This document shows, piece by piece, positions 1-49,881 of a stretch of 49,881 bases of DNA. The first letter of the stretch is position 1; every line of letters begins with the position of its first letter. The stretch is from assembly GCA_017454335.1 (NCBI GenBank), contig JAFTDE010000043.1, positions 1-49,881 on the forward strand, written 5' to 3'. The translations under genes were made by a program, and so were the position numbers. Source of the DNA: Bacteroidales bacterium. Its GTDB lineage: Bacteria > Bacteroidota > Bacteroidia > Bacteroidales > UBA932. The notes under the pieces were generated by a model. It searched no databases. It was not told the origin of the DNA and saw only the letters and a list, made by a program, of their open reading frames with translations.

Positions 1-2
1 CT

Positions 3-113
3 TATGACATCAAGCGACCGATTGAAGAATCGTACCAGAAGAGACTTGCCAGGCAGGTCGTCTTCGCTCCGGAACTCGGCAAGTGGAACTACCTCGTCAA
101 ACCGGCCAACTGA
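3..113 (+). CDS. 3' end of an unidentified gene (partial)
   Basis: The third frame is open from the left edge of the window to a TGA at 111-113 and gives 36 residues ending in GKWNYLVKPAN. The basic, aromatic-rich C-terminus looks like genuine coding sequence, and the next gene starts 48 bases downstream on the same strand. I do not recognise the family: too little of the protein is inside the window. The other two frames are closed or give improbable composition. Confidence 0.5.
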   Translation, partial: YDIKRPIEESYQKRLARQVVFAPELGKWNYLVKPAN

Positions 114-160
114 TGCAACTTATTTTTTACACATTACTTAGCGCAGAGATTTATGAGAAT

Positions 161-844
161 ATGACACTTTCTGAAGCAATCAAGGCACGGCATTCCGTGC
201 GGAAATACCTGGACAAGCCGATCGAAATCGCCAAGGTCGCCACGCTGCGTGCGGCCATCGAACGGATCAACCATGACAGCGGCCTGAATGTCCAGCTGGT
301 CCTCGACGAACCGAAAGCCTTCTCTTCCGGCATGTGGAAGTATGGCCAGTTCTCGGGCGTCAGGAACTATTTCGTCATGGCCGGGCCCCGGGGCAGGGCG
401 GCCGGGGAAAAGGTTGGATACTACGGCGAAGAGCTGGTCCTGCTGGCCCAGACGCTGGGTCTGAACAGTTGCTGGGTGGGCCTGACATACAAGAAAATCC
501 CAGGGACCTTCACGCTTCGCGACGCTGATATCGTCCATTGCGTCATCGCCCTGGGCTATGGCACCACGCCCGGCGTGCAGCACCCGCAGAAGCCGGCGGA
601 GGGATTCTATGAATGCGAAGGCGAAGCCCCGGACTGGTTCCTGGCCGGCATGCAGGCCGCCCTGCTGGCACCTACGGCAGTGAACCAGCAGAAATTCAGG
701 TTCATCCTGCACCCCGGAAATGTCGTCGAGGCCAGGACGGTCTTCTCGATGACCGGCTATACGGACGTCGACCTGGGCATCGTCAAATACCATTTCGAGA
801 TCGGCGCCGGGAAAGACCGTTTTACCTGGAAAGGGGAGCGCTAG
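161..844 (+). CDS. Nitroreductase family protein
   Basis: A 227-residue protein of the FMN-dependent nitroreductase superfamily, most like the TM1586-type putative nitroreductases, which have two similar halves in one chain. The N-terminus shows the family signature (EAIKARHSVRKYLDKP), in which the SVR/RKY segment contacts the FMN phosphate. The central GEELVLLAQTLGLNSCWVG is the dimer and cofactor helix, and LLAPTAVNQQKFRF repeats the family's APTAvNxQ motif. The frame is open further upstream to 83, but the N-terminal homology begins at the ATG at 161, which I take as the start. A near-consensus -7 box, TATTTTTT, lies at 121-128. It ends four bases from the convergent permease gene. Substrate unknown; probably a cytoplasmic NAD(P)H-dependent reductase. 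Confidence 0.85.
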   Translation: MTLSEAIKARHSVRKYLDKPIEIAKVATLRAAIERINHDSGLNVQLVLDEPKAFSSGMWKYGQFSGVRNYFVMAGPRGRAAGEKVGYYGEELVLLAQTLGLNSCWVGLTYKKIPGTFTLRDADIVHCVIALGYGTTPGVQHPQKPAEGFYECEGEAPDWFLAGMQAALLAPTAVNQQKFRFILHPGNVVEARTVFSMTGYTDVDLGIVKYHFEIGAGKDRFTWKGER

Positions 845-848
845 GGGA

Positions 849-1730
849 TCAGCCCCGTTTTTTTACCCGGAGCGTCTGGATCACGACGGAAATGACGATC
901 AGGGTGATTCCCAGCCAGAAAGACCAGTTCAGTTCCCGGAGTTCGCCGAAGAGGATGGCCGCGAAGGCGATGCTGTAAACCGGTTCCAGGTTGTAGGCCA
1001 GGTTCACGGTGAAGGCGGACAAGCGCCGCAGCGCATGCAGCTGCAGCAGGAAGGGGAGGATGGTGAAGACCGATCCGAGCAGGACCAGCCAGAGCAGGTC
1101 GTCCCGGGTGGGCAGCATGGCATGCTGCGGCAGGATCCAGAGGAAAGCCGGAATGCAGAGCGTCAGGAAGACGAATCCGCCGACTAGTTCATAGAAGAGC
1201 ATGGTGGCGCTGTCTTCTCCGCTCGTTTCTGCCGTCCGGATGTGCAGCATGGCGAAGACGGCGTAGGCAAGGGCGCACAGCAGGCCCAGGGCGATTCCCA
1301 GGCGGTAGCGCACGTCCAGGCTGAAGATGAGCAGGACGCCGACGATGGAGACAAAGCTGATGAGGAATTCTTTCCAGGAGGCCTCCCTGCGGTTGAAAAA
1401 CACGTTCAGCAACGCCGTGAAGAAACTGGTCGTCGCGATGCAGGCCACCCCCACCGATACGTTCGAGGACTGGATGCTGGCGTAGAAACAGACCCAGTGT
1501 ATGGCCAGGATGAATCCGCAGCCGCAGATCCGGTACAGGTTTTTCCCTTTGGGCAGATGCAGCCTTCTGAGGACCAGCAGCACCCCGGCCAGCGTAAGGA
1601 TGCTGACGATGATCCTGTACCAGACCAGGGGGAGCCCGCCCAGCGAGATCAGCCGGCCGAAAACGCCCGTCCATCCGGCGAGAAAGACCGCCAGGTGCAG
1701 GAGGATCAGGACGCGGGTGTTGCCTTTCAT
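849..1730 (-). CDS. EamA/DMT-family permease
   Basis: A 293-residue, very hydrophobic protein with about ten predicted membrane helices arranged as two five-helix EamA repeats (roughly residues 5-135 and 145-285). The second repeat carries the usual EP motif after helix 8 (NLEPVYSIAFAAILFGE). Members of the drug/metabolite transporter superfamily export amino acids, purines or other small metabolites, and the substrate cannot be read from sequence. The chain ends in a short basic tail (RVKKRG), consistent with a cytoplasmic C-terminus. It is convergent with the nitroreductase and divergent from the low-molecular-weight phosphatase, with its own -7 box at 1765-1772 on the minus strand. Confidence 0.9.
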   Translation of the reverse strand: MKGNTRVLILLHLAVFLAGWTGVFGRLISLGGLPLVWYRIIVSILTLAGVLLVLRRLHLPKGKNLYRICGCGFILAIHWVCFYASIQSSNVSVGVACIATTSFFTALLNVFFNRREASWKEFLISFVSIVGVLLIFSLDVRYRLGIALGLLCALAYAVFAMLHIRTAETSGEDSATMLFYELVGGFVFLTLCIPAFLWILPQHAMLPTRDDLLWLVLLGSVFTILPFLLQLHALRRLSAFTVNLAYNLEPVYSIAFAAILFGELRELNWSFWLGITLIVISVVIQTLRVKKRG

Positions 1731-1764
1731 GCGTTGCTCAGTTCAAGCGTTCGATATCAGCCTT

Positions 1765-1772
1765 CAAAGATA
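1765..1772 (-). promoter_or_regulatory. -7 promoter box TATCTTTG for the EamA permease
   Basis: Minus strand reads TATCTTTG, an exact match to the Bacteroidota -7 consensus TAnnTTTG, 35 bases before the ATG at 1730. It lies back to back with the plus-strand box at 1794-1801. Confidence 0.65.
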
Positions 1773-1793
1773 AAGAAACAAATGATTTCTGCG

Positions 1794-1801
1794 TATCTTT
1801 G
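1794..1801 (+). promoter_or_regulatory. -7 promoter box TATCTTTG for the LMW phosphatase
   Basis: Exact TAnnTTTG match ending five bases before the ATG at 1807. Since this box sits about seven bases upstream of the transcription start, the mRNA should be leaderless or have a leader of only a few bases. Confidence 0.65.
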
Positions 1802-1806
1802 CAGGG

Positions 1807-2250
1807 ATGATGAGAATCCTTTTTGTCTGTCACGGCAACATCTGCCGCAGTCCCATGGCCGAGTTCATCCTCAAGGCGATGGTCCGGGCCCGGGGCGTTG
1901 AGGACCGGTACTTCATTGAATCCGCCGCCGTCTCCACGGAGGAGATCGGCAATCCCATCTATCCGCCGGCCAAACGCTGCCTCAGCCAGCATGGCGTCTG
2001 GTTCGATCCCGCCAAGCATGCCCGGCAGGTGACGCGGGCGGATTATGAGCGCTTCGACAGGATCATCTGCATGGATGCGTCCAACCTGCGCTGGATCCGG
2101 CGCATCATCCCGGATGACCCGCAGGGAAAGATCCACCTGATGATGTCGTACACCGGCAGCGGCCGGGATGTGGCCGACCCCTGGTACACCGGGGACTTTG
2201 AACGGACCTTCCAGGACCTGCTGGAAGGGTGTGAGGCGATGCTGGGCTGA
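1807..2250 (+). CDS. Low-molecular-weight protein-tyrosine phosphatase
   Basis: A 147-residue cytoplasmic phosphatase of the LMW-PTP family. The N-terminal phosphate-binding loop is intact: V-C8-H-G-N-I-C-R14-S, the C(X)5R signature with C8 as nucleophile and R14 binding phosphate. The family's general acid is present in the DPW motif near residue 123 (VADPWYTGDF). Length is typical (about 150). The start is the ATG at 1807, with a second in-frame ATG at 1810. The gene ends one base from the convergent secreted phosphatase at 2252-3130. In bacteria such enzymes often act on tyrosine kinases of capsule export or on stress proteins, but no kinase is in this window. Confidence 0.93.
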   Translation: MMRILFVCHGNICRSPMAEFILKAMVRARGVEDRYFIESAAVSTEEIGNPIYPPAKRCLSQHGVWFDPAKHARQVTRADYERFDRIICMDASNLRWIRRIIPDDPQGKIHLMMSYTGSGRDVADPWYTGDFERTFQDLLEGCEAMLG

Positions 2251-2251
2251 C

Positions 2252-3130
2252 TTACTGCAGGTAGCGTTCGCGCAGGGTCCGGATGTCTTCTTCCGACAGC
2301 CCCATCGGCCCCTTGAGGTAGGCGTCGACCGATCCGTACTCCCGGTCAATGCGGTCCAGAGCTTTGACGAAATACTCGGTGCTGCAGCCCATGAAGGCTT
2401 TCACCACGGCGATTTCCTCTTCTTTCCCGCCCCAGAAGCGTACCCGGCGGCTGTATTTCCTTACGTCCTTCTCATAAACCTTGTTGGTGGCGTCGAAGTC
2501 GGCCACGATGGTCTGCCTGTCGGCGTCCAGGGCGGCCAGCAGGAGGGCGGAGGCGATGCCGGTGCGGTCTTTCCCCTGGGTGCAGTGATAGAGTACGGCA
2601 CCCTGGTCCGTGTCCAGGACCAGGCGGAAGAAACGGGCGAACTGCTGCTGGCACTCCGGGGTGAAAAGGAGGGTCGGGTACATGTCCCTGGCCACTTTCT
2701 TGGCCTTGTCATTGAAGGCGGCGAAGAGGATGATCTTCCTGACGTCGAATTTTTTCCGTCCGGTGAATTTCTTCTTCTCTTCCTCACTGGCCTGGGCGGC
2801 CATGTTCCCGCTGGCGTCGATGGGTAGGGAGATGTACGTGGCCCCCGGGACGGGACGGTCGGTCTTTCCCGCCAGTTCCTCTTCTTTCCGGAAATCGATG
2901 ACCTTGCCGGTCGGAAGTCCGGACAGGTAGCGGATGTCCGCGTCCGTGGCGTCGGCCAGGTGGGCTGCCCGGATCAGGACTCCGTTGCGGACGGTCCTTC
3001 CGTCCCGGACCGTATAGCCGCCCAGGTCACGGGCGTTGACGATTCCCTTGACCGGGAGGAACTGCTGGGCACAGAGGGTGGGGGAGAAGAGCATGGCGAG
3101 CGGGAAGACCAGGGTTCCGAAAACTTTCAT
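2252..3130 (-). CDS. Secreted tyrosine-phosphatase-like protein (Y_phosphatase3 type)
   Basis: About 292 residues with an N-terminal signal peptide (MKVFGTLVFPLAMLFSPTLCAQQ, cut near AQ), so periplasmic or exported. After an N-terminal FLPVKGIVNARDLGGYTV segment typical of the tyrosine/serine phosphatase family (Pfam Y_phosphatase3), the active-site loop is HCTQGKDRTG near residues 181-190, matching HCxxGKDRTG. Substrates in this family include phosphotyrosine and phosphoinositides; the target here is unknown. The ATG at 3130 gives a clean signal peptide. An upstream in-frame ATG at 3145 would overlap the end of the preceding kinase gene by four bases and add MMHCH before the signal. Co-directional with that kinase, probably one transcript. 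Confidence 0.85.
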   Translation of the reverse strand: MKVFGTLVFPLAMLFSPTLCAQQFLPVKGIVNARDLGGYTVRDGRTVRNGVLIRAAHLADATDADIRYLSGLPTGKVIDFRKEEELAGKTDRPVPGATYISLPIDASGNMAAQASEEEKKKFTGRKKFDVRKIILFAAFNDKAKKVARDMYPTLLFTPECQQQFARFFRLVLDTDQGAVLYHCTQGKDRTGIASALLLAALDADRQTIVADFDATNKVYEKDVRKYSRRVRFWGGKEEEIAVVKAFMGCSTEYFVKALDRIDREYGSVDAYLKGPMGLSEEDIRTLRERYLQ

Positions 3131-3141
3131 GTGACAGTGCA

Positions 3142-4002
3142 TCAAAGGAAGTATGAGCGCACGAGCCGCCGGATGTGGATGGCGAAAAAGATCTTCTCCG
3201 GCAGGCTGGGTTCCTGGAATTCGTAGCGGAGTATCATGTCCAGGCAGGCGAATTTCCCGGCCAGGCGGTCGAACTCCGCATGGTCGTCCTTCCCCGTGTA
3301 GGCCCGGGCGAAAGCGTCCCAGAAAAGGCGCAACTGGTCTTCGGACATGTGGAAGATGTCCTGGACCCTTTTCATGGGAGCATATACGTTGCAGATCTGG
3401 AAGAGGTGCCCGATGTCGAACATGGGGTCCCCGTATCCGAAGCGGTCCAGGTCGATCCAGTAGTACGCGCCCTCCGAGAAGATGAGGTTTCCCGTGTTGA
3501 AGTCCCCATGGATGCAGGTTTCGACCTCCGGGACGGTCAGGGCGAATGCCTCGATCTCCGCCAGGTCCCGCTTGCGGACGAAGCGAACCTTGTCCAGGCC
3601 GCTTTTCAGCTGGGCTTTCCGGCTGGGGAAAACGGACGTGTCGCAGGGCGTGCTGAACAGTTTCCGGCCGTACTCACACAGCACCCGGGCCATCTCTTCC
3701 GTGCGCTGTGCTTCGTCGCAGCAGATGCGGGAGAGGGATTTCTTGCCCCGGATGCGCTGGCTGAGGGTCGCGTAAGCGTCGCCCACGCGGACCATCTCAT
3801 ACATTTTCGGCGTCTGAACGCCCAGGCGCTCCACAGCCTTGGATACTTCGTACTCATGGGAGACGAATGCAAGCGTGTTGATGCCCGCTTTGTTGACTTT
3901 GAGGATCTTGTCCGGTTCGGCCGGATTCTCGTAGGCAGAACCGTTTCCGCCTTCGCCGACCTTGGTCCAGGCGCTGAGGTCGATGTCTCTGATTTCTTTC
4001 AT
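3142..4002 (-). CDS. Aminoglycoside phosphotransferase-like kinase (TIGR02172 type)
   Basis: A 286-residue small-molecule kinase with the protein-kinase-like fold. The N-terminal lobe has a glycine-rich turn (GEGGNGSAYEN) and ILKVNK as the ATP-binding lysine strand. The catalytic loop is HGDFNTGNLIF near residue 162 (HxDxxxxN), followed by IDLDRFGYGDP near residue 180, which supplies the metal-binding aspartate. This resembles the TIGR02172 group of putative kinases in Bacteroidota and Fibrobacter; the substrate is not known. The frame is open to an ATG at 4059, but the promoter box at 4029-4036 lies inside that extension and family similarity starts at MKEIRDIDL, so I place the start at 4002. 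Confidence 0.82.
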   Translation of the reverse strand: MKEIRDIDLSAWTKVGEGGNGSAYENPAEPDKILKVNKAGINTLAFVSHEYEVSKAVERLGVQTPKMYEMVRVGDAYATLSQRIRGKKSLSRICCDEAQRTEEMARVLCEYGRKLFSTPCDTSVFPSRKAQLKSGLDKVRFVRKRDLAEIEAFALTVPEVETCIHGDFNTGNLIFSEGAYYWIDLDRFGYGDPMFDIGHLFQICNVYAPMKRVQDIFHMSEDQLRLFWDAFARAYTGKDDHAEFDRLAGKFACLDMILRYEFQEPSLPEKIFFAIHIRRLVRSYFL

Positions 4003-4028
4003 GCCAGGGATGTTCGATGGTTCGGGAA

Positions 4029-4036
4029 CAAATATA
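4029..4036 (-). promoter_or_regulatory. -7 promoter box TATATTTG for the kinase-phosphatase pair
   Basis: Minus strand TATATTTG, an exact TAnnTTTG match, 27 bases before the chosen ATG at 4002. It decides against the longer reading from 4059. Confidence 0.65.
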
Positions 4037-4065
4037 CACTCTTTTTTCGTTCGGGGCATAAAAAA

Positions 4066-4130
4066 CGCTTGTGCTTTCAGAGATTATACCTATGGACAAA
4101 ATCAAGAATCTCGCGGATCTCCGCAAGATG
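4066..4130 (+). repeat. Orphan copy of the hydrogenase operon leader and first 13 codons
   Basis: Bases 4092-4130 are identical to 16059-16097, the first 39 bases (13 codons) of the HndB-like gene. The identity extends three bases further upstream (CCT). Bases 4066-4091 match 15955-15980 with three mismatches. The 75 bases that separate those two parts at the hydrogenase operon are missing here, and CCT stands at the junction, as expected if a deletion had occurred between two CCT triplets. Read as protein, this copy gives MDKIKNLADLRKMRRQ and stops at 4140-4142. Past codon 13 only patchy similarity remains. A minus-strand promoter box lies at 4155-4162, so the fragment could be transcribed antisense; on the minus strand a T6 run follows the repeat at 4060-4065. 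Confidence 0.85.
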
Positions 4131-4154
4131 CGAAGACAATGAGGAACGCCAGGG

Positions 4155-4162
4155 CAAAGATA
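4155..4162 (-). promoter_or_regulatory. Possible minus-strand -7 box TATCTTTG reading through the orphan repeat
   Basis: Minus strand TATCTTTG is an exact TAnnTTTG match. A start about seven bases downstream would give an RNA running through the complement of 4130-4066, that is, antisense to the start of the hydrogenase mRNA, then into a T run near 4060. It could equally be a second distant promoter for the kinase gene, or a chance match. Confidence 0.4.
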
Positions 4163-4175
4163 CTCTTATTATCAT

Positions 4176-4183
4176 TATATTTG
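4176..4183 (+). promoter_or_regulatory. -7 promoter box TATATTTG for the binding-protein/phosphatase operon
   Basis: Exact TAnnTTTG match, 27 bases upstream of the ATG at 4211. Confidence 0.65.
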
Positions 4184-4210
4184 CACGATTCTTTGCAAAA
4201 GCCTGACAGA

Positions 4211-5167
4211 ATGAAAAAACTAACAATTTGTGTGCTGGCCGCCGTCTTTGCCGTCCTTGGCAGCGGGCCCCTGGCGGCACAGGAGGAAACCATCGTTTTT
4301 ACGCCCCAGTGGACGGCGCAGGCGCAGTTTGCGGGCTATTATGTGGCGGAGGCGAAAGGGTTCTACCGGGAAGCGGGCGTGAATGTGCGGATTGAGCATC
4401 CGTCGTCCACCCAGCCGGCCATGAGCCGGCTTCGCAGGAACGAGTGTCAGGCTACGACGCTGCAGCTCTGCCAGGCGATGGAGATCATCGACGGCGGCAT
4501 TCCGCTGGTGAACATTCTGCAGACGTCCATGAACAATGCCATGGTGATCGTCTCGGCCCGGGATGAGGATCCGCTGAAGCAGAAAGGCGCCCGTGTGGGG
4601 ATCTGGAGCGTGGGTTTCGGCCAGTTGGCCATCTGTATGAGCATCATGGACAATTTGAACTACGAGTGGGTGCGTTTTGCGCAGAACGTCAATCTTTTTG
4701 TGGCGGGAGCGCTCGATGCCACCCTGGCCATGAGCTACAACGAATACTACCAGTTGATCCAGGCCGGCATGCAGATCTCCGACAGGAACGTTTACCGTTT
4801 CTGCGACCATGGATACAATGTCCAGGAGGATGGCGTCTATATGACCCGGGATTACTACGAGAAACACCTCGATCAGGCGCGCCGCTTTGCCGAGGCCAGC
4901 CGCCGAGGCTGGGAATGGGCTGCAGAGCACCCCGACGAGGCGTTGGACATCGTGATGAAATATGTGGACCGCGAGCACATCGCTACCAATCGGGTGCTGC
5001 AGCGGCTGATGCTGGAGGACGTGCTGCGCCTGCAGGTGGACCGCGAGTCGAAGCAACGCGAGTTCCGCCTGCGTCCCGACATGGTCAGGCTGGCCAGCGA
5101 TCTGATGGTGGAGAACCAGATGCTGGGCCGCGCGGTGACATACGAAGAAATCATTCCAAATGAGTAG
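4211..5167 (+). CDS. NMT1/THI5-like periplasmic substrate-binding protein
   Basis: A 318-residue exported protein with a clear signal peptide (MKKLTICVLAAVFAVLGSGPLAAQ). The mature part begins VFTPQWTAQAQFAGYYVAEAKGFYREAGVNV, the hallmark of NMT1/THI5-like ABC binding proteins, which bind pyrimidine precursors of thiamin, nitrate, taurine or related small molecules. The family's later ligand-lobe segments are also visible (GARVGIWSVGFG, LDATLAMSYNEYYQL). No ABC permease or ATPase is next to it. Instead a membrane phosphatase follows after 12 bases, which suggests the bound protein reports to that sensor rather than feeding a transporter. That role is inference. The start at 4211 is fixed by the signal peptide and the promoter box; the frame is open upstream but runs through the repeat region. 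Confidence 0.85.
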   Translation: MKKLTICVLAAVFAVLGSGPLAAQEETIVFTPQWTAQAQFAGYYVAEAKGFYREAGVNVRIEHPSSTQPAMSRLRRNECQATTLQLCQAMEIIDGGIPLVNILQTSMNNAMVIVSARDEDPLKQKGARVGIWSVGFGQLAICMSIMDNLNYEWVRFAQNVNLFVAGALDATLAMSYNEYYQLIQAGMQISDRNVYRFCDHGYNVQEDGVYMTRDYYEKHLDQARRFAEASRRGWEWAAEHPDEALDIVMKYVDREHIATNRVLQRLMLEDVLRLQVDRESKQREFRLRPDMVRLASDLMVENQMLGRAVTYEEIIPNE

Positions 5168-5179
5168 GGGGGAGCAAGT

Positions 5180-7147
5180 ATGAAAGACAGAATCATAGAT
5201 TATATCCGTCGCAAACTTTCCGTCCGGGTCAGCCTGTGGGTGGTCCTTTTTGCCGCCCTCATTTTCATCGGCGCCCTCAGTCTCCTGTTCTTCCAGGCCC
5301 GTGAGTCCGTGCGGCAGGAGGCCGTCAGCCGCGCTACGCAGATCCTGGATAAGACATCTCTCCAGGTTGAAAGTATCCTGAACCGCGTCGAAGTGGCGAC
5401 GGACATGACCGAGTGGCTGGTGATGCGGCACCCGGATGTGGCCGACTCGATGTTCGTGTACAGCCGCGGGATGCTGCAGAACAATCCGGATTTTTATAAC
5501 TGCTCCATAGCGTTTGAACCGTATTACTTCGAGGACCAGGGCCGTTACTTCTCCGCTTATTCCAAGCACGATGCCGATACGGTCCGCACCATCCAGGGTG
5601 GCAGCGACAACTACCAGTATTTCTACATGGACTGGTATCTGATGCCCAAACTGCTCGACCATCCGTGCTGGACGGAACCCTATATGGACCTGGATGTGCC
5701 TACGAACACCAGTGAAATGGTGTCCAGCTATTGCAAAGCCCTGAAGGACGAAGAAGGGCGCTTCGTCGGTGTCATCAACACCAGCCTGTCGCTGAACTGG
5801 CTCTCGAACACCATTTCGGCCGTGAAGCCCTATCCCCATTCCTACAGCATCATGACGGGCCGTGGGGGCACCTATTTCGTGCATCCCGATCCGGAGAAGA
5901 TCACCCGACAGTCCATCTTTACCCAGACCATGGAGCATCCCGATACGGCGATGGCCTCCCTGGGCCACAGCATGCAGCGCGGTGAAGAGGGGATCAAGCA
6001 CATGAGGGTGGACGGCATAGACAGTTATGTCTTTTACAAGCCCCTCGGCCAGACGGGCTGCAGCATGGCCATCGTCTGTCCCGAGAGCGACATCTTCGGT
6101 GGTTTCGACCGGCTGCGCCGTACGATCATCGCCATTGTTGCCATCGGCCTGTTGCTGATGCTATTCCTGTTCATCCGCATCATTACGCGCGAACTCAGTC
6201 CGCTGCGCCGGCTGGCCACGGAGGCGGAGACCATCGCCTCGGGTCAGTTCAATGCCGAACTTCCCGACTTCCAGCGCATCGACGAGATCGGCCAGCTGAG
6301 CCATTCGTTTGCAGGCATGCAGCAGTCGCTCGTGAAATACATTGACGAACTGAAGGATACGACGGCGCAGAAAGCCTCGATCGAGCGGGATCTGCGGATC
6401 GCGAGCAGCATCCAGATGGGCATGCTGCCCAAGTATTTCCCCACCGGATCGGACCGTGACGACGTGCAGATCTACGCATCGCTGACCCCGGCGAAGGACG
6501 TGGGTGGGGACCTGTTTGACTTTTATTTCCGCGACGGCATGCTCTTCTTCTGCATCGGGGACGTTTCCGGCAAGGGCATTCCCGCCTCGCTCTTCATGGC
6601 CGTCACCCGCTCCGTGTTCCGCACCGTGTCCGCCCACGAGTCGATGCCCGACCGTATCATGGACAGCCTGAACAAGACCATCGCCGACATGAACGACTCC
6701 GTCATGTTTGTCACCCTTTTCATCGGTGTGCTGGATCTCGCTACCGGTCGGATGCACTACTGCAACGCCGGCCATGACGCCCCGCTGCTTGTCGGGGCCG
6801 GGGTCGGCACGCTGCCCTGCGACCCGAACATCCCCGCGGGCGTGATGCCTGACTGGAAATACTCGCTGCAGGAAGCGCCGATCTATACCGGTACAACCAT
6901 CTTCCTGTTCACCGACGGGTTGACCGAGGCCGAGAATGTTTCCCATGAGCTGTTCAACATGCAGCGCGTGAACGATGTGGCCGTCCAGGCCCTTGCGGAC
7001 CGCCAGCAGGAACCCCGGCAACTCATTGCCCGCATGACCGAAGCCGTCCACAGTTTCGTGGGAGGCGCCGATCAGAGTGATGACCTCACGATGATGGGGA
7101 TCCAGTACATCAAGGGCGAAGCGTCCGGCAAGGAGAACGCCGTGTAA
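5180..7147 (+). CDS. Membrane SpoIIE/RsbU-type PP2C phosphatase with Cache-like sensor and HAMP
   Basis: A 655-residue transmembrane signalling phosphatase. Order of parts: membrane helix at about 16-38; extracytoplasmic sensor of about 270 residues resembling a double Cache domain (FYNCSIAFEPYYF, GVINTSLSLNWLS); second helix at about 314-332; HAMP linker to about 385; coiled segment; PP2C/SpoIIE domain at about 415-640. Metal-binding and catalytic motifs are intact: DVGGDLFDF, GDVSGKGIPA, NAGHD, FTDGLTEA and SDDLTMM. The known role of such phosphatases is to dephosphorylate a serine on a STAS anti-anti-sigma factor in a partner switch. No STAS protein lies in the window; two GHKL ATPases occur in the hydrogenase operon about 14-17 kb downstream. 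Cotranscribed with the preceding binding protein, and a purine-rich site (GGGGGGAG) precedes the ATG. Confidence 0.92.
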   Translation: MKDRIIDYIRRKLSVRVSLWVVLFAALIFIGALSLLFFQARESVRQEAVSRATQILDKTSLQVESILNRVEVATDMTEWLVMRHPDVADSMFVYSRGMLQNNPDFYNCSIAFEPYYFEDQGRYFSAYSKHDADTVRTIQGGSDNYQYFYMDWYLMPKLLDHPCWTEPYMDLDVPTNTSEMVSSYCKALKDEEGRFVGVINTSLSLNWLSNTISAVKPYPHSYSIMTGRGGTYFVHPDPEKITRQSIFTQTMEHPDTAMASLGHSMQRGEEGIKHMRVDGIDSYVFYKPLGQTGCSMAIVCPESDIFGGFDRLRRTIIAIVAIGLLLMLFLFIRIITRELSPLRRLATEAETIASGQFNAELPDFQRIDEIGQLSHSFAGMQQSLVKYIDELKDTTAQKASIERDLRIASSIQMGMLPKYFPTGSDRDDVQIYASLTPAKDVGGDLFDFYFRDGMLFFCIGDVSGKGIPASLFMAVTRSVFRTVSAHESMPDRIMDSLNKTIADMNDSVMFVTLFIGVLDLATGRMHYCNAGHDAPLLVGAGVGTLPCDPNIPAGVMPDWKYSLQEAPIYTGTTIFLFTDGLTEAENVSHELFNMQRVNDVAVQALADRQQEPRQLIARMTEAVHSFVGGADQSDDLTMMGIQYIKGEASGKENAV

Positions 7148-7267
7148 CTCATCGTTCTGTTGCGTTTTTTTGCGAAACAGACGCTGGAAAAAGTACGTAC
7201 CATTTCTTTTTCTTTTTTGATACTTCGGTTTATTGGACATGAAACGCCTCCTTCGGGCGTGGGGGTT

Positions 7268-7275
7268 TATTTTTG
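7268..7275 (+). promoter_or_regulatory. -7 promoter box TATTTTTG for the surface-protein operon
   Basis: Exact TAnnTTTG match 23 bases before the small ORF at 7299. Just upstream, 7244-7260 can fold into a short hairpin (ACGCC/GGCGT) followed by a G/T-rich run, which may terminate the phosphatase transcript. Confidence 0.6.
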
Positions 7276-7298
7276 TCTTTAAGAAATAATCCCAGACC

Positions 7299-7433
7299 AT
7301 GAAACAAAAGTATCTTGTGCCGGAGTGCGAAGAATTCTTCTGTGAGATCCCTGTCCCTCTCTGCCAGAGTGCCAGGTCCACAGAAGATGTTGAGGTATCG
7401 AACAATTCGTACGACGATGGCGATTTCAGTTAA
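7299..7433 (+). CDS. Small acidic protein at the head of the surface operon
   Basis: A 44-residue ORF (MKQKYLVPECEEFFCEIPV to YDDGDFS). Short ORFs of this type, starting MKxKYxxP and ending in an acidic DDGDF-like tail, are common directly upstream of fimbrillin and FISUMP genes in Bacteroidales. The function is not known, and the lack of a signal peptide suggests a cytoplasmic peptide. It is preceded by a consensus -7 box at 7268-7275 and is followed after 15 bases by the large lipoprotein gene. The stop at 7431-7433 is immediately followed by the AGGAGG ribosome-binding site of the next gene, so translational coupling is likely. Confidence 0.55.
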   Translation: MKQKYLVPECEEFFCEIPVPLCQSARSTEDVEVSNNSYDDGDFS

Positions 7434-7448
7434 CAGGAGGGCGCGAAG

Positions 7449-9230
7449 ATGAAACAACTCAAGAAAATTGCGGCCTTTGCGGCCATTGCACTTCTCGCCG
7501 GTATTTCCTGTGCAAAAGAGAACAACATTCCGGAGGATCCTTCCGTCCCATCCGTAGAACCGACAAGCCTGGTTTTTACGGCTTCGACCGAGCACGCTTT
7601 GTCCAAAACGACGCTTTCCGGTAACGACGCGGACGGATATTCCGTCCAATGGATGAACGGAGACGAGATTACCATTGTCGACGGTGCTGCGCATGTGGGT
7701 GTCTATTCCACGACCAGCACAACTACATCCGGTACCTTTACCTTCAACAGCGGCACGGAAGTTTCCACAGCCGATTATACGGCCTACTATCCGGCGTCCA
7801 TCTATAATGCGGGGGCACCTGAACTGCCGGAGGTCCAGACATACACCGAAGGAAACATTGCCGGATTCCCGATGTATGCGACAAGCAGTACCCCCAACCT
7901 GGGTTTCAAGAATCTCTGCGGCATCATTCGGTTGAATGTCAGCACTGTTTTACCTGGAAGAAAGGTGCGTCGCATCACTCTTTCTTCTAACCGGGGGATG
8001 AGCGGGGCAATCAGCAATATGGCAACGATTAGCTCGGACGGTTTTTCGGCTGCTGTCAGCGGAACGGCAGGAACTGTGCTGGATTGTGGCGGGGAAGGGG
8101 TCGCCATTTCCTCTGTGCCAACTTCTTTCTATGTAGCCGTTCCGGAGGGAACCTACCCGTCGCTGGCTATTGCGATCGAAACCACCGACGGAGCATCACA
8201 AACACGCATTTCCAACAAAGGTATTATCGTCACCAGGAGCCAGATCACAGATATCACGCTCTCCTACAATAAGCTGTTTGCCGATCTTAGTTCCGAAGGT
8301 ACAGGGAACACTTATATCATCAGTTCGGCCGGCCTCTATGGATTTGATGCTACCGTCATGGGCAATGGCGGCCTGGATCCGATGACGGGGACCAAAGCGG
8401 CATCCATCAACCCGGCAAACATCGCCGGGGTGAAGGTGCTTTGGGAATTGAATTCGCAGGGACGTGCCATCAAGCACGACGGAGACAGCTATGAAATACT
8501 CTATAATAACGGATATGTGTATTTCTCTACACCGGATTCCTTCCTTACCGGTGTCGCATGTGTGGCTATTTATGATAGTTCTGATAACATCCTTTGGAGT
8601 TGGGATCTTTGGGCTACATCAGCGCCCGGCACGATGACGTACAATGAAAAGACTTTCATGAACTGCAACCTCTGTGCTGTCTCCCAAAATAACAACCGCG
8701 GATTCCTGTACCAGTGGGGCCGCAAGGACGCCTTCTCCGCCGCAACCGGCAGTTATGCCTCCTTCGCTTTCGTGCCGGCCCTGCTCACGGCCTTCAATAC
8801 GGTGACGGGGATCCATACGATGGCCTACACGATAGCGAACCCCACCTCGCATATCAACAACGGGGACCCCAATTCCTGGATGCCGCAGGAAGAGTATGAC
8901 AAGCATCCCTGGATGGACGGAATAAAAACCATCTATGATCCCTGTCCCGCAGGATGGCGCGTCCCGACTTCCGATGACCAAAACGGAATGTCTGGCCTGC
9001 CGGGAACGGGTTTCAGTAATTCGATCAATGAATTCGGCAATCCCAATTCCGGATACTACCGATCTTCTACACAGACTACCTATCCCAGCGCGTATGCTTA
9101 TCGGCAGAATGGAGAACGCAACAACTGGGGGACGAATCCAGCCATGGCCATCCGCTGTGTCAGGGACGAAACCTTTGTCGCCTCACACGGGACGGAAGAT
9201 TATGATTATTTCGATTTAGATGAGAATTAG
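7449..9230 (+). CDS. Fimbrillin-like lipoprotein with C-terminal FISUMP domain
   Basis: A 593-residue surface lipoprotein. The signal peptide ends in a lipobox (LLAGISC), with lipidation expected at C21 followed by AKENN. Residues about 40-275 resemble the fimbrillin/Mfa1 fold (LVFTASTE, then VQWMNGDEITIVDG). Residues about 400-580 carry the FISUMP-type domain (FLYQWGRKDAF, YDPCPAGWRVPTSDD, MAIRCVRD). FISUMP domains are widespread in Bacteroidota surface proteins and are lectin-like in fold; the ligand is unknown. It has an unusually good Shine-Dalgarno site for this phylum (AGGAGGG) and is cotranscribed with the leucine-rich-repeat gene 12 bases downstream. Confidence 0.85.
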   Translation: MKQLKKIAAFAAIALLAGISCAKENNIPEDPSVPSVEPTSLVFTASTEHALSKTTLSGNDADGYSVQWMNGDEITIVDGAAHVGVYSTTSTTTSGTFTFNSGTEVSTADYTAYYPASIYNAGAPELPEVQTYTEGNIAGFPMYATSSTPNLGFKNLCGIIRLNVSTVLPGRKVRRITLSSNRGMSGAISNMATISSDGFSAAVSGTAGTVLDCGGEGVAISSVPTSFYVAVPEGTYPSLAIAIETTDGASQTRISNKGIIVTRSQITDITLSYNKLFADLSSEGTGNTYIISSAGLYGFDATVMGNGGLDPMTGTKAASINPANIAGVKVLWELNSQGRAIKHDGDSYEILYNNGYVYFSTPDSFLTGVACVAIYDSSDNILWSWDLWATSAPGTMTYNEKTFMNCNLCAVSQNNNRGFLYQWGRKDAFSAATGSYASFAFVPALLTAFNTVTGIHTMAYTIANPTSHINNGDPNSWMPQEEYDKHPWMDGIKTIYDPCPAGWRVPTSDDQNGMSGLPGTGFSNSINEFGNPNSGYYRSSTQTTYPSAYAYRQNGERNNWGTNPAMAIRCVRDETFVASHGTEDYDYFDLDEN

Positions 9231-9242
9231 GAGGGCCGAAGT

Positions 9243-12200
9243 ATGAAAAAATTCTTTGTTATTATAATGGTTTTCGGCCTCTGTGCCATCAATCATATTG
9301 CACGGGCCGACGAGGTGGATCCCACCTCCCATCTTACATACACAGTAAGCAGCAGCGAAGTGACCATCACGGGGATGGACCCCGACTTCACCCCTCCTGC
9401 TGATTATGCGCTCGTCATCCCCGACGAGATTGCCGGAATGCCGGTGGTGGCCATCGGCAATCAGGCGTTTTTGGATCAGACGACCATTGCATCGATTACA
9501 ATTGGAGACAACGTGCGGACTATCGGGACTGATGCGGTCCGCCGCTGCACGGCTTTGACAGAAATCATTTTCTCAACTGCAACCAACCTGACGACAATCG
9601 GCGAAAGTGCATTCAGAGGATGCAAGGCTACCAGCATATCAATCCCGGAAGGAGTTACAACGCTTGGGAAGTGGTCTATTGGTGTCTGTTCTCTTCTGGA
9701 GAGAGTTTCTTTGCCTAGCACTTTGACAACAATCGGCATTGGCGCCTTCAACTATTGCCCTCTCCTGGACAATGTTTCCATTCCCGCGTCTGTAGTATCG
9801 ATAGGTGACAATGCTTTCGACAATTGCACGGGCCTGACCTCCATTTCGATTGCATCGGGGCCCACCTCGATAGGACCTTATGCTTTCCAGAGTTGTACCC
9901 AACTCGCTTCGATTGCCATTCCTTCTTCAGTTACGACAATAGGCAATTATGCCTTCAAACAATGTACTGCTCTGGAGGAAGTTACCATTCCAAGCAGCGT
10001 AACCTATTTTGGCACTGATGTATTCAACGGGTGCACGGGTATGGTTACCGCCAATATTGACTGCCCCACCATTCCGGTTTCCTTCCTGAGTAGTAAAACG
10101 AGTCTTCAGAACGTTGTCATCGGTCCCCACGTGGGAACTATCGGCGCCAGCGCCTTCAAATACTGCACGGGACTCAGCAGTGTTTCCATCGCCGATGGCG
10201 CCACCATCCTTGGGGAAAGCGCCTTCCAGGGCTGTACCGCCATTACAAACATCTTTCTCCCCTCCACCCTCGTAACCATCGGAAACAGCGCATTCAATGG
10301 CTGTACGGCACTGACGAGTATCGCCATACCGTCCACCGTTACCACCATGGGAACGTACATCTTTCAGGGTTGCAGCCAGTTGGCTTCGGCTACGTTCGGC
10401 AGCGGGATTAACATTACATCCATTCCCGCCGGACTGTTTATGGACTGCCAGGTGCTGGGAAATGTGACCATACCTTCCGGTGTGACAAGCATAGGGCAGG
10501 AAGCTTTCCGCCGCTGTTACGGCTTTACCTCCATCTCGGTTCCTTCGGGTGTTACGTCCATCGGCGGTTATGCCTTCGACAATTGTTCAAATGCCACCTC
10601 CGTTTCCCTGCCAACAGGACTTACGACCATCGGAGAGTACGCTTTCCGGAACCTCTATAAGCTTACATCCTTTACCATACCCACGACGGTAACCACCATC
10701 GGACAATATGCTATGTCGTATTGCTCCGGCCTGACAAGTGTTGAGATTCCAAGTTCGGTGACAACGTTAGGAGCGGATGTTTTTAGAAGCTGTAAGGCGC
10801 TCACCACTGTAACATTCGCTTCCGGAAGCCATCTGACCGCGATTCCGGAATGGATGTTTTATGAATGTGAAAATTTTACCACAATACAGATTCCTGCTTC
10901 GGTTAAAACCATCGGGAATCGTGCGTTCTACAATACTCCATTGGAGTCGGTTACTTTCGAAGCAAACAGCCAGTTGACTACTATCGGAGAATATGCCTTT
11001 TGGACAAAGGAGTTGGAAAGCATTGTTATTCCAGCATCCGTAAAGACCCTGGGCTCGTACGCTTTCACTGGTTGCGAAAAACTCTCGTCTGTAACATTTG
11101 AGGCCAATAGCCAATTGACCACAATAGGTGACCGCGCATTCAATAATTGCACCGCCCTGACGGGGATTACCATTCCTGCCAAGGTGTCATCCATTGGTGC
11201 AAATGCATTCTTCAATTGCCAAGTGCTCGCTTCCGTAGTCATTCCCGCCAGCGTTACATCGATGGGCACCTCTGTTTTCCAGGCTTGCAGCCAGTTGGCA
11301 ACTGCCACGTTCGCCAGCGGGATTAACCTGACTTCCATCCCAGCCGGCCTGTTTATGGACTGCACAGCCCTGGAGAACGTCAATATTCCCACGACTGTAA
11401 CGGTCATTGACAAAGAGGCTTTCCGAAACTGCACGAAGCTTCCGCCAGTCACTCTCCCTTCCGGGCTGACAACCATCGGGGAGCTTGCTTTCTTCAATGA
11501 CAAGTTCAACTCGCTCACGATACCGGAATCCGTCACATCCATTGGCAAAGAGGCGTTTGCGTGGTGTACAAATATTTCCACCCTCGAGATCTCTGCCAAT
11601 GTGACAAGCATGGGCACCCACGCTTTCAACCATTGCACGAATCTGAACAACGTTATATTCGCGGCGCCGACTATGCCGAATTATGCCTTCCAAGAGTGCG
11701 CCAACCTCACGAATGTCACGATTGCCCCAACCGTAACTTCCATGGGAACCAATATCTTCAGGAAATGCATCTCGCTGAGGGAATTGGTTATTCCCCGCAG
11801 TGTGCAGTCGATTGGATATGCCCTGGTCGCGGAATGCACATCTTTTGAGACACTCGACCTTTCGGCCTGTTCGGATCTCTGGGACCTGTACAAGGGGAAC
11901 TTCAATGCCTCCGAGCAGTATGAATCATCGCTTGGCCTTACGGGGGTCATCATTCTCCTGCCTCCCGGCTCCAACGCCACCGGCACGGATATCTATCTGG
12001 CGCCCCAGCCGAACCTTTCTCAGGACGGGGACGGCTACTACCTCATCGGCTCGCCGGAAGAGTATACAGCTTTTGCGGCTCTTGTCCGTAGCACCCCTTC
12101 GGCCAATGCCCGGATCACAGCTGACATCGTCCTTACCGGCAACGAACCCACCATCGGCATAGGCCCTGATGAGAACAACAAGATTGCCTACGGCGGCATT

Positions 12201-13289
12201 TTTGACGGACAGGGGCATAGCATTAGCATTAACTTCACCAATGATAACCGCATTCAGCATAATTATGGCGGCCTGTTTACCTGGACGACCGACGCCACCA
12301 TCCGAAACCTTTGGGTGAAGGGATTGATGGAGACGACCAAACCCAGCGCAGGTGGTATCGTGGGTGGTGTAAAAGGAACGCTGGCCATCGAAAGATGTAT
12401 ATCCAGCGTTGCCATCACCGGCGTTGTGGAAACACTGACAGAGATGTATCTGGGCGGATTCATCGGCCAGACGCATTCCGCCACCATTACAGCCAATGAC
12501 TGCCTGACCACCGTTACGATAAACGGCGGCACCAATGTCAAATATGTAGCGGGCATTACCGGAAGGGTGGCGAACAGCAGTACCTTTGAAATTCATAGGT
12601 GCCTGTCCATGACCAATCTGAGTGATGCCACATCTCCTGCCGCATTCGCTTGGAAGTGGAGTGGATCCACCTCCATCGGAACCCACAACTTGTATTGGTC
12701 AGACGGATCCGACGGGGACCTTGACGCGGCGGCTTCGGCCTACCAAACTGCCGTCTCTCACACTCAGTTGGCAGATGGAACCATCGCAACGTTCCTCCAG
12801 GCAGGTCGCGCGGAAACCATCTGGGTGCAGGACGCAGTCTCGAACCTCCCCGCACTTAAACTGTTCGCCAGTGCCGTCACCACCGTCCTTTCCTCTGCCG
12901 TACCTGCGATAGTGATGGGTGAGGACAAATACGTAACGACCTTCTTCGACGGCACCAAATCTTACCGTCTGGCCCCGGGCGCTCTCGCATATACCGCAGG
13001 CCGGAACGGAACGGATATTATTTTCTACCGAATAGGCGAAGATAGCAACATTATCCCTCAGGGAACGGCAGTGATTATCGTTTCCGACACCTCGTACATA
13101 GAGCTGATCGAGCTCGAATCCACATCAGTTAGCGCCAGGGCCGGTAACATCCTCAGCGGCTCGGATACCGACACAGACACCCCCGCAGGGACAGTATATG
13201 TGCTCGGAGTTGCCGGAGAAACGCCCGGATTCTATGTCTACTCGGGAGCAACCATCCCCGCAGGAAAGGCCTATTATGTTGCGGAATAA
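9243..13289 (+). CDS. BspA-like leucine-rich-repeat surface protein
   Basis: A 1348-residue secreted protein. After a signal peptide (MKKFFVIIMVFGLCAINHIARA), residues about 55-880 are roughly 30 LRR_5/BspA-type repeats of about 23 residues of the form IPxxVTxIGxxAFxxCxxLxx. Residues about 920-1160 change to a GLUG-like repeat region (YGGIFDGQGHSI, AGGIVGGVKG, LGGFIGQTH). A compact C-terminal domain follows (about 1190-1348, ending GATIPAGKAYYVAE), seen in many Bacteroidales surface proteins. BspA-type LRR proteins in related organisms bind host matrix or other cells. There is no transmembrane anchor and no clear type IX secretion signal. Repeats with near-identical DNA (for example 10375-10450 and 11280-11360) point to internal duplication. 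Second large gene of the surface operon; Shine-Dalgarno AGGAGGG. Confidence 0.9.
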   Translation: MKKFFVIIMVFGLCAINHIARADEVDPTSHLTYTVSSSEVTITGMDPDFTPPADYALVIPDEIAGMPVVAIGNQAFLDQTTIASITIGDNVRTIGTDAVRRCTALTEIIFSTATNLTTIGESAFRGCKATSISIPEGVTTLGKWSIGVCSLLERVSLPSTLTTIGIGAFNYCPLLDNVSIPASVVSIGDNAFDNCTGLTSISIASGPTSIGPYAFQSCTQLASIAIPSSVTTIGNYAFKQCTALEEVTIPSSVTYFGTDVFNGCTGMVTANIDCPTIPVSFLSSKTSLQNVVIGPHVGTIGASAFKYCTGLSSVSIADGATILGESAFQGCTAITNIFLPSTLVTIGNSAFNGCTALTSIAIPSTVTTMGTYIFQGCSQLASATFGSGINITSIPAGLFMDCQVLGNVTIPSGVTSIGQEAFRRCYGFTSISVPSGVTSIGGYAFDNCSNATSVSLPTGLTTIGEYAFRNLYKLTSFTIPTTVTTIGQYAMSYCSGLTSVEIPSSVTTLGADVFRSCKALTTVTFASGSHLTAIPEWMFYECENFTTIQIPASVKTIGNRAFYNTPLESVTFEANSQLTTIGEYAFWTKELESIVIPASVKTLGSYAFTGCEKLSSVTFEANSQLTTIGDRAFNNCTALTGITIPAKVSSIGANAFFNCQVLASVVIPASVTSMGTSVFQACSQLATATFASGINLTSIPAGLFMDCTALENVNIPTTVTVIDKEAFRNCTKLPPVTLPSGLTTIGELAFFNDKFNSLTIPESVTSIGKEAFAWCTNISTLEISANVTSMGTHAFNHCTNLNNVIFAAPTMPNYAFQECANLTNVTIAPTVTSMGTNIFRKCISLRELVIPRSVQSIGYALVAECTSFETLDLSACSDLWDLYKGNFNASEQYESSLGLTGVIILLPPGSNATGTDIYLAPQPNLSQDGDGYYLIGSPEEYTAFAALVRSTPSANARITADIVLTGNEPTIGIGPDENNKIAYGGIFDGQGHSISINFTNDNRIQHNYGGLFTWTTDATIRNLWVKGLMETTKPSAGGIVGGVKGTLAIERCISSVAITGVVETLTEMYLGGFIGQTHSATITANDCLTTVTINGGTNVKYVAGITGRVANSSTFEIHRCLSMTNLSDATSPAAFAWKWSGSTSIGTHNLYWSDGSDGDLDAAASAYQTAVSHTQLADGTIATFLQAGRAETIWVQDAVSNLPALKLFASAVTTVLSSAVPAIVMGEDKYVTTFFDGTKSYRLAPGALAYTAGRNGTDIIFYRIGEDSNIIPQGTAVIIVSDTSYIELIELESTSVSARAGNILSGSDTDTDTPAGTVYVLGVAGETPGFYVYSGATIPAGKAYYVAE

Positions 13290-13301
13290 AACGATAACTA
13301 T

Positions 13302-14258
13302 ATGAAAAAGAATATATTAGCGACAATTGCACTGGTGGGCGCTCTATGTTGGACCGGCTGCCAGAAGGATTTGACCATTGACGGGGACCCCAATGGAGGG
13401 GAGCTGTCACAGACTGATTCTGTATGGACACTCACGCTGCATGCGGTGAAGAACGATGGCACCCTGACGAAAGGACTTGCCATCGGCGACGGAGACACCG
13501 AAGCAGCTACAACGGTCCTAAAATCAATTTGGAAAGCCGGAGACAAGGTCCATGTTTTTCTGGGAGAGCGTTATGTCGGAGAACTCACTGCGGCTCCGGA
13601 TGAACAGGATCCTCACTTCGCAACCCTCTGGGGGATGGTGACTACTGCCGGAATCAAGCCTGGAGTTTCTTCCCTCACGTTGCTCACCCCCCGCAGGGAG
13701 TGGGACTATACAGGACAAAACGGCAAGCTGCTGGCCATCGATGATCCGGAGAATTCCATAGAATCCAAGTACCATTATACGATGGCTTCGAATGTGCCGG
13801 TGACGGCTGCCACGGCCGGAATTATTACAACAGAAACGGCGACCTTTACCAACCAGCAAAGTATCTACCGAATGAACTTCCGTTTCCAGAACGACGGGGG
13901 GAATGATAAAGTGGCTGTCAATGCCAAAACGGTTACCATTTCCGGCGCAGGAGCCCATCTGGTGCAACACTATGATCCGGAAGGGTTGAGCATGAAGAGA
14001 GAGGGAGACATCTCGGTCTCGTTATCAGAGGCTACTACCGATCCCTTCTTTGTCGCTATCTGCAATGAATATGCGCGTGGCAATGAAGAGGTATTCACTT
14101 TTACGGTCATTGATGATGATGGGGCGACTTACAAGGGAAGCAAGACCATTCCGGGAGAATACAACAACAACGGTAGTTTCGTGAGTATGAAAAATACGAC
14201 ACTCAACTACCGACTGGAAATGAATCTGAATTCCTCTTCGGTGGATACGGTGCTGTAA
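13302..14258 (+). CDS. Fimbrillin-like (Mfa2-type) lipoprotein
   Basis: A 318-residue lipoprotein with signal peptide MKKNILATIALVGALCWTGC; the lipobox cysteine is C20. The body (VWTLTLHAVKNDG, LKSIWKAGDKVHVFLGERYVGELTA, IYRMNFRFQ, TINGAGAH-like and NYRLEMNL segments) resembles the beta-rich fimbrillin/Mfa2-like fold used by Bacteroidales fimbrial subunits and anchors. Assignment rests on overall pattern rather than on any catalytic motif. It begins 12 bases after the LRR gene and is the last member of the operon. With the two preceding genes it probably forms a surface appendage or adhesin complex. Confidence 0.7.
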   Translation: MKKNILATIALVGALCWTGCQKDLTIDGDPNGGELSQTDSVWTLTLHAVKNDGTLTKGLAIGDGDTEAATTVLKSIWKAGDKVHVFLGERYVGELTAAPDEQDPHFATLWGMVTTAGIKPGVSSLTLLTPRREWDYTGQNGKLLAIDDPENSIESKYHYTMASNVPVTAATAGIITTETATFTNQQSIYRMNFRFQNDGGNDKVAVNAKTVTISGAGAHLVQHYDPEGLSMKREGDISVSLSEATTDPFFVAICNEYARGNEEVFTFTVIDDDGATYKGSKTIPGEYNNNGSFVSMKNTTLNYRLEMNLNSSSVDTVL

Positions 14259-14268
14259 TTAAATTGCT

Positions 14269-14276
14269 TATCTTTA
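14269..14276 (+). promoter_or_regulatory. Near-consensus -7 box TATCTTTA before the kelch-AraC gene
   Basis: Seven of eight positions of TATCTTTG; it ends four bases before the GTG start at 14281, implying an almost leaderless transcript separate from the surface operon. Confidence 0.45.
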
Positions 14277-14280
14277 CCGA

Positions 14281-15951
14281 GTGAAGACAATCCTGTCCAT
14301 ACTCGCCATGGCTGCCATCTTCACGGCGTGTGCTCCGGCCCAGCCCGGAGGCCGCGTCGTGACGGGGCCGGACGGGACGCAGTGGCACCCCATGAGTGTG
14401 GAACGGTTGCCTGATTTGAATGAGCCCAGGGGCAGCCACCGGACGCTGACGATGGGTGGGGAGATCGTGGTGCTGGGCGGACACACTGACGGGTTCAAGC
14501 CCATCGAAACGGCGGAGTACTACGCAAACGGTGCCTGGCACACAATTCCTATGCTCTACCCCCACGAGAATGGCTTCGCTGCGCCGCTTCCGGATGGGCG
14601 GGTCCTGCTGGGCGGTGGTAGCCAGGAAGCTTTTGGTATCGGGCAGAGCTGGGGGGCTGAAGTCTATGACCCCACCATTCATCAGTTTACTTCTGTCGGA
14701 ATCATGACAGCCAAGCGTGCCATGTCTTCGGCACTCACCCAGCCGGACGGGCGAGTCGTCATTGTCGGAAACTGGCGTGCCCCCGATAGCTATGAGACCT
14801 GGTCTCCGGAGGATGGATTCGCTCCGGGAGCACGGATTGATCCCGGTTGGGCAGAGCCCTATATCTTCCCTGCTTCCCTTGACGATATCATCATTTTCGG
14901 TCCATGGGACCCCCAGGGCGGTATTCCCGGTGGCCGGGTCGATCATCTGGGCGGAGAGCCGGAATGGGTCCCGTTGCTGGAGGAGTGGGAAGTACAGGCC
15001 AACTACCATTCCTCCCCGTCAGACCTGCAAGTCGCCGATTATACCTATCTGATACCTGCCCAAAACCGATCCACAAACGAATGCGCCATTCTGAAGTTGG
15101 CTCACGGAGTTTTTTCTCTTCTGGAGATGGATGCGTCGCTTCCGGAGAGGGGACCGGAGGGGTATCTCATCGAATGGAGACATCTCCAGGTGGATCGTCC
15201 CGCCCGGCTGATCTGGGTGCAGGGCATGAATTCGGAGACGGGCCAGATATGCTTTGCCCGAATCAGCTATGATGCTACTTTTGACGGCGGCAAAGCGACG
15301 ACGACGCTTTATTATGCAAATATTCCCGGCGAAGCCCCGTCCGGCTTTGCCCGGCTCCTACCGGGCGGCAGATTGGTTCTTGCCGGCGGGCTGGGCTGGA
15401 AGACCGGCTCTTTCCCCATCGAAGTGGATAATTTCAAGACTTTTTCCTCTGTTTTTGTCTTCCACTCTGAGCAGCCGAATAAGGAGAACCTGCCGCTATG
15501 GGCCATTTTGGCTGGGATTCTGGTCCTTGGCGGGGGTGTGGTGATGCTGATTGTGGGCATCCAACGCAGACGCCGATCTCCGGATGAGACTGCAGCGGTG
15601 GAGGAGGGCGTGTTGTCCCGCAATCTCATGGAACAGATTTCCACCCTCATCGAGGAGAAAGAGCTATACCGTCGCAAGGACCTTCGTATCACGGACCTGG
15701 CCTCGGAACTCGCTACCAACAAGACCTATATCAGCGTTCTGCTGAACAAACTCTCTGGTGAAAGTTTTACCTCATTGATTACTAAACATCGCATCCAGTA
15801 TGCCCAGCGGCTATTGCGCGAAGATCCCGACATGATCCTTGACGATGTCGCCGACCAGTCCGGATTCTCCTCCCGCACCACCTTCTTCCGCAATTTCAAG
15901 GCCGTCACCGGCATGACGCCCCAGGAGTGGAAGCGTGAGAATGTCGGCTGA
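14281..15951 (+). CDS. Membrane-spanning regulator: kelch-like propeller plus AraC-type HTH
   Basis: A 556-residue protein with a GTG start. The N-terminus is a lipoprotein-like signal (ILAMAAIFTAC, C17). Residues about 45-400 form a kelch/galactose-oxidase-like beta-propeller (EIVVLGGHTD, GRVLLGGGSQ, GRVVIVGNW, GRLVLAGGLGW). One membrane helix lies at about 403-428 and is followed by RRRR. Residues about 450-556 are an AraC-type DNA-binding domain with two HTH motifs (ITDLASELATNKTYISVLLN and the conserved second motif with SGFSSRTTFFRNFKAVTGMTPQEW). It therefore resembles a one-piece version of the hybrid two-component systems of Bacteroidota, joining a periplasmic sensor directly to a cytoplasmic AraC output with no kinase. 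The obvious candidate target is the surface operon immediately upstream; the ligand is unknown. Confidence 0.88.
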   Translation: MKTILSILAMAAIFTACAPAQPGGRVVTGPDGTQWHPMSVERLPDLNEPRGSHRTLTMGGEIVVLGGHTDGFKPIETAEYYANGAWHTIPMLYPHENGFAAPLPDGRVLLGGGSQEAFGIGQSWGAEVYDPTIHQFTSVGIMTAKRAMSSALTQPDGRVVIVGNWRAPDSYETWSPEDGFAPGARIDPGWAEPYIFPASLDDIIIFGPWDPQGGIPGGRVDHLGGEPEWVPLLEEWEVQANYHSSPSDLQVADYTYLIPAQNRSTNECAILKLAHGVFSLLEMDASLPERGPEGYLIEWRHLQVDRPARLIWVQGMNSETGQICFARISYDATFDGGKATTTLYYANIPGEAPSGFARLLPGGRLVLAGGLGWKTGSFPIEVDNFKTFSSVFVFHSEQPNKENLPLWAILAGILVLGGGVVMLIVGIQRRRRSPDETAAVEEGVLSRNLMEQISTLIEEKELYRRKDLRITDLASELATNKTYISVLLNKLSGESFTSLITKHRIQYAQRLLREDPDMILDDVADQSGFSSRTTFFRNFKAVTGMTPQEWKRENVG

Positions 15952-16011
15952 ATTCGCTTGTCATTTCAGAGAATATACCTAAATTAGTAGGCTGAAAGCG
16001 TTATGCGGAAC

Positions 16012-16026
16012 CTAATCGAAGATTAG
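16012..16026. promoter_or_regulatory. Inverted repeat CTAATC-GAA-GATTAG upstream of the hydrogenase operon
   Basis: A perfect six-base inverted repeat with a three-base spacer lies 32 bases before the ATG at 16059. No exact TAnnTTTG box is visible in 15952-16058, so this site is a candidate operator or the stem of a leader hairpin. It does not resemble a Rex site. The 107-base leader also holds the 26-base match to 4066-4091. Confidence 0.3.
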
Positions 16027-16058
16027 TAATCATAATATAACAAAAACTGAGCAAACCT

Positions 16059-16448
16059 ATGGACAAAATCAAGAATCTCGCGGATCTCCGCAAGATGAAG
16101 GAGAGCATGCAAGGCAGGATGTCGATGCGTGAAAACAGCGACTCCTCCGAAGCGATCATTCAAATCAAGGTCGGTATGGCCACCAGCGGTATTGCCTCGG
16201 GAGCGAAGGAGACCATGAACTACCTCATCAGCGAACTGGACAAGCGCCAGATCAAGGCGCTGGTGATGCAGGTGGGTGACATGGGCTACAGCTATGCCGA
16301 GCCTACCGTCGAGGTCACCATTCCCGGCAAGGATCCCGTCGTTTTCGGAGACGTCAAGATCCCCCGCGCCCAGGAAATCATCGAGAAGTACATCATCGGT
16401 GGTGAACTGATCGAGGGTATTCTGCCTGCAAACTACAGATCTATCTAA
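16059..16448 (+). CDS. HndB-like subunit of NAD(H)-linked [FeFe]-hydrogenase, without cysteines
   Basis: A 129-residue protein resembling HndB and other thioredoxin-like [2Fe-2S] ferredoxin-domain subunits of multimeric [FeFe]-hydrogenases. The family's GMGTCGIAAGA and GCMGLCYAEPTVEV blocks appear here as GMATSGIASGA and GDMGYSYAEPTVEV. The positions usually occupied by cluster cysteines are Ser, Asp and Ser, and there is no cysteine anywhere in the chain. It therefore cannot carry a cysteine-bound [2Fe-2S] cluster and may be structural. First gene of the hydrogenase operon, 24 bases before the NuoF-like gene. Its first 39 bases are duplicated at 4092-4130. Confidence 0.8.
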   Translation: MDKIKNLADLRKMKESMQGRMSMRENSDSSEAIIQIKVGMATSGIASGAKETMNYLISELDKRQIKALVMQVGDMGYSYAEPTVEVTIPGKDPVVFGDVKIPRAQEIIEKYIIGGELIEGILPANYRSI

Positions 16449-16472
16449 ACCTAACCCACCCAACAAGCGAAC

Positions 16473-18266
16473 ATGGCTGTTAAAATGCACATTCTGGTTT
16501 GCGGTGGTACAGGTTGCACCGCAAACGCCAGTCGTGATGTCATCGCCGCCCTGAACAAAGAGCTCGAGGCCCACGACCTGACCGATTTCGCAAAGGTGGT
16601 CGTCACCGGCTGCTTCGGATTCTGCGAAAGGGGTCCCATCGTCAAGATCATTCCTGACAACACGTTCTATACCCAGGTGAAACCCTCCGATGCCAAGGAG
16701 ATCATCGAAGAGCACATCATCAAGGGTCGCAAGGTCCACCGGCTCCTCTATGTCGCCCCTGACACCAACGAGAGCGTTTCCGACTCCAAGCACATGGAGT
16801 TCTACAAGAAGCAGCTCCGCATCGCCCTGCGCAACTGCGGCTTCATCGATCCGGAAAACATCGACGAATCCATCGCGCGTGACGGCTATGCCGCCCTCGG
16901 CAAATGCCTCACCGAAATGACCCCGACCCAGGTGATCGAAGAGGTCAAGAAGTCCGGGCTCCGCGGACGCGGCGGCGCCGGCTTCCCGACCGGCCTGAAG
17001 TGGGAAATCGCGGCGAAGAGCCGCGTGGGCGAGCAGAAATACGTCGTCTGCAACGCCGACGAAGGAGACCCGGGTGCCTTCATGGACCGTTCCCTGCTGG
17101 AAGGCGATCCGCATTCCATCCTGGAGGCCATGGCCATCTGCGGCTACTGCATCGGTGCAGACAAGGGTCTGATTTACATCCGTGCCGAATACCCGCTGGC
17201 CATCCACCGCCTGCAGGTCGCCATCAAGCAGGCCGAAGAGTACGGCCTGCTGGGCAAGGACATCCTCGGCACCGGTTTCAATTTCGAGATCGAGCTCCGT
17301 TACGGCGCAGGCGCCTTCGTCTGCGGTGAAGAGACGGCGCTGATCCACTCCATGGAAGGAAAGCGCGGCGAGCCGACGTTCAAACCGCCGTTCCCCGCCC
17401 AGTCCGGTTACCTGGAGAAACCGACCAACGTCAACAACGTCGAGACCTATGCCAACATCCCGGTCATCATCAACAAGGGTGCGGACTGGTTTGCCAGCAT
17501 CGGAACCGAGAAATCCAAGGGTACCAAGGTATTCGCCCTGGCCGGCAAGATCAACAACGTCGGTCTGATCGAAGTCCCGATGGGCATCACCCTGCGTGAG
17601 ATCATCTACGAGATCGGCGGCGGTATCCGCGGCGGAAAGAAGTTCAAGGCCGTCCAGACCGGCGGTCCTTCCGGCGGCTGCCTGACCGAGAAGCACCTCG
17701 ACACCCCGATCGACTACGACAGCCTGGTCGCTGCCGGTTCGATGATGGGCTCCGGCGGTATGATCGTTATGGACGAGGACGACTGCATGGTGGCCATCGC
17801 GAAGTTCTACCTGGGATTCACGGTGGACGAGTCCTGCGGCAAGTGCACCCCGTGCCGTGTCGGCAACAAGCGCCTCCTGGAGATCCTGACCAAGATCACC
17901 GACGGCAAGGGCACCATGGAAGACCTCGAGCAGCTCAAGAACCTCTCCGCGGTCATCAAGGACACCGCCCTGTGCGGCCTTGGCCAGACCTCCCCGAATC
18001 CGGTCCTTTCGACCATCAACAACTTCTGGGACGAGTATGTCGAGCATGTCGTGGACAAGAAGTGCCGCGCCGGCCAGTGCAAGGCCCTGAAGAAATACTA
18101 CATCGATCCCGAGAAGTGCAAGGGCTGTACGGCCTGCGCCCGGGCTTGCCCTGTGAGTGCCATCACCGGTACGGTCAAGAATCCCCATGTCATCAACCAG
18201 CTGGACTGCATCAAGTGCGGTACCTGCCTGGAGAAGTGCAAGTTCGGTGCTGTTACCATTAAATAA
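16473..18266 (+). CDS. NuoF/HydB-like NADH-binding subunit of bifurcating-type [FeFe]-hydrogenase
   Basis: A 597-residue flavoprotein subunit that exchanges electrons with NAD(H) and passes them to the hydrogenase subunit. The N-terminal thioredoxin-like domain has [2Fe-2S] ligands C10 and C15, then C47 and C51. The FMN/NADH core follows (GLRGRGGAGFPTGLKW, NADEGDPGAFMDR, YGAGAFVCGEETALI). An iron-sulfur site has the CGKCTPCR motif plus a downstream cysteine in ALCGLGQ. The C-terminus holds two [4Fe-4S] ferredoxin motifs (CKGCTACARACP and CIKCGTCLEKC). Domain order matches HydB of Thermotoga-type and HndC of Desulfovibrio-type enzymes. Electron bifurcation with ferredoxin is known for that family and inferred here. 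All cluster ligands are intact. Confidence 0.95.
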   Translation: MAVKMHILVCGGTGCTANASRDVIAALNKELEAHDLTDFAKVVVTGCFGFCERGPIVKIIPDNTFYTQVKPSDAKEIIEEHIIKGRKVHRLLYVAPDTNESVSDSKHMEFYKKQLRIALRNCGFIDPENIDESIARDGYAALGKCLTEMTPTQVIEEVKKSGLRGRGGAGFPTGLKWEIAAKSRVGEQKYVVCNADEGDPGAFMDRSLLEGDPHSILEAMAICGYCIGADKGLIYIRAEYPLAIHRLQVAIKQAEEYGLLGKDILGTGFNFEIELRYGAGAFVCGEETALIHSMEGKRGEPTFKPPFPAQSGYLEKPTNVNNVETYANIPVIINKGADWFASIGTEKSKGTKVFALAGKINNVGLIEVPMGITLREIIYEIGGGIRGGKKFKAVQTGGPSGGCLTEKHLDTPIDYDSLVAAGSMMGSGGMIVMDEDDCMVAIAKFYLGFTVDESCGKCTPCRVGNKRLLEILTKITDGKGTMEDLEQLKNLSAVIKDTALCGLGQTSPNPVLSTINNFWDEYVEHVVDKKCRAGQCKALKKYYIDPEKCKGCTACARACPVSAITGTVKNPHVINQLDCIKCGTCLEKCKFGAVTIK

Positions 18267-18280
18267 GGGAGGAATCAAAT

Positions 18281-20056
18281 ATGGATACTATCAAATTGAC
18301 TATAGACAACAGGGCAGTGGAAGTACCCAAGGGTACAACCGTCCTCAAAGCTGCCGAGCAGATGGGTATCAAAATTCCGACCCTCTGTCATTTCGAACTC
18401 AACGGCCTTGCGCTGAAGAACCGCCCCGGCGGATGCCGCGTGTGCGTCGTGGAGATCGCCGGCCGCAGGAACCTGGCCCCCGCCTGCATCACCGAGTGCA
18501 TGCCGGACATGGTGGTCAAGACCAATTCTTACCGTGCGCTCAATGCCCGCCGGACCGTCCTCGAGCTGATGCTCAGCGACCATCCCAATGACTGCCTCCA
18601 GTGCCCCAAGAGCGGCAAGTGCGAGCTCCAGGCCCTGGCTGCCGATATGGGCATCCGTGAGATTCCCTTCCAGGGCAAGCTGTCCCAGTACCCCATCGAG
18701 CTCTCTCCCTCGATCGTGCGCGACGCCAACAAGTGCATCATGTGCCGCCGTTGCGAGTCCGTGTGCCACGAGTACCAGAGCGTAGGTGCCATCGGTGCCG
18801 TTGAAAGAGGCTTCCCGGCCGTCGTATCGACCGCGTTCGGAAAGAAGCTGACCGAAACCAACTGCGTATTCTGCGGACAGTGCGTCGCCGTGTGCCCCAC
18901 CGGTGCCCTGGCGGAAGTGGACAACACCGGCAAGATCCTCCGCGATATCGCCAATCCCGATGTGAAGACCTGCGTCCAGGTGGCTCCCGCCGTGCGTGTT
19001 GCGCTGGGTGAGGAATTCGGCATGCCTGCCGGCAGCATCGTCACCGGCAAGATCGCGGCCGCCCTCAAGGCCATCGGCTTCGATTACGTGTTCGATACGG
19101 ACTGGTCCGCCGACCTGACCATCATGGAAGAGGGAACGGAGGTGATCGGCCGCCTGAAGGCCTACCTCGCCGGCGACAAGAACGTCAAGCTTCCGGTTAT
19201 GACTTCCTGCTGCCCGGCCTGGGTGAATTTCTACGAGAAGTTCTATCCCGAGCTCCGCGATTATCCTTCCACTGCGAAGTCCCCGCAGGGAATGTTCGGC
19301 GCGACGGTGAAGACCTACTTCGCCGACAAGATCGGTATTCCCCGCAGGAATCTGGTCTGCGTTTCCGTCATGCCCTGCGTCGCGAAGAAATACGAGTGCG
19401 AGCGTGAGGAACTCGGCGTGAACGGCGATCCCGATGTTAACTATTCCATCACCACCCGTGAACTGGCCCGCCTGATCAAGATCTGCAACATCGACTTCAA
19501 GAACCTCCCGGATGCCGAGTTTGACTCGCCGCTGGGTGTTTCTACCGGTGCCGCAGTCATCTTCGGTGCCACCGGCGGTGTCATGGAGGCGGCCCTGCGT
19601 ACTGCAGTGGAAGTCCTGACCGGCAAGACCCTGCCCCGCATCGACTTCGAGGAAGTCCGCGGCCTGGACGGTGTCCGTGAAGCCACGATTCCGGTTCCCG
19701 GTGTCGCTGACCTGAAGGTTGCCGTCGTGTACGGTCTGAAGAATGCCCGCACCATCATGGAGCAGATCAAGGCCGGCGAATGCCCGTACCACTTCGTGGA
19801 AGTCATGGCCTGCCCCGGCGGCGGCATCGACGGCGCCGGCCAGCCCTACCACCATGGAGATGCATCCATCATCAAGGCGCGCCACGCAGCCATCTACGAG
19901 GCCGACCGCAGGATGCCTCTGCGCAAGTCGCACGAGAACCCCGAGGTCCAGGCGATCTACAAGGAGTTCTACGGACAGCCTTGCTCCGAGAAGTCGCATC
20001 ACCTGCTGCACACGCTGTACTTCGACAAGAAAATCAAGTTTGACCTCGAAAAATAA
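18281..20056 (+). CDS. hydA: [FeFe]-hydrogenase catalytic subunit (HydA/HndD type) with altered H-cluster loop
   Basis: A 591-residue group A [FeFe]-hydrogenase. The N-terminal [2Fe-2S] domain is followed by the His/Cys [4Fe-4S] site (HPNDCLQCPKSGKC) and two [4Fe-4S] ferredoxin motifs (CIMCRRCESVC, CVFCGQCVAVC). H-cluster loop 1 is TSCCPAW at 308-314, with C310 the expected proton-relay cysteine and C311 a ligand. Loop 2 is MPCVAKKYE at 364-372. Loop 3 reads EVMACPGGGIDGAGQP: the first ligand is C511, but residue 515, normally the cysteine that bridges the [4Fe-4S] and diiron sites (CxxGC), is Gly (codon GGC at 19823-19825). If real, the cluster would be impaired or differently bound; a one-base TGC-to-GGC sequencing error is also possible. 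Third gene of the operon, with a Shine-Dalgarno-like GGGAGG. Confidence 0.93.
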   Translation: MDTIKLTIDNRAVEVPKGTTVLKAAEQMGIKIPTLCHFELNGLALKNRPGGCRVCVVEIAGRRNLAPACITECMPDMVVKTNSYRALNARRTVLELMLSDHPNDCLQCPKSGKCELQALAADMGIREIPFQGKLSQYPIELSPSIVRDANKCIMCRRCESVCHEYQSVGAIGAVERGFPAVVSTAFGKKLTETNCVFCGQCVAVCPTGALAEVDNTGKILRDIANPDVKTCVQVAPAVRVALGEEFGMPAGSIVTGKIAAALKAIGFDYVFDTDWSADLTIMEEGTEVIGRLKAYLAGDKNVKLPVMTSCCPAWVNFYEKFYPELRDYPSTAKSPQGMFGATVKTYFADKIGIPRRNLVCVSVMPCVAKKYECEREELGVNGDPDVNYSITTRELARLIKICNIDFKNLPDAEFDSPLGVSTGAAVIFGATGGVMEAALRTAVEVLTGKTLPRIDFEEVRGLDGVREATIPVPGVADLKVAVVYGLKNARTIMEQIKAGECPYHFVEVMACPGGGIDGAGQPYHHGDASIIKARHAAIYEADRRMPLRKSHENPEVQAIYKEFYGQPCSEKSHHLLHTLYFDKKIKFDLEK

Positions 20057-20063
20057 TTGAACC

Positions 20064-20549
20064 ATGTGTGGACCCCAGATAAAAATCAGTGAAGCCAATT
20101 ACCTGAAGATTAAGGAAATCTGCGCTTCCTTCAACAATAACCCGGGCGAGTTGATCAACATCCTGCACAAGACGCAGGAGCACTTCGGCTATCTGCCCGA
20201 GGAAGTCCAGCAAGTCGTGGCCGACTGCCTCGGAATTCCTGTCGGCAAGGTGTACGGCGTCGTGTCCTTCTACAGCTTCTTCACCATGAAGCCGAAGGGC
20301 AAGTATGCCATCTCCGTCTGCCTCGGAACGGCCTGCTACGTCAAGGGTGCCGAGAAGATCCTCGATGCCTTGAAGAGCGAGCTCAAGATCTCCGAGGGCG
20401 GCGTCACGCCCGACGGCAAGTTCTCCCTGGATGTCCTGCGCTGCGTGGGCGCCTGCGGACTGGCTCCGGTCATGACCATCAACGGCAAGACCTACGGCCG
20501 CCTGGTTCCCGAGCACGTCAAGGAAATCCTGGCTGAGTACGCGGACTAA
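20064..20549 (+). CDS. NuoE/HydC-like [2Fe-2S] subunit of the hydrogenase
   Basis: A 161-residue thioredoxin-like ferredoxin subunit. After a helical N-terminal half (ELINILHKTQEHFGYLP), the [2Fe-2S] ligands are CLGTAC (CX4C) and CVGAC (CX3C), as in NuoE, HydC and HndA. It relays electrons between the NADH-binding subunit and the rest of the complex. It is the last gene of the structural operon, 7 bases after the catalytic subunit gene, and a strong intrinsic terminator follows 22 bases after the stop. All four ligands are present, in contrast to the HndB-like subunit of the same operon. Confidence 0.93.
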   Translation: MCGPQIKISEANYLKIKEICASFNNNPGELINILHKTQEHFGYLPEEVQQVVADCLGIPVGKVYGVVSFYSFFTMKPKGKYAISVCLGTACYVKGAEKILDALKSELKISEGGVTPDGKFSLDVLRCVGACGLAPVMTINGKTYGRLVPEHVKEILAEYAD

Positions 20550-20571
20550 GACATTGTTGCTTTGAACGTTT

Positions 20572-20608
20572 CGGGCCGGCTCTCCCACGAGCCGGCCCGT
20601 CGTTTTTT
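20572..20608 (+). terminator. Intrinsic terminator of the hydrogenase structural operon
   Basis: A perfect 11-base-pair stem (CGGGCCGGCTC with GAGCCGGCCCG, six-base loop, 20572-20599) followed by a T6 run. It separates the structural operon from the sensory/maturation operon. Confidence 0.9.
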
Positions 20609-20621
20609 CTGAGTTTTTTTA

Positions 20622-20629
20622 TATATTTG
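20622..20629 (+). promoter_or_regulatory. -7 promoter box TATATTTG for the sensory/maturation operon
   Basis: Exact TAnnTTTG match just after the terminator, 21 bases before the ATG at 20651. It should start one transcript of seven closely packed genes up to the HydE gene. Confidence 0.7.
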
Positions 20630-20650
20630 TAAGATACAATACCGCATAAT

Positions 20651-20995
20651 ATGACTATCAAAGAAATTGCCAGACTGGTCGACGGGGAGATCGTGGGTGC
20701 CCCCGCCGACGACAACTATGAAGTGAAAAAAGCCTTCGCCTCCGATCTGATGAGTGATGTGCTCCGTTATTCGATGGACGAGACGGTGCTGATCACCGGA
20801 CTGTGCAACAACCAGACGATGCGCACCTCGGAGATGTCAGACCTGCGCGTGGTGCTGATCGGCCGCGACAAACAGCCCGACGAGGATATGCTCGAACTGG
20901 CCGAGGACCTGGAAATCACCCTGATCAAATCCAAGTACAGTATTTTCAAAATCAGCGGCATCCTGTACGGCGCCGGCATCCAGCCCCTGTATTGA
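20651..20995 (+). CDS. DRTGG-domain protein (first copy)
   Basis: A 114-residue single-domain protein of the DRTGG family. Visible family features are the N-terminal IKEIARLVDGEIVG strand-helix, the FASDLMSDVLRY block shared with the second copy at 22766 (YASDLLSDVMGN), a central VVLIGRDKQPDEDMLELAEDLEI segment and a short C-terminal strand. DRTGG domains occur next to CBS, phosphotransacetylase and hydrogenase genes; their ligand is not established. It heads the operon with the sensory hydrogenase, ahead of a GHKL ATPase whose gene starts three bases after its stop. Confidence 0.85.
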   Translation: MTIKEIARLVDGEIVGAPADDNYEVKKAFASDLMSDVLRYSMDETVLITGLCNNQTMRTSEMSDLRVVLIGRDKQPDEDMLELAEDLEITLIKSKYSIFKISGILYGAGIQPLY

Positions 20996-20997
20996 TC

Positions 20998-21411
20998 ATG
21001 CATTATTCATTTGACATAGAGCGCGGTAACTTCGCCGATGCCGGCCAGGCTTCCAGCAGTGTCAAGCGCACGCTCAAGCACCTGGGCGTGGATCCCGCCA
21101 ACATCAAGCGTACCGTGGTGGCGCTGTTCGAAGCCGAAATCAACGCCATCGCGCATGCCTACGGCGGCAGGATCGACGTGGACATCGACGACGGGAAGAT
21201 CGTGATGGTGGTGGCCGACCAGGGCCCCGGCATCCCGAATCTCGACCTGGCCATGCAGGAGGGCTGGTCCACGGCCTCGCCCCAGGTCCGCGAAATGGGC
21301 TACGGCGCCGGAATGGGCCTGCCCAACATCAAGAAGAACACCGACGACCTCAAGATCGAGACGACGGTGGGAGTCGGAACGACCGTTACCATGACCGTTA
21401 ATCTAACCTGA
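20998..21411 (+). CDS. RsbW/SpoIIAB-like GHKL ATPase (anti-sigma-type kinase)
   Basis: A 137-residue stand-alone HATPase_c domain. The ATP-binding boxes are clear: N box FEAEINAIAHAYGG, G1 box DQGPGIPN and G2 box GYGAGMGLPNIKK. This size and arrangement match anti-sigma serine kinases of the RsbW/SpoIIAB type, which phosphorylate STAS partners. No STAS gene is adjacent, so its partner is unknown. The start at 20998 is chosen because it lies two bases after the preceding stop and because the N-terminal strand (MHYSFDIERGNF) begins there; the frame is open further upstream inside the DRTGG gene. It would fit a relay opposite a PP2C phosphatase such as 5180-7147, which is inference. Confidence 0.85.
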   Translation: MHYSFDIERGNFADAGQASSSVKRTLKHLGVDPANIKRTVVALFEAEINAIAHAYGGRIDVDIDDGKIVMVVADQGPGIPNLDLAMQEGWSTASPQVREMGYGAGMGLPNIKKNTDDLKIETTVGVGTTVTMTVNLT

Positions 21412-21415
21412 CGAT

Positions 21416-22759
21416 ATGGCCGAGCAAGAATCATTTTTCAAGCATTCCATCAAGGTCCACTACGACCGCTGCCAGGGCTGTACCACCTGCATGCGGTCCT
21501 GCCCGACCGGCGCCATCCGCATCCGCGGAGGCAAGCCCGTCGTGAGCGACAACAAGTGCGTGGACTGCGGACAGTGCATGAAGGTCTGCCCTCACCGGGC
21601 GATCTATATCCAGCAGGATGACTTTGCTCTGACCCGCAACTACAAATACCGGGTCTGCCTGGTCCCGGCCACGTTCATCGGCCAGTTCGACGAACAGATC
21701 CGGACGCGCGAGATCTATTCCTGCCTCAAGAAACTGGGCTTCACCCACATCTACGAAGTGGAGCACGAGGTGGAGTACATGGTAAAGCTCTACCAGCAGT
21801 ACATGGACAAACACCCCGAAACGCGCACGTTCATCTCGCCGTACTGCCCGGCCGTCATCCGGCTGATCCAGGTGCGTTTCCCCTCGCTGGTGGACAACGT
21901 CATCAAGGTGCGCGCCCCGTTCGAACTCGCGTCCCGCATCATCGTCCGCCGCCTGATGGACGAGGGGGCCGCGCGGGACGAGATCGGCGTCTTCTACGTT
22001 ACCCCCTGCGCCGCCAAGATCGCCGCGGTCAAATATCCGGTCAGCAAGAAGGAATCCTGCATCGCGGGCGTGATCAACATGGACTTCCTGTACAACAAGG
22101 TCCAGCTGATGCTCCACGAATCGGACAAGAGCGCCCAGCCCATCAACCACTCCCTCTCCTCCCAGGACGTGCTGTGGCCCCTCGCCGGCGGCGAAGCCTG
22201 CCACTTCAAGGGTTCGCAGTACGCGGTGGACGGTCTGCAGAATGTCCTCAATTTCCTCGAGCGGCTGGAGGACGATGCGGTCGATGCCGAGGGGCTGGTG
22301 GAGATGCGCATCTGCGACCAGGGCTGCGTCGGCGGCGTGCTGGCCACCAACAACCGTTTCGTCGCGCGCAAGCGGCTCGAGCACCGGGCGAAACTCTTCG
22401 AAGACCGCCCCAAGACCCGGTATGAACGCTACAACAACCCCGAATTCTGCCAGTGGATCGACGATCAGATGGCGATTCCCGAAATCAAGCCCCGCTCGAT
22501 CTACAAACTGGACGACGACTTCTCCGAAGCCTTCAAGATGGCCGAGCGCATGAAGAAGATCGAGAAGGCCCTCCCGGGCGTGAACTGTTCGGCCTGCGGC
22601 GCCCCTTCCTGCGCCGCGCTGGCTGAGGATATCGTCCGCGGGGATGCCCGGATGGACACCTGCATCTTCATCAACCGCCATTCGCAGGCCTCCGAAGAAG
22701 CCATACGCAGCATCTGGGGAGACCGCGTCAGAACCAAGGAAATCAACAAGGACAAATAG
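21416..22759 (+). CDS. Putative sensory [FeFe]-hydrogenase-like protein (HydS-like)
   Basis: A 447-residue protein. Residues 19-58 carry two [4Fe-4S] ferredoxin motifs (CQGCTTCMRSCP, CVDCGQCMKVCP). Residues about 80-320 are the H-cluster domain with divergent loops: L1 is SPYCPAV at 141-147, where Tyr143 replaces the proton-relay Cys and C144 is kept; L2 is TPCAAK with C198; L3 is CDQGC with C300 and C304 both kept. A C-terminal four-cysteine [4Fe-4S] domain follows (C391, C394, C399, C416). Such loops and the neighbouring DRTGG, GHKL and PHP genes fit the group C/D putative sensory hydrogenases rather than a turnover enzyme. It probably reports H2 or redox state to the adjacent kinase-like ATPases. 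Confidence 0.85.
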   Translation: MAEQESFFKHSIKVHYDRCQGCTTCMRSCPTGAIRIRGGKPVVSDNKCVDCGQCMKVCPHRAIYIQQDDFALTRNYKYRVCLVPATFIGQFDEQIRTREIYSCLKKLGFTHIYEVEHEVEYMVKLYQQYMDKHPETRTFISPYCPAVIRLIQVRFPSLVDNVIKVRAPFELASRIIVRRLMDEGAARDEIGVFYVTPCAAKIAAVKYPVSKKESCIAGVINMDFLYNKVQLMLHESDKSAQPINHSLSSQDVLWPLAGGEACHFKGSQYAVDGLQNVLNFLERLEDDAVDAEGLVEMRICDQGCVGGVLATNNRFVARKRLEHRAKLFEDRPKTRYERYNNPEFCQWIDDQMAIPEIKPRSIYKLDDDFSEAFKMAERMKKIEKALPGVNCSACGAPSCAALAEDIVRGDARMDTCIFINRHSQASEEAIRSIWGDRVRTKEINKDK

Positions 22760-22765
22760 AATCAT

Positions 22766-23095
22766 ATGACAGTCAAGGAAATCATCGATAAACTCGATCT
22801 GAAATGCCTCAATGAGGCCAATCTGGATGCAGAAGTCAGCGGCGCCTATGCCTCCGACCTGCTGAGCGACGTGATGGGCAATGCCCGCAGCGGCCAGGTC
22901 TGGATCACCATGCAGACCCACAAGAACGTCACCGCCATCGCCTCCCTGCGGGACCTGCCGGCCGTGATCATCGTGCGCGGCGGCGTGCCGGACGAAGACA
23001 TGCTGGAGCATGCCAAGGACGAAGATGTCTGCATCCTCGTCAGCGAGGACGCCACCTTCCCGCTCTGCGGCAAACTCTACGAGCTCATCAAATAG
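22766..23095 (+). CDS. DRTGG-domain protein (second copy)
   Basis: A 109-residue paralogue of the protein at 20651-20995. Shared blocks are the N-terminal VKEIIDKLDLKCLN, the YASDLLSDVMGN block and the PDEDMLEHAKDEDV segment. It lies six bases after the sensory hydrogenase gene and six before the PHP gene. Two DRTGG paralogues flanking a HydS-like gene suggest that each works with a different ATPase (137 and 177 residues), but nothing in the sequence proves the pairing. Confidence 0.85.
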   Translation: MTVKEIIDKLDLKCLNEANLDAEVSGAYASDLLSDVMGNARSGQVWITMQTHKNVTAIASLRDLPAVIIVRGGVPDEDMLEHAKDEDVCILVSEDATFPLCGKLYELIK

Positions 23096-23101
23096 CATCC
23101 G

Positions 23102-23836
23102 ATGCTGTTCAAGGCCGACATGCACATCCACTCGGTGCTTTCTCCCTGCGGAGACATCGAGATGAGCCCCTCTGCCATCGTCGCGACGGCAAAGGAGCGC
23201 GGATTGGACATCATCGGCCTGACCGACCACAATTCCACCCTGAACGCGGATGTCACGCGCCGTCTGGGGGAGAAGGTCGGCCTGCATGTGCTGATGGGCG
23301 CGGAGGTGACCACCAAGGAAGAGGTCCACTGTCTCTCGTTCATGCCCACGGTGGAGCGGCTCGCTGAATTCCAGGCTTTCCTGGATTCCCGCGTGATCTT
23401 TTTCGAGAACGACGTGGACCGCTTCGGATACCAGCTGGTGGTCGATGAGGAGGAGAATGTGCTGGACCAGGTGCCGCATCTGCTGATCAACGCCCTGGAC
23501 CTGCCGATGCTGGAACTCCAGCAGAAGGTTTACGAGCTGGGCGGCATCTTCATCCCGGCCCACATCGACCGGCCCACCTTCAGCCTTTCTTCGCAGTTGG
23601 GTTTCGTTCCGGACAAGCTCAAGTTCCACGCGATGGAACTCAGCTACCACTGCAGGCGCGACGGATATAAATTCCTCGATGACTGCCCCTGGTTCAGTGA
23701 TTTCAACTTCATCCAGAGCAGCGACGCCCATTACGTGGAGGACATTGCCAAGATCCACAGCGTCCTGCAGATGCCTTCCTTCAGTTTCGACAACTTCAAA
23801 GACGCCCTCCGGCCCGGAGAGCAAATCATCCTATGA
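23102..23836 (+). CDS. PHP-domain metal-dependent phosphoesterase
   Basis: A 244-residue PHP-family protein. The metal-binding motifs run in family order: DMHIHS (H8, H10), TDHN, GAEVT (Glu), EEVHCLSF, AHIDRP and SSDAHY. All ligands expected for a trinuclear metal site are present, so it is probably an active phosphoesterase or phosphatase. PHP genes are regular companions of HydS-like hydrogenases, where a role in removing a phosphate signal or a nucleotide product has been suggested; its substrate is unknown. The stop overlaps the start of the next ATPase gene by four bases (ATGA), so translation is coupled. Confidence 0.9.
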   Translation: MLFKADMHIHSVLSPCGDIEMSPSAIVATAKERGLDIIGLTDHNSTLNADVTRRLGEKVGLHVLMGAEVTTKEEVHCLSFMPTVERLAEFQAFLDSRVIFFENDVDRFGYQLVVDEEENVLDQVPHLLINALDLPMLELQQKVYELGGIFIPAHIDRPTFSLSSQLGFVPDKLKFHAMELSYHCRRDGYKFLDDCPWFSDFNFIQSSDAHYVEDIAKIHSVLQMPSFSFDNFKDALRPGEQIIL

Positions 23837-24366
23837 AAAGCCTGGACCTGCACATCATCGACATCACCCACAACTCCATCCGGGCGGGCGCGAGCGAGAT
23901 TACCATCGAAATGGAGGACAGCGCCGCACGGGACCTGCTGTCCATCAAGATCATCGACAACGGCTGCGGCATGCCCCAGGAAATGATCGATGCCATCAAC
24001 GACCGTTTCTATTCCTGCCGCAAGGAACGCAAGATCGGGATGGGCATCGCCCTGCTGAAATTCCATTCCCAGATGTGCAACGGCCGTTTCTATCTCAAAT
24101 CCAAGGTGGGCGAGGGGACGGAGATCTATGCCTCGTACCAGCGTTCGCACATCGACCTCCAGCCCAAGGGGGACCTGTCGGGCTGTTTCGCCAATTTCAT
24201 CTGTCAGTACCAGGACATCAATTTCATCATCCGCTACATCACGGACGAGGGGACCTTCGAACTCAGCACGGCCGAGGTACGGGAAGTGTTCGAGGGAATG
24301 GATCTCAACAACTACGAGATCATCCGGAGCCTGACGGAACTGATCCACGAAAACATCGGAAGCTGA
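23833..24366 (+). CDS. GHKL ATPase-domain protein (second copy)
   Basis: A 177-residue protein with an N-terminal HATPase_c domain: N box IIDITHNSIRAGA, G1 box DNGCGMP and G2 box RKIGMGIALLKF. The C-terminal 50 residues are extra relative to RsbW-type kinases and unlike the 137-residue copy. There is no dimerisation or phosphoacceptor domain, so it is not a conventional histidine kinase by itself. It overlaps the PHP gene by four bases and is followed after two bases by the HydE gene. Confidence 0.85.
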   Translation: MKSLDLHIIDITHNSIRAGASEITIEMEDSAARDLLSIKIIDNGCGMPQEMIDAINDRFYSCRKERKIGMGIALLKFHSQMCNGRFYLKSKVGEGTEIYASYQRSHIDLQPKGDLSGCFANFICQYQDINFIIRYITDEGTFELSTAEVREVFEGMDLNNYEIIRSLTELIHENIGS

Positions 24367-24368
24367 CC

Positions 24369-25454
24369 ATGGACCGCGACTTCGAAGAGATACTCCTCGG
24401 GCAGGACTTCGGCAGGGAAGAGATCAAGGTCCTGCTTGCCGCCGACGGTCCCCGGATGAAACGCCTCCTGGATCGGGCCCGGGAGGTCAAGTTCCGGTAT
24501 CTGGACAACTATGTCCACCTGCGCGGCCTGATCGAATACGGGAACGTCTGCGAGAAGAACTGCCTGTACTGCGGCCTGCGGAGCGGAAACGGGCGGGTGG
24601 CGCGCTATTGTCTCAGTGATGAGGAAGTGCTTGACTGTGCCCGCCTCGCCCAGGAACTGGGCTATGGCTCCGTCGCCCTGCAGAGCGGCGAGCGCAGCGA
24701 TCCCGAATTCATCGCCCGGATCGCGCACCTGGTCCGGGAAATCAAGAAAATAGACGGAGGCAGCCTGGGCGTCACCCTGTCCCTGGGCGAACAGAGCGAG
24801 GAGACCTACCGCCGCTGGTTCGAAGCCGGCGCCCACCGTTACCTGCTGCGCATCGAGTCCTCGTCCGAGGAATTGTATTACAAAATCCACCCCAGGAACG
24901 CCATGCACAGCTTCCAGCGGAGGGTGGAATGCCTGGAGATCCTGAAACGCACCGGTTACCAGACCGGGACCGGCGTCATGGTGGGCCTGCCCTTCCAGAC
25001 GCTGGACCACCTGGCCGACGACCTGCTGTTCTTCAAGCGGATGGATGTGGCGATGGTCGGCATCGGACCCTACATCCCCCATCCCGATACGCCCCTGTAC
25101 CGTTTCCGGGACCAGATCCCTTCCGCCGCCGAACGCCTGGACATGACGCTCAAGATGATCGCTGTCCTGCGCCTGATGATGCCCGAAATCAACATGGTGG
25201 CGGCCACCGCCAACCAGACGGTCGATCCCCAGGGGCGGGAGAAGGCCATTGCGGCCGGCGCCAACGTCATCATGCCGAACCTCACCCCCGGCGAATACCG
25301 GGAGAGCTATTTCATCTACCCCGACAAGGCCTGCGTCAAGGACCAGCCCGACCAGTGCAGATCCTGCCTGGACATCCGTCTGGCGGCTATCGGCCACCGG
25401 ATTCTCTACAATGCCTGGGGAGATTCCCTTGCTTTTACGAAAAAGGCCCGCTAG
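24369..25454 (+). CDS. hydE: [FeFe]-hydrogenase H-cluster radical SAM maturase HydE
   Basis: A 361-residue radical SAM enzyme needed to build the diiron part of the H-cluster. The radical SAM motif is CEKNCLYC (CX3CX2C), followed by the typical GLRSGN turn. Later HydE-family segments are visible (VALQSGER, GVMVGLPFQT, GIGPYIPHPDTPL, NMVAATANQTVDP, MPNLTP). The start at 24369 lies two bases after the preceding stop; the frame is open much further upstream but antisense and in-gene sequence explains that. Last gene of the sensory/maturation operon, converging on hydF with a six-base gap. Confidence 0.95.
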   Translation: MDRDFEEILLGQDFGREEIKVLLAADGPRMKRLLDRAREVKFRYLDNYVHLRGLIEYGNVCEKNCLYCGLRSGNGRVARYCLSDEEVLDCARLAQELGYGSVALQSGERSDPEFIARIAHLVREIKKIDGGSLGVTLSLGEQSEETYRRWFEAGAHRYLLRIESSSEELYYKIHPRNAMHSFQRRVECLEILKRTGYQTGTGVMVGLPFQTLDHLADDLLFFKRMDVAMVGIGPYIPHPDTPLYRFRDQIPSAAERLDMTLKMIAVLRLMMPEINMVAATANQTVDPQGREKAIAAGANVIMPNLTPGEYRESYFIYPDKACVKDQPDQCRSCLDIRLAAIGHRILYNAWGDSLAFTKKAR

Positions 25455-25460
25455 ATCCTG

Positions 25461-26543
25461 CTAGGGCAGGGATATCCGCGAAAGGATGCCCTGCAGTGCG
25501 GCGATCGCGATGCCGTAATTGGTGATGGGTACGCCCGCGAGACGTGCCTTCCGGATGCGCGAGCGCACCAGACGGGCATTTGCGACGCAGGCACCGCAAT
25601 GGATGATCAGGGAGTAGGGCGAGAGGTCTTCCGGGAAGTCATTCCCGGCTGCGATATCCACGGATATGTCTCCGGCTCGTTTCCGCAGCAGCGCGGGGAT
25701 CTTCACCCGCCCGATATCCTCCGTATCCGGTACGTGCGTGCAGGCCTCGGCGATCAGCACGCGGTCGCCGGGTTTGAGCGCGGCGATGGCCCCGGCCCCT
25801 TCCACGAAAGCATGGATGTCTCCCTTGGCGGCGGCCAGCAGCACGGAGAACGAGGTGAGCGGGCATTCCCTCGGGATGCTCCGCTCTACCAGGCCGAAGA
25901 CCTGCGAGTCCGTGATGACCAGGTCCGGCAGGCGGGCGAGGCTTTGCAGTGCGTCTTGCAAGGAATCGGGCGTACAGCTGTGCGGCACGCAGCCCCGGTC
26001 CAGCAGTTCGCGCAGCACCTGGACCTGCGGCAGGATCAGCCGGCCCTTCGGCGCTTCCGAATCCTGCGGCATGACCAGCAGGACGCTGCTGCCGGCATGC
26101 ACGAGCCCTCCCGTGAGGAAGCGCTCCGCTTCCCGGGGCGCGGCTGCGGCCAGGCGCTGCAGCAGGGCGGGAACGGAATCTTCCCGCCGGTGGATGAGGT
26201 AGGGGACGCCTGCCGCATCCAGCGTGGCGATCAGGTCCCGAACGGGTCCGGACGGGACCGTAGCGTCGGGAGCGTCCAGGACCACCGCGATGTCGGTTTC
26301 GTCGATGACGGCACGGCTGCGCCGTTCGCGTTCGCTGCCCAGGATGCCCGTGTCGTCCAGCCCGGCGGTGTCGATCAGCACGCAGGGACCCAGCTCCGGC
26401 AGCTCCACGGTCTTGCGGACCGGGTCCGTCGTCGTGCCGGGTACGGCGCTTACCAGGGAAACCTCCTGGCCGCAGATGGCGTTGACCAGGGTGGACTTGC
26501 CACTGTTCGTGGGCCCGAAAAATGCGATGTGCAGCCTTTCCAT
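25461..26543 (-). CDS. hydF: [FeFe]-hydrogenase maturation GTPase HydF
   Basis: A 360-residue scaffold GTPase that assembles the diiron subcluster and delivers it to apo-hydrogenase. The GTPase domain has the P-loop GPTNSGKST, then PGTTTDP and DTAGLDD. The C-terminal cluster-binding domain has CTH and, about 50 residues later, HCGAC, matching the HydF CxH...HCxxC ligands. The ATG at 26543 falls one base after the hydG stop codon; an in-frame GTG-type extension to 26561 would overlap hydG. Cotranscribed with hydG, downstream of it. Confidence 0.95.
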   Translation of the reverse strand: MERLHIAFFGPTNSGKSTLVNAICGQEVSLVSAVPGTTTDPVRKTVELPELGPCVLIDTAGLDDTGILGSERERRSRAVIDETDIAVVLDAPDATVPSGPVRDLIATLDAAGVPYLIHRREDSVPALLQRLAAAAPREAERFLTGGLVHAGSSVLLVMPQDSEAPKGRLILPQVQVLRELLDRGCVPHSCTPDSLQDALQSLARLPDLVITDSQVFGLVERSIPRECPLTSFSVLLAAAKGDIHAFVEGAGAIAALKPGDRVLIAEACTHVPDTEDIGRVKIPALLRKRAGDISVDIAAGNDFPEDLSPYSLIIHCGACVANARLVRSRIRKARLAGVPITNYGIAIAALQGILSRISLP

Positions 26544-26544
26544 C

Positions 26545-27960
26545 CTAGAAACGGAAATCACGTTTCCCTTCTTCGATCTCCTTCAGGTGCCGCCGCGTGA
26601 TCTCGCGGGTGCGTTCCAGCGGAATGTCGCCGAGGCTGCGCTCGATGAGCGCTTCGCCGACGGCCCGGGTCTCGGGCGAGGCGTAGTCCACCAGGTACTC
26701 CTTCAGGGTCATGATGGCGTTCGGGGTACAGCAGAGGCTGATGTTGCCGCTCTTGCACAGGCTCATGAAACGGTCGCCGGTGCGGCCTTCGCGATAGCAG
26801 GCCGTGCAGAAGCTGGGAATGTGGTCCTGCTCCAGCAGCCAGCGGACGACTTCGTCCAGCGGGCGGGTGTCGGCGACGTCGAACTGCGAGGTCTCGTCAT
26901 GCCGTTCCTCGGTCGTGTAACCGCCCACGCTGGTGCGGGACCCGCCGCTGATCTGGGAGATGCCGCAGTCCAGCAGGGCTTTCCGCATCCGGGCGGATTC
27001 GCGGGTGGAGATGATCATACCGGTGTAGGGGACGGCGACGCGCAGCACGGCCACGATCTTGCGGAAGATGGCGTCCGGCAGCGCATCCGGGAAACTGTCC
27101 AGCGAGATGTCGTCGGCCGGGCAGATACGCGGCATGCTGATCGTGTGCGGACCCACGCCGAAGCGGGCTTCGAGGTGCTCGGCATGCATCAGCAGGCCCA
27201 CCAGTTCATAGCGGTAGCCGCTCAGGCCGAACAGGACGCCCACGCCGACGTCGTCGCAGCCGCCTTCCTGGGCGCGGTCCATGGCCTCGGTGTGCCAGTC
27301 GTAGTCGCTCTTGGGCCCGGTGGGATGGAGCTGTTTGTACTGCTCTTTGTTATACGTCTCCTGGAACAGGATGTAGGTGCCGATGCCGGCGGCCTTGAGT
27401 TTGCGGTAGGATTCGACGTCCGTCGCGGCGATGTTCACGTTGACGCGACGGATGGAGTTCCCGCCCTCCCGGACCGAGTAGATGGTCCGGATGGAATCGA
27501 GGATATACTCCAGGGGATTGTGGACCGGATCTTCGCCCGCCTCGATCGCGAGGCGCTTGTGTCCGGTGCGGATCAGCGCGCGGACTTCCGCTTCGATCTC
27601 CGCCTGGGAGAGTTTCTTGCGCGGAATCGTGCGGTTCTTGGCATGGTACGGGCAATACACGCATCCGTTGATGCAGTAATTGGACAGGTACAGCGGGGCG
27701 AACAGGACGATGCGGTTGCCGTAGAACTTTTCCTTTATTTCGCGGGCCAGGGTATAGATTTTCTCTTCCATCACCGGGTCGTCACATTCCATCAGGACGG
27801 CGGCTTCGCGGTGGGTCAGGCCCTTGCAGAGGGCTGCTTTGGACAGGATTTCCTCCACGCGGGCATGGTTGCGGCTCTGGATCTTCGCTTCGGCGAGGGT
27901 CTCCAGGATCTCTTCGTGATTGATGAAATCGTCCGCGTGGACGGATGCAGGATTGTACAT
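26545..27960 (-). CDS. hydG: [FeFe]-hydrogenase radical SAM tyrosine lyase HydG
   Basis: A 471-residue radical SAM enzyme that cleaves tyrosine to supply CO and cyanide for the H-cluster. The radical SAM motif is CINGCVYC (CX3CX2C). The C-terminal auxiliary cluster motif is CTAC followed after 22 residues by Cys (CX2CX22C), as expected. Other family segments include APLYLSNYC, IAIEAGEDP-like LAIEAGEDP and ISGGSRTSVGGY. Length is typical. With HydE and HydF this completes the maturation set within 4 kb. A near-consensus -7 box lies at 27986-27993. Confidence 0.95.
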   Translation of the reverse strand: MYNPASVHADDFINHEEILETLAEAKIQSRNHARVEEILSKAALCKGLTHREAAVLMECDDPVMEEKIYTLAREIKEKFYGNRIVLFAPLYLSNYCINGCVYCPYHAKNRTIPRKKLSQAEIEAEVRALIRTGHKRLAIEAGEDPVHNPLEYILDSIRTIYSVREGGNSIRRVNVNIAATDVESYRKLKAAGIGTYILFQETYNKEQYKQLHPTGPKSDYDWHTEAMDRAQEGGCDDVGVGVLFGLSGYRYELVGLLMHAEHLEARFGVGPHTISMPRICPADDISLDSFPDALPDAIFRKIVAVLRVAVPYTGMIISTRESARMRKALLDCGISQISGGSRTSVGGYTTEERHDETSQFDVADTRPLDEVVRWLLEQDHIPSFCTACYREGRTGDRFMSLCKSGNISLCCTPNAIMTLKEYLVDYASPETRAVGEALIERSLGDIPLERTREITRRHLKEIEEGKRDFRF

Positions 27961-27985
27961 GGTGTCATGTGTTTAATAAATCCAC

Positions 27986-27993
27986 GAAAGTTA
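27986..27993 (-). promoter_or_regulatory. Near-consensus -7 box TAACTTTC for hydG-hydF
   Basis: Minus strand TAACTTTC matches TAnnTTTG except the last base; 26 bases before the hydG ATG. Confidence 0.4.
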
Positions 27994-28052
27994 ATGATTT
28001 TTCCGAAGAATTCCACCAGCGTAACGGATATGAAAATGATCAGGATTATGTG

Positions 28053-28060
28053 TAAATTTG
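28053..28060 (+). promoter_or_regulatory. -7 promoter box TAAATTTG for the GH106-GH115 gene
   Basis: Exact TAnnTTTG match. Transcription should start near 28067, ahead of the in-frame ATGs at 28075, 28090 and 28096. Confidence 0.6.
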
Positions 28061-28095
28061 AAAATGGAACCAAAATGCGACAGTCTGATATGGAT

Positions 28096-31000
28096 ATGAG
28101 AAACTTTTTTTCCGGGATCGTGATGTGTGCCGTGGCTCTGGCCATGGCCGGATGTACCCCACAGCGGGAGAAAGACCTGGTTGCGGCTTTCGAGAATCCG
28201 CCGCAGGAGGCCAAACCCGTCATGATCTGGCAGTGGATGGACGGCTGGGTCAGTAGGGAAGGCATCACCCACGACCTGGAAGCCTATGCCGAGGCGGGGC
28301 TGGGCGGCGTGCAGAATTTCCAGGTAGGCGGCCCCGAGCAGACGGACTTCGCTTATGAGAAATACCCGGTCGGATCGCCTGGATGGAAGGAGATGATGCG
28401 TTTTGCCATGGAGGAATGCGCCCGGCTGGGGCTGAGTTTCGGCACGCACAACTGCCCGGGATGGTCGTCCAGCGCCTATCCGGATGTGACGCCGGAGTAT
28501 TCGATGCTCGAGCTGGTCTGGACCGTGACGCCCTGGCGTGCCGGGCAGCGCAGCGCAAAGCTGCCGCAGCCTACGGAACGGCTCGGATTCTATCGTGACA
28601 TCTGTGTGCTGGCCCTGCCGGCCGGAGCGGATCCCGTTCCGGCGGATGCCGTGCAGGATGTCAGCGCGGCCATGTCCGGAGACGGGACGCTGGACTGGGA
28701 TCCGCAGGGGCGCAGCTGGGATATATACCGTTTCGGCTATACGACGCTCAACAAGCGGGACGATGCCACTTCTCCCGCCTCCGGTGCCGGTCTGGAATGC
28801 GACAAGATGAGCCGGGAGGCGGTCAGGCGCTTTTTCGAGGGCTATCCTTCGATGATCCTCGACCTGGCCGGTGACCTGGCCGGCAAAACCCTGGTGGACT
28901 TCGAAATCGACAGTTACGAGCAGAAGAGCCAGAGCTGGACCCCGGCGATGGAAGCGGAATTCGCTTCGCACCGCGGCTATGCCCTGCGCGTCTGGCTGCC
29001 GGTGCTGGCCGGACGGACCGTGGAGAGTGCTGCGCGCAGTGCGCAGTTCCGCTCCGACTGGAAAGCGACGATTGAAGACCTCTTTGCCGAGAACTATTAT
29101 GCCTATATGTCCGAACTCGTCAAGCAGACGCCCGGAATGCGCCTGCTGATCCAGCCTTACGGCGATCCGCTCGATCCGGAGAAGGTCGCCAGCCAGGACG
29201 AGGATTTCATTCTCTGCGGCGAATTCTGGACCAATCCTCCCACCTGGGGAGGACGGAGCATCTACCAGGTCTCGGAGCTGGCCCACAAGCTGGGCCGCCG
29301 GGAAGCCTACGCCGAAGGATTCACCTGCTGGCCGATGAATGCCTGGGAAGACGATCCCTACAAACTCAAGGTTGTCGCCGACAAGGTGTTCTGTGTGGGG
29401 ATCAACCGCCTCATGCTGCATGCGGCGGCTTCCAATCCCTGGCCCTGGGCAGAGCCCGGCATGACTTTCGGCAAGTGGGGGACCCAGTTCACGCCCGGCA
29501 GCACCTGGTGGAAAGCCGGTGGTGCCAAGGCGCTCTTCCGCTATTTCGCCCAGTGCCAGGCCTTGCTGCAGCGCGGTGAGTTCGTGGAGAACCAGGTGGA
29601 AGGCGAGTTGCTGTGGATCCACCGGCGTGAAGGCGATATCGACATCTATTTCATCTCCAACCAGAAGACGGACCGGGCCGTGACGGTGGACCTGCCCTTT
29701 GCGCAGGGACTCGTCCTGGATCCCGGCGGATCGGAGTTCGTGGTGCTGCGCGGCGGCAGGCGGCTCCCCGTCACGCTGAATCCGGGCGGTGTGCGCTCGG
29801 CCCTGGCGCTCCAGCCGCAGCAGACGCTGGAAGGTCCCTGGACGCTCAGCTTCCCCGAAGGGCTCGGCGCTCCTTCGCAGGTCACCCTGGACAGCCTGAC
29901 GGACTGGAAGGACCATGGTGATCCGGGTGTGAAGTATTTCTCCGGCACGGCCTCTTACCGCAGGACCTTTTCCGCTGAGCGGCCCCGGGGCGGACGGGCA
30001 TTCCTGGATCTGGGGGAGGTGAACGTGATGGCGGAAGTCCTGGTCAACGGCCGCTCCTGCGGCCTGCTCTGGCGTCCGCCTTTCGTCGCGGACGTGACGG
30101 ATGCGCTGCGTGACGGCACCAACGAACTGGAGATCCGGGTGACGAATCTCTGGGTCAACCGGATGATCGGCGATGAATTCGAACCGGACGACATCGTCTG
30201 GGGCGAGCCGTTCCGATACGGCTATGCGCCCGGGAACCCTACCGTCGGCAGCATGATCCGGGAAGTCCCGCAGTGGCTGGAAGAGAATCAGCCCCGTCCT
30301 TCGCAGGGCCGCCACGCCATCATGAGTTTCAAGTTCTTCAGCCGCTATGCCCCCCTTCGCCCTTCCGGCATGCTGGGGCCTGTCCGGCTGATGACCGACG
30401 GTCCGCGTGCGGCTTTCCGCCTGGACGCCGGATCGGAGGTAACGGTCCGTTCTGCGGTGCAGGATCCCGTGGCCTGTACGGCACTGGATATCTTCGGAAA
30501 GGATGTGCGGAACGTCCTCTCGGCGGAATGCCGGCTCACGGACAGGGATGCGCAGGTCCTGCTGGCCCTGGCCGGTGACCCGGCTTTCGCCGGCGATCCG
30601 GATGTCTCTTCGCTTGCCGGACGGCACGAAGCTTTCGTCATGAAGGTCCTGCCGGACGGCCGGCTGCTGCTGGCCGGCAGCGACGGCCACGGCGTTGCAT
30701 ACGCCTTGATGGAGTTCTCCCGGATGATCGGCGTATCGCCCTGGGAATGGTGGGCGGACTGCAGCCCCGCACCCCGGAAGGATTTCGTCCTGGAGGCGGG
30801 TTTCAAGCTGTTCCGCGAACCTTCCGTGGCGTACCGGGGCATCTTCATCAACGATGAGGATTTTGCCTTCGTCCCCTGGGTGACACGGACGCTGGAACCC
30901 ACGGATATCCCCGGCCGGATCGGCCCGCAGACGCATGCGAAGATCTTTGAACTGCTGTTGCGGCTGCGCGCCAATACCTTCTGGCCGGCGATGCACGGCA

Positions 31001-32544
31001 GTTCCGTGCCGTTTTTCCTGACGGAAGGGAACCGCGAGGTGGCCCGGCAATACGGGATCTACATCGGCACCTCCCACTGCGAGCCGATGGCCAGCAACGC
31101 CAACGGTGAATGGCGTGTGCGCGGGAAAGGGGAGTACAACTTCATCTCCAACCGGGAGCGGGTGCTGGATTTCTGGCGCGACCGCGTTTCTTCCGTGAAG
31201 GACCAGGAGATCATCTATACCCTCGGCATGCGGGGCATCCATGACGGTCCGATGAGCGGGGCCGACACCCCCGAGGCCCAGAAAGCCGCCCTGGCCGAGG
31301 TGCTTGCGGCCCAGCGTTCGATGCTCTCTGCGGAAGTGAACCCCGACCTGACCCGGATTCCGCAGGTGTTCATTCCCTACAAGGAAGTGCTGGACGCCTA
31401 CGAAGCGGGGCTGGAAGTCCCGGAGGACGTGACGCTGATGTGGTGTGACGACAACTACGGATACATCCGCCATTTCCCGACGGAGCAGGAACGCTCCCGC
31501 CCGGGCGGCAACGGGGTCTATTATCACGTTTCCTACTGGGGCCGTCCCCACGACTATCTCTGGCTGGGGACTTTCTCTCCGGCCCTGCTGTACCAGCAGA
31601 TGGGACTGGCCTTCGACAGGGGCATCCGGAAAATGTGGATCCTCAATGTCGGGGACATCAAGCCGGAGGAGTACCAGATCGAACTGTTCATGGACATGGC
31701 CTGGGACATGGATGCGGTCCGCAAGTCGGGCTGGCAGGAACACCTGCACGCTTTCCTGACGCGGGAATTCGGGCCGCGCCTGGCTTCCGGAACCCTTCCG
31801 GTCCTGCTGGAACACTACCGGCTCGCTTACATCCGCAAGCCGGAATTCATGGGGGCGACGCGGGAAGAAGAGCGGGATCCCTCCTACCGCGTCGTCAAGG
31901 ATCTGCCCTGGAGCGAGGCTTACGTCCGGGAAAGGATGGCTGCTTATGCCGCCCTGTACGACAAGGCGGAATCCCTGGCGGAGAAAGCCGCGCCGCAGCG
32001 CAGGACGGCTTTCTATCACCTGGTCCAGTATCCGGTCCAGGCGGCGGCCCGGATGAATGAAAAGGCCCTGCAGGCCCAGCTTGCCCGCCATGGACTGGCC
32101 GACTGGGCCGGGGCGGATGCCGCCTATGACGCCATCCAGGAGCTGACAGCCCGGTACAACCAGGGGAAATGGGACGGGATGATGAATGCTGCACCACGCT
32201 CCCTTCAGGTCTTCCGCCGTTTCCCGCACGAAACGTGGATACACCCGTGCGGCAGGATCCCCGCGTGCTTTATGAGTGGGACGGCGCCGATGCCCGGGGC
32301 GCTGTGCAGCCCTGCGAAGGGCTCGGATACAACGGCCGGGCTGCGCTGCTGCCCTGTGGAGAGACGGTCGACTTCCGCTTCCGCTCGGCGGCGGACCCGG
32401 TGCTGGTTTCCCTCCGGATGGTGCCCACCCATCCCGTGTCCGGAACGCAACTGCGCCTGTCCCTGTCCGTGGACGGGGCGCAGCCGGTGGTGTTCCCGTA
32501 CGAGACCTACGGCCGCAGCGAGGAGTGGAAGGAGAATGTCCTGA
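28096..32544 (+). CDS. Fusion glycoside hydrolase: GH106 alpha-L-rhamnosidase plus GH115 alpha-glucuronidase
   Basis: An exported lipoprotein with signal MRNFFSGIVMCAVALAMAGC. The ATG at 28096 gives the best signal; 28090 and 28075 are alternatives, and the frame is open far upstream only antisense to hydF/hydG. Residues about 30-765 are GH106-like (PVMIWQWMDGWVSREGI, GLSFGTHNCPGWSSSAYPD, ending in a galactose-binding-like fold and SGMLGPVRLM). Directly after, residues about 770-1375 are GH115-like (SVAYRGIFINDEDFA, LRLRANTFWPAMHGSSVP, WILNVGDIKPEEYQ, YNQGKWDGMM). There is no second signal peptide between them. Near 32220 the GH115 homology leaves this frame and continues in the -1 frame to 32675; this frame runs on as low-complexity Arg/Cys/Pro-rich sequence to 32544. 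Probable role is removal of rhamnose and alpha-glucuronate side chains from a plant or algal glycan. Confidence 0.85.
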   Translation: MRNFFSGIVMCAVALAMAGCTPQREKDLVAAFENPPQEAKPVMIWQWMDGWVSREGITHDLEAYAEAGLGGVQNFQVGGPEQTDFAYEKYPVGSPGWKEMMRFAMEECARLGLSFGTHNCPGWSSSAYPDVTPEYSMLELVWTVTPWRAGQRSAKLPQPTERLGFYRDICVLALPAGADPVPADAVQDVSAAMSGDGTLDWDPQGRSWDIYRFGYTTLNKRDDATSPASGAGLECDKMSREAVRRFFEGYPSMILDLAGDLAGKTLVDFEIDSYEQKSQSWTPAMEAEFASHRGYALRVWLPVLAGRTVESAARSAQFRSDWKATIEDLFAENYYAYMSELVKQTPGMRLLIQPYGDPLDPEKVASQDEDFILCGEFWTNPPTWGGRSIYQVSELAHKLGRREAYAEGFTCWPMNAWEDDPYKLKVVADKVFCVGINRLMLHAAASNPWPWAEPGMTFGKWGTQFTPGSTWWKAGGAKALFRYFAQCQALLQRGEFVENQVEGELLWIHRREGDIDIYFISNQKTDRAVTVDLPFAQGLVLDPGGSEFVVLRGGRRLPVTLNPGGVRSALALQPQQTLEGPWTLSFPEGLGAPSQVTLDSLTDWKDHGDPGVKYFSGTASYRRTFSAERPRGGRAFLDLGEVNVMAEVLVNGRSCGLLWRPPFVADVTDALRDGTNELEIRVTNLWVNRMIGDEFEPDDIVWGEPFRYGYAPGNPTVGSMIREVPQWLEENQPRPSQGRHAIMSFKFFSRYAPLRPSGMLGPVRLMTDGPRAAFRLDAGSEVTVRSAVQDPVACTALDIFGKDVRNVLSAECRLTDRDAQVLLALAGDPAFAGDPDVSSLAGRHEAFVMKVLPDGRLLLAGSDGHGVAYALMEFSRMIGVSPWEWWADCSPAPRKDFVLEAGFKLFREPSVAYRGIFINDEDFAFVPWVTRTLEPTDIPGRIGPQTHAKIFELLLRLRANTFWPAMHGSSVPFFLTEGNREVARQYGIYIGTSHCEPMASNANGEWRVRGKGEYNFISNRERVLDFWRDRVSSVKDQEIIYTLGMRGIHDGPMSGADTPEAQKAALAEVLAAQRSMLSAEVNPDLTRIPQVFIPYKEVLDAYEAGLEVPEDVTLMWCDDNYGYIRHFPTEQERSRPGGNGVYYHVSYWGRPHDYLWLGTFSPALLYQQMGLAFDRGIRKMWILNVGDIKPEEYQIELFMDMAWDMDAVRKSGWQEHLHAFLTREFGPRLASGTLPVLLEHYRLAYIRKPEFMGATREEERDPSYRVVKDLPWSEAYVRERMAAYAALYDKAESLAEKAAPQRRTAFYHLVQYPVQAAARMNEKALQAQLARHGLADWAGADAAYDAIQELTARYNQGKWDGMMNAAPRSLQVFRRFPHETWIHPCGRIPACFMSGTAPMPGALCSPAKGSDTTAGLRCCPVERRSTSASARRRTRCWFPSGWCPPIPCPERNCACPCPWTGRSRWCSRTRPTAAARSGRRMS

Positions 32545-32675
32545 ACAATCAGGCCGTTCGGGATACCGTGCTGCACCTGTCCGGAAAAGGCATCCACACC
32601 CTGGCGCTCACCGCCCTGGACGAGGGGGTGATCCTGGACCGGATCCTGGTATGCGAAGCGCCGGAAGGCCGGTAA
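32223..32675 (+). CDS. GH115 C-terminal domain in the -1 frame (frameshifted continuation)
   Basis: From about 32223 the next frame encodes ARNVDTPVRQDPRVLYEWDG and ends GVILDRILVCEAPEGR at 32675. Its YGRSEEWKENVLNNQAV and GKGIHTLALTALDEGV segments are the expected C-terminal beta domain of GH115 enzymes, so the gene is split between two frames. A heptamer TTTCCCG at 32220-32226, in phase as X-XXY-YYZ, would allow a -1 slip that joins the frames exactly here. A single missing base, either genuine or from sequencing, explains it equally well. The joined product would be about 1526 residues. Confidence 0.7.
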   Translation, partial: PARNVDTPVRQDPRVLYEWDGADARGAVQPCEGLGYNGRAALLPCGETVDFRFRSAADPVLVSLRMVPTHPVSGTQLRLSLSVDGAQPVVFPYETYGRSEEWKENVLNNQAVRDTVLHLSGKGIHTLALTALDEGVILDRILVCEAPEGR

Positions 32676-32690
32676 ACGGAAAGAATCGTT

Positions 32691-35066
32691 TTACAATTCC
32701 AGGTGGTTGTGCCCGGGATGCAGGCGGCGGGTTCTGCCCTTCCAGACGAAGGTCCCGCCGACACCCTCGGGCAGGGTGATGTCCGCCTTCAGGTGGCGGC
32801 CGTTCTCATAATCCACCTGGATTTCTCCGCGGGGGTGCGGCATTGTCCCACCGATGCGGACGAGACTTCCCAGGGCGGGCCGGATGACGACCTGTGCGAA
32901 TCCGGGCGCGGCGCTGTCGATGCCCAGCACGGTGCGGAACAGTTCGATGTTGGGGCTGGATCCCCAGGCATGGCATTCCGACCGGGTGGTGACCAGATCG
33001 GATTTCTCAGCCCAGGTGCTCATCCCGCAGGCGAGGTTCTGCCGCCAGATGTCCAGCCAGTCCAGGTAGCGCTCCGCCAGGCCGGCGCGGGCCATGGCGG
33101 CGTGGATGTAGAACTTGAAGTAGATCGAGGCTTCCGTCAGGCCGGGGTCGTCCTGGATCTTCAAGGCGATTTGCTCCGCCTCCTTCCCCTCGACCAGGCC
33201 GCAGAGGATGGCCAGGGCGTTGGCGTGCTGGGAGTACGAATCAAGGTCCGCATTGTCCGCGAACAGGCCCTTGCCCGCGTCCCAGTAGTGGAGCCGGACG
33301 GTGCGGGCGAGCTTGTCCGCCTCGGCCTCATACTGCCGCGCAAGGTCCTGCAGGCCGAAATGCCTTTCGATATCCGCCGCCATCCGGAAGGTCAGCAGCA
33401 GGTGCAGGTCCAGGATGGCGTTGCTGCCGTCGCGGCCGGTCGGGCTCTTCCCGCGCTCGAAACTGTCCACCCAGTCCACGAAGGTCCAGTTGGGAACGTT
33501 CCGCAGCGACCCTTCCGCGTTCTGGAAATGCCGGAAATAGTCCAGGATCAGGCGGCTGCCGGGCAGTTTGTCCCGCAGGAAATCCGGATCGTCCACGTAC
33601 ATCATCCAGTCGTGCAGCATCCAGATGTAGCACATCGAATAGGTCGGGATGATCTGGGGATTGACCGAGGGGTAGCGGCTCTGCGTGATGCCCTCGCTCT
33701 GGCGGGACTGGTCCAGCTGGTCCAGCAGGTTCCGCATCAGCGTCGGGTCCCCGGCGTTGTACAGGGAAACCTGCTCCTGGATGCGGGCGTCTCCGCCGTA
33801 TTGCAGCTGTTCGTAGTACGGGCAGTCCATGTAGGTTTCGACGGCGCACAGGCGGGCTGTCCGCCAGCCGGTCTCCAGCAGCTGCCGCAGGAAGGGATCG
33901 TCGGTGCGGAGCGAGGCCCGCATCGTGAACGGGAAGCCCGTGAAATGGCTGTGGATGTCCCGGATCAGCAGTTCCTCGTCCTGCGTCTCGACCCGCACCT
34001 CGACATAGCGGAAAGTGCGGAACGACAGGGGCGTGAAGGTCTGGCCTTCGCTGCCGTCGGTGCGGACCACATCCGTCCGGCCGAGGATGAACTTGTCCTC
34101 CGTATCATTGCGGTTTTCCTTGCGTCCGTATGCGCCCATCGGGGCTTCGGCATATACGAGCGACACCTTGGCCCCGGCGCCCTTGTCGAAGACGAAGGTC
34201 GGGTAGGCGTTGGTCAGCACGCCGTTGTCCAGCAGGAAAGCGGCCTGGGAATGGGCCGGAATGCGGATGGTGCCCGCCTGGGCGGGGCTTCCGGCGGGGA
34301 TGTCGGCGTTCTCGCTGCGCCGGATGGAGGCGAAGCGCTGGAAACGGCGCTCCAACTGCGGCAGCGGCGAGGGAACCAGTCTCCAGGTCTTGCCGCAGTC
34401 AATCCCGACGGTGCGCTTCGGCGTCCCGCGTGAAATGCTGCGGGGCTCGGACCAGGCGCTGTCGTCGAAGTCCGCTTCCTGCCAGCCGCGGACGCTCCGG
34501 CCCATGTCCAGTTCTTCGGAAGGCGGTGCGACGAAGTAGCCGATCACCGTCCCCTCGCGGCAGATGGACCAGCCGGGGTCGGCGGTGCATTTCCAGCCGC
34601 TCCCCGTGTTGAGGACGGCGGCTTCCGGGCTGCCGCCCTGCAGGATGAAGGCGCTGCGCAGGGAGAACTGGGCTTCGGCCCGGCCGGGACCTTCGTTCCA
34701 GACCAGGGCGGCGATGACGTTGGTCCCGCCGTGCAGCTGCGGGGCGAGATCAACGGTCTCGTAGTTCCAGTGCTCGATGTCGCAGCGGGCCGGGCCGAGC
34801 GACACCTGGCGCCCGTTGACGAACAGCTTGTAGCGGTTGTCGGCGGAGACCAGCACGGGGAAATGCTCCGGCACGGCCGCCAGATCCAGGGTCCGGCGGA
34901 AGAGATAGACGCCCCAGGCCTGGGGATCCGTACCTGGAACCTCCACCCACTGGGCGTCCCACTGCCGGGTCTGCAGGGATTCGTCCGGAACGGCAGCTCC
35001 CCGGACGGCGACTGCCTGGATGGTCAGAAAAAGGGCCAGCAGGGCCGTACGAAGGAGCTTTTCCAT
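32691..35066 (-). CDS. GH78-type alpha-L-rhamnosidase
   Basis: A 791-residue exported enzyme with signal peptide MEKLLRTALLALFLTIQAVAVRGA. N-terminal beta domains (WVEVPGTDPQAWGVYLFRRT, NRYKLFVNGRQVSLGPAR) are followed by the (alpha/alpha)6 barrel typical of bacterial alpha-L-rhamnosidases. The active-site segment is CPYYEQLQYGGDARIQ near residue 424, with the conserved Asp, and ECHAWGSSPNIELF lies toward the C-terminus, where GH78 has its catalytic region. The C-terminal beta-sandwich (GGTMPHPRGEIQVDYE) closes the chain. Convergent with the GH106-GH115 gene (15-base gap) and six bases downstream of the aldo/keto reductase gene, with which it probably shares a transcript. Confidence 0.87.
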   Translation of the reverse strand: MEKLLRTALLALFLTIQAVAVRGAAVPDESLQTRQWDAQWVEVPGTDPQAWGVYLFRRTLDLAAVPEHFPVLVSADNRYKLFVNGRQVSLGPARCDIEHWNYETVDLAPQLHGGTNVIAALVWNEGPGRAEAQFSLRSAFILQGGSPEAAVLNTGSGWKCTADPGWSICREGTVIGYFVAPPSEELDMGRSVRGWQEADFDDSAWSEPRSISRGTPKRTVGIDCGKTWRLVPSPLPQLERRFQRFASIRRSENADIPAGSPAQAGTIRIPAHSQAAFLLDNGVLTNAYPTFVFDKGAGAKVSLVYAEAPMGAYGRKENRNDTEDKFILGRTDVVRTDGSEGQTFTPLSFRTFRYVEVRVETQDEELLIRDIHSHFTGFPFTMRASLRTDDPFLRQLLETGWRTARLCAVETYMDCPYYEQLQYGGDARIQEQVSLYNAGDPTLMRNLLDQLDQSRQSEGITQSRYPSVNPQIIPTYSMCYIWMLHDWMMYVDDPDFLRDKLPGSRLILDYFRHFQNAEGSLRNVPNWTFVDWVDSFERGKSPTGRDGSNAILDLHLLLTFRMAADIERHFGLQDLARQYEAEADKLARTVRLHYWDAGKGLFADNADLDSYSQHANALAILCGLVEGKEAEQIALKIQDDPGLTEASIYFKFYIHAAMARAGLAERYLDWLDIWRQNLACGMSTWAEKSDLVTTRSECHAWGSSPNIELFRTVLGIDSAAPGFAQVVIRPALGSLVRIGGTMPHPRGEIQVDYENGRHLKADITLPEGVGGTFVWKGRTRRLHPGHNHLEL

Positions 35067-35072
35067 AGCGGT

Positions 35073-36458
35073 TTACAGTTTGGAGACGAGCCCGCTGATC
35101 ATCTTCAGCTGGCCGGGGATGCGGATGTGCTGCGGGCACTTCGGCAGGCAGGCGTTGCATTCCACGCACATGTCGGCGCGGGCGGCGACGGGCTGTTCCT
35201 TGTACAGTTTGAGGAAGGCCCGCTTCTGCTTGTTGTAGTCCTTGCCCTTGTTCGCAGGATCCGGGATGTTCAGATTGTCGCTGGCGGTATTGAAGGCCTT
35301 GAAGTTGCCGGGGATGTTGACGCCGTGCGGGCAGGGCATGCAGTACGCGCAGGCCGTGCAGGGGATGTGCGTATTGGATTTGTACAGGTCGGCGATGGTC
35401 TGCATGAACGCCAGGTCGTCGGACTTGAATGGCTTGAAGTCCGTGAACAGCGCCACGTTTTCCTTCAGCTGGTCCATGCTGGACATGCCGCTCAGGGTCA
35501 CCATCACGCCGGGCAGCGATCCGACGAAGCTCAGCGCGTTGGCGGCGGGGGTGAGTCCGGGATGACGCTCCTGCATGCGGGCCTTCAGCGCGTCGCTGAC
35601 GTTGGCCAGGGCGCCGCCCTTGACGGGCTCCATCACGACGACGGGGATGTTCCGGGATACCAGGGTGTTGTACAGCGATTCGGCGCTGGTCGGACCGGAG
35701 CTGCCTCCGAATCCGCCGCCCATGTCTTTCCAGTCCAGGTAGTTCAGCTGGATCTGGACGAAATCCCAGCTGTCATGGTCGAGGATCTGCGGCAGCGCGG
35801 CGTTGTCTCCGTGGAAGGAGAAGCCCAGGTGCTTGATCCGGCCGGCGGCCTTCTGCTCCTTGAGGTAATCCAGCAGGCCGTTTGCGAGGAAGCGCGACTC
35901 CAGTTCGGACAGGCTGTTGACGGCGTGGAGCAGCAGGAAATCGACATAATCCACCTGCAGGTTCTTCAGGGAGGTCTCGAACATCTTGATGCCGTCTTCC
36001 AGGCTGGGGGAGGCGGCTCCGTAGGCGAAATTGGACAGTTTGGTCGCGATCTTGAAGGATTCGCGCGGGTGACGTTTCAGGGCGATGCCCGTGACGACCT
36101 CGGACTCGCCGTAGGCGGGGGCGGTATCAAAGTAATTGACGCCGTGGGCGATGGCATAGTCCACCATCGCATTGACAGCCTCCTGGTCCAGGTGGCTGAC
36201 ACCGAACCCGGCCGCACCGCCGCCGACCGTCGGCAGGCGCATGCATCCCAGGCCCAGCATGCCGATGGTCTCGCCCAGCGTACGCCAGGTCTGCGTATCG
36301 ATGAGGGTTCCTTCCGGTGCGGGTTCCATCACTGCGTCCTTCGCCTCGTTCCCGCCTCTGCGGGCGCAGGCATCCAGCAGGGATCCGGAAACGGCGATGC
36401 CGGCTCCGGCGAGCAGCATTTCCCTGATGGCTTCACGTCTGGTAATATCTTTGCTCAT
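35073..36458 (-). CDS. Tat-type aldo/keto reductase with ferredoxin-like C-terminus
   Basis: A 461-residue oxidoreductase. The N-terminus has a twin-arginine motif (TRREAIREMLLAGAGIAVSG) and a cysteine (LLDAC) that may be a lipid site, so export after folding is likely. The aldo/keto reductase barrel spans about 60-350, with tetrad residues in YFDTAPAYGE, ATKLSN and LLLHAV. The C-terminus holds [4Fe-4S]-type cysteine motifs (CTACAYCMPCPHG and CVECNACLPKCP), as in the iron-sulfur aldo/keto reductases of Bacteroidota. I choose the ATG at 36458; a GTG at 36476 would add six residues. Substrate unknown, and cotranscription with a rhamnosidase hints at sugar oxidation or reduction. Confidence 0.87.
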   Translation of the reverse strand: MSKDITRREAIREMLLAGAGIAVSGSLLDACARRGGNEAKDAVMEPAPEGTLIDTQTWRTLGETIGMLGLGCMRLPTVGGGAAGFGVSHLDQEAVNAMVDYAIAHGVNYFDTAPAYGESEVVTGIALKRHPRESFKIATKLSNFAYGAASPSLEDGIKMFETSLKNLQVDYVDFLLLHAVNSLSELESRFLANGLLDYLKEQKAAGRIKHLGFSFHGDNAALPQILDHDSWDFVQIQLNYLDWKDMGGGFGGSSGPTSAESLYNTLVSRNIPVVVMEPVKGGALANVSDALKARMQERHPGLTPAANALSFVGSLPGVMVTLSGMSSMDQLKENVALFTDFKPFKSDDLAFMQTIADLYKSNTHIPCTACAYCMPCPHGVNIPGNFKAFNTASDNLNIPDPANKGKDYNKQKRAFLKLYKEQPVAARADMCVECNACLPKCPQHIRIPGQLKMISGLVSKL

Positions 36459-36487
36459 AGTGTTAAGGTTATTCACTTTTGATCTTA

Positions 36488-36495
36488 CAAATTTA
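36488..36495 (-). promoter_or_regulatory. -7 promoter box TAAATTTG for the reductase-rhamnosidase pair
   Basis: Exact minus-strand TAnnTTTG match, 30 bases before the ATG at 36458. Confidence 0.65.
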
Positions 36496-36534
36496 ATAAA
36501 AAACGGGAATACTTGGAGTTTAGAAATTAATGAC

Positions 36535-36542
36535 TAACTTTG
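36535..36542 (+). promoter_or_regulatory. -7 promoter box TAACTTTG for tRNA-Ala
   Basis: Exact TAnnTTTG match 28 bases upstream of the tRNA 5' end. Confidence 0.65.
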
Positions 36543-36570
36543 CAGGCCCGGAACGATTCCGGAACCAGAC

Positions 36571-36643
36571 GGGGTATTAGCTCAGTTGGTAGAGCGATAG
36601 GTTCGCAATCTATAGGTCAGGGGTTCGAATCCCCTATGCTCCA
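36571..36643 (+). tRNA. tRNA-Ala(CGC)
   Basis: A full cloverleaf of 73 bases. The acceptor GGGGTAT pairs with ATGCTCC, including the G3:U70 wobble pair that marks alanine tRNAs. The D arm is GCTCAGTTGGTAGAGC; the anticodon stem ATAGG/TCTAT closes the loop TTCGCAA, so the anticodon is CGC, reading GCG. The T arm is AGGGG-TTCGAAT-CCCCT and the discriminator is A. CCA is not encoded. A terminator hairpin follows at once. Confidence 0.95.
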
Positions 36644-36644
36644 C

Positions 36645-36675
36645 AAAAAGGCCGCTGATTCAGCGGCCTTTTTTC
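36645..36675. terminator. Bidirectional terminator after tRNA-Ala and the DUF3089 gene
   Basis: A perfect stem (AAAAAGGCCGCTG with CAGCGGCCTTTTT, loop ATT) with A and T tracts on both sides serves both convergent units. The TGA of the minus-strand DUF3089 gene (36660-36662) lies inside the hairpin. Confidence 0.88.
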
Positions 36676-37616
36676 CATGCCTGGATCCGTTTCCCGATGT
36701 TTTGCCGGAGGCATTCGCTGTACAGCCAGGGTTCGCAGCTGTGGATGTCGCCGACGTTGATCAGGTCCTTGTGCGGAGGATACTCCGATCCGCTGTATCC
36801 GGTGACGACCAGCACGTGGTGTTCCGGCGAGACCGTGACCGTGATGGTGTCATGCAGGACGGCCGGCTCGGCGTCGGTGCGCCAGTTGACGGGATTGATG
36901 CAGATGTCCGACCCGGCGATGATGCTCTTGGCATATTTGACGTCCTTGACCGTATTGTAGCAGATGGTTACGCCCGTATCCTCTTCCCCTTGCGCGGGAC
37001 GGATGTGGCTGCATGCCGCCATGTCCGCCACCGTCACCTTGTACCCCAGCACATAGGCGGCTGCCAGGTGGCTGTAGGCCCGGTCGTCCATGTGCTTGAG
37101 CAGCTCCACCATGGCCAGGCCGCCCTGGCTGAATCCGGCGATGACAAAGGGGCGGGTCGTGTCGCGTGCGGCCAGGAAATGGTCGAAAGCCTTGCAGACG
37201 TCCTCCATGGACAGGCGCGTGCGCCGGTAGATGGTGTCTTCGTTCTGCGTATCCCAGGCTTCGATGGTCGTATGGCGGTAATACGGGGCCCAGAAGCGGT
37301 TGCCGGGCGCCATGTATGCGGCGACTTTCCGGATCTCCGTGGCCATGTGCTCCCGCTGGCCGGCATCCCATACGTCAGCATAGTGGCTGAGAGCGCTGTC
37401 CGGCGTCATCCAGTCCTTTTCCCAGGTGGAAACGACGTAGAAGACGTCGCCGCCCGTGCCCAGGCTGTCTGCGTCCACGTGGTACCACATCGCGGCGTCG
37501 GCATAGTCCGGTGCCTGCGGGATGAATTCGGCCCGGACTTTCGGCCCTTTGCAGGCGAAGGATGCGGCGAGGAGCAGGACGGCTCCGGCCCATAGGGAAA
37601 AATGAACGTGTTTCAT
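36660..37616 (-). CDS. DUF3089 lipoprotein, probable alpha/beta-hydrolase
   Basis: A 318-residue lipoprotein (MKHVHFSLWAGAVLLLAASFAC, lipobox LAASFAC). The family is recognised from FWAPYYRHT and the nucleophile elbow GFSQGG (Ser of GxSxG), which are hallmarks of DUF3089. A late conserved His is plausible (INVGDIHSCEPW). The alpha/beta-hydrolase fold suggests an esterase or lipase in the periplasm or outer membrane; the substrate is unknown. The ATG at 37616 gives the signal peptide and has a promoter box 24 bases upstream; the open frame to 37688 runs through the promoter. Confidence 0.85.
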   Translation of the reverse strand: MKHVHFSLWAGAVLLLAASFACKGPKVRAEFIPQAPDYADAAMWYHVDADSLGTGGDVFYVVSTWEKDWMTPDSALSHYADVWDAGQREHMATEIRKVAAYMAPGNRFWAPYYRHTTIEAWDTQNEDTIYRRTRLSMEDVCKAFDHFLAARDTTRPFVIAGFSQGGLAMVELLKHMDDRAYSHLAAAYVLGYKVTVADMAACSHIRPAQGEEDTGVTICYNTVKDVKYAKSIIAGSDICINPVNWRTDAEPAVLHDTITVTVSPEHHVLVVTGYSGSEYPPHKDLINVGDIHSCEPWLYSECLRQNIGKRIQAWKKGR

Positions 37617-37639
37617 CACGAATTGTCTTTTCTTCGGTG

Positions 37640-37647
37640 CAAAGTTA
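37640..37647 (-). promoter_or_regulatory. -7 promoter box TAACTTTG for the DUF3089 gene
   Basis: Exact minus-strand TAnnTTTG match, 24 bases before the ATG at 37616. Confidence 0.65.
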
Positions 37648-37659
37648 CCATAAAAACAG

Positions 37660-37667
37660 TATCTTTG
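37660..37667 (+). promoter_or_regulatory. -7 promoter box TATCTTTG upstream of the orphan preA start
   Basis: Exact TAnnTTTG match divergent from the DUF3089 promoter. It now points only at the orphan copy at 37707, and may be the former promoter of the preA-like gene. Confidence 0.6.
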
Positions 37668-37706
37668 GTAAACCAAACCACCTTTCACTGAATAATAACG
37701 ATGTCC

Positions 37707-37745
37707 ATGAAGATCCAGGAAGAATCCGCCCGGTGTCTGCTCTGT
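37707..37745 (+). repeat. Orphan copy of the first 13 codons of the preA-like gene
   Basis: These 39 bases match 40578-40616 with one mismatch (37732, G for C). They encode the same 13 residues, MKIQEESARCLLC. After that the frame stays open to 37931 but nucleotide identity drops abruptly; a few residues in the same register still agree with the PreA-like protein (Cys, Ala, Cys, Ala, Arg, Ala), so it could be a decayed copy. The copy has its own upstream promoter box at 37660-37667. The full-length gene lies 2.9 kb downstream, beyond two minus-strand propeller genes. Confidence 0.85.
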
Positions 37746-38096
37746 AGGGAAGCGTCCCTGTCACGGAATTGCTTCACCAAATACAGGGTAATGGCCATAA
37801 GAGCGATGGAAAGATCCAAGAGAAACAGATCAGATTGGCAGTTCTTTGAAAACGAAAAATCCGTAACCGTGGGTTACAAAAACGGCCTTGTAGCCTTGTG
37901 GAATAAAGAAAGTTCAATTCACCAGCGGTGAATCGAACCTATATTTCGGGGGCGGAGTGTTGGGGAATCGAACTCGCATGTCTCTATAGGAGACACGGTG
38001 CAGACATTTTACAGGTACCAACCTGTAACCTAATAGGGTAAAACCCCAGGAAAACCGCTTGTAAGTGCGACTAATCCCCGACCAATTATCCCCGAC
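37746..38096. other. Noncoding, structured 350-base stretch
   Basis: I see no convincing gene here. It contains two clear hairpins (TGTCTC/GAGACA at 37979-37995 and TTACAGGT/ACCTGTAA at 38009-38028), two minus-strand GTTCGATTC boxes that look like tRNA T-loops, and a direct repeat ATCCCCGACC just before the stop codon of the propeller gene. On the minus strand it is the 3' region of that gene, so the hairpins may end its transcript. The orphan preA frame runs into its first 185 bases. Confidence 0.5.
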
Positions 38097-39200
38097 CTAA
38101 AACACGTCAAAAATCAGAAGGGCGTGCTCGTAGCCCTGGTCGGCAAGGGCGCGCAGGCGCGGGTAGACCGGTCCTTTCGGGTTGGCGATCTTCTCCAGGA
38201 TGGCCAGTTCCAGGACCATGCCCCACTGCTCGCCGTCAGCGATATCGGGCTGGACCGGCATTGGGTAGCCTTCCACTCTGATCTCGGAAAATACCTCCTG
38301 ACGGCCTTTGATGCAACGGAAGAGGGTCATATTTGGAGCGGTTCCGGTCGCTATCTCCCGCCTTCCTGCATAATACCACCAGGCGAAGTCATTATCCCGG
38401 AAGTACGGATCCATGGCACTGAAGGCAAAGTGCTCTTTATTGACCAACTCTTCATAGATCTGCATTACTTTTTCGTAGTCATCAGTCGTCAAATCCCAGA
38501 ATGAATCCTCGATCGTTTTCGGTTTGTAGGTGAATTCGCGGACCGTCTCAAACCCATCCATGGAAGCGCGCATAATGCGGGAGATCGGCCCCGGAATGGC
38601 GAATAGAAGGGATTTCCCACCAGGTTCCCGTACCGGATCAAAGGTCGTCTGGGCATAAGTGAGACGAATCGAATCGACATATTCATGCCGCTGATGGTCG
38701 TACAGACGCGGCCCGTCGCCGTAGAAAAAGCTGTAACGCGCGTTGATGGCCTCAAGCCCGTTGGGATAAACGCCCTGGATCGGTTCGGATGAAACGAATG
38801 TCATATCCGGAACGTGGTAAGTGATGAATTTGCGCTGGAGTATGTCAAAAATGACCAGCTCGGCACTCTCTTCCCGGTATTCGAATGTGTAAAGCTGAAG
38901 GTATTCCCCTTCGGCCCGGCCCCGGGCATCCAGCTTGGCAATCGCGTGTTCTCCGTCGTAAATCACCATTCCGTTGACCGAATGGCCGAGGAACAGCAGA
39001 TTCCCGTATTTTTTTGCCAGCTCGCTGCCGGGAATCAAGACCTCGCTCTCGTCCAGTGGGGTGATGGTAATGTGATCGGTCAGATCTTCCAGCATCGTCG
39101 TGCGGGGATGGGAGACGTCGATAACCAGGATGTCGTTCCCGGAACGGGCGCAGCCCGCTGCCAGCAGCAGGATGCACAGAAAGGTCAGAAGCTTGTTCAT
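38097..39200 (-). CDS. 6-bladed beta-propeller lipoprotein (first of a tandem pair)
   Basis: A 367-residue lipoprotein (MNKLLTFLCILLLAAGC, lipobox LLAAGC) of the 6-bladed beta-propeller (DUF5128-like) type common in Bacteroidales. Typical opening blocks are DITITPLDESEVLIP-like (DHITITPLDESEVLI), GNLLFLGHSVNGMVIYD and REESAELVIFDILQRKFITYHV. It shares long identical blocks with the next gene (for example GPISRIMRAS and IADGEQWGMVLELAIL). The function of the family is not established; genes occur in tandem with variable sequence between them. The start at 39200 is chosen from the signal peptide; an ATG at 39215 would add five residues. Confidence 0.8.
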   Translation of the reverse strand: MNKLLTFLCILLLAAGCARSGNDILVIDVSHPRTTMLEDLTDHITITPLDESEVLIPGSELAKKYGNLLFLGHSVNGMVIYDGEHAIAKLDARGRAEGEYLQLYTFEYREESAELVIFDILQRKFITYHVPDMTFVSSEPIQGVYPNGLEAINARYSFFYGDGPRLYDHQRHEYVDSIRLTYAQTTFDPVREPGGKSLLFAIPGPISRIMRASMDGFETVREFTYKPKTIEDSFWDLTTDDYEKVMQIYEELVNKEHFAFSAMDPYFRDNDFAWWYYAGRREIATGTAPNMTLFRCIKGRQEVFSEIRVEGYPMPVQPDIADGEQWGMVLELAILEKIANPKGPVYPRLRALADQGYEHALLIFDVF

Positions 39201-39235
39201 AACTGATAGACGCATGGCGGGGAGTTTTGTTAACG

Positions 39236-39243
39236 CAAAATTA
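39236..39243 (-). promoter_or_regulatory. -7 promoter box TAATTTTG for the first propeller gene
   Basis: Exact minus-strand TAnnTTTG match, 36 bases before the ATG at 39200, inside the 124-base gap between the paralogues. Confidence 0.6.
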
Positions 39244-39339
39244 CTAATTCCAATCTGTTATGCGAGCACGTTTTTGTCAATTTCGTGCGCGCAGAGAGCA
39301 AGATCCTGGGCACATGGGATCGATGGGGGAGAGCGTCGG

Positions 39340-40455
39340 CTACAGAATGTCGTACATGATCAGGGCATGCTCGTAGCCCTGGTCAGCTAGTTCCCGTAAG
39401 CGCGGGTAGACCGGCCCTTTCGGGTTGGTGATCTTCTTCAGGATGGCCAGTTCCAGGACCATACCCCACTGCTCGCCGTCGGCGATCTGGGGCTGGATGG
39501 GGGTAGGGTATCCCTCCAGGTGCAGTTCGGAGTAGACTTCTTGTTTGCCATCGACGGTGCGGAAGAGGTTCCAGTTCGGTATATCCTCGTCCTCTTCCAG
39601 ATCGCCTCGTGCCGTCAGATACCACCAGGCGGCATCGTCGCCTTTCAGCAGCGGATCCTTGGCACCGAGGGCCAGTTTATCGGAGGAGATCATGCCGATC
39701 ACCATTTCGTGCCAGGTGTCCTCGTCCGTTTCCGTCCAGAATGCGTCGCCGATGGCAGGCTGGACAGTGAATTCCCGGACCGCCTCAAACCCTTCCGGAC
39801 TGGCGCGCATGATGCGCGAAATAGGTCCCGGGATGCAAAACAGTAAGGATTTGCTGTCGCTCTCCCGCATGGGCTCGATTGCGTTGGCACACCAGGCTTG
39901 GACGAATGACAAGGAACAGGAATCTGCAATCTGGTGCGTCTGATGGTCCCACAGGACCGGCCCGTCTTCGCGGAGGAAGAAACTGTAACGCGATCCGACG
40001 CTCTCCTGTCCCCGCGGAACCATTCCCTTGAATGGGAAAGATTCGGATTGGGCGAAAACCAGGTCCGGTACATGGTAGGTAATGAGTTTCCGTTGGACCG
40101 GATCGAAGATGACCAGTTCCGACGTTTCTTCCCGGTAGGCAATGGAATACAACATCCGGTATTCGTCGTTTGCTCGTCCCGTTTTGTCCAGTTGTCCGAC
40201 TGCTTTTTCTCCGTTGAAAACAACCAAGCCCTGAGTTGTGTTACCCAGGAACAGCAGGTTTCCGTATTTTTTTGCATAAACGATGTTCGGTATCAAGACT
40301 TCGCTCTCGTCCAGCGGGGTGATGGTAATGTGATCGGTCAGATCTTCCAGCATGGCACTGCGGGGATGGGAGACATTGACGACCAGCACATCGTTACCGG
40401 AATTGGTGCAGGCCGCTACCAGCAGCCCACCCAGGAGAATCAAAAACTTCTTCAT
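39340..40455 (-). CDS. 6-bladed beta-propeller lipoprotein (second of a tandem pair)
   Basis: A 371-residue paralogue of the gene at 38097-39200, with signal MKKFLILLGGLLVAAC (lipobox LLVAAC). The N-terminal 60 residues and the C-terminal 60 residues are nearly the same in both proteins, while the middle (about 130-310) is more divergent, including an acidic insertion TETDEDTWHEM. That pattern suits a duplicated receptor or binding protein with a conserved frame and a changing face. Each copy has its own promoter box, so they need not be coexpressed. Confidence 0.8.
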   Translation of the reverse strand: MKKFLILLGGLLVAACTNSGNDVLVVNVSHPRSAMLEDLTDHITITPLDESEVLIPNIVYAKKYGNLLFLGNTTQGLVVFNGEKAVGQLDKTGRANDEYRMLYSIAYREETSELVIFDPVQRKLITYHVPDLVFAQSESFPFKGMVPRGQESVGSRYSFFLREDGPVLWDHQTHQIADSCSLSFVQAWCANAIEPMRESDSKSLLFCIPGPISRIMRASPEGFEAVREFTVQPAIGDAFWTETDEDTWHEMVIGMISSDKLALGAKDPLLKGDDAAWWYLTARGDLEEDEDIPNWNLFRTVDGKQEVYSELHLEGYPTPIQPQIADGEQWGMVLELAILKKITNPKGPVYPRLRELADQGYEHALIMYDIL

Positions 40456-40490
40456 ATTTGAAAGACGTTGGATAAATTACCTTGTTAACG

Positions 40491-40498
40491 TAAAAATA
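40491..40498 (-). promoter_or_regulatory. Near-consensus -7 box TATTTTTA for the second propeller gene
   Basis: Minus strand TATTTTTA matches TAnnTTTG except the last base, 36 bases before the ATG at 40455. Confidence 0.4.
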
Positions 40499-40577
40499 GG
40501 AAGAAAGGTTGGATTTTTTCGAGTTAATTCGCATATTTAACGGATGAAAACCTGTACCACGCAATAACACAAGCCCT

Positions 40578-42014
40578 ATGAAGATCCAGGAAGAATCCGC
40601 CCGCTGTCTGCTCTGTCAGGATGCCCCGTGCACCAAAGCCTGTGCAAAAGGCGACCCGGCACGTGCTGTCCGTGCTGTCCGTTTTGGTAATGAAAGCATT
40701 GCCGCCCAGTGGCTGGAAGGCTGCAGCGAGCAGGACCTGGAGCGCGCCGAGCAGGCCTGCATCCACTATGACCGGCCGATTCGCCTGCGCGAGCTGGCCA
40801 AGGCACTTCCCCCTGCAGCGGAGGCCGAGCTGCCTTCGCTGGCCATTGATTTCTGTGGAATTCCCTGCGAGAACCCGTTTTTCCTGGCTTCGTCGGCGGT
40901 GTGCACCAATTATGAAATGGTCGCCCGGGCCTTTGAAGCCGGATGGGCGGGGGTTTTCTACAAGACCATCTGCATGCAGGACATCCAGGAGGTTTCGCCC
41001 CGCTTCGATGCCGTCGGTTATCCCTTCATCGGCTTCCGCAACATGGAACAGCTGAGCGAGAACCCTGTGGATGTGGATTTCGACATCCTCCGGCGCCTCA
41101 AGCAGGACTATCCGTCCAAGGTGGTCATTGCTTCCATCATGGGCCAGACGGAGGGGGAATGGATCGAACTGGCCAAAAAGGCCGAACAGGCCGGCTGCGA
41201 TGCCGTGGAACTCAACTTTTCCTGCCCGCAGATGCGGGAGAGCGGCATGGGCAGCGACGTGGGCCAGGACCCGGAACTGGTCACGTTCTTCACCGCCTAT
41301 GTCAAGCGGAACGTGAAGATTCCCGTCATCCCCAAGATGACACCCAATATCGCCCACATCGCCAAACCGGCCATGGGCGCCTATGCCGGCGGAGCCGATG
41401 CCATTTCGGCCATCAATACCATCAAGAGCGTTACCCTGGGTGAAGGCTCGGAGGTCAGCGGCTGCCAGACGGGATCGGGTTATTCCGGTCCGGCCGTCAA
41501 GCCCATCGCCCTGCGGCACATCCTGGCCATGGTCAAGAACCCCATCCTGCGAAATGTCCAGTTCAGCGGTGTCGGCGGCATCGAGACCTGGCGCGACGCC
41601 CTGGAATTCATCCAGCTGGGCTGCCGCAATGTGCAGGTCTGCACGGCCGTGATGGAGTACGGCTACCGCATTATCGACGATATGATCCTGGGCATGCAGC
41701 ACTATATGGCCGAGCGGGGCATTGACGACCTTGCAGATCTGGTCGGGGAACTGCTGCCCAAGTTCTACCTGCCGCATGATCTGGACCGGACGACGGTGGT
41801 GTTCCCCAAATTTGACCGGGAAAAGTGCATCGGCTGCGGCCGCTGCGTCATTTCCTGCGCCGACGGCGGGCACCAGGCCCTGAACTTCGACCTGGAAAAG
41901 CGCCAGCCGCAACTCATCGGGGCGAAGTGTGTGGGATGCCATCTGTGCCGCCTCGTCTGCCCGGTCGGCGCGATCGGCCTGAGCAAACGCGTAGCGAAAA
42001 AAGAAAAATCTTAG
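40578..42014 (+). CDS. preA: PreA-like dihydropyrimidine dehydrogenase family protein
   Basis: A 478-residue flavin and iron-sulfur enzyme related to the PreA subunit of NAD-dependent dihydropyrimidine dehydrogenase. An N-terminal segment has a cysteine cluster (CLLCQDAPCTKAC) of the kind normally found in the PreT/GltD half. The FMN-binding DHOD-like barrel spans about 90-400 (NPFFLASSAVCTNYEM, ELNFSCPQMRESGMGSDVGQDP, VIPKMTPNI). The C-terminus has two [4Fe-4S] motifs (CIGCGRCVISC and CVGCHLCRLVC). No PreT gene is adjacent, so its electron partner is elsewhere. The first 39 bases recur at 37707-37745. No exact -7 box is visible in 40500-40577. Followed after three bases by the MgtC-like gene. 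Confidence 0.88.
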   Translation: MKIQEESARCLLCQDAPCTKACAKGDPARAVRAVRFGNESIAAQWLEGCSEQDLERAEQACIHYDRPIRLRELAKALPPAAEAELPSLAIDFCGIPCENPFFLASSAVCTNYEMVARAFEAGWAGVFYKTICMQDIQEVSPRFDAVGYPFIGFRNMEQLSENPVDVDFDILRRLKQDYPSKVVIASIMGQTEGEWIELAKKAEQAGCDAVELNFSCPQMRESGMGSDVGQDPELVTFFTAYVKRNVKIPVIPKMTPNIAHIAKPAMGAYAGGADAISAINTIKSVTLGEGSEVSGCQTGSGYSGPAVKPIALRHILAMVKNPILRNVQFSGVGGIETWRDALEFIQLGCRNVQVCTAVMEYGYRIIDDMILGMQHYMAERGIDDLADLVGELLPKFYLPHDLDRTTVVFPKFDREKCIGCGRCVISCADGGHQALNFDLEKRQPQLIGAKCVGCHLCRLVCPVGAIGLSKRVAKKEKS

Positions 42015-42017
42015 CCT

Positions 42018-42647
42018 ATGTCACAAATACTTGAACTCTGCATCCGTTTGGTGGCCTCCGCTTTGATCGGAGCGGTCATCGGTTTTGAACGTGAACTCCG
42101 GGGCAAGGGCGCCGGGATCCGGACCCACCTGCTGGTCGCCATGGGATCCTGCCTGTTCATGCTGATTTCGATCTACGGTTTCGGCGGGACCGACCGCTTT
42201 GATGCCTCGCGCGTAGCTGCCGGTGTGGTCGGCGGCCTGGGTTTCCTGGGTGGCGGTATCATCATGAAGAACCGGCACGTGGTCGGCCTGACGACGGCTG
42301 CCGGCATCTGGGTGACCGGTGCGATCGGCATGTCCCTGGGCTGCGGCATGTATCTGCTGGCCGGGCTGTGCGCCTTCCTGCTGATGCTGTGCATGGAAGC
42401 GATGCATTTCTACACCGTCAAATTCGGCGAACGCCAGGTGAATGTCACCCTGTCTTCCGACAGCCAGAAAGTGCTGGAAGAAATGGTCAAGGGCCTGGGC
42501 AAACAAGTCAACCAGTTCTCCCTGAGCAAGAAAGACGGTCGGATCATCCTGGACCTGTCCCTGCTGGTCAAGAAAAAAGAATACCCCCTGGAACTGCTGA
42601 ATCGTTTGAACAGCTTCCAAGGGGTTCAGTTGGAGAGTCTGGACTGA
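42018..42647 (+). CDS. MgtC/SapB-family membrane protein
   Basis: A 209-residue membrane protein with four to five N-terminal helices. The MgtC signature region is clear (IGAVIGFERELRGKGAGIRTHLLVAMGSC, then GVVGGLGFLGGGIIM and GLTTAAGIWVTGAIGM). The C-terminal 75 residues form a soluble ACT-like domain (VNVTLSSDSQKVLEEM). MgtC proteins influence magnesium and phosphate homeostasis by acting on transporters and F-ATPase; the role here is not established. It lies three bases after the preA-like gene and converges on the arabinofuranosidase gene. Confidence 0.92.
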   Translation: MSQILELCIRLVASALIGAVIGFERELRGKGAGIRTHLLVAMGSCLFMLISIYGFGGTDRFDASRVAAGVVGGLGFLGGGIIMKNRHVVGLTTAAGIWVTGAIGMSLGCGMYLLAGLCAFLLMLCMEAMHFYTVKFGERQVNVTLSSDSQKVLEEMVKGLGKQVNQFSLSKKDGRIILDLSLLVKKKEYPLELLNRLNSFQGVQLESLD

Positions 42648-42667
42648 GTCCGGAGACAAGCGGGCCG

Positions 42668-44215
42668 CTACTGGATTTCCAGCACGACAACGGACATGGC
42701 AGGAATGGTCACTTCAAGGCCATTCCTTGTTTTATGCGCTCCGGTAAAGGGCTTCGGCTCGACCTTGGCGCTCTTGCCGAAGTCGTTGTAGTCGTGGATG
42801 TCCTTGGCCGTCAGGATGCGGCCGGTCGCTCCGCCCACGGTCTTGTCCGCCGACAGGGCGAGTTTGCGCTCGTGTTTGAGGTCGGTGTTGACCACCGCCA
42901 CGTAGCGCTTGCCGTCCTTGCGGGCCGCGGTGACGCTCAGGGCCGGGATTTCCAGCTCCTGGTCGCCGGAGACGATGTTGCCGGCGCTGTATTCCACCGG
43001 GATGAATTCGGCTCCCTGGAACACCTTGTACATCTCGAAGACATGGTAGGTCGGGGTCAGGACCATCTGGCTGTCCTTCGTCAGGATCATGGACTGCAGG
43101 ACGTTGACGATCTGGGCGATGTTCGCCATCTTGATGCGGTCCGTGTACTTGTGGAAGATGTTCAGGGACAGGCCCGCCACGATGGCGTCACGCATCGTGC
43201 TCTGCTGGAACAGGTGTCCGGGATTGGTGCCGGGCTCGACGTTGAACCAGGTGCCCCACTCGTCCACCAGCAGGTCCACGCGTTTCTGGGGATCGTATTT
43301 GTCCATGATGGCGATGTGGCCCTTGATGCAGTCCTCGATGCCGAAGGCGCGGCGCAGGCAGCGCATGTATTCGTCCTCGGAGAACTGGGTGGCGCTGCCC
43401 TTGCGGTTCCAGTCCAGCACGGTGTAGTAATGCACGGCGATGGCGTCCATCTTGGTGCCGACGGCCTGCATCAGCACTTCGGTCCAGTTGTAGTCGAAGT
43501 CGCTGGCGCCGCTGGCGATCTTGTACAGCCGGCCGCCGTAGTTGCGCGTATAGGTGGTGTAGCGCCGGAACAGGTCGGCGTAGTATTCCGGCCGCATGTT
43601 GCCGCCGCAGCCCCATGCCTCGTTGCCGATGCCCAGGAACTTGACCTTCCAGGCTTTGTCGCGTCCGTTGGCGCGGCGCATGTTGGCGACGGTGCTCTGG
43701 CTGTCCGAGGTCATGTACTCGACCCACTTGGCCAGCTCCTCGGGGGTGCCGCTGCCGACGTTGCCGCTGATGTAGGGCTCGCAGTCCAGCAGTTCGCACA
43801 GGTTCAGGAACTCGTGCGTGCCGAAGCTGTTGTCCTCCAGCGTGCCGCCCCAGTTGTTGTTGCTGATCCTGGCGCGCTGCTCCAGGGGACCGATGCCGTC
43901 CATCCAGTGATAATCGTCCGCAAAGCAGCCGCCCGGCCAGCGCAGCACGGGAACCTGGAGTTTCTTCAGGGCGTTCAGCACGTCCAGCCGGTAACCGTCC
44001 CGGTTGGGGATGGGGGAGTCCTTGCCCACCCACAGGCCGCCGTAGATGCAGCTGCCGAGGTGCTCGGAGAACTGTCCGTAGATCTCTTTCGGGATGATCT
44101 GGCCGCGGGCCGCGTCGTCCTGGATGCGGATGATGGTGGAACTCTCGTCGGTGTTCTGGGCCATGCAGAGGAATCCGGCCAGAAGCATGAGGGGGATTAA
44201 CAGATGTCTTTTCAT
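42668..44215 (-). CDS. GH51 alpha-L-arabinofuranosidase
   Basis: A 515-residue exported enzyme with signal [22 protein letters not shown]51 features in order: [37 protein letters not shown], the acid/base glutamate in [11 protein letters not shown] near residue 197, and the nucleophile glutamate in [10 protein letters not shown] near residue 318. The C-terminal beta-sandwich ends VVVLEIQ. It removes arabinose from arabinoxylan, arabinan or pectin side chains. It is a single-gene unit with promoter box 44238-44245, divergent from the Pot operon. Confidence 0.95.
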
Positions 44216-44237
44216 GTTGATTTTTTCGTGATTCAGA

Positions 44238-44245
44238 CAAATTTA
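44238..44245 (-). promoter_or_regulatory. -7 promoter box TAAATTTG for the GH51 gene
   Basis: Exact minus-strand TAnnTTTG match, 23 bases before the ATG at 44215. Confidence 0.65.
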
Positions 44246-44258
44246 ATGATATTCTTTC

Positions 44259-44266
44259 TAACTTTG
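44259..44266 (+). promoter_or_regulatory. -7 promoter box TAACTTTG for the barrel-potABCD operon
   Basis: Exact TAnnTTTG match 32 bases before the ATG at 44298. It lies back to back with the GH51 promoter, 14 bases apart. Confidence 0.65.
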
Positions 44267-44297
44267 CTGCTCGTTTAAAACTTTTTTATGGTACTAA

Positions 44298-45347
44298 ATG
44301 AGAAGAGCATTATTTCTGATTGCAGCTATGCTGTGTTGCTCTCTTGCGTTCTCGCAAGAGGAAAGTGACCGTGGCTATGCCGAGTTGTCCGTCATTCCGC
44401 GCGTGGACCTGAACCCCATGTGGAATACCGGTGATAAAAGCTTCGGTTTCGACCTCGGCAATTCTTCCCTTTACACCCTTTTTGAGGGCTCCGCATCGGA
44501 GCATTTTTCCTGGACCATCGCGAACCACTGGCTGTCTGCCGGCAGCTGGATCGAATCCGGCGTGGACGCCCTGGAGATGTTCAAGGCCCTGGGCTACTCG
44601 GACACGGTCAACTGGCTGGACTACTGCAAGGCCGACCTGAGTTTCGGGAACTGGACCTTCACCCTGGGCAAGGACTGCATCACCACGGGCGGCCATGAGT
44701 ACGAAGACTGGGACTGGGAAGTCCATCCTTTGCTGGCCAGCCCGCTCTGGAACCAGCTCAGCCCGTACCAGTGGGGCGCCAAGGTGGCTTATACCACGCC
44801 TTCGGAGATGAGTACCTTCAGCCTGCAGATGACCACGTCGCCCTTCGGCGCGCGTCCTTTCAGCAGCGGCCTGTACACCTATTCCGCCCAGTGGAGCGGA
44901 GCGTACGGCTGGTTCTCGCCGCTGTGGAGCGTGAGCGCTTTCGGGCGTGACGCCGACGCATTCAGCTCGGCCCCCCGCGAGTACGACTTCCTGGTCTCGC
45001 TGGGCAACCAGATCCTGCTGGAGGACTGGACGCTGACCCTGGACTGGTCCAACACCTGCGGGATGAGCGAAGACTATGACCGCTTCTTCGGGGGCCATTC
45101 CTTCCACGGCCGCGTGGATTACGCTCCTTCAGACCGCTTTGACGTTTCCCTCCGCGGGAATTACATACTGACGGACAAGTCCGTCTTCAATACCAACGGT
45201 TTCTCCCTCGGCTCCGTACTGCAGTTCTACCCGATCCCGGATTCCCAGGATCTCCGGCTGCACGCGACCGTGGCTTATGATTCGCTGCTCTCGAACTTTG
45301 CGGTGAGCTTTGGTGCGCTGTACAATCTCTGCTTCAATCTGTGGTAA
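44298..45347 (+). CDS. Outer-membrane beta-barrel (porin-like) protein heading the Pot operon
   Basis: A 349-residue protein with signal MRRALFLIAAMLCCSLAFSQ. The mature part is alternating, aromatic-rich beta structure with short turns (SFGFDLGNSSLYTLF, LSFGNWTFTLGKDCITTGG, WTLTLDWSNTCGMSED, LSNFAVSFGALYNLCFNLW) and ends in an aromatic residue (W), as outer-membrane barrels usually do. I cannot name the family; phosphate-type porins are the closest in look. It is transcribed from the box at 44259-44266 and followed after three bases by potA, so it probably lets the operon's substrate cross the outer membrane, which is inference from context. Confidence 0.72.
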   Translation: MRRALFLIAAMLCCSLAFSQEESDRGYAELSVIPRVDLNPMWNTGDKSFGFDLGNSSLYTLFEGSASEHFSWTIANHWLSAGSWIESGVDALEMFKALGYSDTVNWLDYCKADLSFGNWTFTLGKDCITTGGHEYEDWDWEVHPLLASPLWNQLSPYQWGAKVAYTTPSEMSTFSLQMTTSPFGARPFSSGLYTYSAQWSGAYGWFSPLWSVSAFGRDADAFSSAPREYDFLVSLGNQILLEDWTLTLDWSNTCGMSEDYDRFFGGHSFHGRVDYAPSDRFDVSLRGNYILTDKSVFNTNGFSLGSVLQFYPIPDSQDLRLHATVAYDSLLSNFAVSFGALYNLCFNLW

Positions 45348-45350
45348 GAG

Positions 45351-46728
<1,378 letters not shown>

Positions 46729-46739
<11 letters not shown>

Positions 46740-47493
46740 TCACTGGAGTATTCCCTACGTGGTCTTCATGGCCATTTTCGTGGTGCTGCCCCTGGTGCTG
46801 ATCCTGGTCTATGCCTTCCAGGACGGCAACGGGCACTTCACCTTCAGCAACATCACGCGCTTCTTCTCCGACTCCGACGCCCTCGGCACCTTCGCTGTGT
46901 CCATCGAGGTCGCGATCGAGAATACGCTGATCTGCATCCTGCTGGGCTATCCCGCCGCCTGGATCCTGGCCAACCGGGAACTCAACCGCAGCGCGGTCAC
47001 CATCATCCTCTTCATCATGCCGATGTGGATCAACGCGCTGATGCGGACCCTGGCGACGGCCGAGCTGTTCAACATGCTGGGCATCACGCTGGGCAAGGGA
47101 ACCCTGCTGTTCGGTATGGTGTACGACTACCTGCCGTTCATGATCTATCCGATCTACAACGTGCTGGCCAAGATGGACAAATCCTACGCCGAGGCGGCCC
47201 AGGACCTGGGTGCGACGCCCTGGAAGGTGTTCTGGAAGGTTACGGTTCCGCTGTCGATGCCGGGTGTGTCCAGCGGCGTGCTGATGGTCTTCATGCCGAC
47301 GGTCAGCACCTTCGCCATCTCGGAATTCCTGACCAACAACAAGATCAAGCTGTTCGGTACCATCATCCAGGAGAACATCAATTCCTCGATGTGGAACTAC
47401 GGTGCCGCGCTGGCGCTGATCATGCTCATCATCATCGGCGTCACGTCGCTGTTCTCCGATGAGCGCAAAGAAGCGGAGGGGGCGCTGATCTAG
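46729..47493 (+). CDS. potB: PotB-like permease
   Basis: A 254-residue inner-membrane permease with about six helices. The ABC permease EAA-type loop is visible ([27 protein letters not shown]), which docks to PotA. The start overlaps the potA end, so translation is coupled. The stop falls one base before potC. It pairs with PotC to form the channel. Confidence 0.93.
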
Positions 47494-47494
47494 G

Positions 47495-48298
47495 ATGAAA
47501 AAGTTCTTCGCCCAAGCCTATCTGTGGCTCCTGCTGCTGCTGTTGTACGCGCCGCTCGTCTTCATCGCCATCTTCTCCTTCACGGAGAGCAAGGTGCTGG
47601 GGAACTGGACGGGCTTTTCCACCCGGCTGTACGCGAACCTGTTCACGGGCAACATGCAGGGCAGCAGTTCGCTGCTCGCCGCCGTCCAGAATACGCTGCT
47701 GATCGCCCTGGCCGCCGCCATCCTGTCCACGCTGCTGGGCACCGTCGCCGCGGTCGGCATCCACAACCTGCGCGGCCGCAGCAAGCAGGCGGTCACCTTC
47801 GTGAACAACATCCCGATGATCAATCCGGATGTCATCACGGGTGTGTCGCTGTTCCTGCTGTTCGTGTTCCTGCATTTCAGCCAGGGATTCCTGACGGTCA
47901 TCCTGGCCCACGTCACTTTCGGTACGCCTTACGTCGTGCTGAGCGTGCTGCCCAAGCTGAGCCAGATGAACCCGAACATCTATGAGGCGGCGCTGGATCT
48001 GGGGGCAACTCCCTCCCAGGCCCTGCGCAAGGTGCTCATTCCGCAGCTCAAGCCCGGCATGATCTCCGGGTTTATCCTGGCGTTCACGATGTCCCTGGAC
48101 GATTTCGCCGTGACTTTCTTCACGCGCGGCACCATCGGCCTGGACACCCTGTCCACCTTCATTTATACGGATGCGCGCAAGGGCGGCCTGACGCCCGAAC
48201 TGCGGCCGTTGATGACGCTTATTTTCCTGCTGATCCTGGTTCTGCTGGCGGTGATCAACCTCCGTCAGGAGAAATTGAAACAACTTCACAAAGCTTAA
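47495..48298 (+). CDS. potC: PotC-like permease
   Basis: A 267-residue inner-membrane permease with about six helices. The EAA-type loop is YEAALDLGATPSQALRKVLIP-like, followed by the conserved FTMSLDDFAVTFF segment seen in PotC proteins. The stop codon is followed immediately by the ATG of potD (48299), a zero-base gap. Confidence 0.94.
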   Translation: MKKFFAQAYLWLLLLLLYAPLVFIAIFSFTESKVLGNWTGFSTRLYANLFTGNMQGSSSLLAAVQNTLLIALAAAILSTLLGTVAAVGIHNLRGRSKQAVTFVNNIPMINPDVITGVSLFLLFVFLHFSQGFLTVILAHVTFGTPYVVLSVLPKLSQMNPNIYEAALDLGATPSQALRKVLIPQLKPGMISGFILAFTMSLDDFAVTFFTRGTIGLDTLSTFIYTDARKGGLTPELRPLMTLIFLLILVLLAVINLRQEKLKQLHKA

Positions 48299-49597
48299 AT
48301 GAAAAAACTATTCTTCCTGCTGGCTGCCGTCCTGATGGTTTGCAGCTGCGCCGAGGATCGAAACCAGATCCTGAAGGTTTACAACTGGTCCGACTACATC
48401 GATGAATCCGTCATCGGGGAGTTCGAGCAGTGGTATGAAGAACAGACCGGCGAACCTGTCCGCGTCATCTACCAGACTTTCGATGTCAACGAGACGATGC
48501 TCTCGAAGATCGAGAAGGGACATGAGGACTACGATGTCGTCTGCCCGTCCGACTACATCATCGAAAGGATGCTGCGCAGCGACCTGCTGCTGCCCATCGA
48601 CCGGGATTTCGGCAGCACGCCGAATTATATCGACGGGAACCTCTCGCCGTACATCCGCGCCTGCTTCGACAAGATGGAGGCGGGGGACAAGAATGCAAAC
48701 GACTATTCGGTCGGGTACATGTGGGGTACGACCGGCATCCTGTACAATGCCAAGTACGTGACGGACGAGGAAGCGTCCACCTGGGAGGTGATCCGCAATC
48801 CCAAGTTTGCGGACCGTATCTTCATCAAGGATTCCGCCCGGGATGTCTTCTCGCAGATCATCATCCTGCTGCGCCAGCAGGACCTGCAGGACGGCAAGGT
48901 CACGCTGGACGAGCTGATGCATGATTCTTCTCCGGAGGCGCTCGCCGCCGTGGAGAATTACATGAAGCAGGTCAAGGAGCTGGTCGCCGGCTGGGAGGCC
49001 GATTTCGGCAAGGAGCAGATGACGCAGGAGCGCGGCTGGATCAACCTGACCTGGAGCGGCGACGCCGTCTGGGCCATCGAGGAGGCGGCCGAGATCGGGG
49101 TGGATCTGCGCTATGTCTGCCCGAAGGAGGGTTTCACCGTCTGGTTTGACGGCTGGGTCATTCCGAAGTATGCCTGCAATACCAAGGCGGCCAAGTACTG
49201 GATCAATTTCATGAGCCGTCCGGACATCGTCATCCGCAATGTCGATGTGACGGGTTATGTGTCCGCCAGCGGTGCGCCTGAGGTGCTTGAGGCTTTCACC
49301 GACGAGGAGTACGATCCGATCGATCTGTCCTATTTCTTCGGCGAGGATGCCACGGAGGTGTGTGCGGATCCGGTCCTGTATCCGGACCGTGCGGATATCG
49401 AGCGCAGTACGCAGGAGCACGACTGGGGCGACAAGACGCCGGAGCTGGTTGCGATGTGGGGGCGTGTCAAGGGGGAGAACGCGAATGCGACGACGGTCAT
49501 CGTGATTGCGGTGGTGCTGGCCGCGGCTGTGGCGTTCGCGCTGTACCGGCGCTTCAGCAACAAGCGGCGCAAATCGTCTGCCCGGCGCCGGAAGTAA
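48299..49597 (+). CDS. potD: PotD-like polyamine-binding lipoprotein with C-terminal membrane helix
   Basis: A 432-residue binding protein. The signal MKKLFFLLAAVLMVCSC ends in a lipobox, with C17 the expected lipid site. PotD-family features: LKVYNWSDYIDESVI at the start, YDVVCPSDYIIERM, SVGYMWGTTGILYN, and WINLTWSGDAVWAI in the ligand pocket. Polyamine specificity is likely from the acidic and aromatic residues but not proven. The chain is longer than E. coli PotD (348) and ends with a hydrophobic helix (VIVIAVVLAAAVAFALY) and a very basic tail RRFSNKRRKSSARRRK, so the protein may be held in the inner membrane at both ends. Last gene of the operon. Confidence 0.9.
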   Translation: MKKLFFLLAAVLMVCSCAEDRNQILKVYNWSDYIDESVIGEFEQWYEEQTGEPVRVIYQTFDVNETMLSKIEKGHEDYDVVCPSDYIIERMLRSDLLLPIDRDFGSTPNYIDGNLSPYIRACFDKMEAGDKNANDYSVGYMWGTTGILYNAKYVTDEEASTWEVIRNPKFADRIFIKDSARDVFSQIIILLRQQDLQDGKVTLDELMHDSSPEALAAVENYMKQVKELVAGWEADFGKEQMTQERGWINLTWSGDAVWAIEEAAEIGVDLRYVCPKEGFTVWFDGWVIPKYACNTKAAKYWINFMSRPDIVIRNVDVTGYVSASGAPEVLEAFTDEEYDPIDLSYFFGEDATEVCADPVLYPDRADIERSTQEHDWGDKTPELVAMWGRVKGENANATTVIVIAVVLAAAVAFALYRRFSNKRRKSSARRRK

Positions 49598-49606
49598 CAG
49601 CTTTTA

Positions 49607-49679
49607 GGGAATACGGAAGCCCCGGAAATGCGAGGAGATCCCCTGGCGGGAAAGCATTTCCGGGGCTTTCCGTATTCCC
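49607..49679. repeat. Large hairpin repeat, copy 1 (also probable terminator of the Pot operon)
   Basis: A stem of about 25 pairs: GGGAATACGGAAGCCCCGG and onward on the left pairs with GCATTTCCGGGGCTTTCC and onward on the right, with one bulged base. The 22-base loop is GAGGAGATCCCCTGGCGGG plus AAA. It lies ten bases after the potD stop, so it may end that transcript. A related copy follows at 49690-49740 with a different stem but nearly the same loop. Confidence 0.75.
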
Positions 49680-49689
49680 CTGACTGCTA

Positions 49690-49740
49690 CCGGGGACACT
49701 GAAGCCCCAGCAATGCGAGGAAACCCCCTGGCGGGAAAGC
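49690..49740. repeat. Hairpin repeat, copy 2, truncated
   Basis: The left arm GGGGACACTGAAGCCCCAGC and a loop almost identical to copy 1 are present (GCGAGGAAACCCCCTGGCGG against GCGAGGAGATCCCCTGGCGG). The right arm should then read GCATTGCTGGGG but breaks off after GC, exactly where the insertion-sequence end begins. The missing half should lie on the far side of the element, outside the window. Confidence 0.7.
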
Positions 49741-49741
49741 T

Positions 49742-49881
49742 GATGTGACCCCCAAAAGTTGGACGGTTTAACATTAGTTACGAGGCTTTAGATTGGAAGA
49801 GAGCTCGGTATTGCACCGGGCTCTTACCTTTTAGCCTCAGTTTGATCCTATCGTTATTATAATACCAGATGTATTTCCGGA
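49742..49881 (-). mobile_element. IS3-family insertion sequence, right-hand part (partial)
   Basis: The terminal sequence TGTGACCCCCAAAAGTTGGAC at 49744-49764 has the look of the TGACCCC..AAAGTTGGAC end of IS3-family (IS150-like) elements in Bacteroidota. The transposase 3' end lies 14 bases further in on the minus strand. The exact first base (49741-49744) cannot be fixed without the other end or the target duplication. The element runs past the window edge. Confidence 0.85.
49778..49881 (-). CDS. IS3-family transposase (OrfB), C-terminal part
   Basis: The minus strand encodes RKYIWYYNNDRIKLRLKGKS followed by PVQYRALFQSKAS and a stop (complement of 49778-49780). The YNNxRI(K)xxLKGxSPVxYR motif is the standard C-terminus of IS3/IS150-type DDE integrase-like transposases. 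Only the last 34 residues are inside the window, so the state of the catalytic residues is unknown. Confidence 0.93.
   Translation of the reverse strand, partial: RKYIWYYNNDRIKLRLKGKSPVQYRALFQSKAS

Follow-up and report, generated by a model that had tools for sequence, protein, structure and literature searches.

A partial copy of the hydrogenase operon start

We analyzed a stretch of 49,881 bases (the window), which carries an [FeFe]-hydrogenase operon with the gene order hydX-hydB-hydA-hydC (Table 1). The hydA product scored above the cut-off of the NCBIfam [FeFe] hydrogenase group A6 model (843.9 bits, cut-off 765). The product of hydX had no match in Pfam or NCBIfam and was found to resemble the N-terminal domain of NfnB, NADH dehydrogenase, and HoxF chains in PDB (best three with E values of 1.2e-9 to 1.6e-5). 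The hydF gene is located further along after the operon, beside two radical-SAM genes which we take, from their domains and position, to be hydE and hydG. The region after the operon (20651-24366) also contains a pair of small paralogs (one at 20651, carrying a DRTGG domain, and one at 22766), genes that we labeled kinase-like and PHP-type, and an Fe-hydrogenase-like gene (21416-22759). This gene order was kept in the genomes G279, G077, G087, and G088.

Table 1 Features of the hydrogenase operon, the fragment, and their neighbors in the window.
Feature	Position	Strand	Description
Tyrosine phosphatase gene (Yphos)	2252-3145	-	Follows the APH-like gene
APH-fold phosphotransferase family gene (TIGR02172)	3142-4002	-	Frame stays open as far as an ATG at 4059
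TATATTTG	4029-4036	-	Probably the -7 box of the APH-like gene itself; 26 bases to the ATG at 4002
Orphan frame	4092-4142	+	16 codons (MDKIKNLADLRKMRRQ, stop): 13 hydX codons and 3 others
Back-to-back promoter pair	4155-4183		TATCTTTG (-, 4155-4162), 13-base spacer, TATATTTG (+, 4176-4183)
Intervening block	4131-16058		NMT1-SpoIIE pair (4214-7147), g7449-LRR-g13302-AraC cassette (7449-15951), hydrogenase leader
NMT1/THI5-like substrate-binding protein gene	4214-5167	+	Start of the intervening block
Hydrogenase leader, intact	15955-16058	+	-7-like box TAAATTAG at 15980-15987
hydX	16059-16448	+	129 aa, first gene of the operon
hydB (NuoF-like), hydA, hydC (NuoE-like)	16473-20549	+	NCBIfam profile matches
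Second orphan gene start	37694-37753	+	Copy of 40563-40624, start of gene 40578-42014

A fragment of 65 bases (4066-4130), which copies parts of the operon start, sits 12 kb before the real operon. Comparison of both copies revealed an exact match of 43 out of 43 bases between 4088-4130 and 16055-16097 in the same orientation, comprising the last 4 leader bases and the first 13 codons of hydX. The initial annotation of the locus had given 39 of 39 identical bases (4092-4130 and 16059-16097), and the match in fact extends leftward to 4088. The remaining part of the fragment, 4066-4091, was aligned with 15955-15980, a leader piece upstream of the -7 box, at 23 of 26 positions, as had been claimed; the second-best site for this 26-mer in the window reached only 17 of 26. 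The 43-base match was the longest of four exact repeats of at least 18 bases in the whole window, searched in either orientation.

Between these two parts, the fragment lacks 78 source bases (15981-16058), not 75 as first counted. The gap removes the 5'UTR and the -7-like box, save the first bases of the box. The junction falls on the sequence ACCTA, common to both edges of the gap (15977-15981 and 16055-16059), which fits a deletion between short repeats. In a box scan, the TANNTTNG box was present in 29 out of 31 gene leaders and absent in the 110 bases before the frame of the fragment. No third copy of the 39-mer was found in the 2,158,546-base assembly at up to 3 mismatches (0 in the reversed-pattern control), which is about 79% complete, so that a further copy could have been missed. 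A known RNA family at the fragment was rejected, as an Rfam gathering scan of the window found just a tRNA (36571-36643).

The fragment has sharp edges. To the right, 4131-4213 was no more similar to the rest of hydX than shuffles were (279 of 300 reached its score), nor was its similarity to the operon up to 20600 above shuffles (164 of 300). To the left, the similarity of 4003-4065 to 15601-15954 was not significant (85 of 300). Similarity extending beyond the fragment in either direction, being no better than single-base shuffles, was rejected. The two copies differ at 3 of 26 positions in the leader part and at 0 of 43 in the core, which has a probability of 0.05 if changes are spread evenly over 69 bases; this is less remarkable because one of the two core copies is under coding constraint.

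That the sharp edge stems from synonymous constraint peculiar to the first 13 codons was not supported by a codon comparison of 31 hydX sequences (three shortened ones dropped and two identical ones merged beforehand). The mean synonymous pairwise difference was 0.235 for codons 1-16, 0.269 for codons 17-32, and 0.195 for codons 33-48, and was higher for codons 49-129 (0.321-0.402). The low values through codon 48 indicate that conservation covers the entire first third of hydX rather than the copied part alone. The initial annotation had taken the sharp decay beyond the 13 codons as favoring recent conversion or selection: the similarity does end at 4130, but a breakpoint would look alike. 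The hydX coding start also contains a near-palindrome, ATCTYGCGGA-NN-TCCGCAAGAT, at 16075-16096 (codons 6-13). The codons AAT, GCG, CGC, and AAG were invariant in 31 of 31 sequences, which had been collected with an expression that required GCG and AAG, and AAY and CGN in part.

The hydrogenase start and its neighbors in other genomes

We searched 400 genomes of the genus, own genome included, drawn from a larger group. The hydrogenase start pattern was found at 32 places in 30 genomes: two in the own genome, two on different contigs in G404, and one in each of 28 others. Among the 30 places in the 29 relatives, 29 run into a full-length hydX, and the remaining one is interrupted by the end of its contig. 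The two places in G404 do not amount to another orphan, since both lead into full hydX. None of the 29 other genomes with a hydrogenase start, many of them incomplete assemblies, contained an orphan copy. Since all places in the relatives lead into hydX, the orphan copy is unique to the own genome within what was searchable, and the suggestion that the 39-base identity might be kept in relatives and covary with the hydrogenase gene was not borne out. In a named genome collection, 34 stretches had one match each, all titled Bacteroidales or Bacteroidia; by their record titles, the relatives are uncultured Bacteroidales. A ruminant host was named in 18 of the 34 matching stretches (records of the own genome were possibly left out of the scan).

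The genes flanking the fragment were more widespread, with relatives of the APH-like gene in 60 and of NMT1 in 25 out of 100 other genomes. The 43-mer had no copy within flanks of up to 1.5 kb around the NMT1 relatives (26 loci, L020-L045; best 27 of 43) or the APH relatives (29 loci, L047-L075; best 25 of 43). When 3850-4330 was searched against the 400 genomes, with up to two candidates scored per genome, no listed match joined the fragment to either neighbor. Some of the listed matches stopped at the APH start codon or a few bases from it, others covered hydrogenase starts in hydrogenase genes, and the remainder fell in the promoter pair or NMT1. A 53-base match in G357 was rejected as support, being that genome's own hydX start. 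APH/Yphos neighbors were present in just 1 of 30 upstream hydrogenase loci. In this genome, G279, the Yphos and APH genes are located upstream of hydX, which follows Yphos on the same strand at a distance of 118 bases. This is a hint of an old APH/Yphos-hydX neighborhood. As the fragment in the window diverges from the APH-like gene, at least one inversion would be needed to relate the two arrangements.

The block between the two copies appears to be composite. NMT1 and SpoIIE were adjacent in all 14 relatives examined at this locus, out of 25 with an NMT1 match, and the g7449-LRR-g13302-AraC cassette recurs in G286, a genome with no hydrogenase start in the 400-genome scan. The 12-kb block thus looks like two separately travelling gene groups, not one insertion element. 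NMT1, g7449, g13302, and the AraC gene were found in none of the 30 hydrogenase loci (E 1e-5; 0.8-12.6 kb of upstream DNA); LRR matches below 200 aa in these loci, or below 300 aa in a separate scan, were left out of the listings. No integrase or transposase was matched among the block proteins scanned in Pfam (NMT1, SpoIIE, g7449, LRR, g13302, and AraC), NCBIfam (the same without SpoIIE), or PHROGs (without LRR). In G359, the hydrogenase locus (L127) has a SpoIIE-like gene about 6-8 kb away. In G109 (L150, C20, 7560-13721), NMT1/THI5-like and SpoIIE-type genes lie about 0.75 kb before hydG-hydF, and in G077, too, a SpoIIE-like gene is located before hydG. Gene order around the hydrogenase genes has thus been reshuffled. 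It is possible that NMT1/SpoIIE is functionally linked to hydrogenase maturation.

A back-to-back promoter pair beside the fragment

The minus-strand TATCTTTG box and the run of six T on the minus strand at 4060-4065 (A6 on the plus strand), from which the initial annotation had built a transcript, are both present. We found that the box is one half of a back-to-back pair, of which the plus half is the probable -7 box of NMT1. Pairs with a spacer of 9-18 were observed 49 times in the own genome and 0 times in the reversed control; across 31 genomes, there were 12 to 57 pairs per genome, compared with 0 to 8 in controls. In 1,573,263 bases from partly overlapping loci, so that the counts are not independent, the spacers peaked at 12 bases (14 pairs) and 13 bases (9 pairs), and no pair had a spacer of 6-10 or 15-17. 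The convergent arrangement of the boxes had no comparable spacer peak, and the reversed control gave 3 in all. An extra peak at a spacer of 5 (9 pairs) is without explanation.

All 8 pairs in the window and 20 own-genome stretches had ATG-started frames of at least 60 aa on both sides. For 15 of the 16 sides, the distance between the box and the ATG of the longest frame was 6-33 bases. The exception was the minus side of 4155-4183, where 95 bases separate the box from the first frame, a gap that looks like the loss of the original partner gene. Five of the matches to 3850-4330 in other genomes fall on the stretch of the pair, and both boxes and the flanking frames are present in L253-L256 (not in L252). 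The window contains further pairs at 37640-37667 and 44238-44266. Back-to-back -7 boxes of the form CAAANNTA-N-TANNTTTG with a spacer of 12-13 appear to be a bidirectional promoter architecture that is used throughout the genus, and the minus half of 4155-4183 is likely to be a working promoter that lost its original gene.

As TATCTTTG is half of a genus-typical pair, backward transcription of the fragment is plausible, and we give it an even chance. The scan detected no terminator-like site at the T6 run, so a transcript would run on into the APH-like gene. The sole terminator-like site in 3900-4300 was a hairpin on the minus strand (4129-4108), which lies inside the fragment and has a weak T tail; 0.5 such sites are expected per shuffled region. 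The 91-nt minus-strand RNA folded no better than shuffles (z -0.39).

Origin of the fragment

The window contains a second orphan gene start (Table 1), which matches its source at 85% of 62 bases with an exact core of 26 bases. The source gene encodes a PreA-like domain, and two minus-strand paralogs lie between the copies. The second orphan start consists of a leader end and about 16 codons, has a frame that runs for about 75 codons, and is located directly downstream of the plus half of the promoter pair 37640-37667. Its geometry is the same as that of the hydX fragment. In G103 (L141, C48), 3101-3234 copies 5129-5262, an early part of a MATE transporter gene (134 bases, 93%), about 2 kb before that gene and with three genes between. 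A base-rate scan of 91 loci including the window (1,250,549 bases, some overlapping; ATG-started ORFs of at least 90 aa) uncovered 15 repeat pairs of 24-250 bases, 4 of which were flagged: the two window cases, L141, and L127. The L127 pair, with both copies in one long ORF, is probably a repeat within that gene. In 20 own-genome stretches (322,714 bases), we found paralog starts and dispersed repeats, and one pair (L232, 394-467 and 1085-1158) is possibly a further orphan start, located next to tandem paralogs. Orphan-start scars thus occur elsewhere too, at a low rate in the scanned samples. The end of the window (49721-49881) matches positions 1-159 of another contig of the same genome (L243, G000:C31) on the opposite strand (161 bases, 96%), as either a contig-end repeat or an overlap.

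In our view, the fragment probably has no function and is a remnant, left by duplication and loss, of the hydrogenase operon's 5' end. It is a partial copy of a gene that is intact elsewhere, it lacks the box and the UTR, its frame ends after 16 codons, and it is absent from the relatives searched. The scar is real and unusual-looking, yet ordinary. The operon start would once have been beside the APH-like gene, which is plausible but not proven. A duplication, most simply in tandem, would have had one end inside hydX at codon 13, leaving the intact leader and gene 12 kb on; the sharp right edge at 4130 would then be the duplication breakpoint. The remainder of the first copy would have been lost, and a deletion between the two ACCTA repeats would have removed 78 bases from the remnant, including the 5'UTR and the greater part of the -7 box. 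The back-to-back promoter of NMT1 now faces the remnant, which may therefore be transcribed backwards within an extended leader for the APH-like gene, to no effect. Here we infer the order of events, the mechanism of duplication, and the lack of function. Several observations count against this reading. No change is seen in the 43 core bases of a remnant that should be free to decay, so either the event was recent, or the copy is conserved or converted. APH/Yphos genes neighbor the hydrogenase start in a single other genome, in a different orientation. The duplication intermediate was found in no genome examined, and the backward promoter half looks real.

The initial annotation had put forward a possible trans-acting antisense RNA against the start codon region of hydX; transcribed from TATCTTTG, it would start near 4148. 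Its predicted promoter has gained support as half of a genus-typical pair with the spacer of 13, backed by the sharp spacer peak and the frames on both sides of all 8 pairs in the own-genome DNA covered, and the complementarity is perfect over 43 bases. The terminator, the fold, and the conservation have gained none: the RNA lacks a terminator at T6, folds no better than shuffles, and has no orphan counterpart in the 29 other hydrogenase-bearing genomes of the 400-genome scan. Moreover, if the internal hairpin had any effect, it would stop the RNA near 4098, short of the start codon complement, and the APH-like gene is directly downstream. We therefore regard such an RNA as unlikely. It is similarly improbable that the fragment was captured by the idle half of the bidirectional promoter and became a newborn trans antisense that damps hydrogenase synthesis in one species, or a regulatory leader of the APH-like gene. 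Expression of the 16-codon frame as a small peptide, or as a leader peptide of NMT1, is scarcely credible: the frame is open and has a start codon, but no -7 box lies upstream and the probable NMT1 box lies downstream of it.

The remaining explanations concern how the two copies came to be in one contig. A contig mis-joined at the common 43 bases would be conceivable in an assembly that is fragmented and incomplete (63 contigs), but a mis-join alone would not produce a leader piece of 26 bases together with the loss of 78 bases at a 5-base repeat, and the flanks are distinct on both sides of both copies. An assembly artefact is as unlikely as an antisense function. An alternative raised initially was an 11.9-kb insertion that re-created the gene start. 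Such a rearrangement scar is indeed better supported than the antisense RNA, with the change that the 11.9 kb looks like two gene groups rather than a single insertion element. Site-specific integration at the hydX start with duplication of the target would explain why the block is bounded by direct repeats; however, none of the scanned block proteins matched an integrase or transposase, the two groups that make up the block occur separately in relatives, and the other genomes with a hydrogenase start show no orphan beside hydX. This makes integration very unlikely.

Read as a scar, the fragment records a rebuilding of the gene order around the [FeFe]-hydrogenase operon, and the similar second scar in the window suggests a repeated process. 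If an antisense transcript exists and acts, a rearrangement and a bidirectional promoter would have created a trans-acting regulator in one step. Duplication-random-loss is a model for animal mitochondrial gene order (PMC5745709). The fragment is like the remnants in that model in being a partial copy, in the same orientation as an intact copy elsewhere and with no similarity outside. It is unlike them in lying on a bacterial chromosome and in having no observed intermediate, and we use the name by analogy. With Bacteroides trans-encoded sRNAs and DonS-type cis-antisense RNAs (PMC7366714), the locus shares a TAnnTTTG-type box, and it is conceivable that its RNA could pair with the start region of an mRNA. 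Unlike those RNAs, the candidate is predicted from sequence, has no terminator or conservation, would derive from a gene fragment, and would have its target 12 kb away. The pair at 4155-4183, predicted from sequence, differs from described bidirectional bacterial promoters (PMC12825309, PMC10268837) in its Bacteroidota-type -7 boxes and 12-13 base spacer. It resembles them in that two back-to-back elements could drive transcription in both directions.
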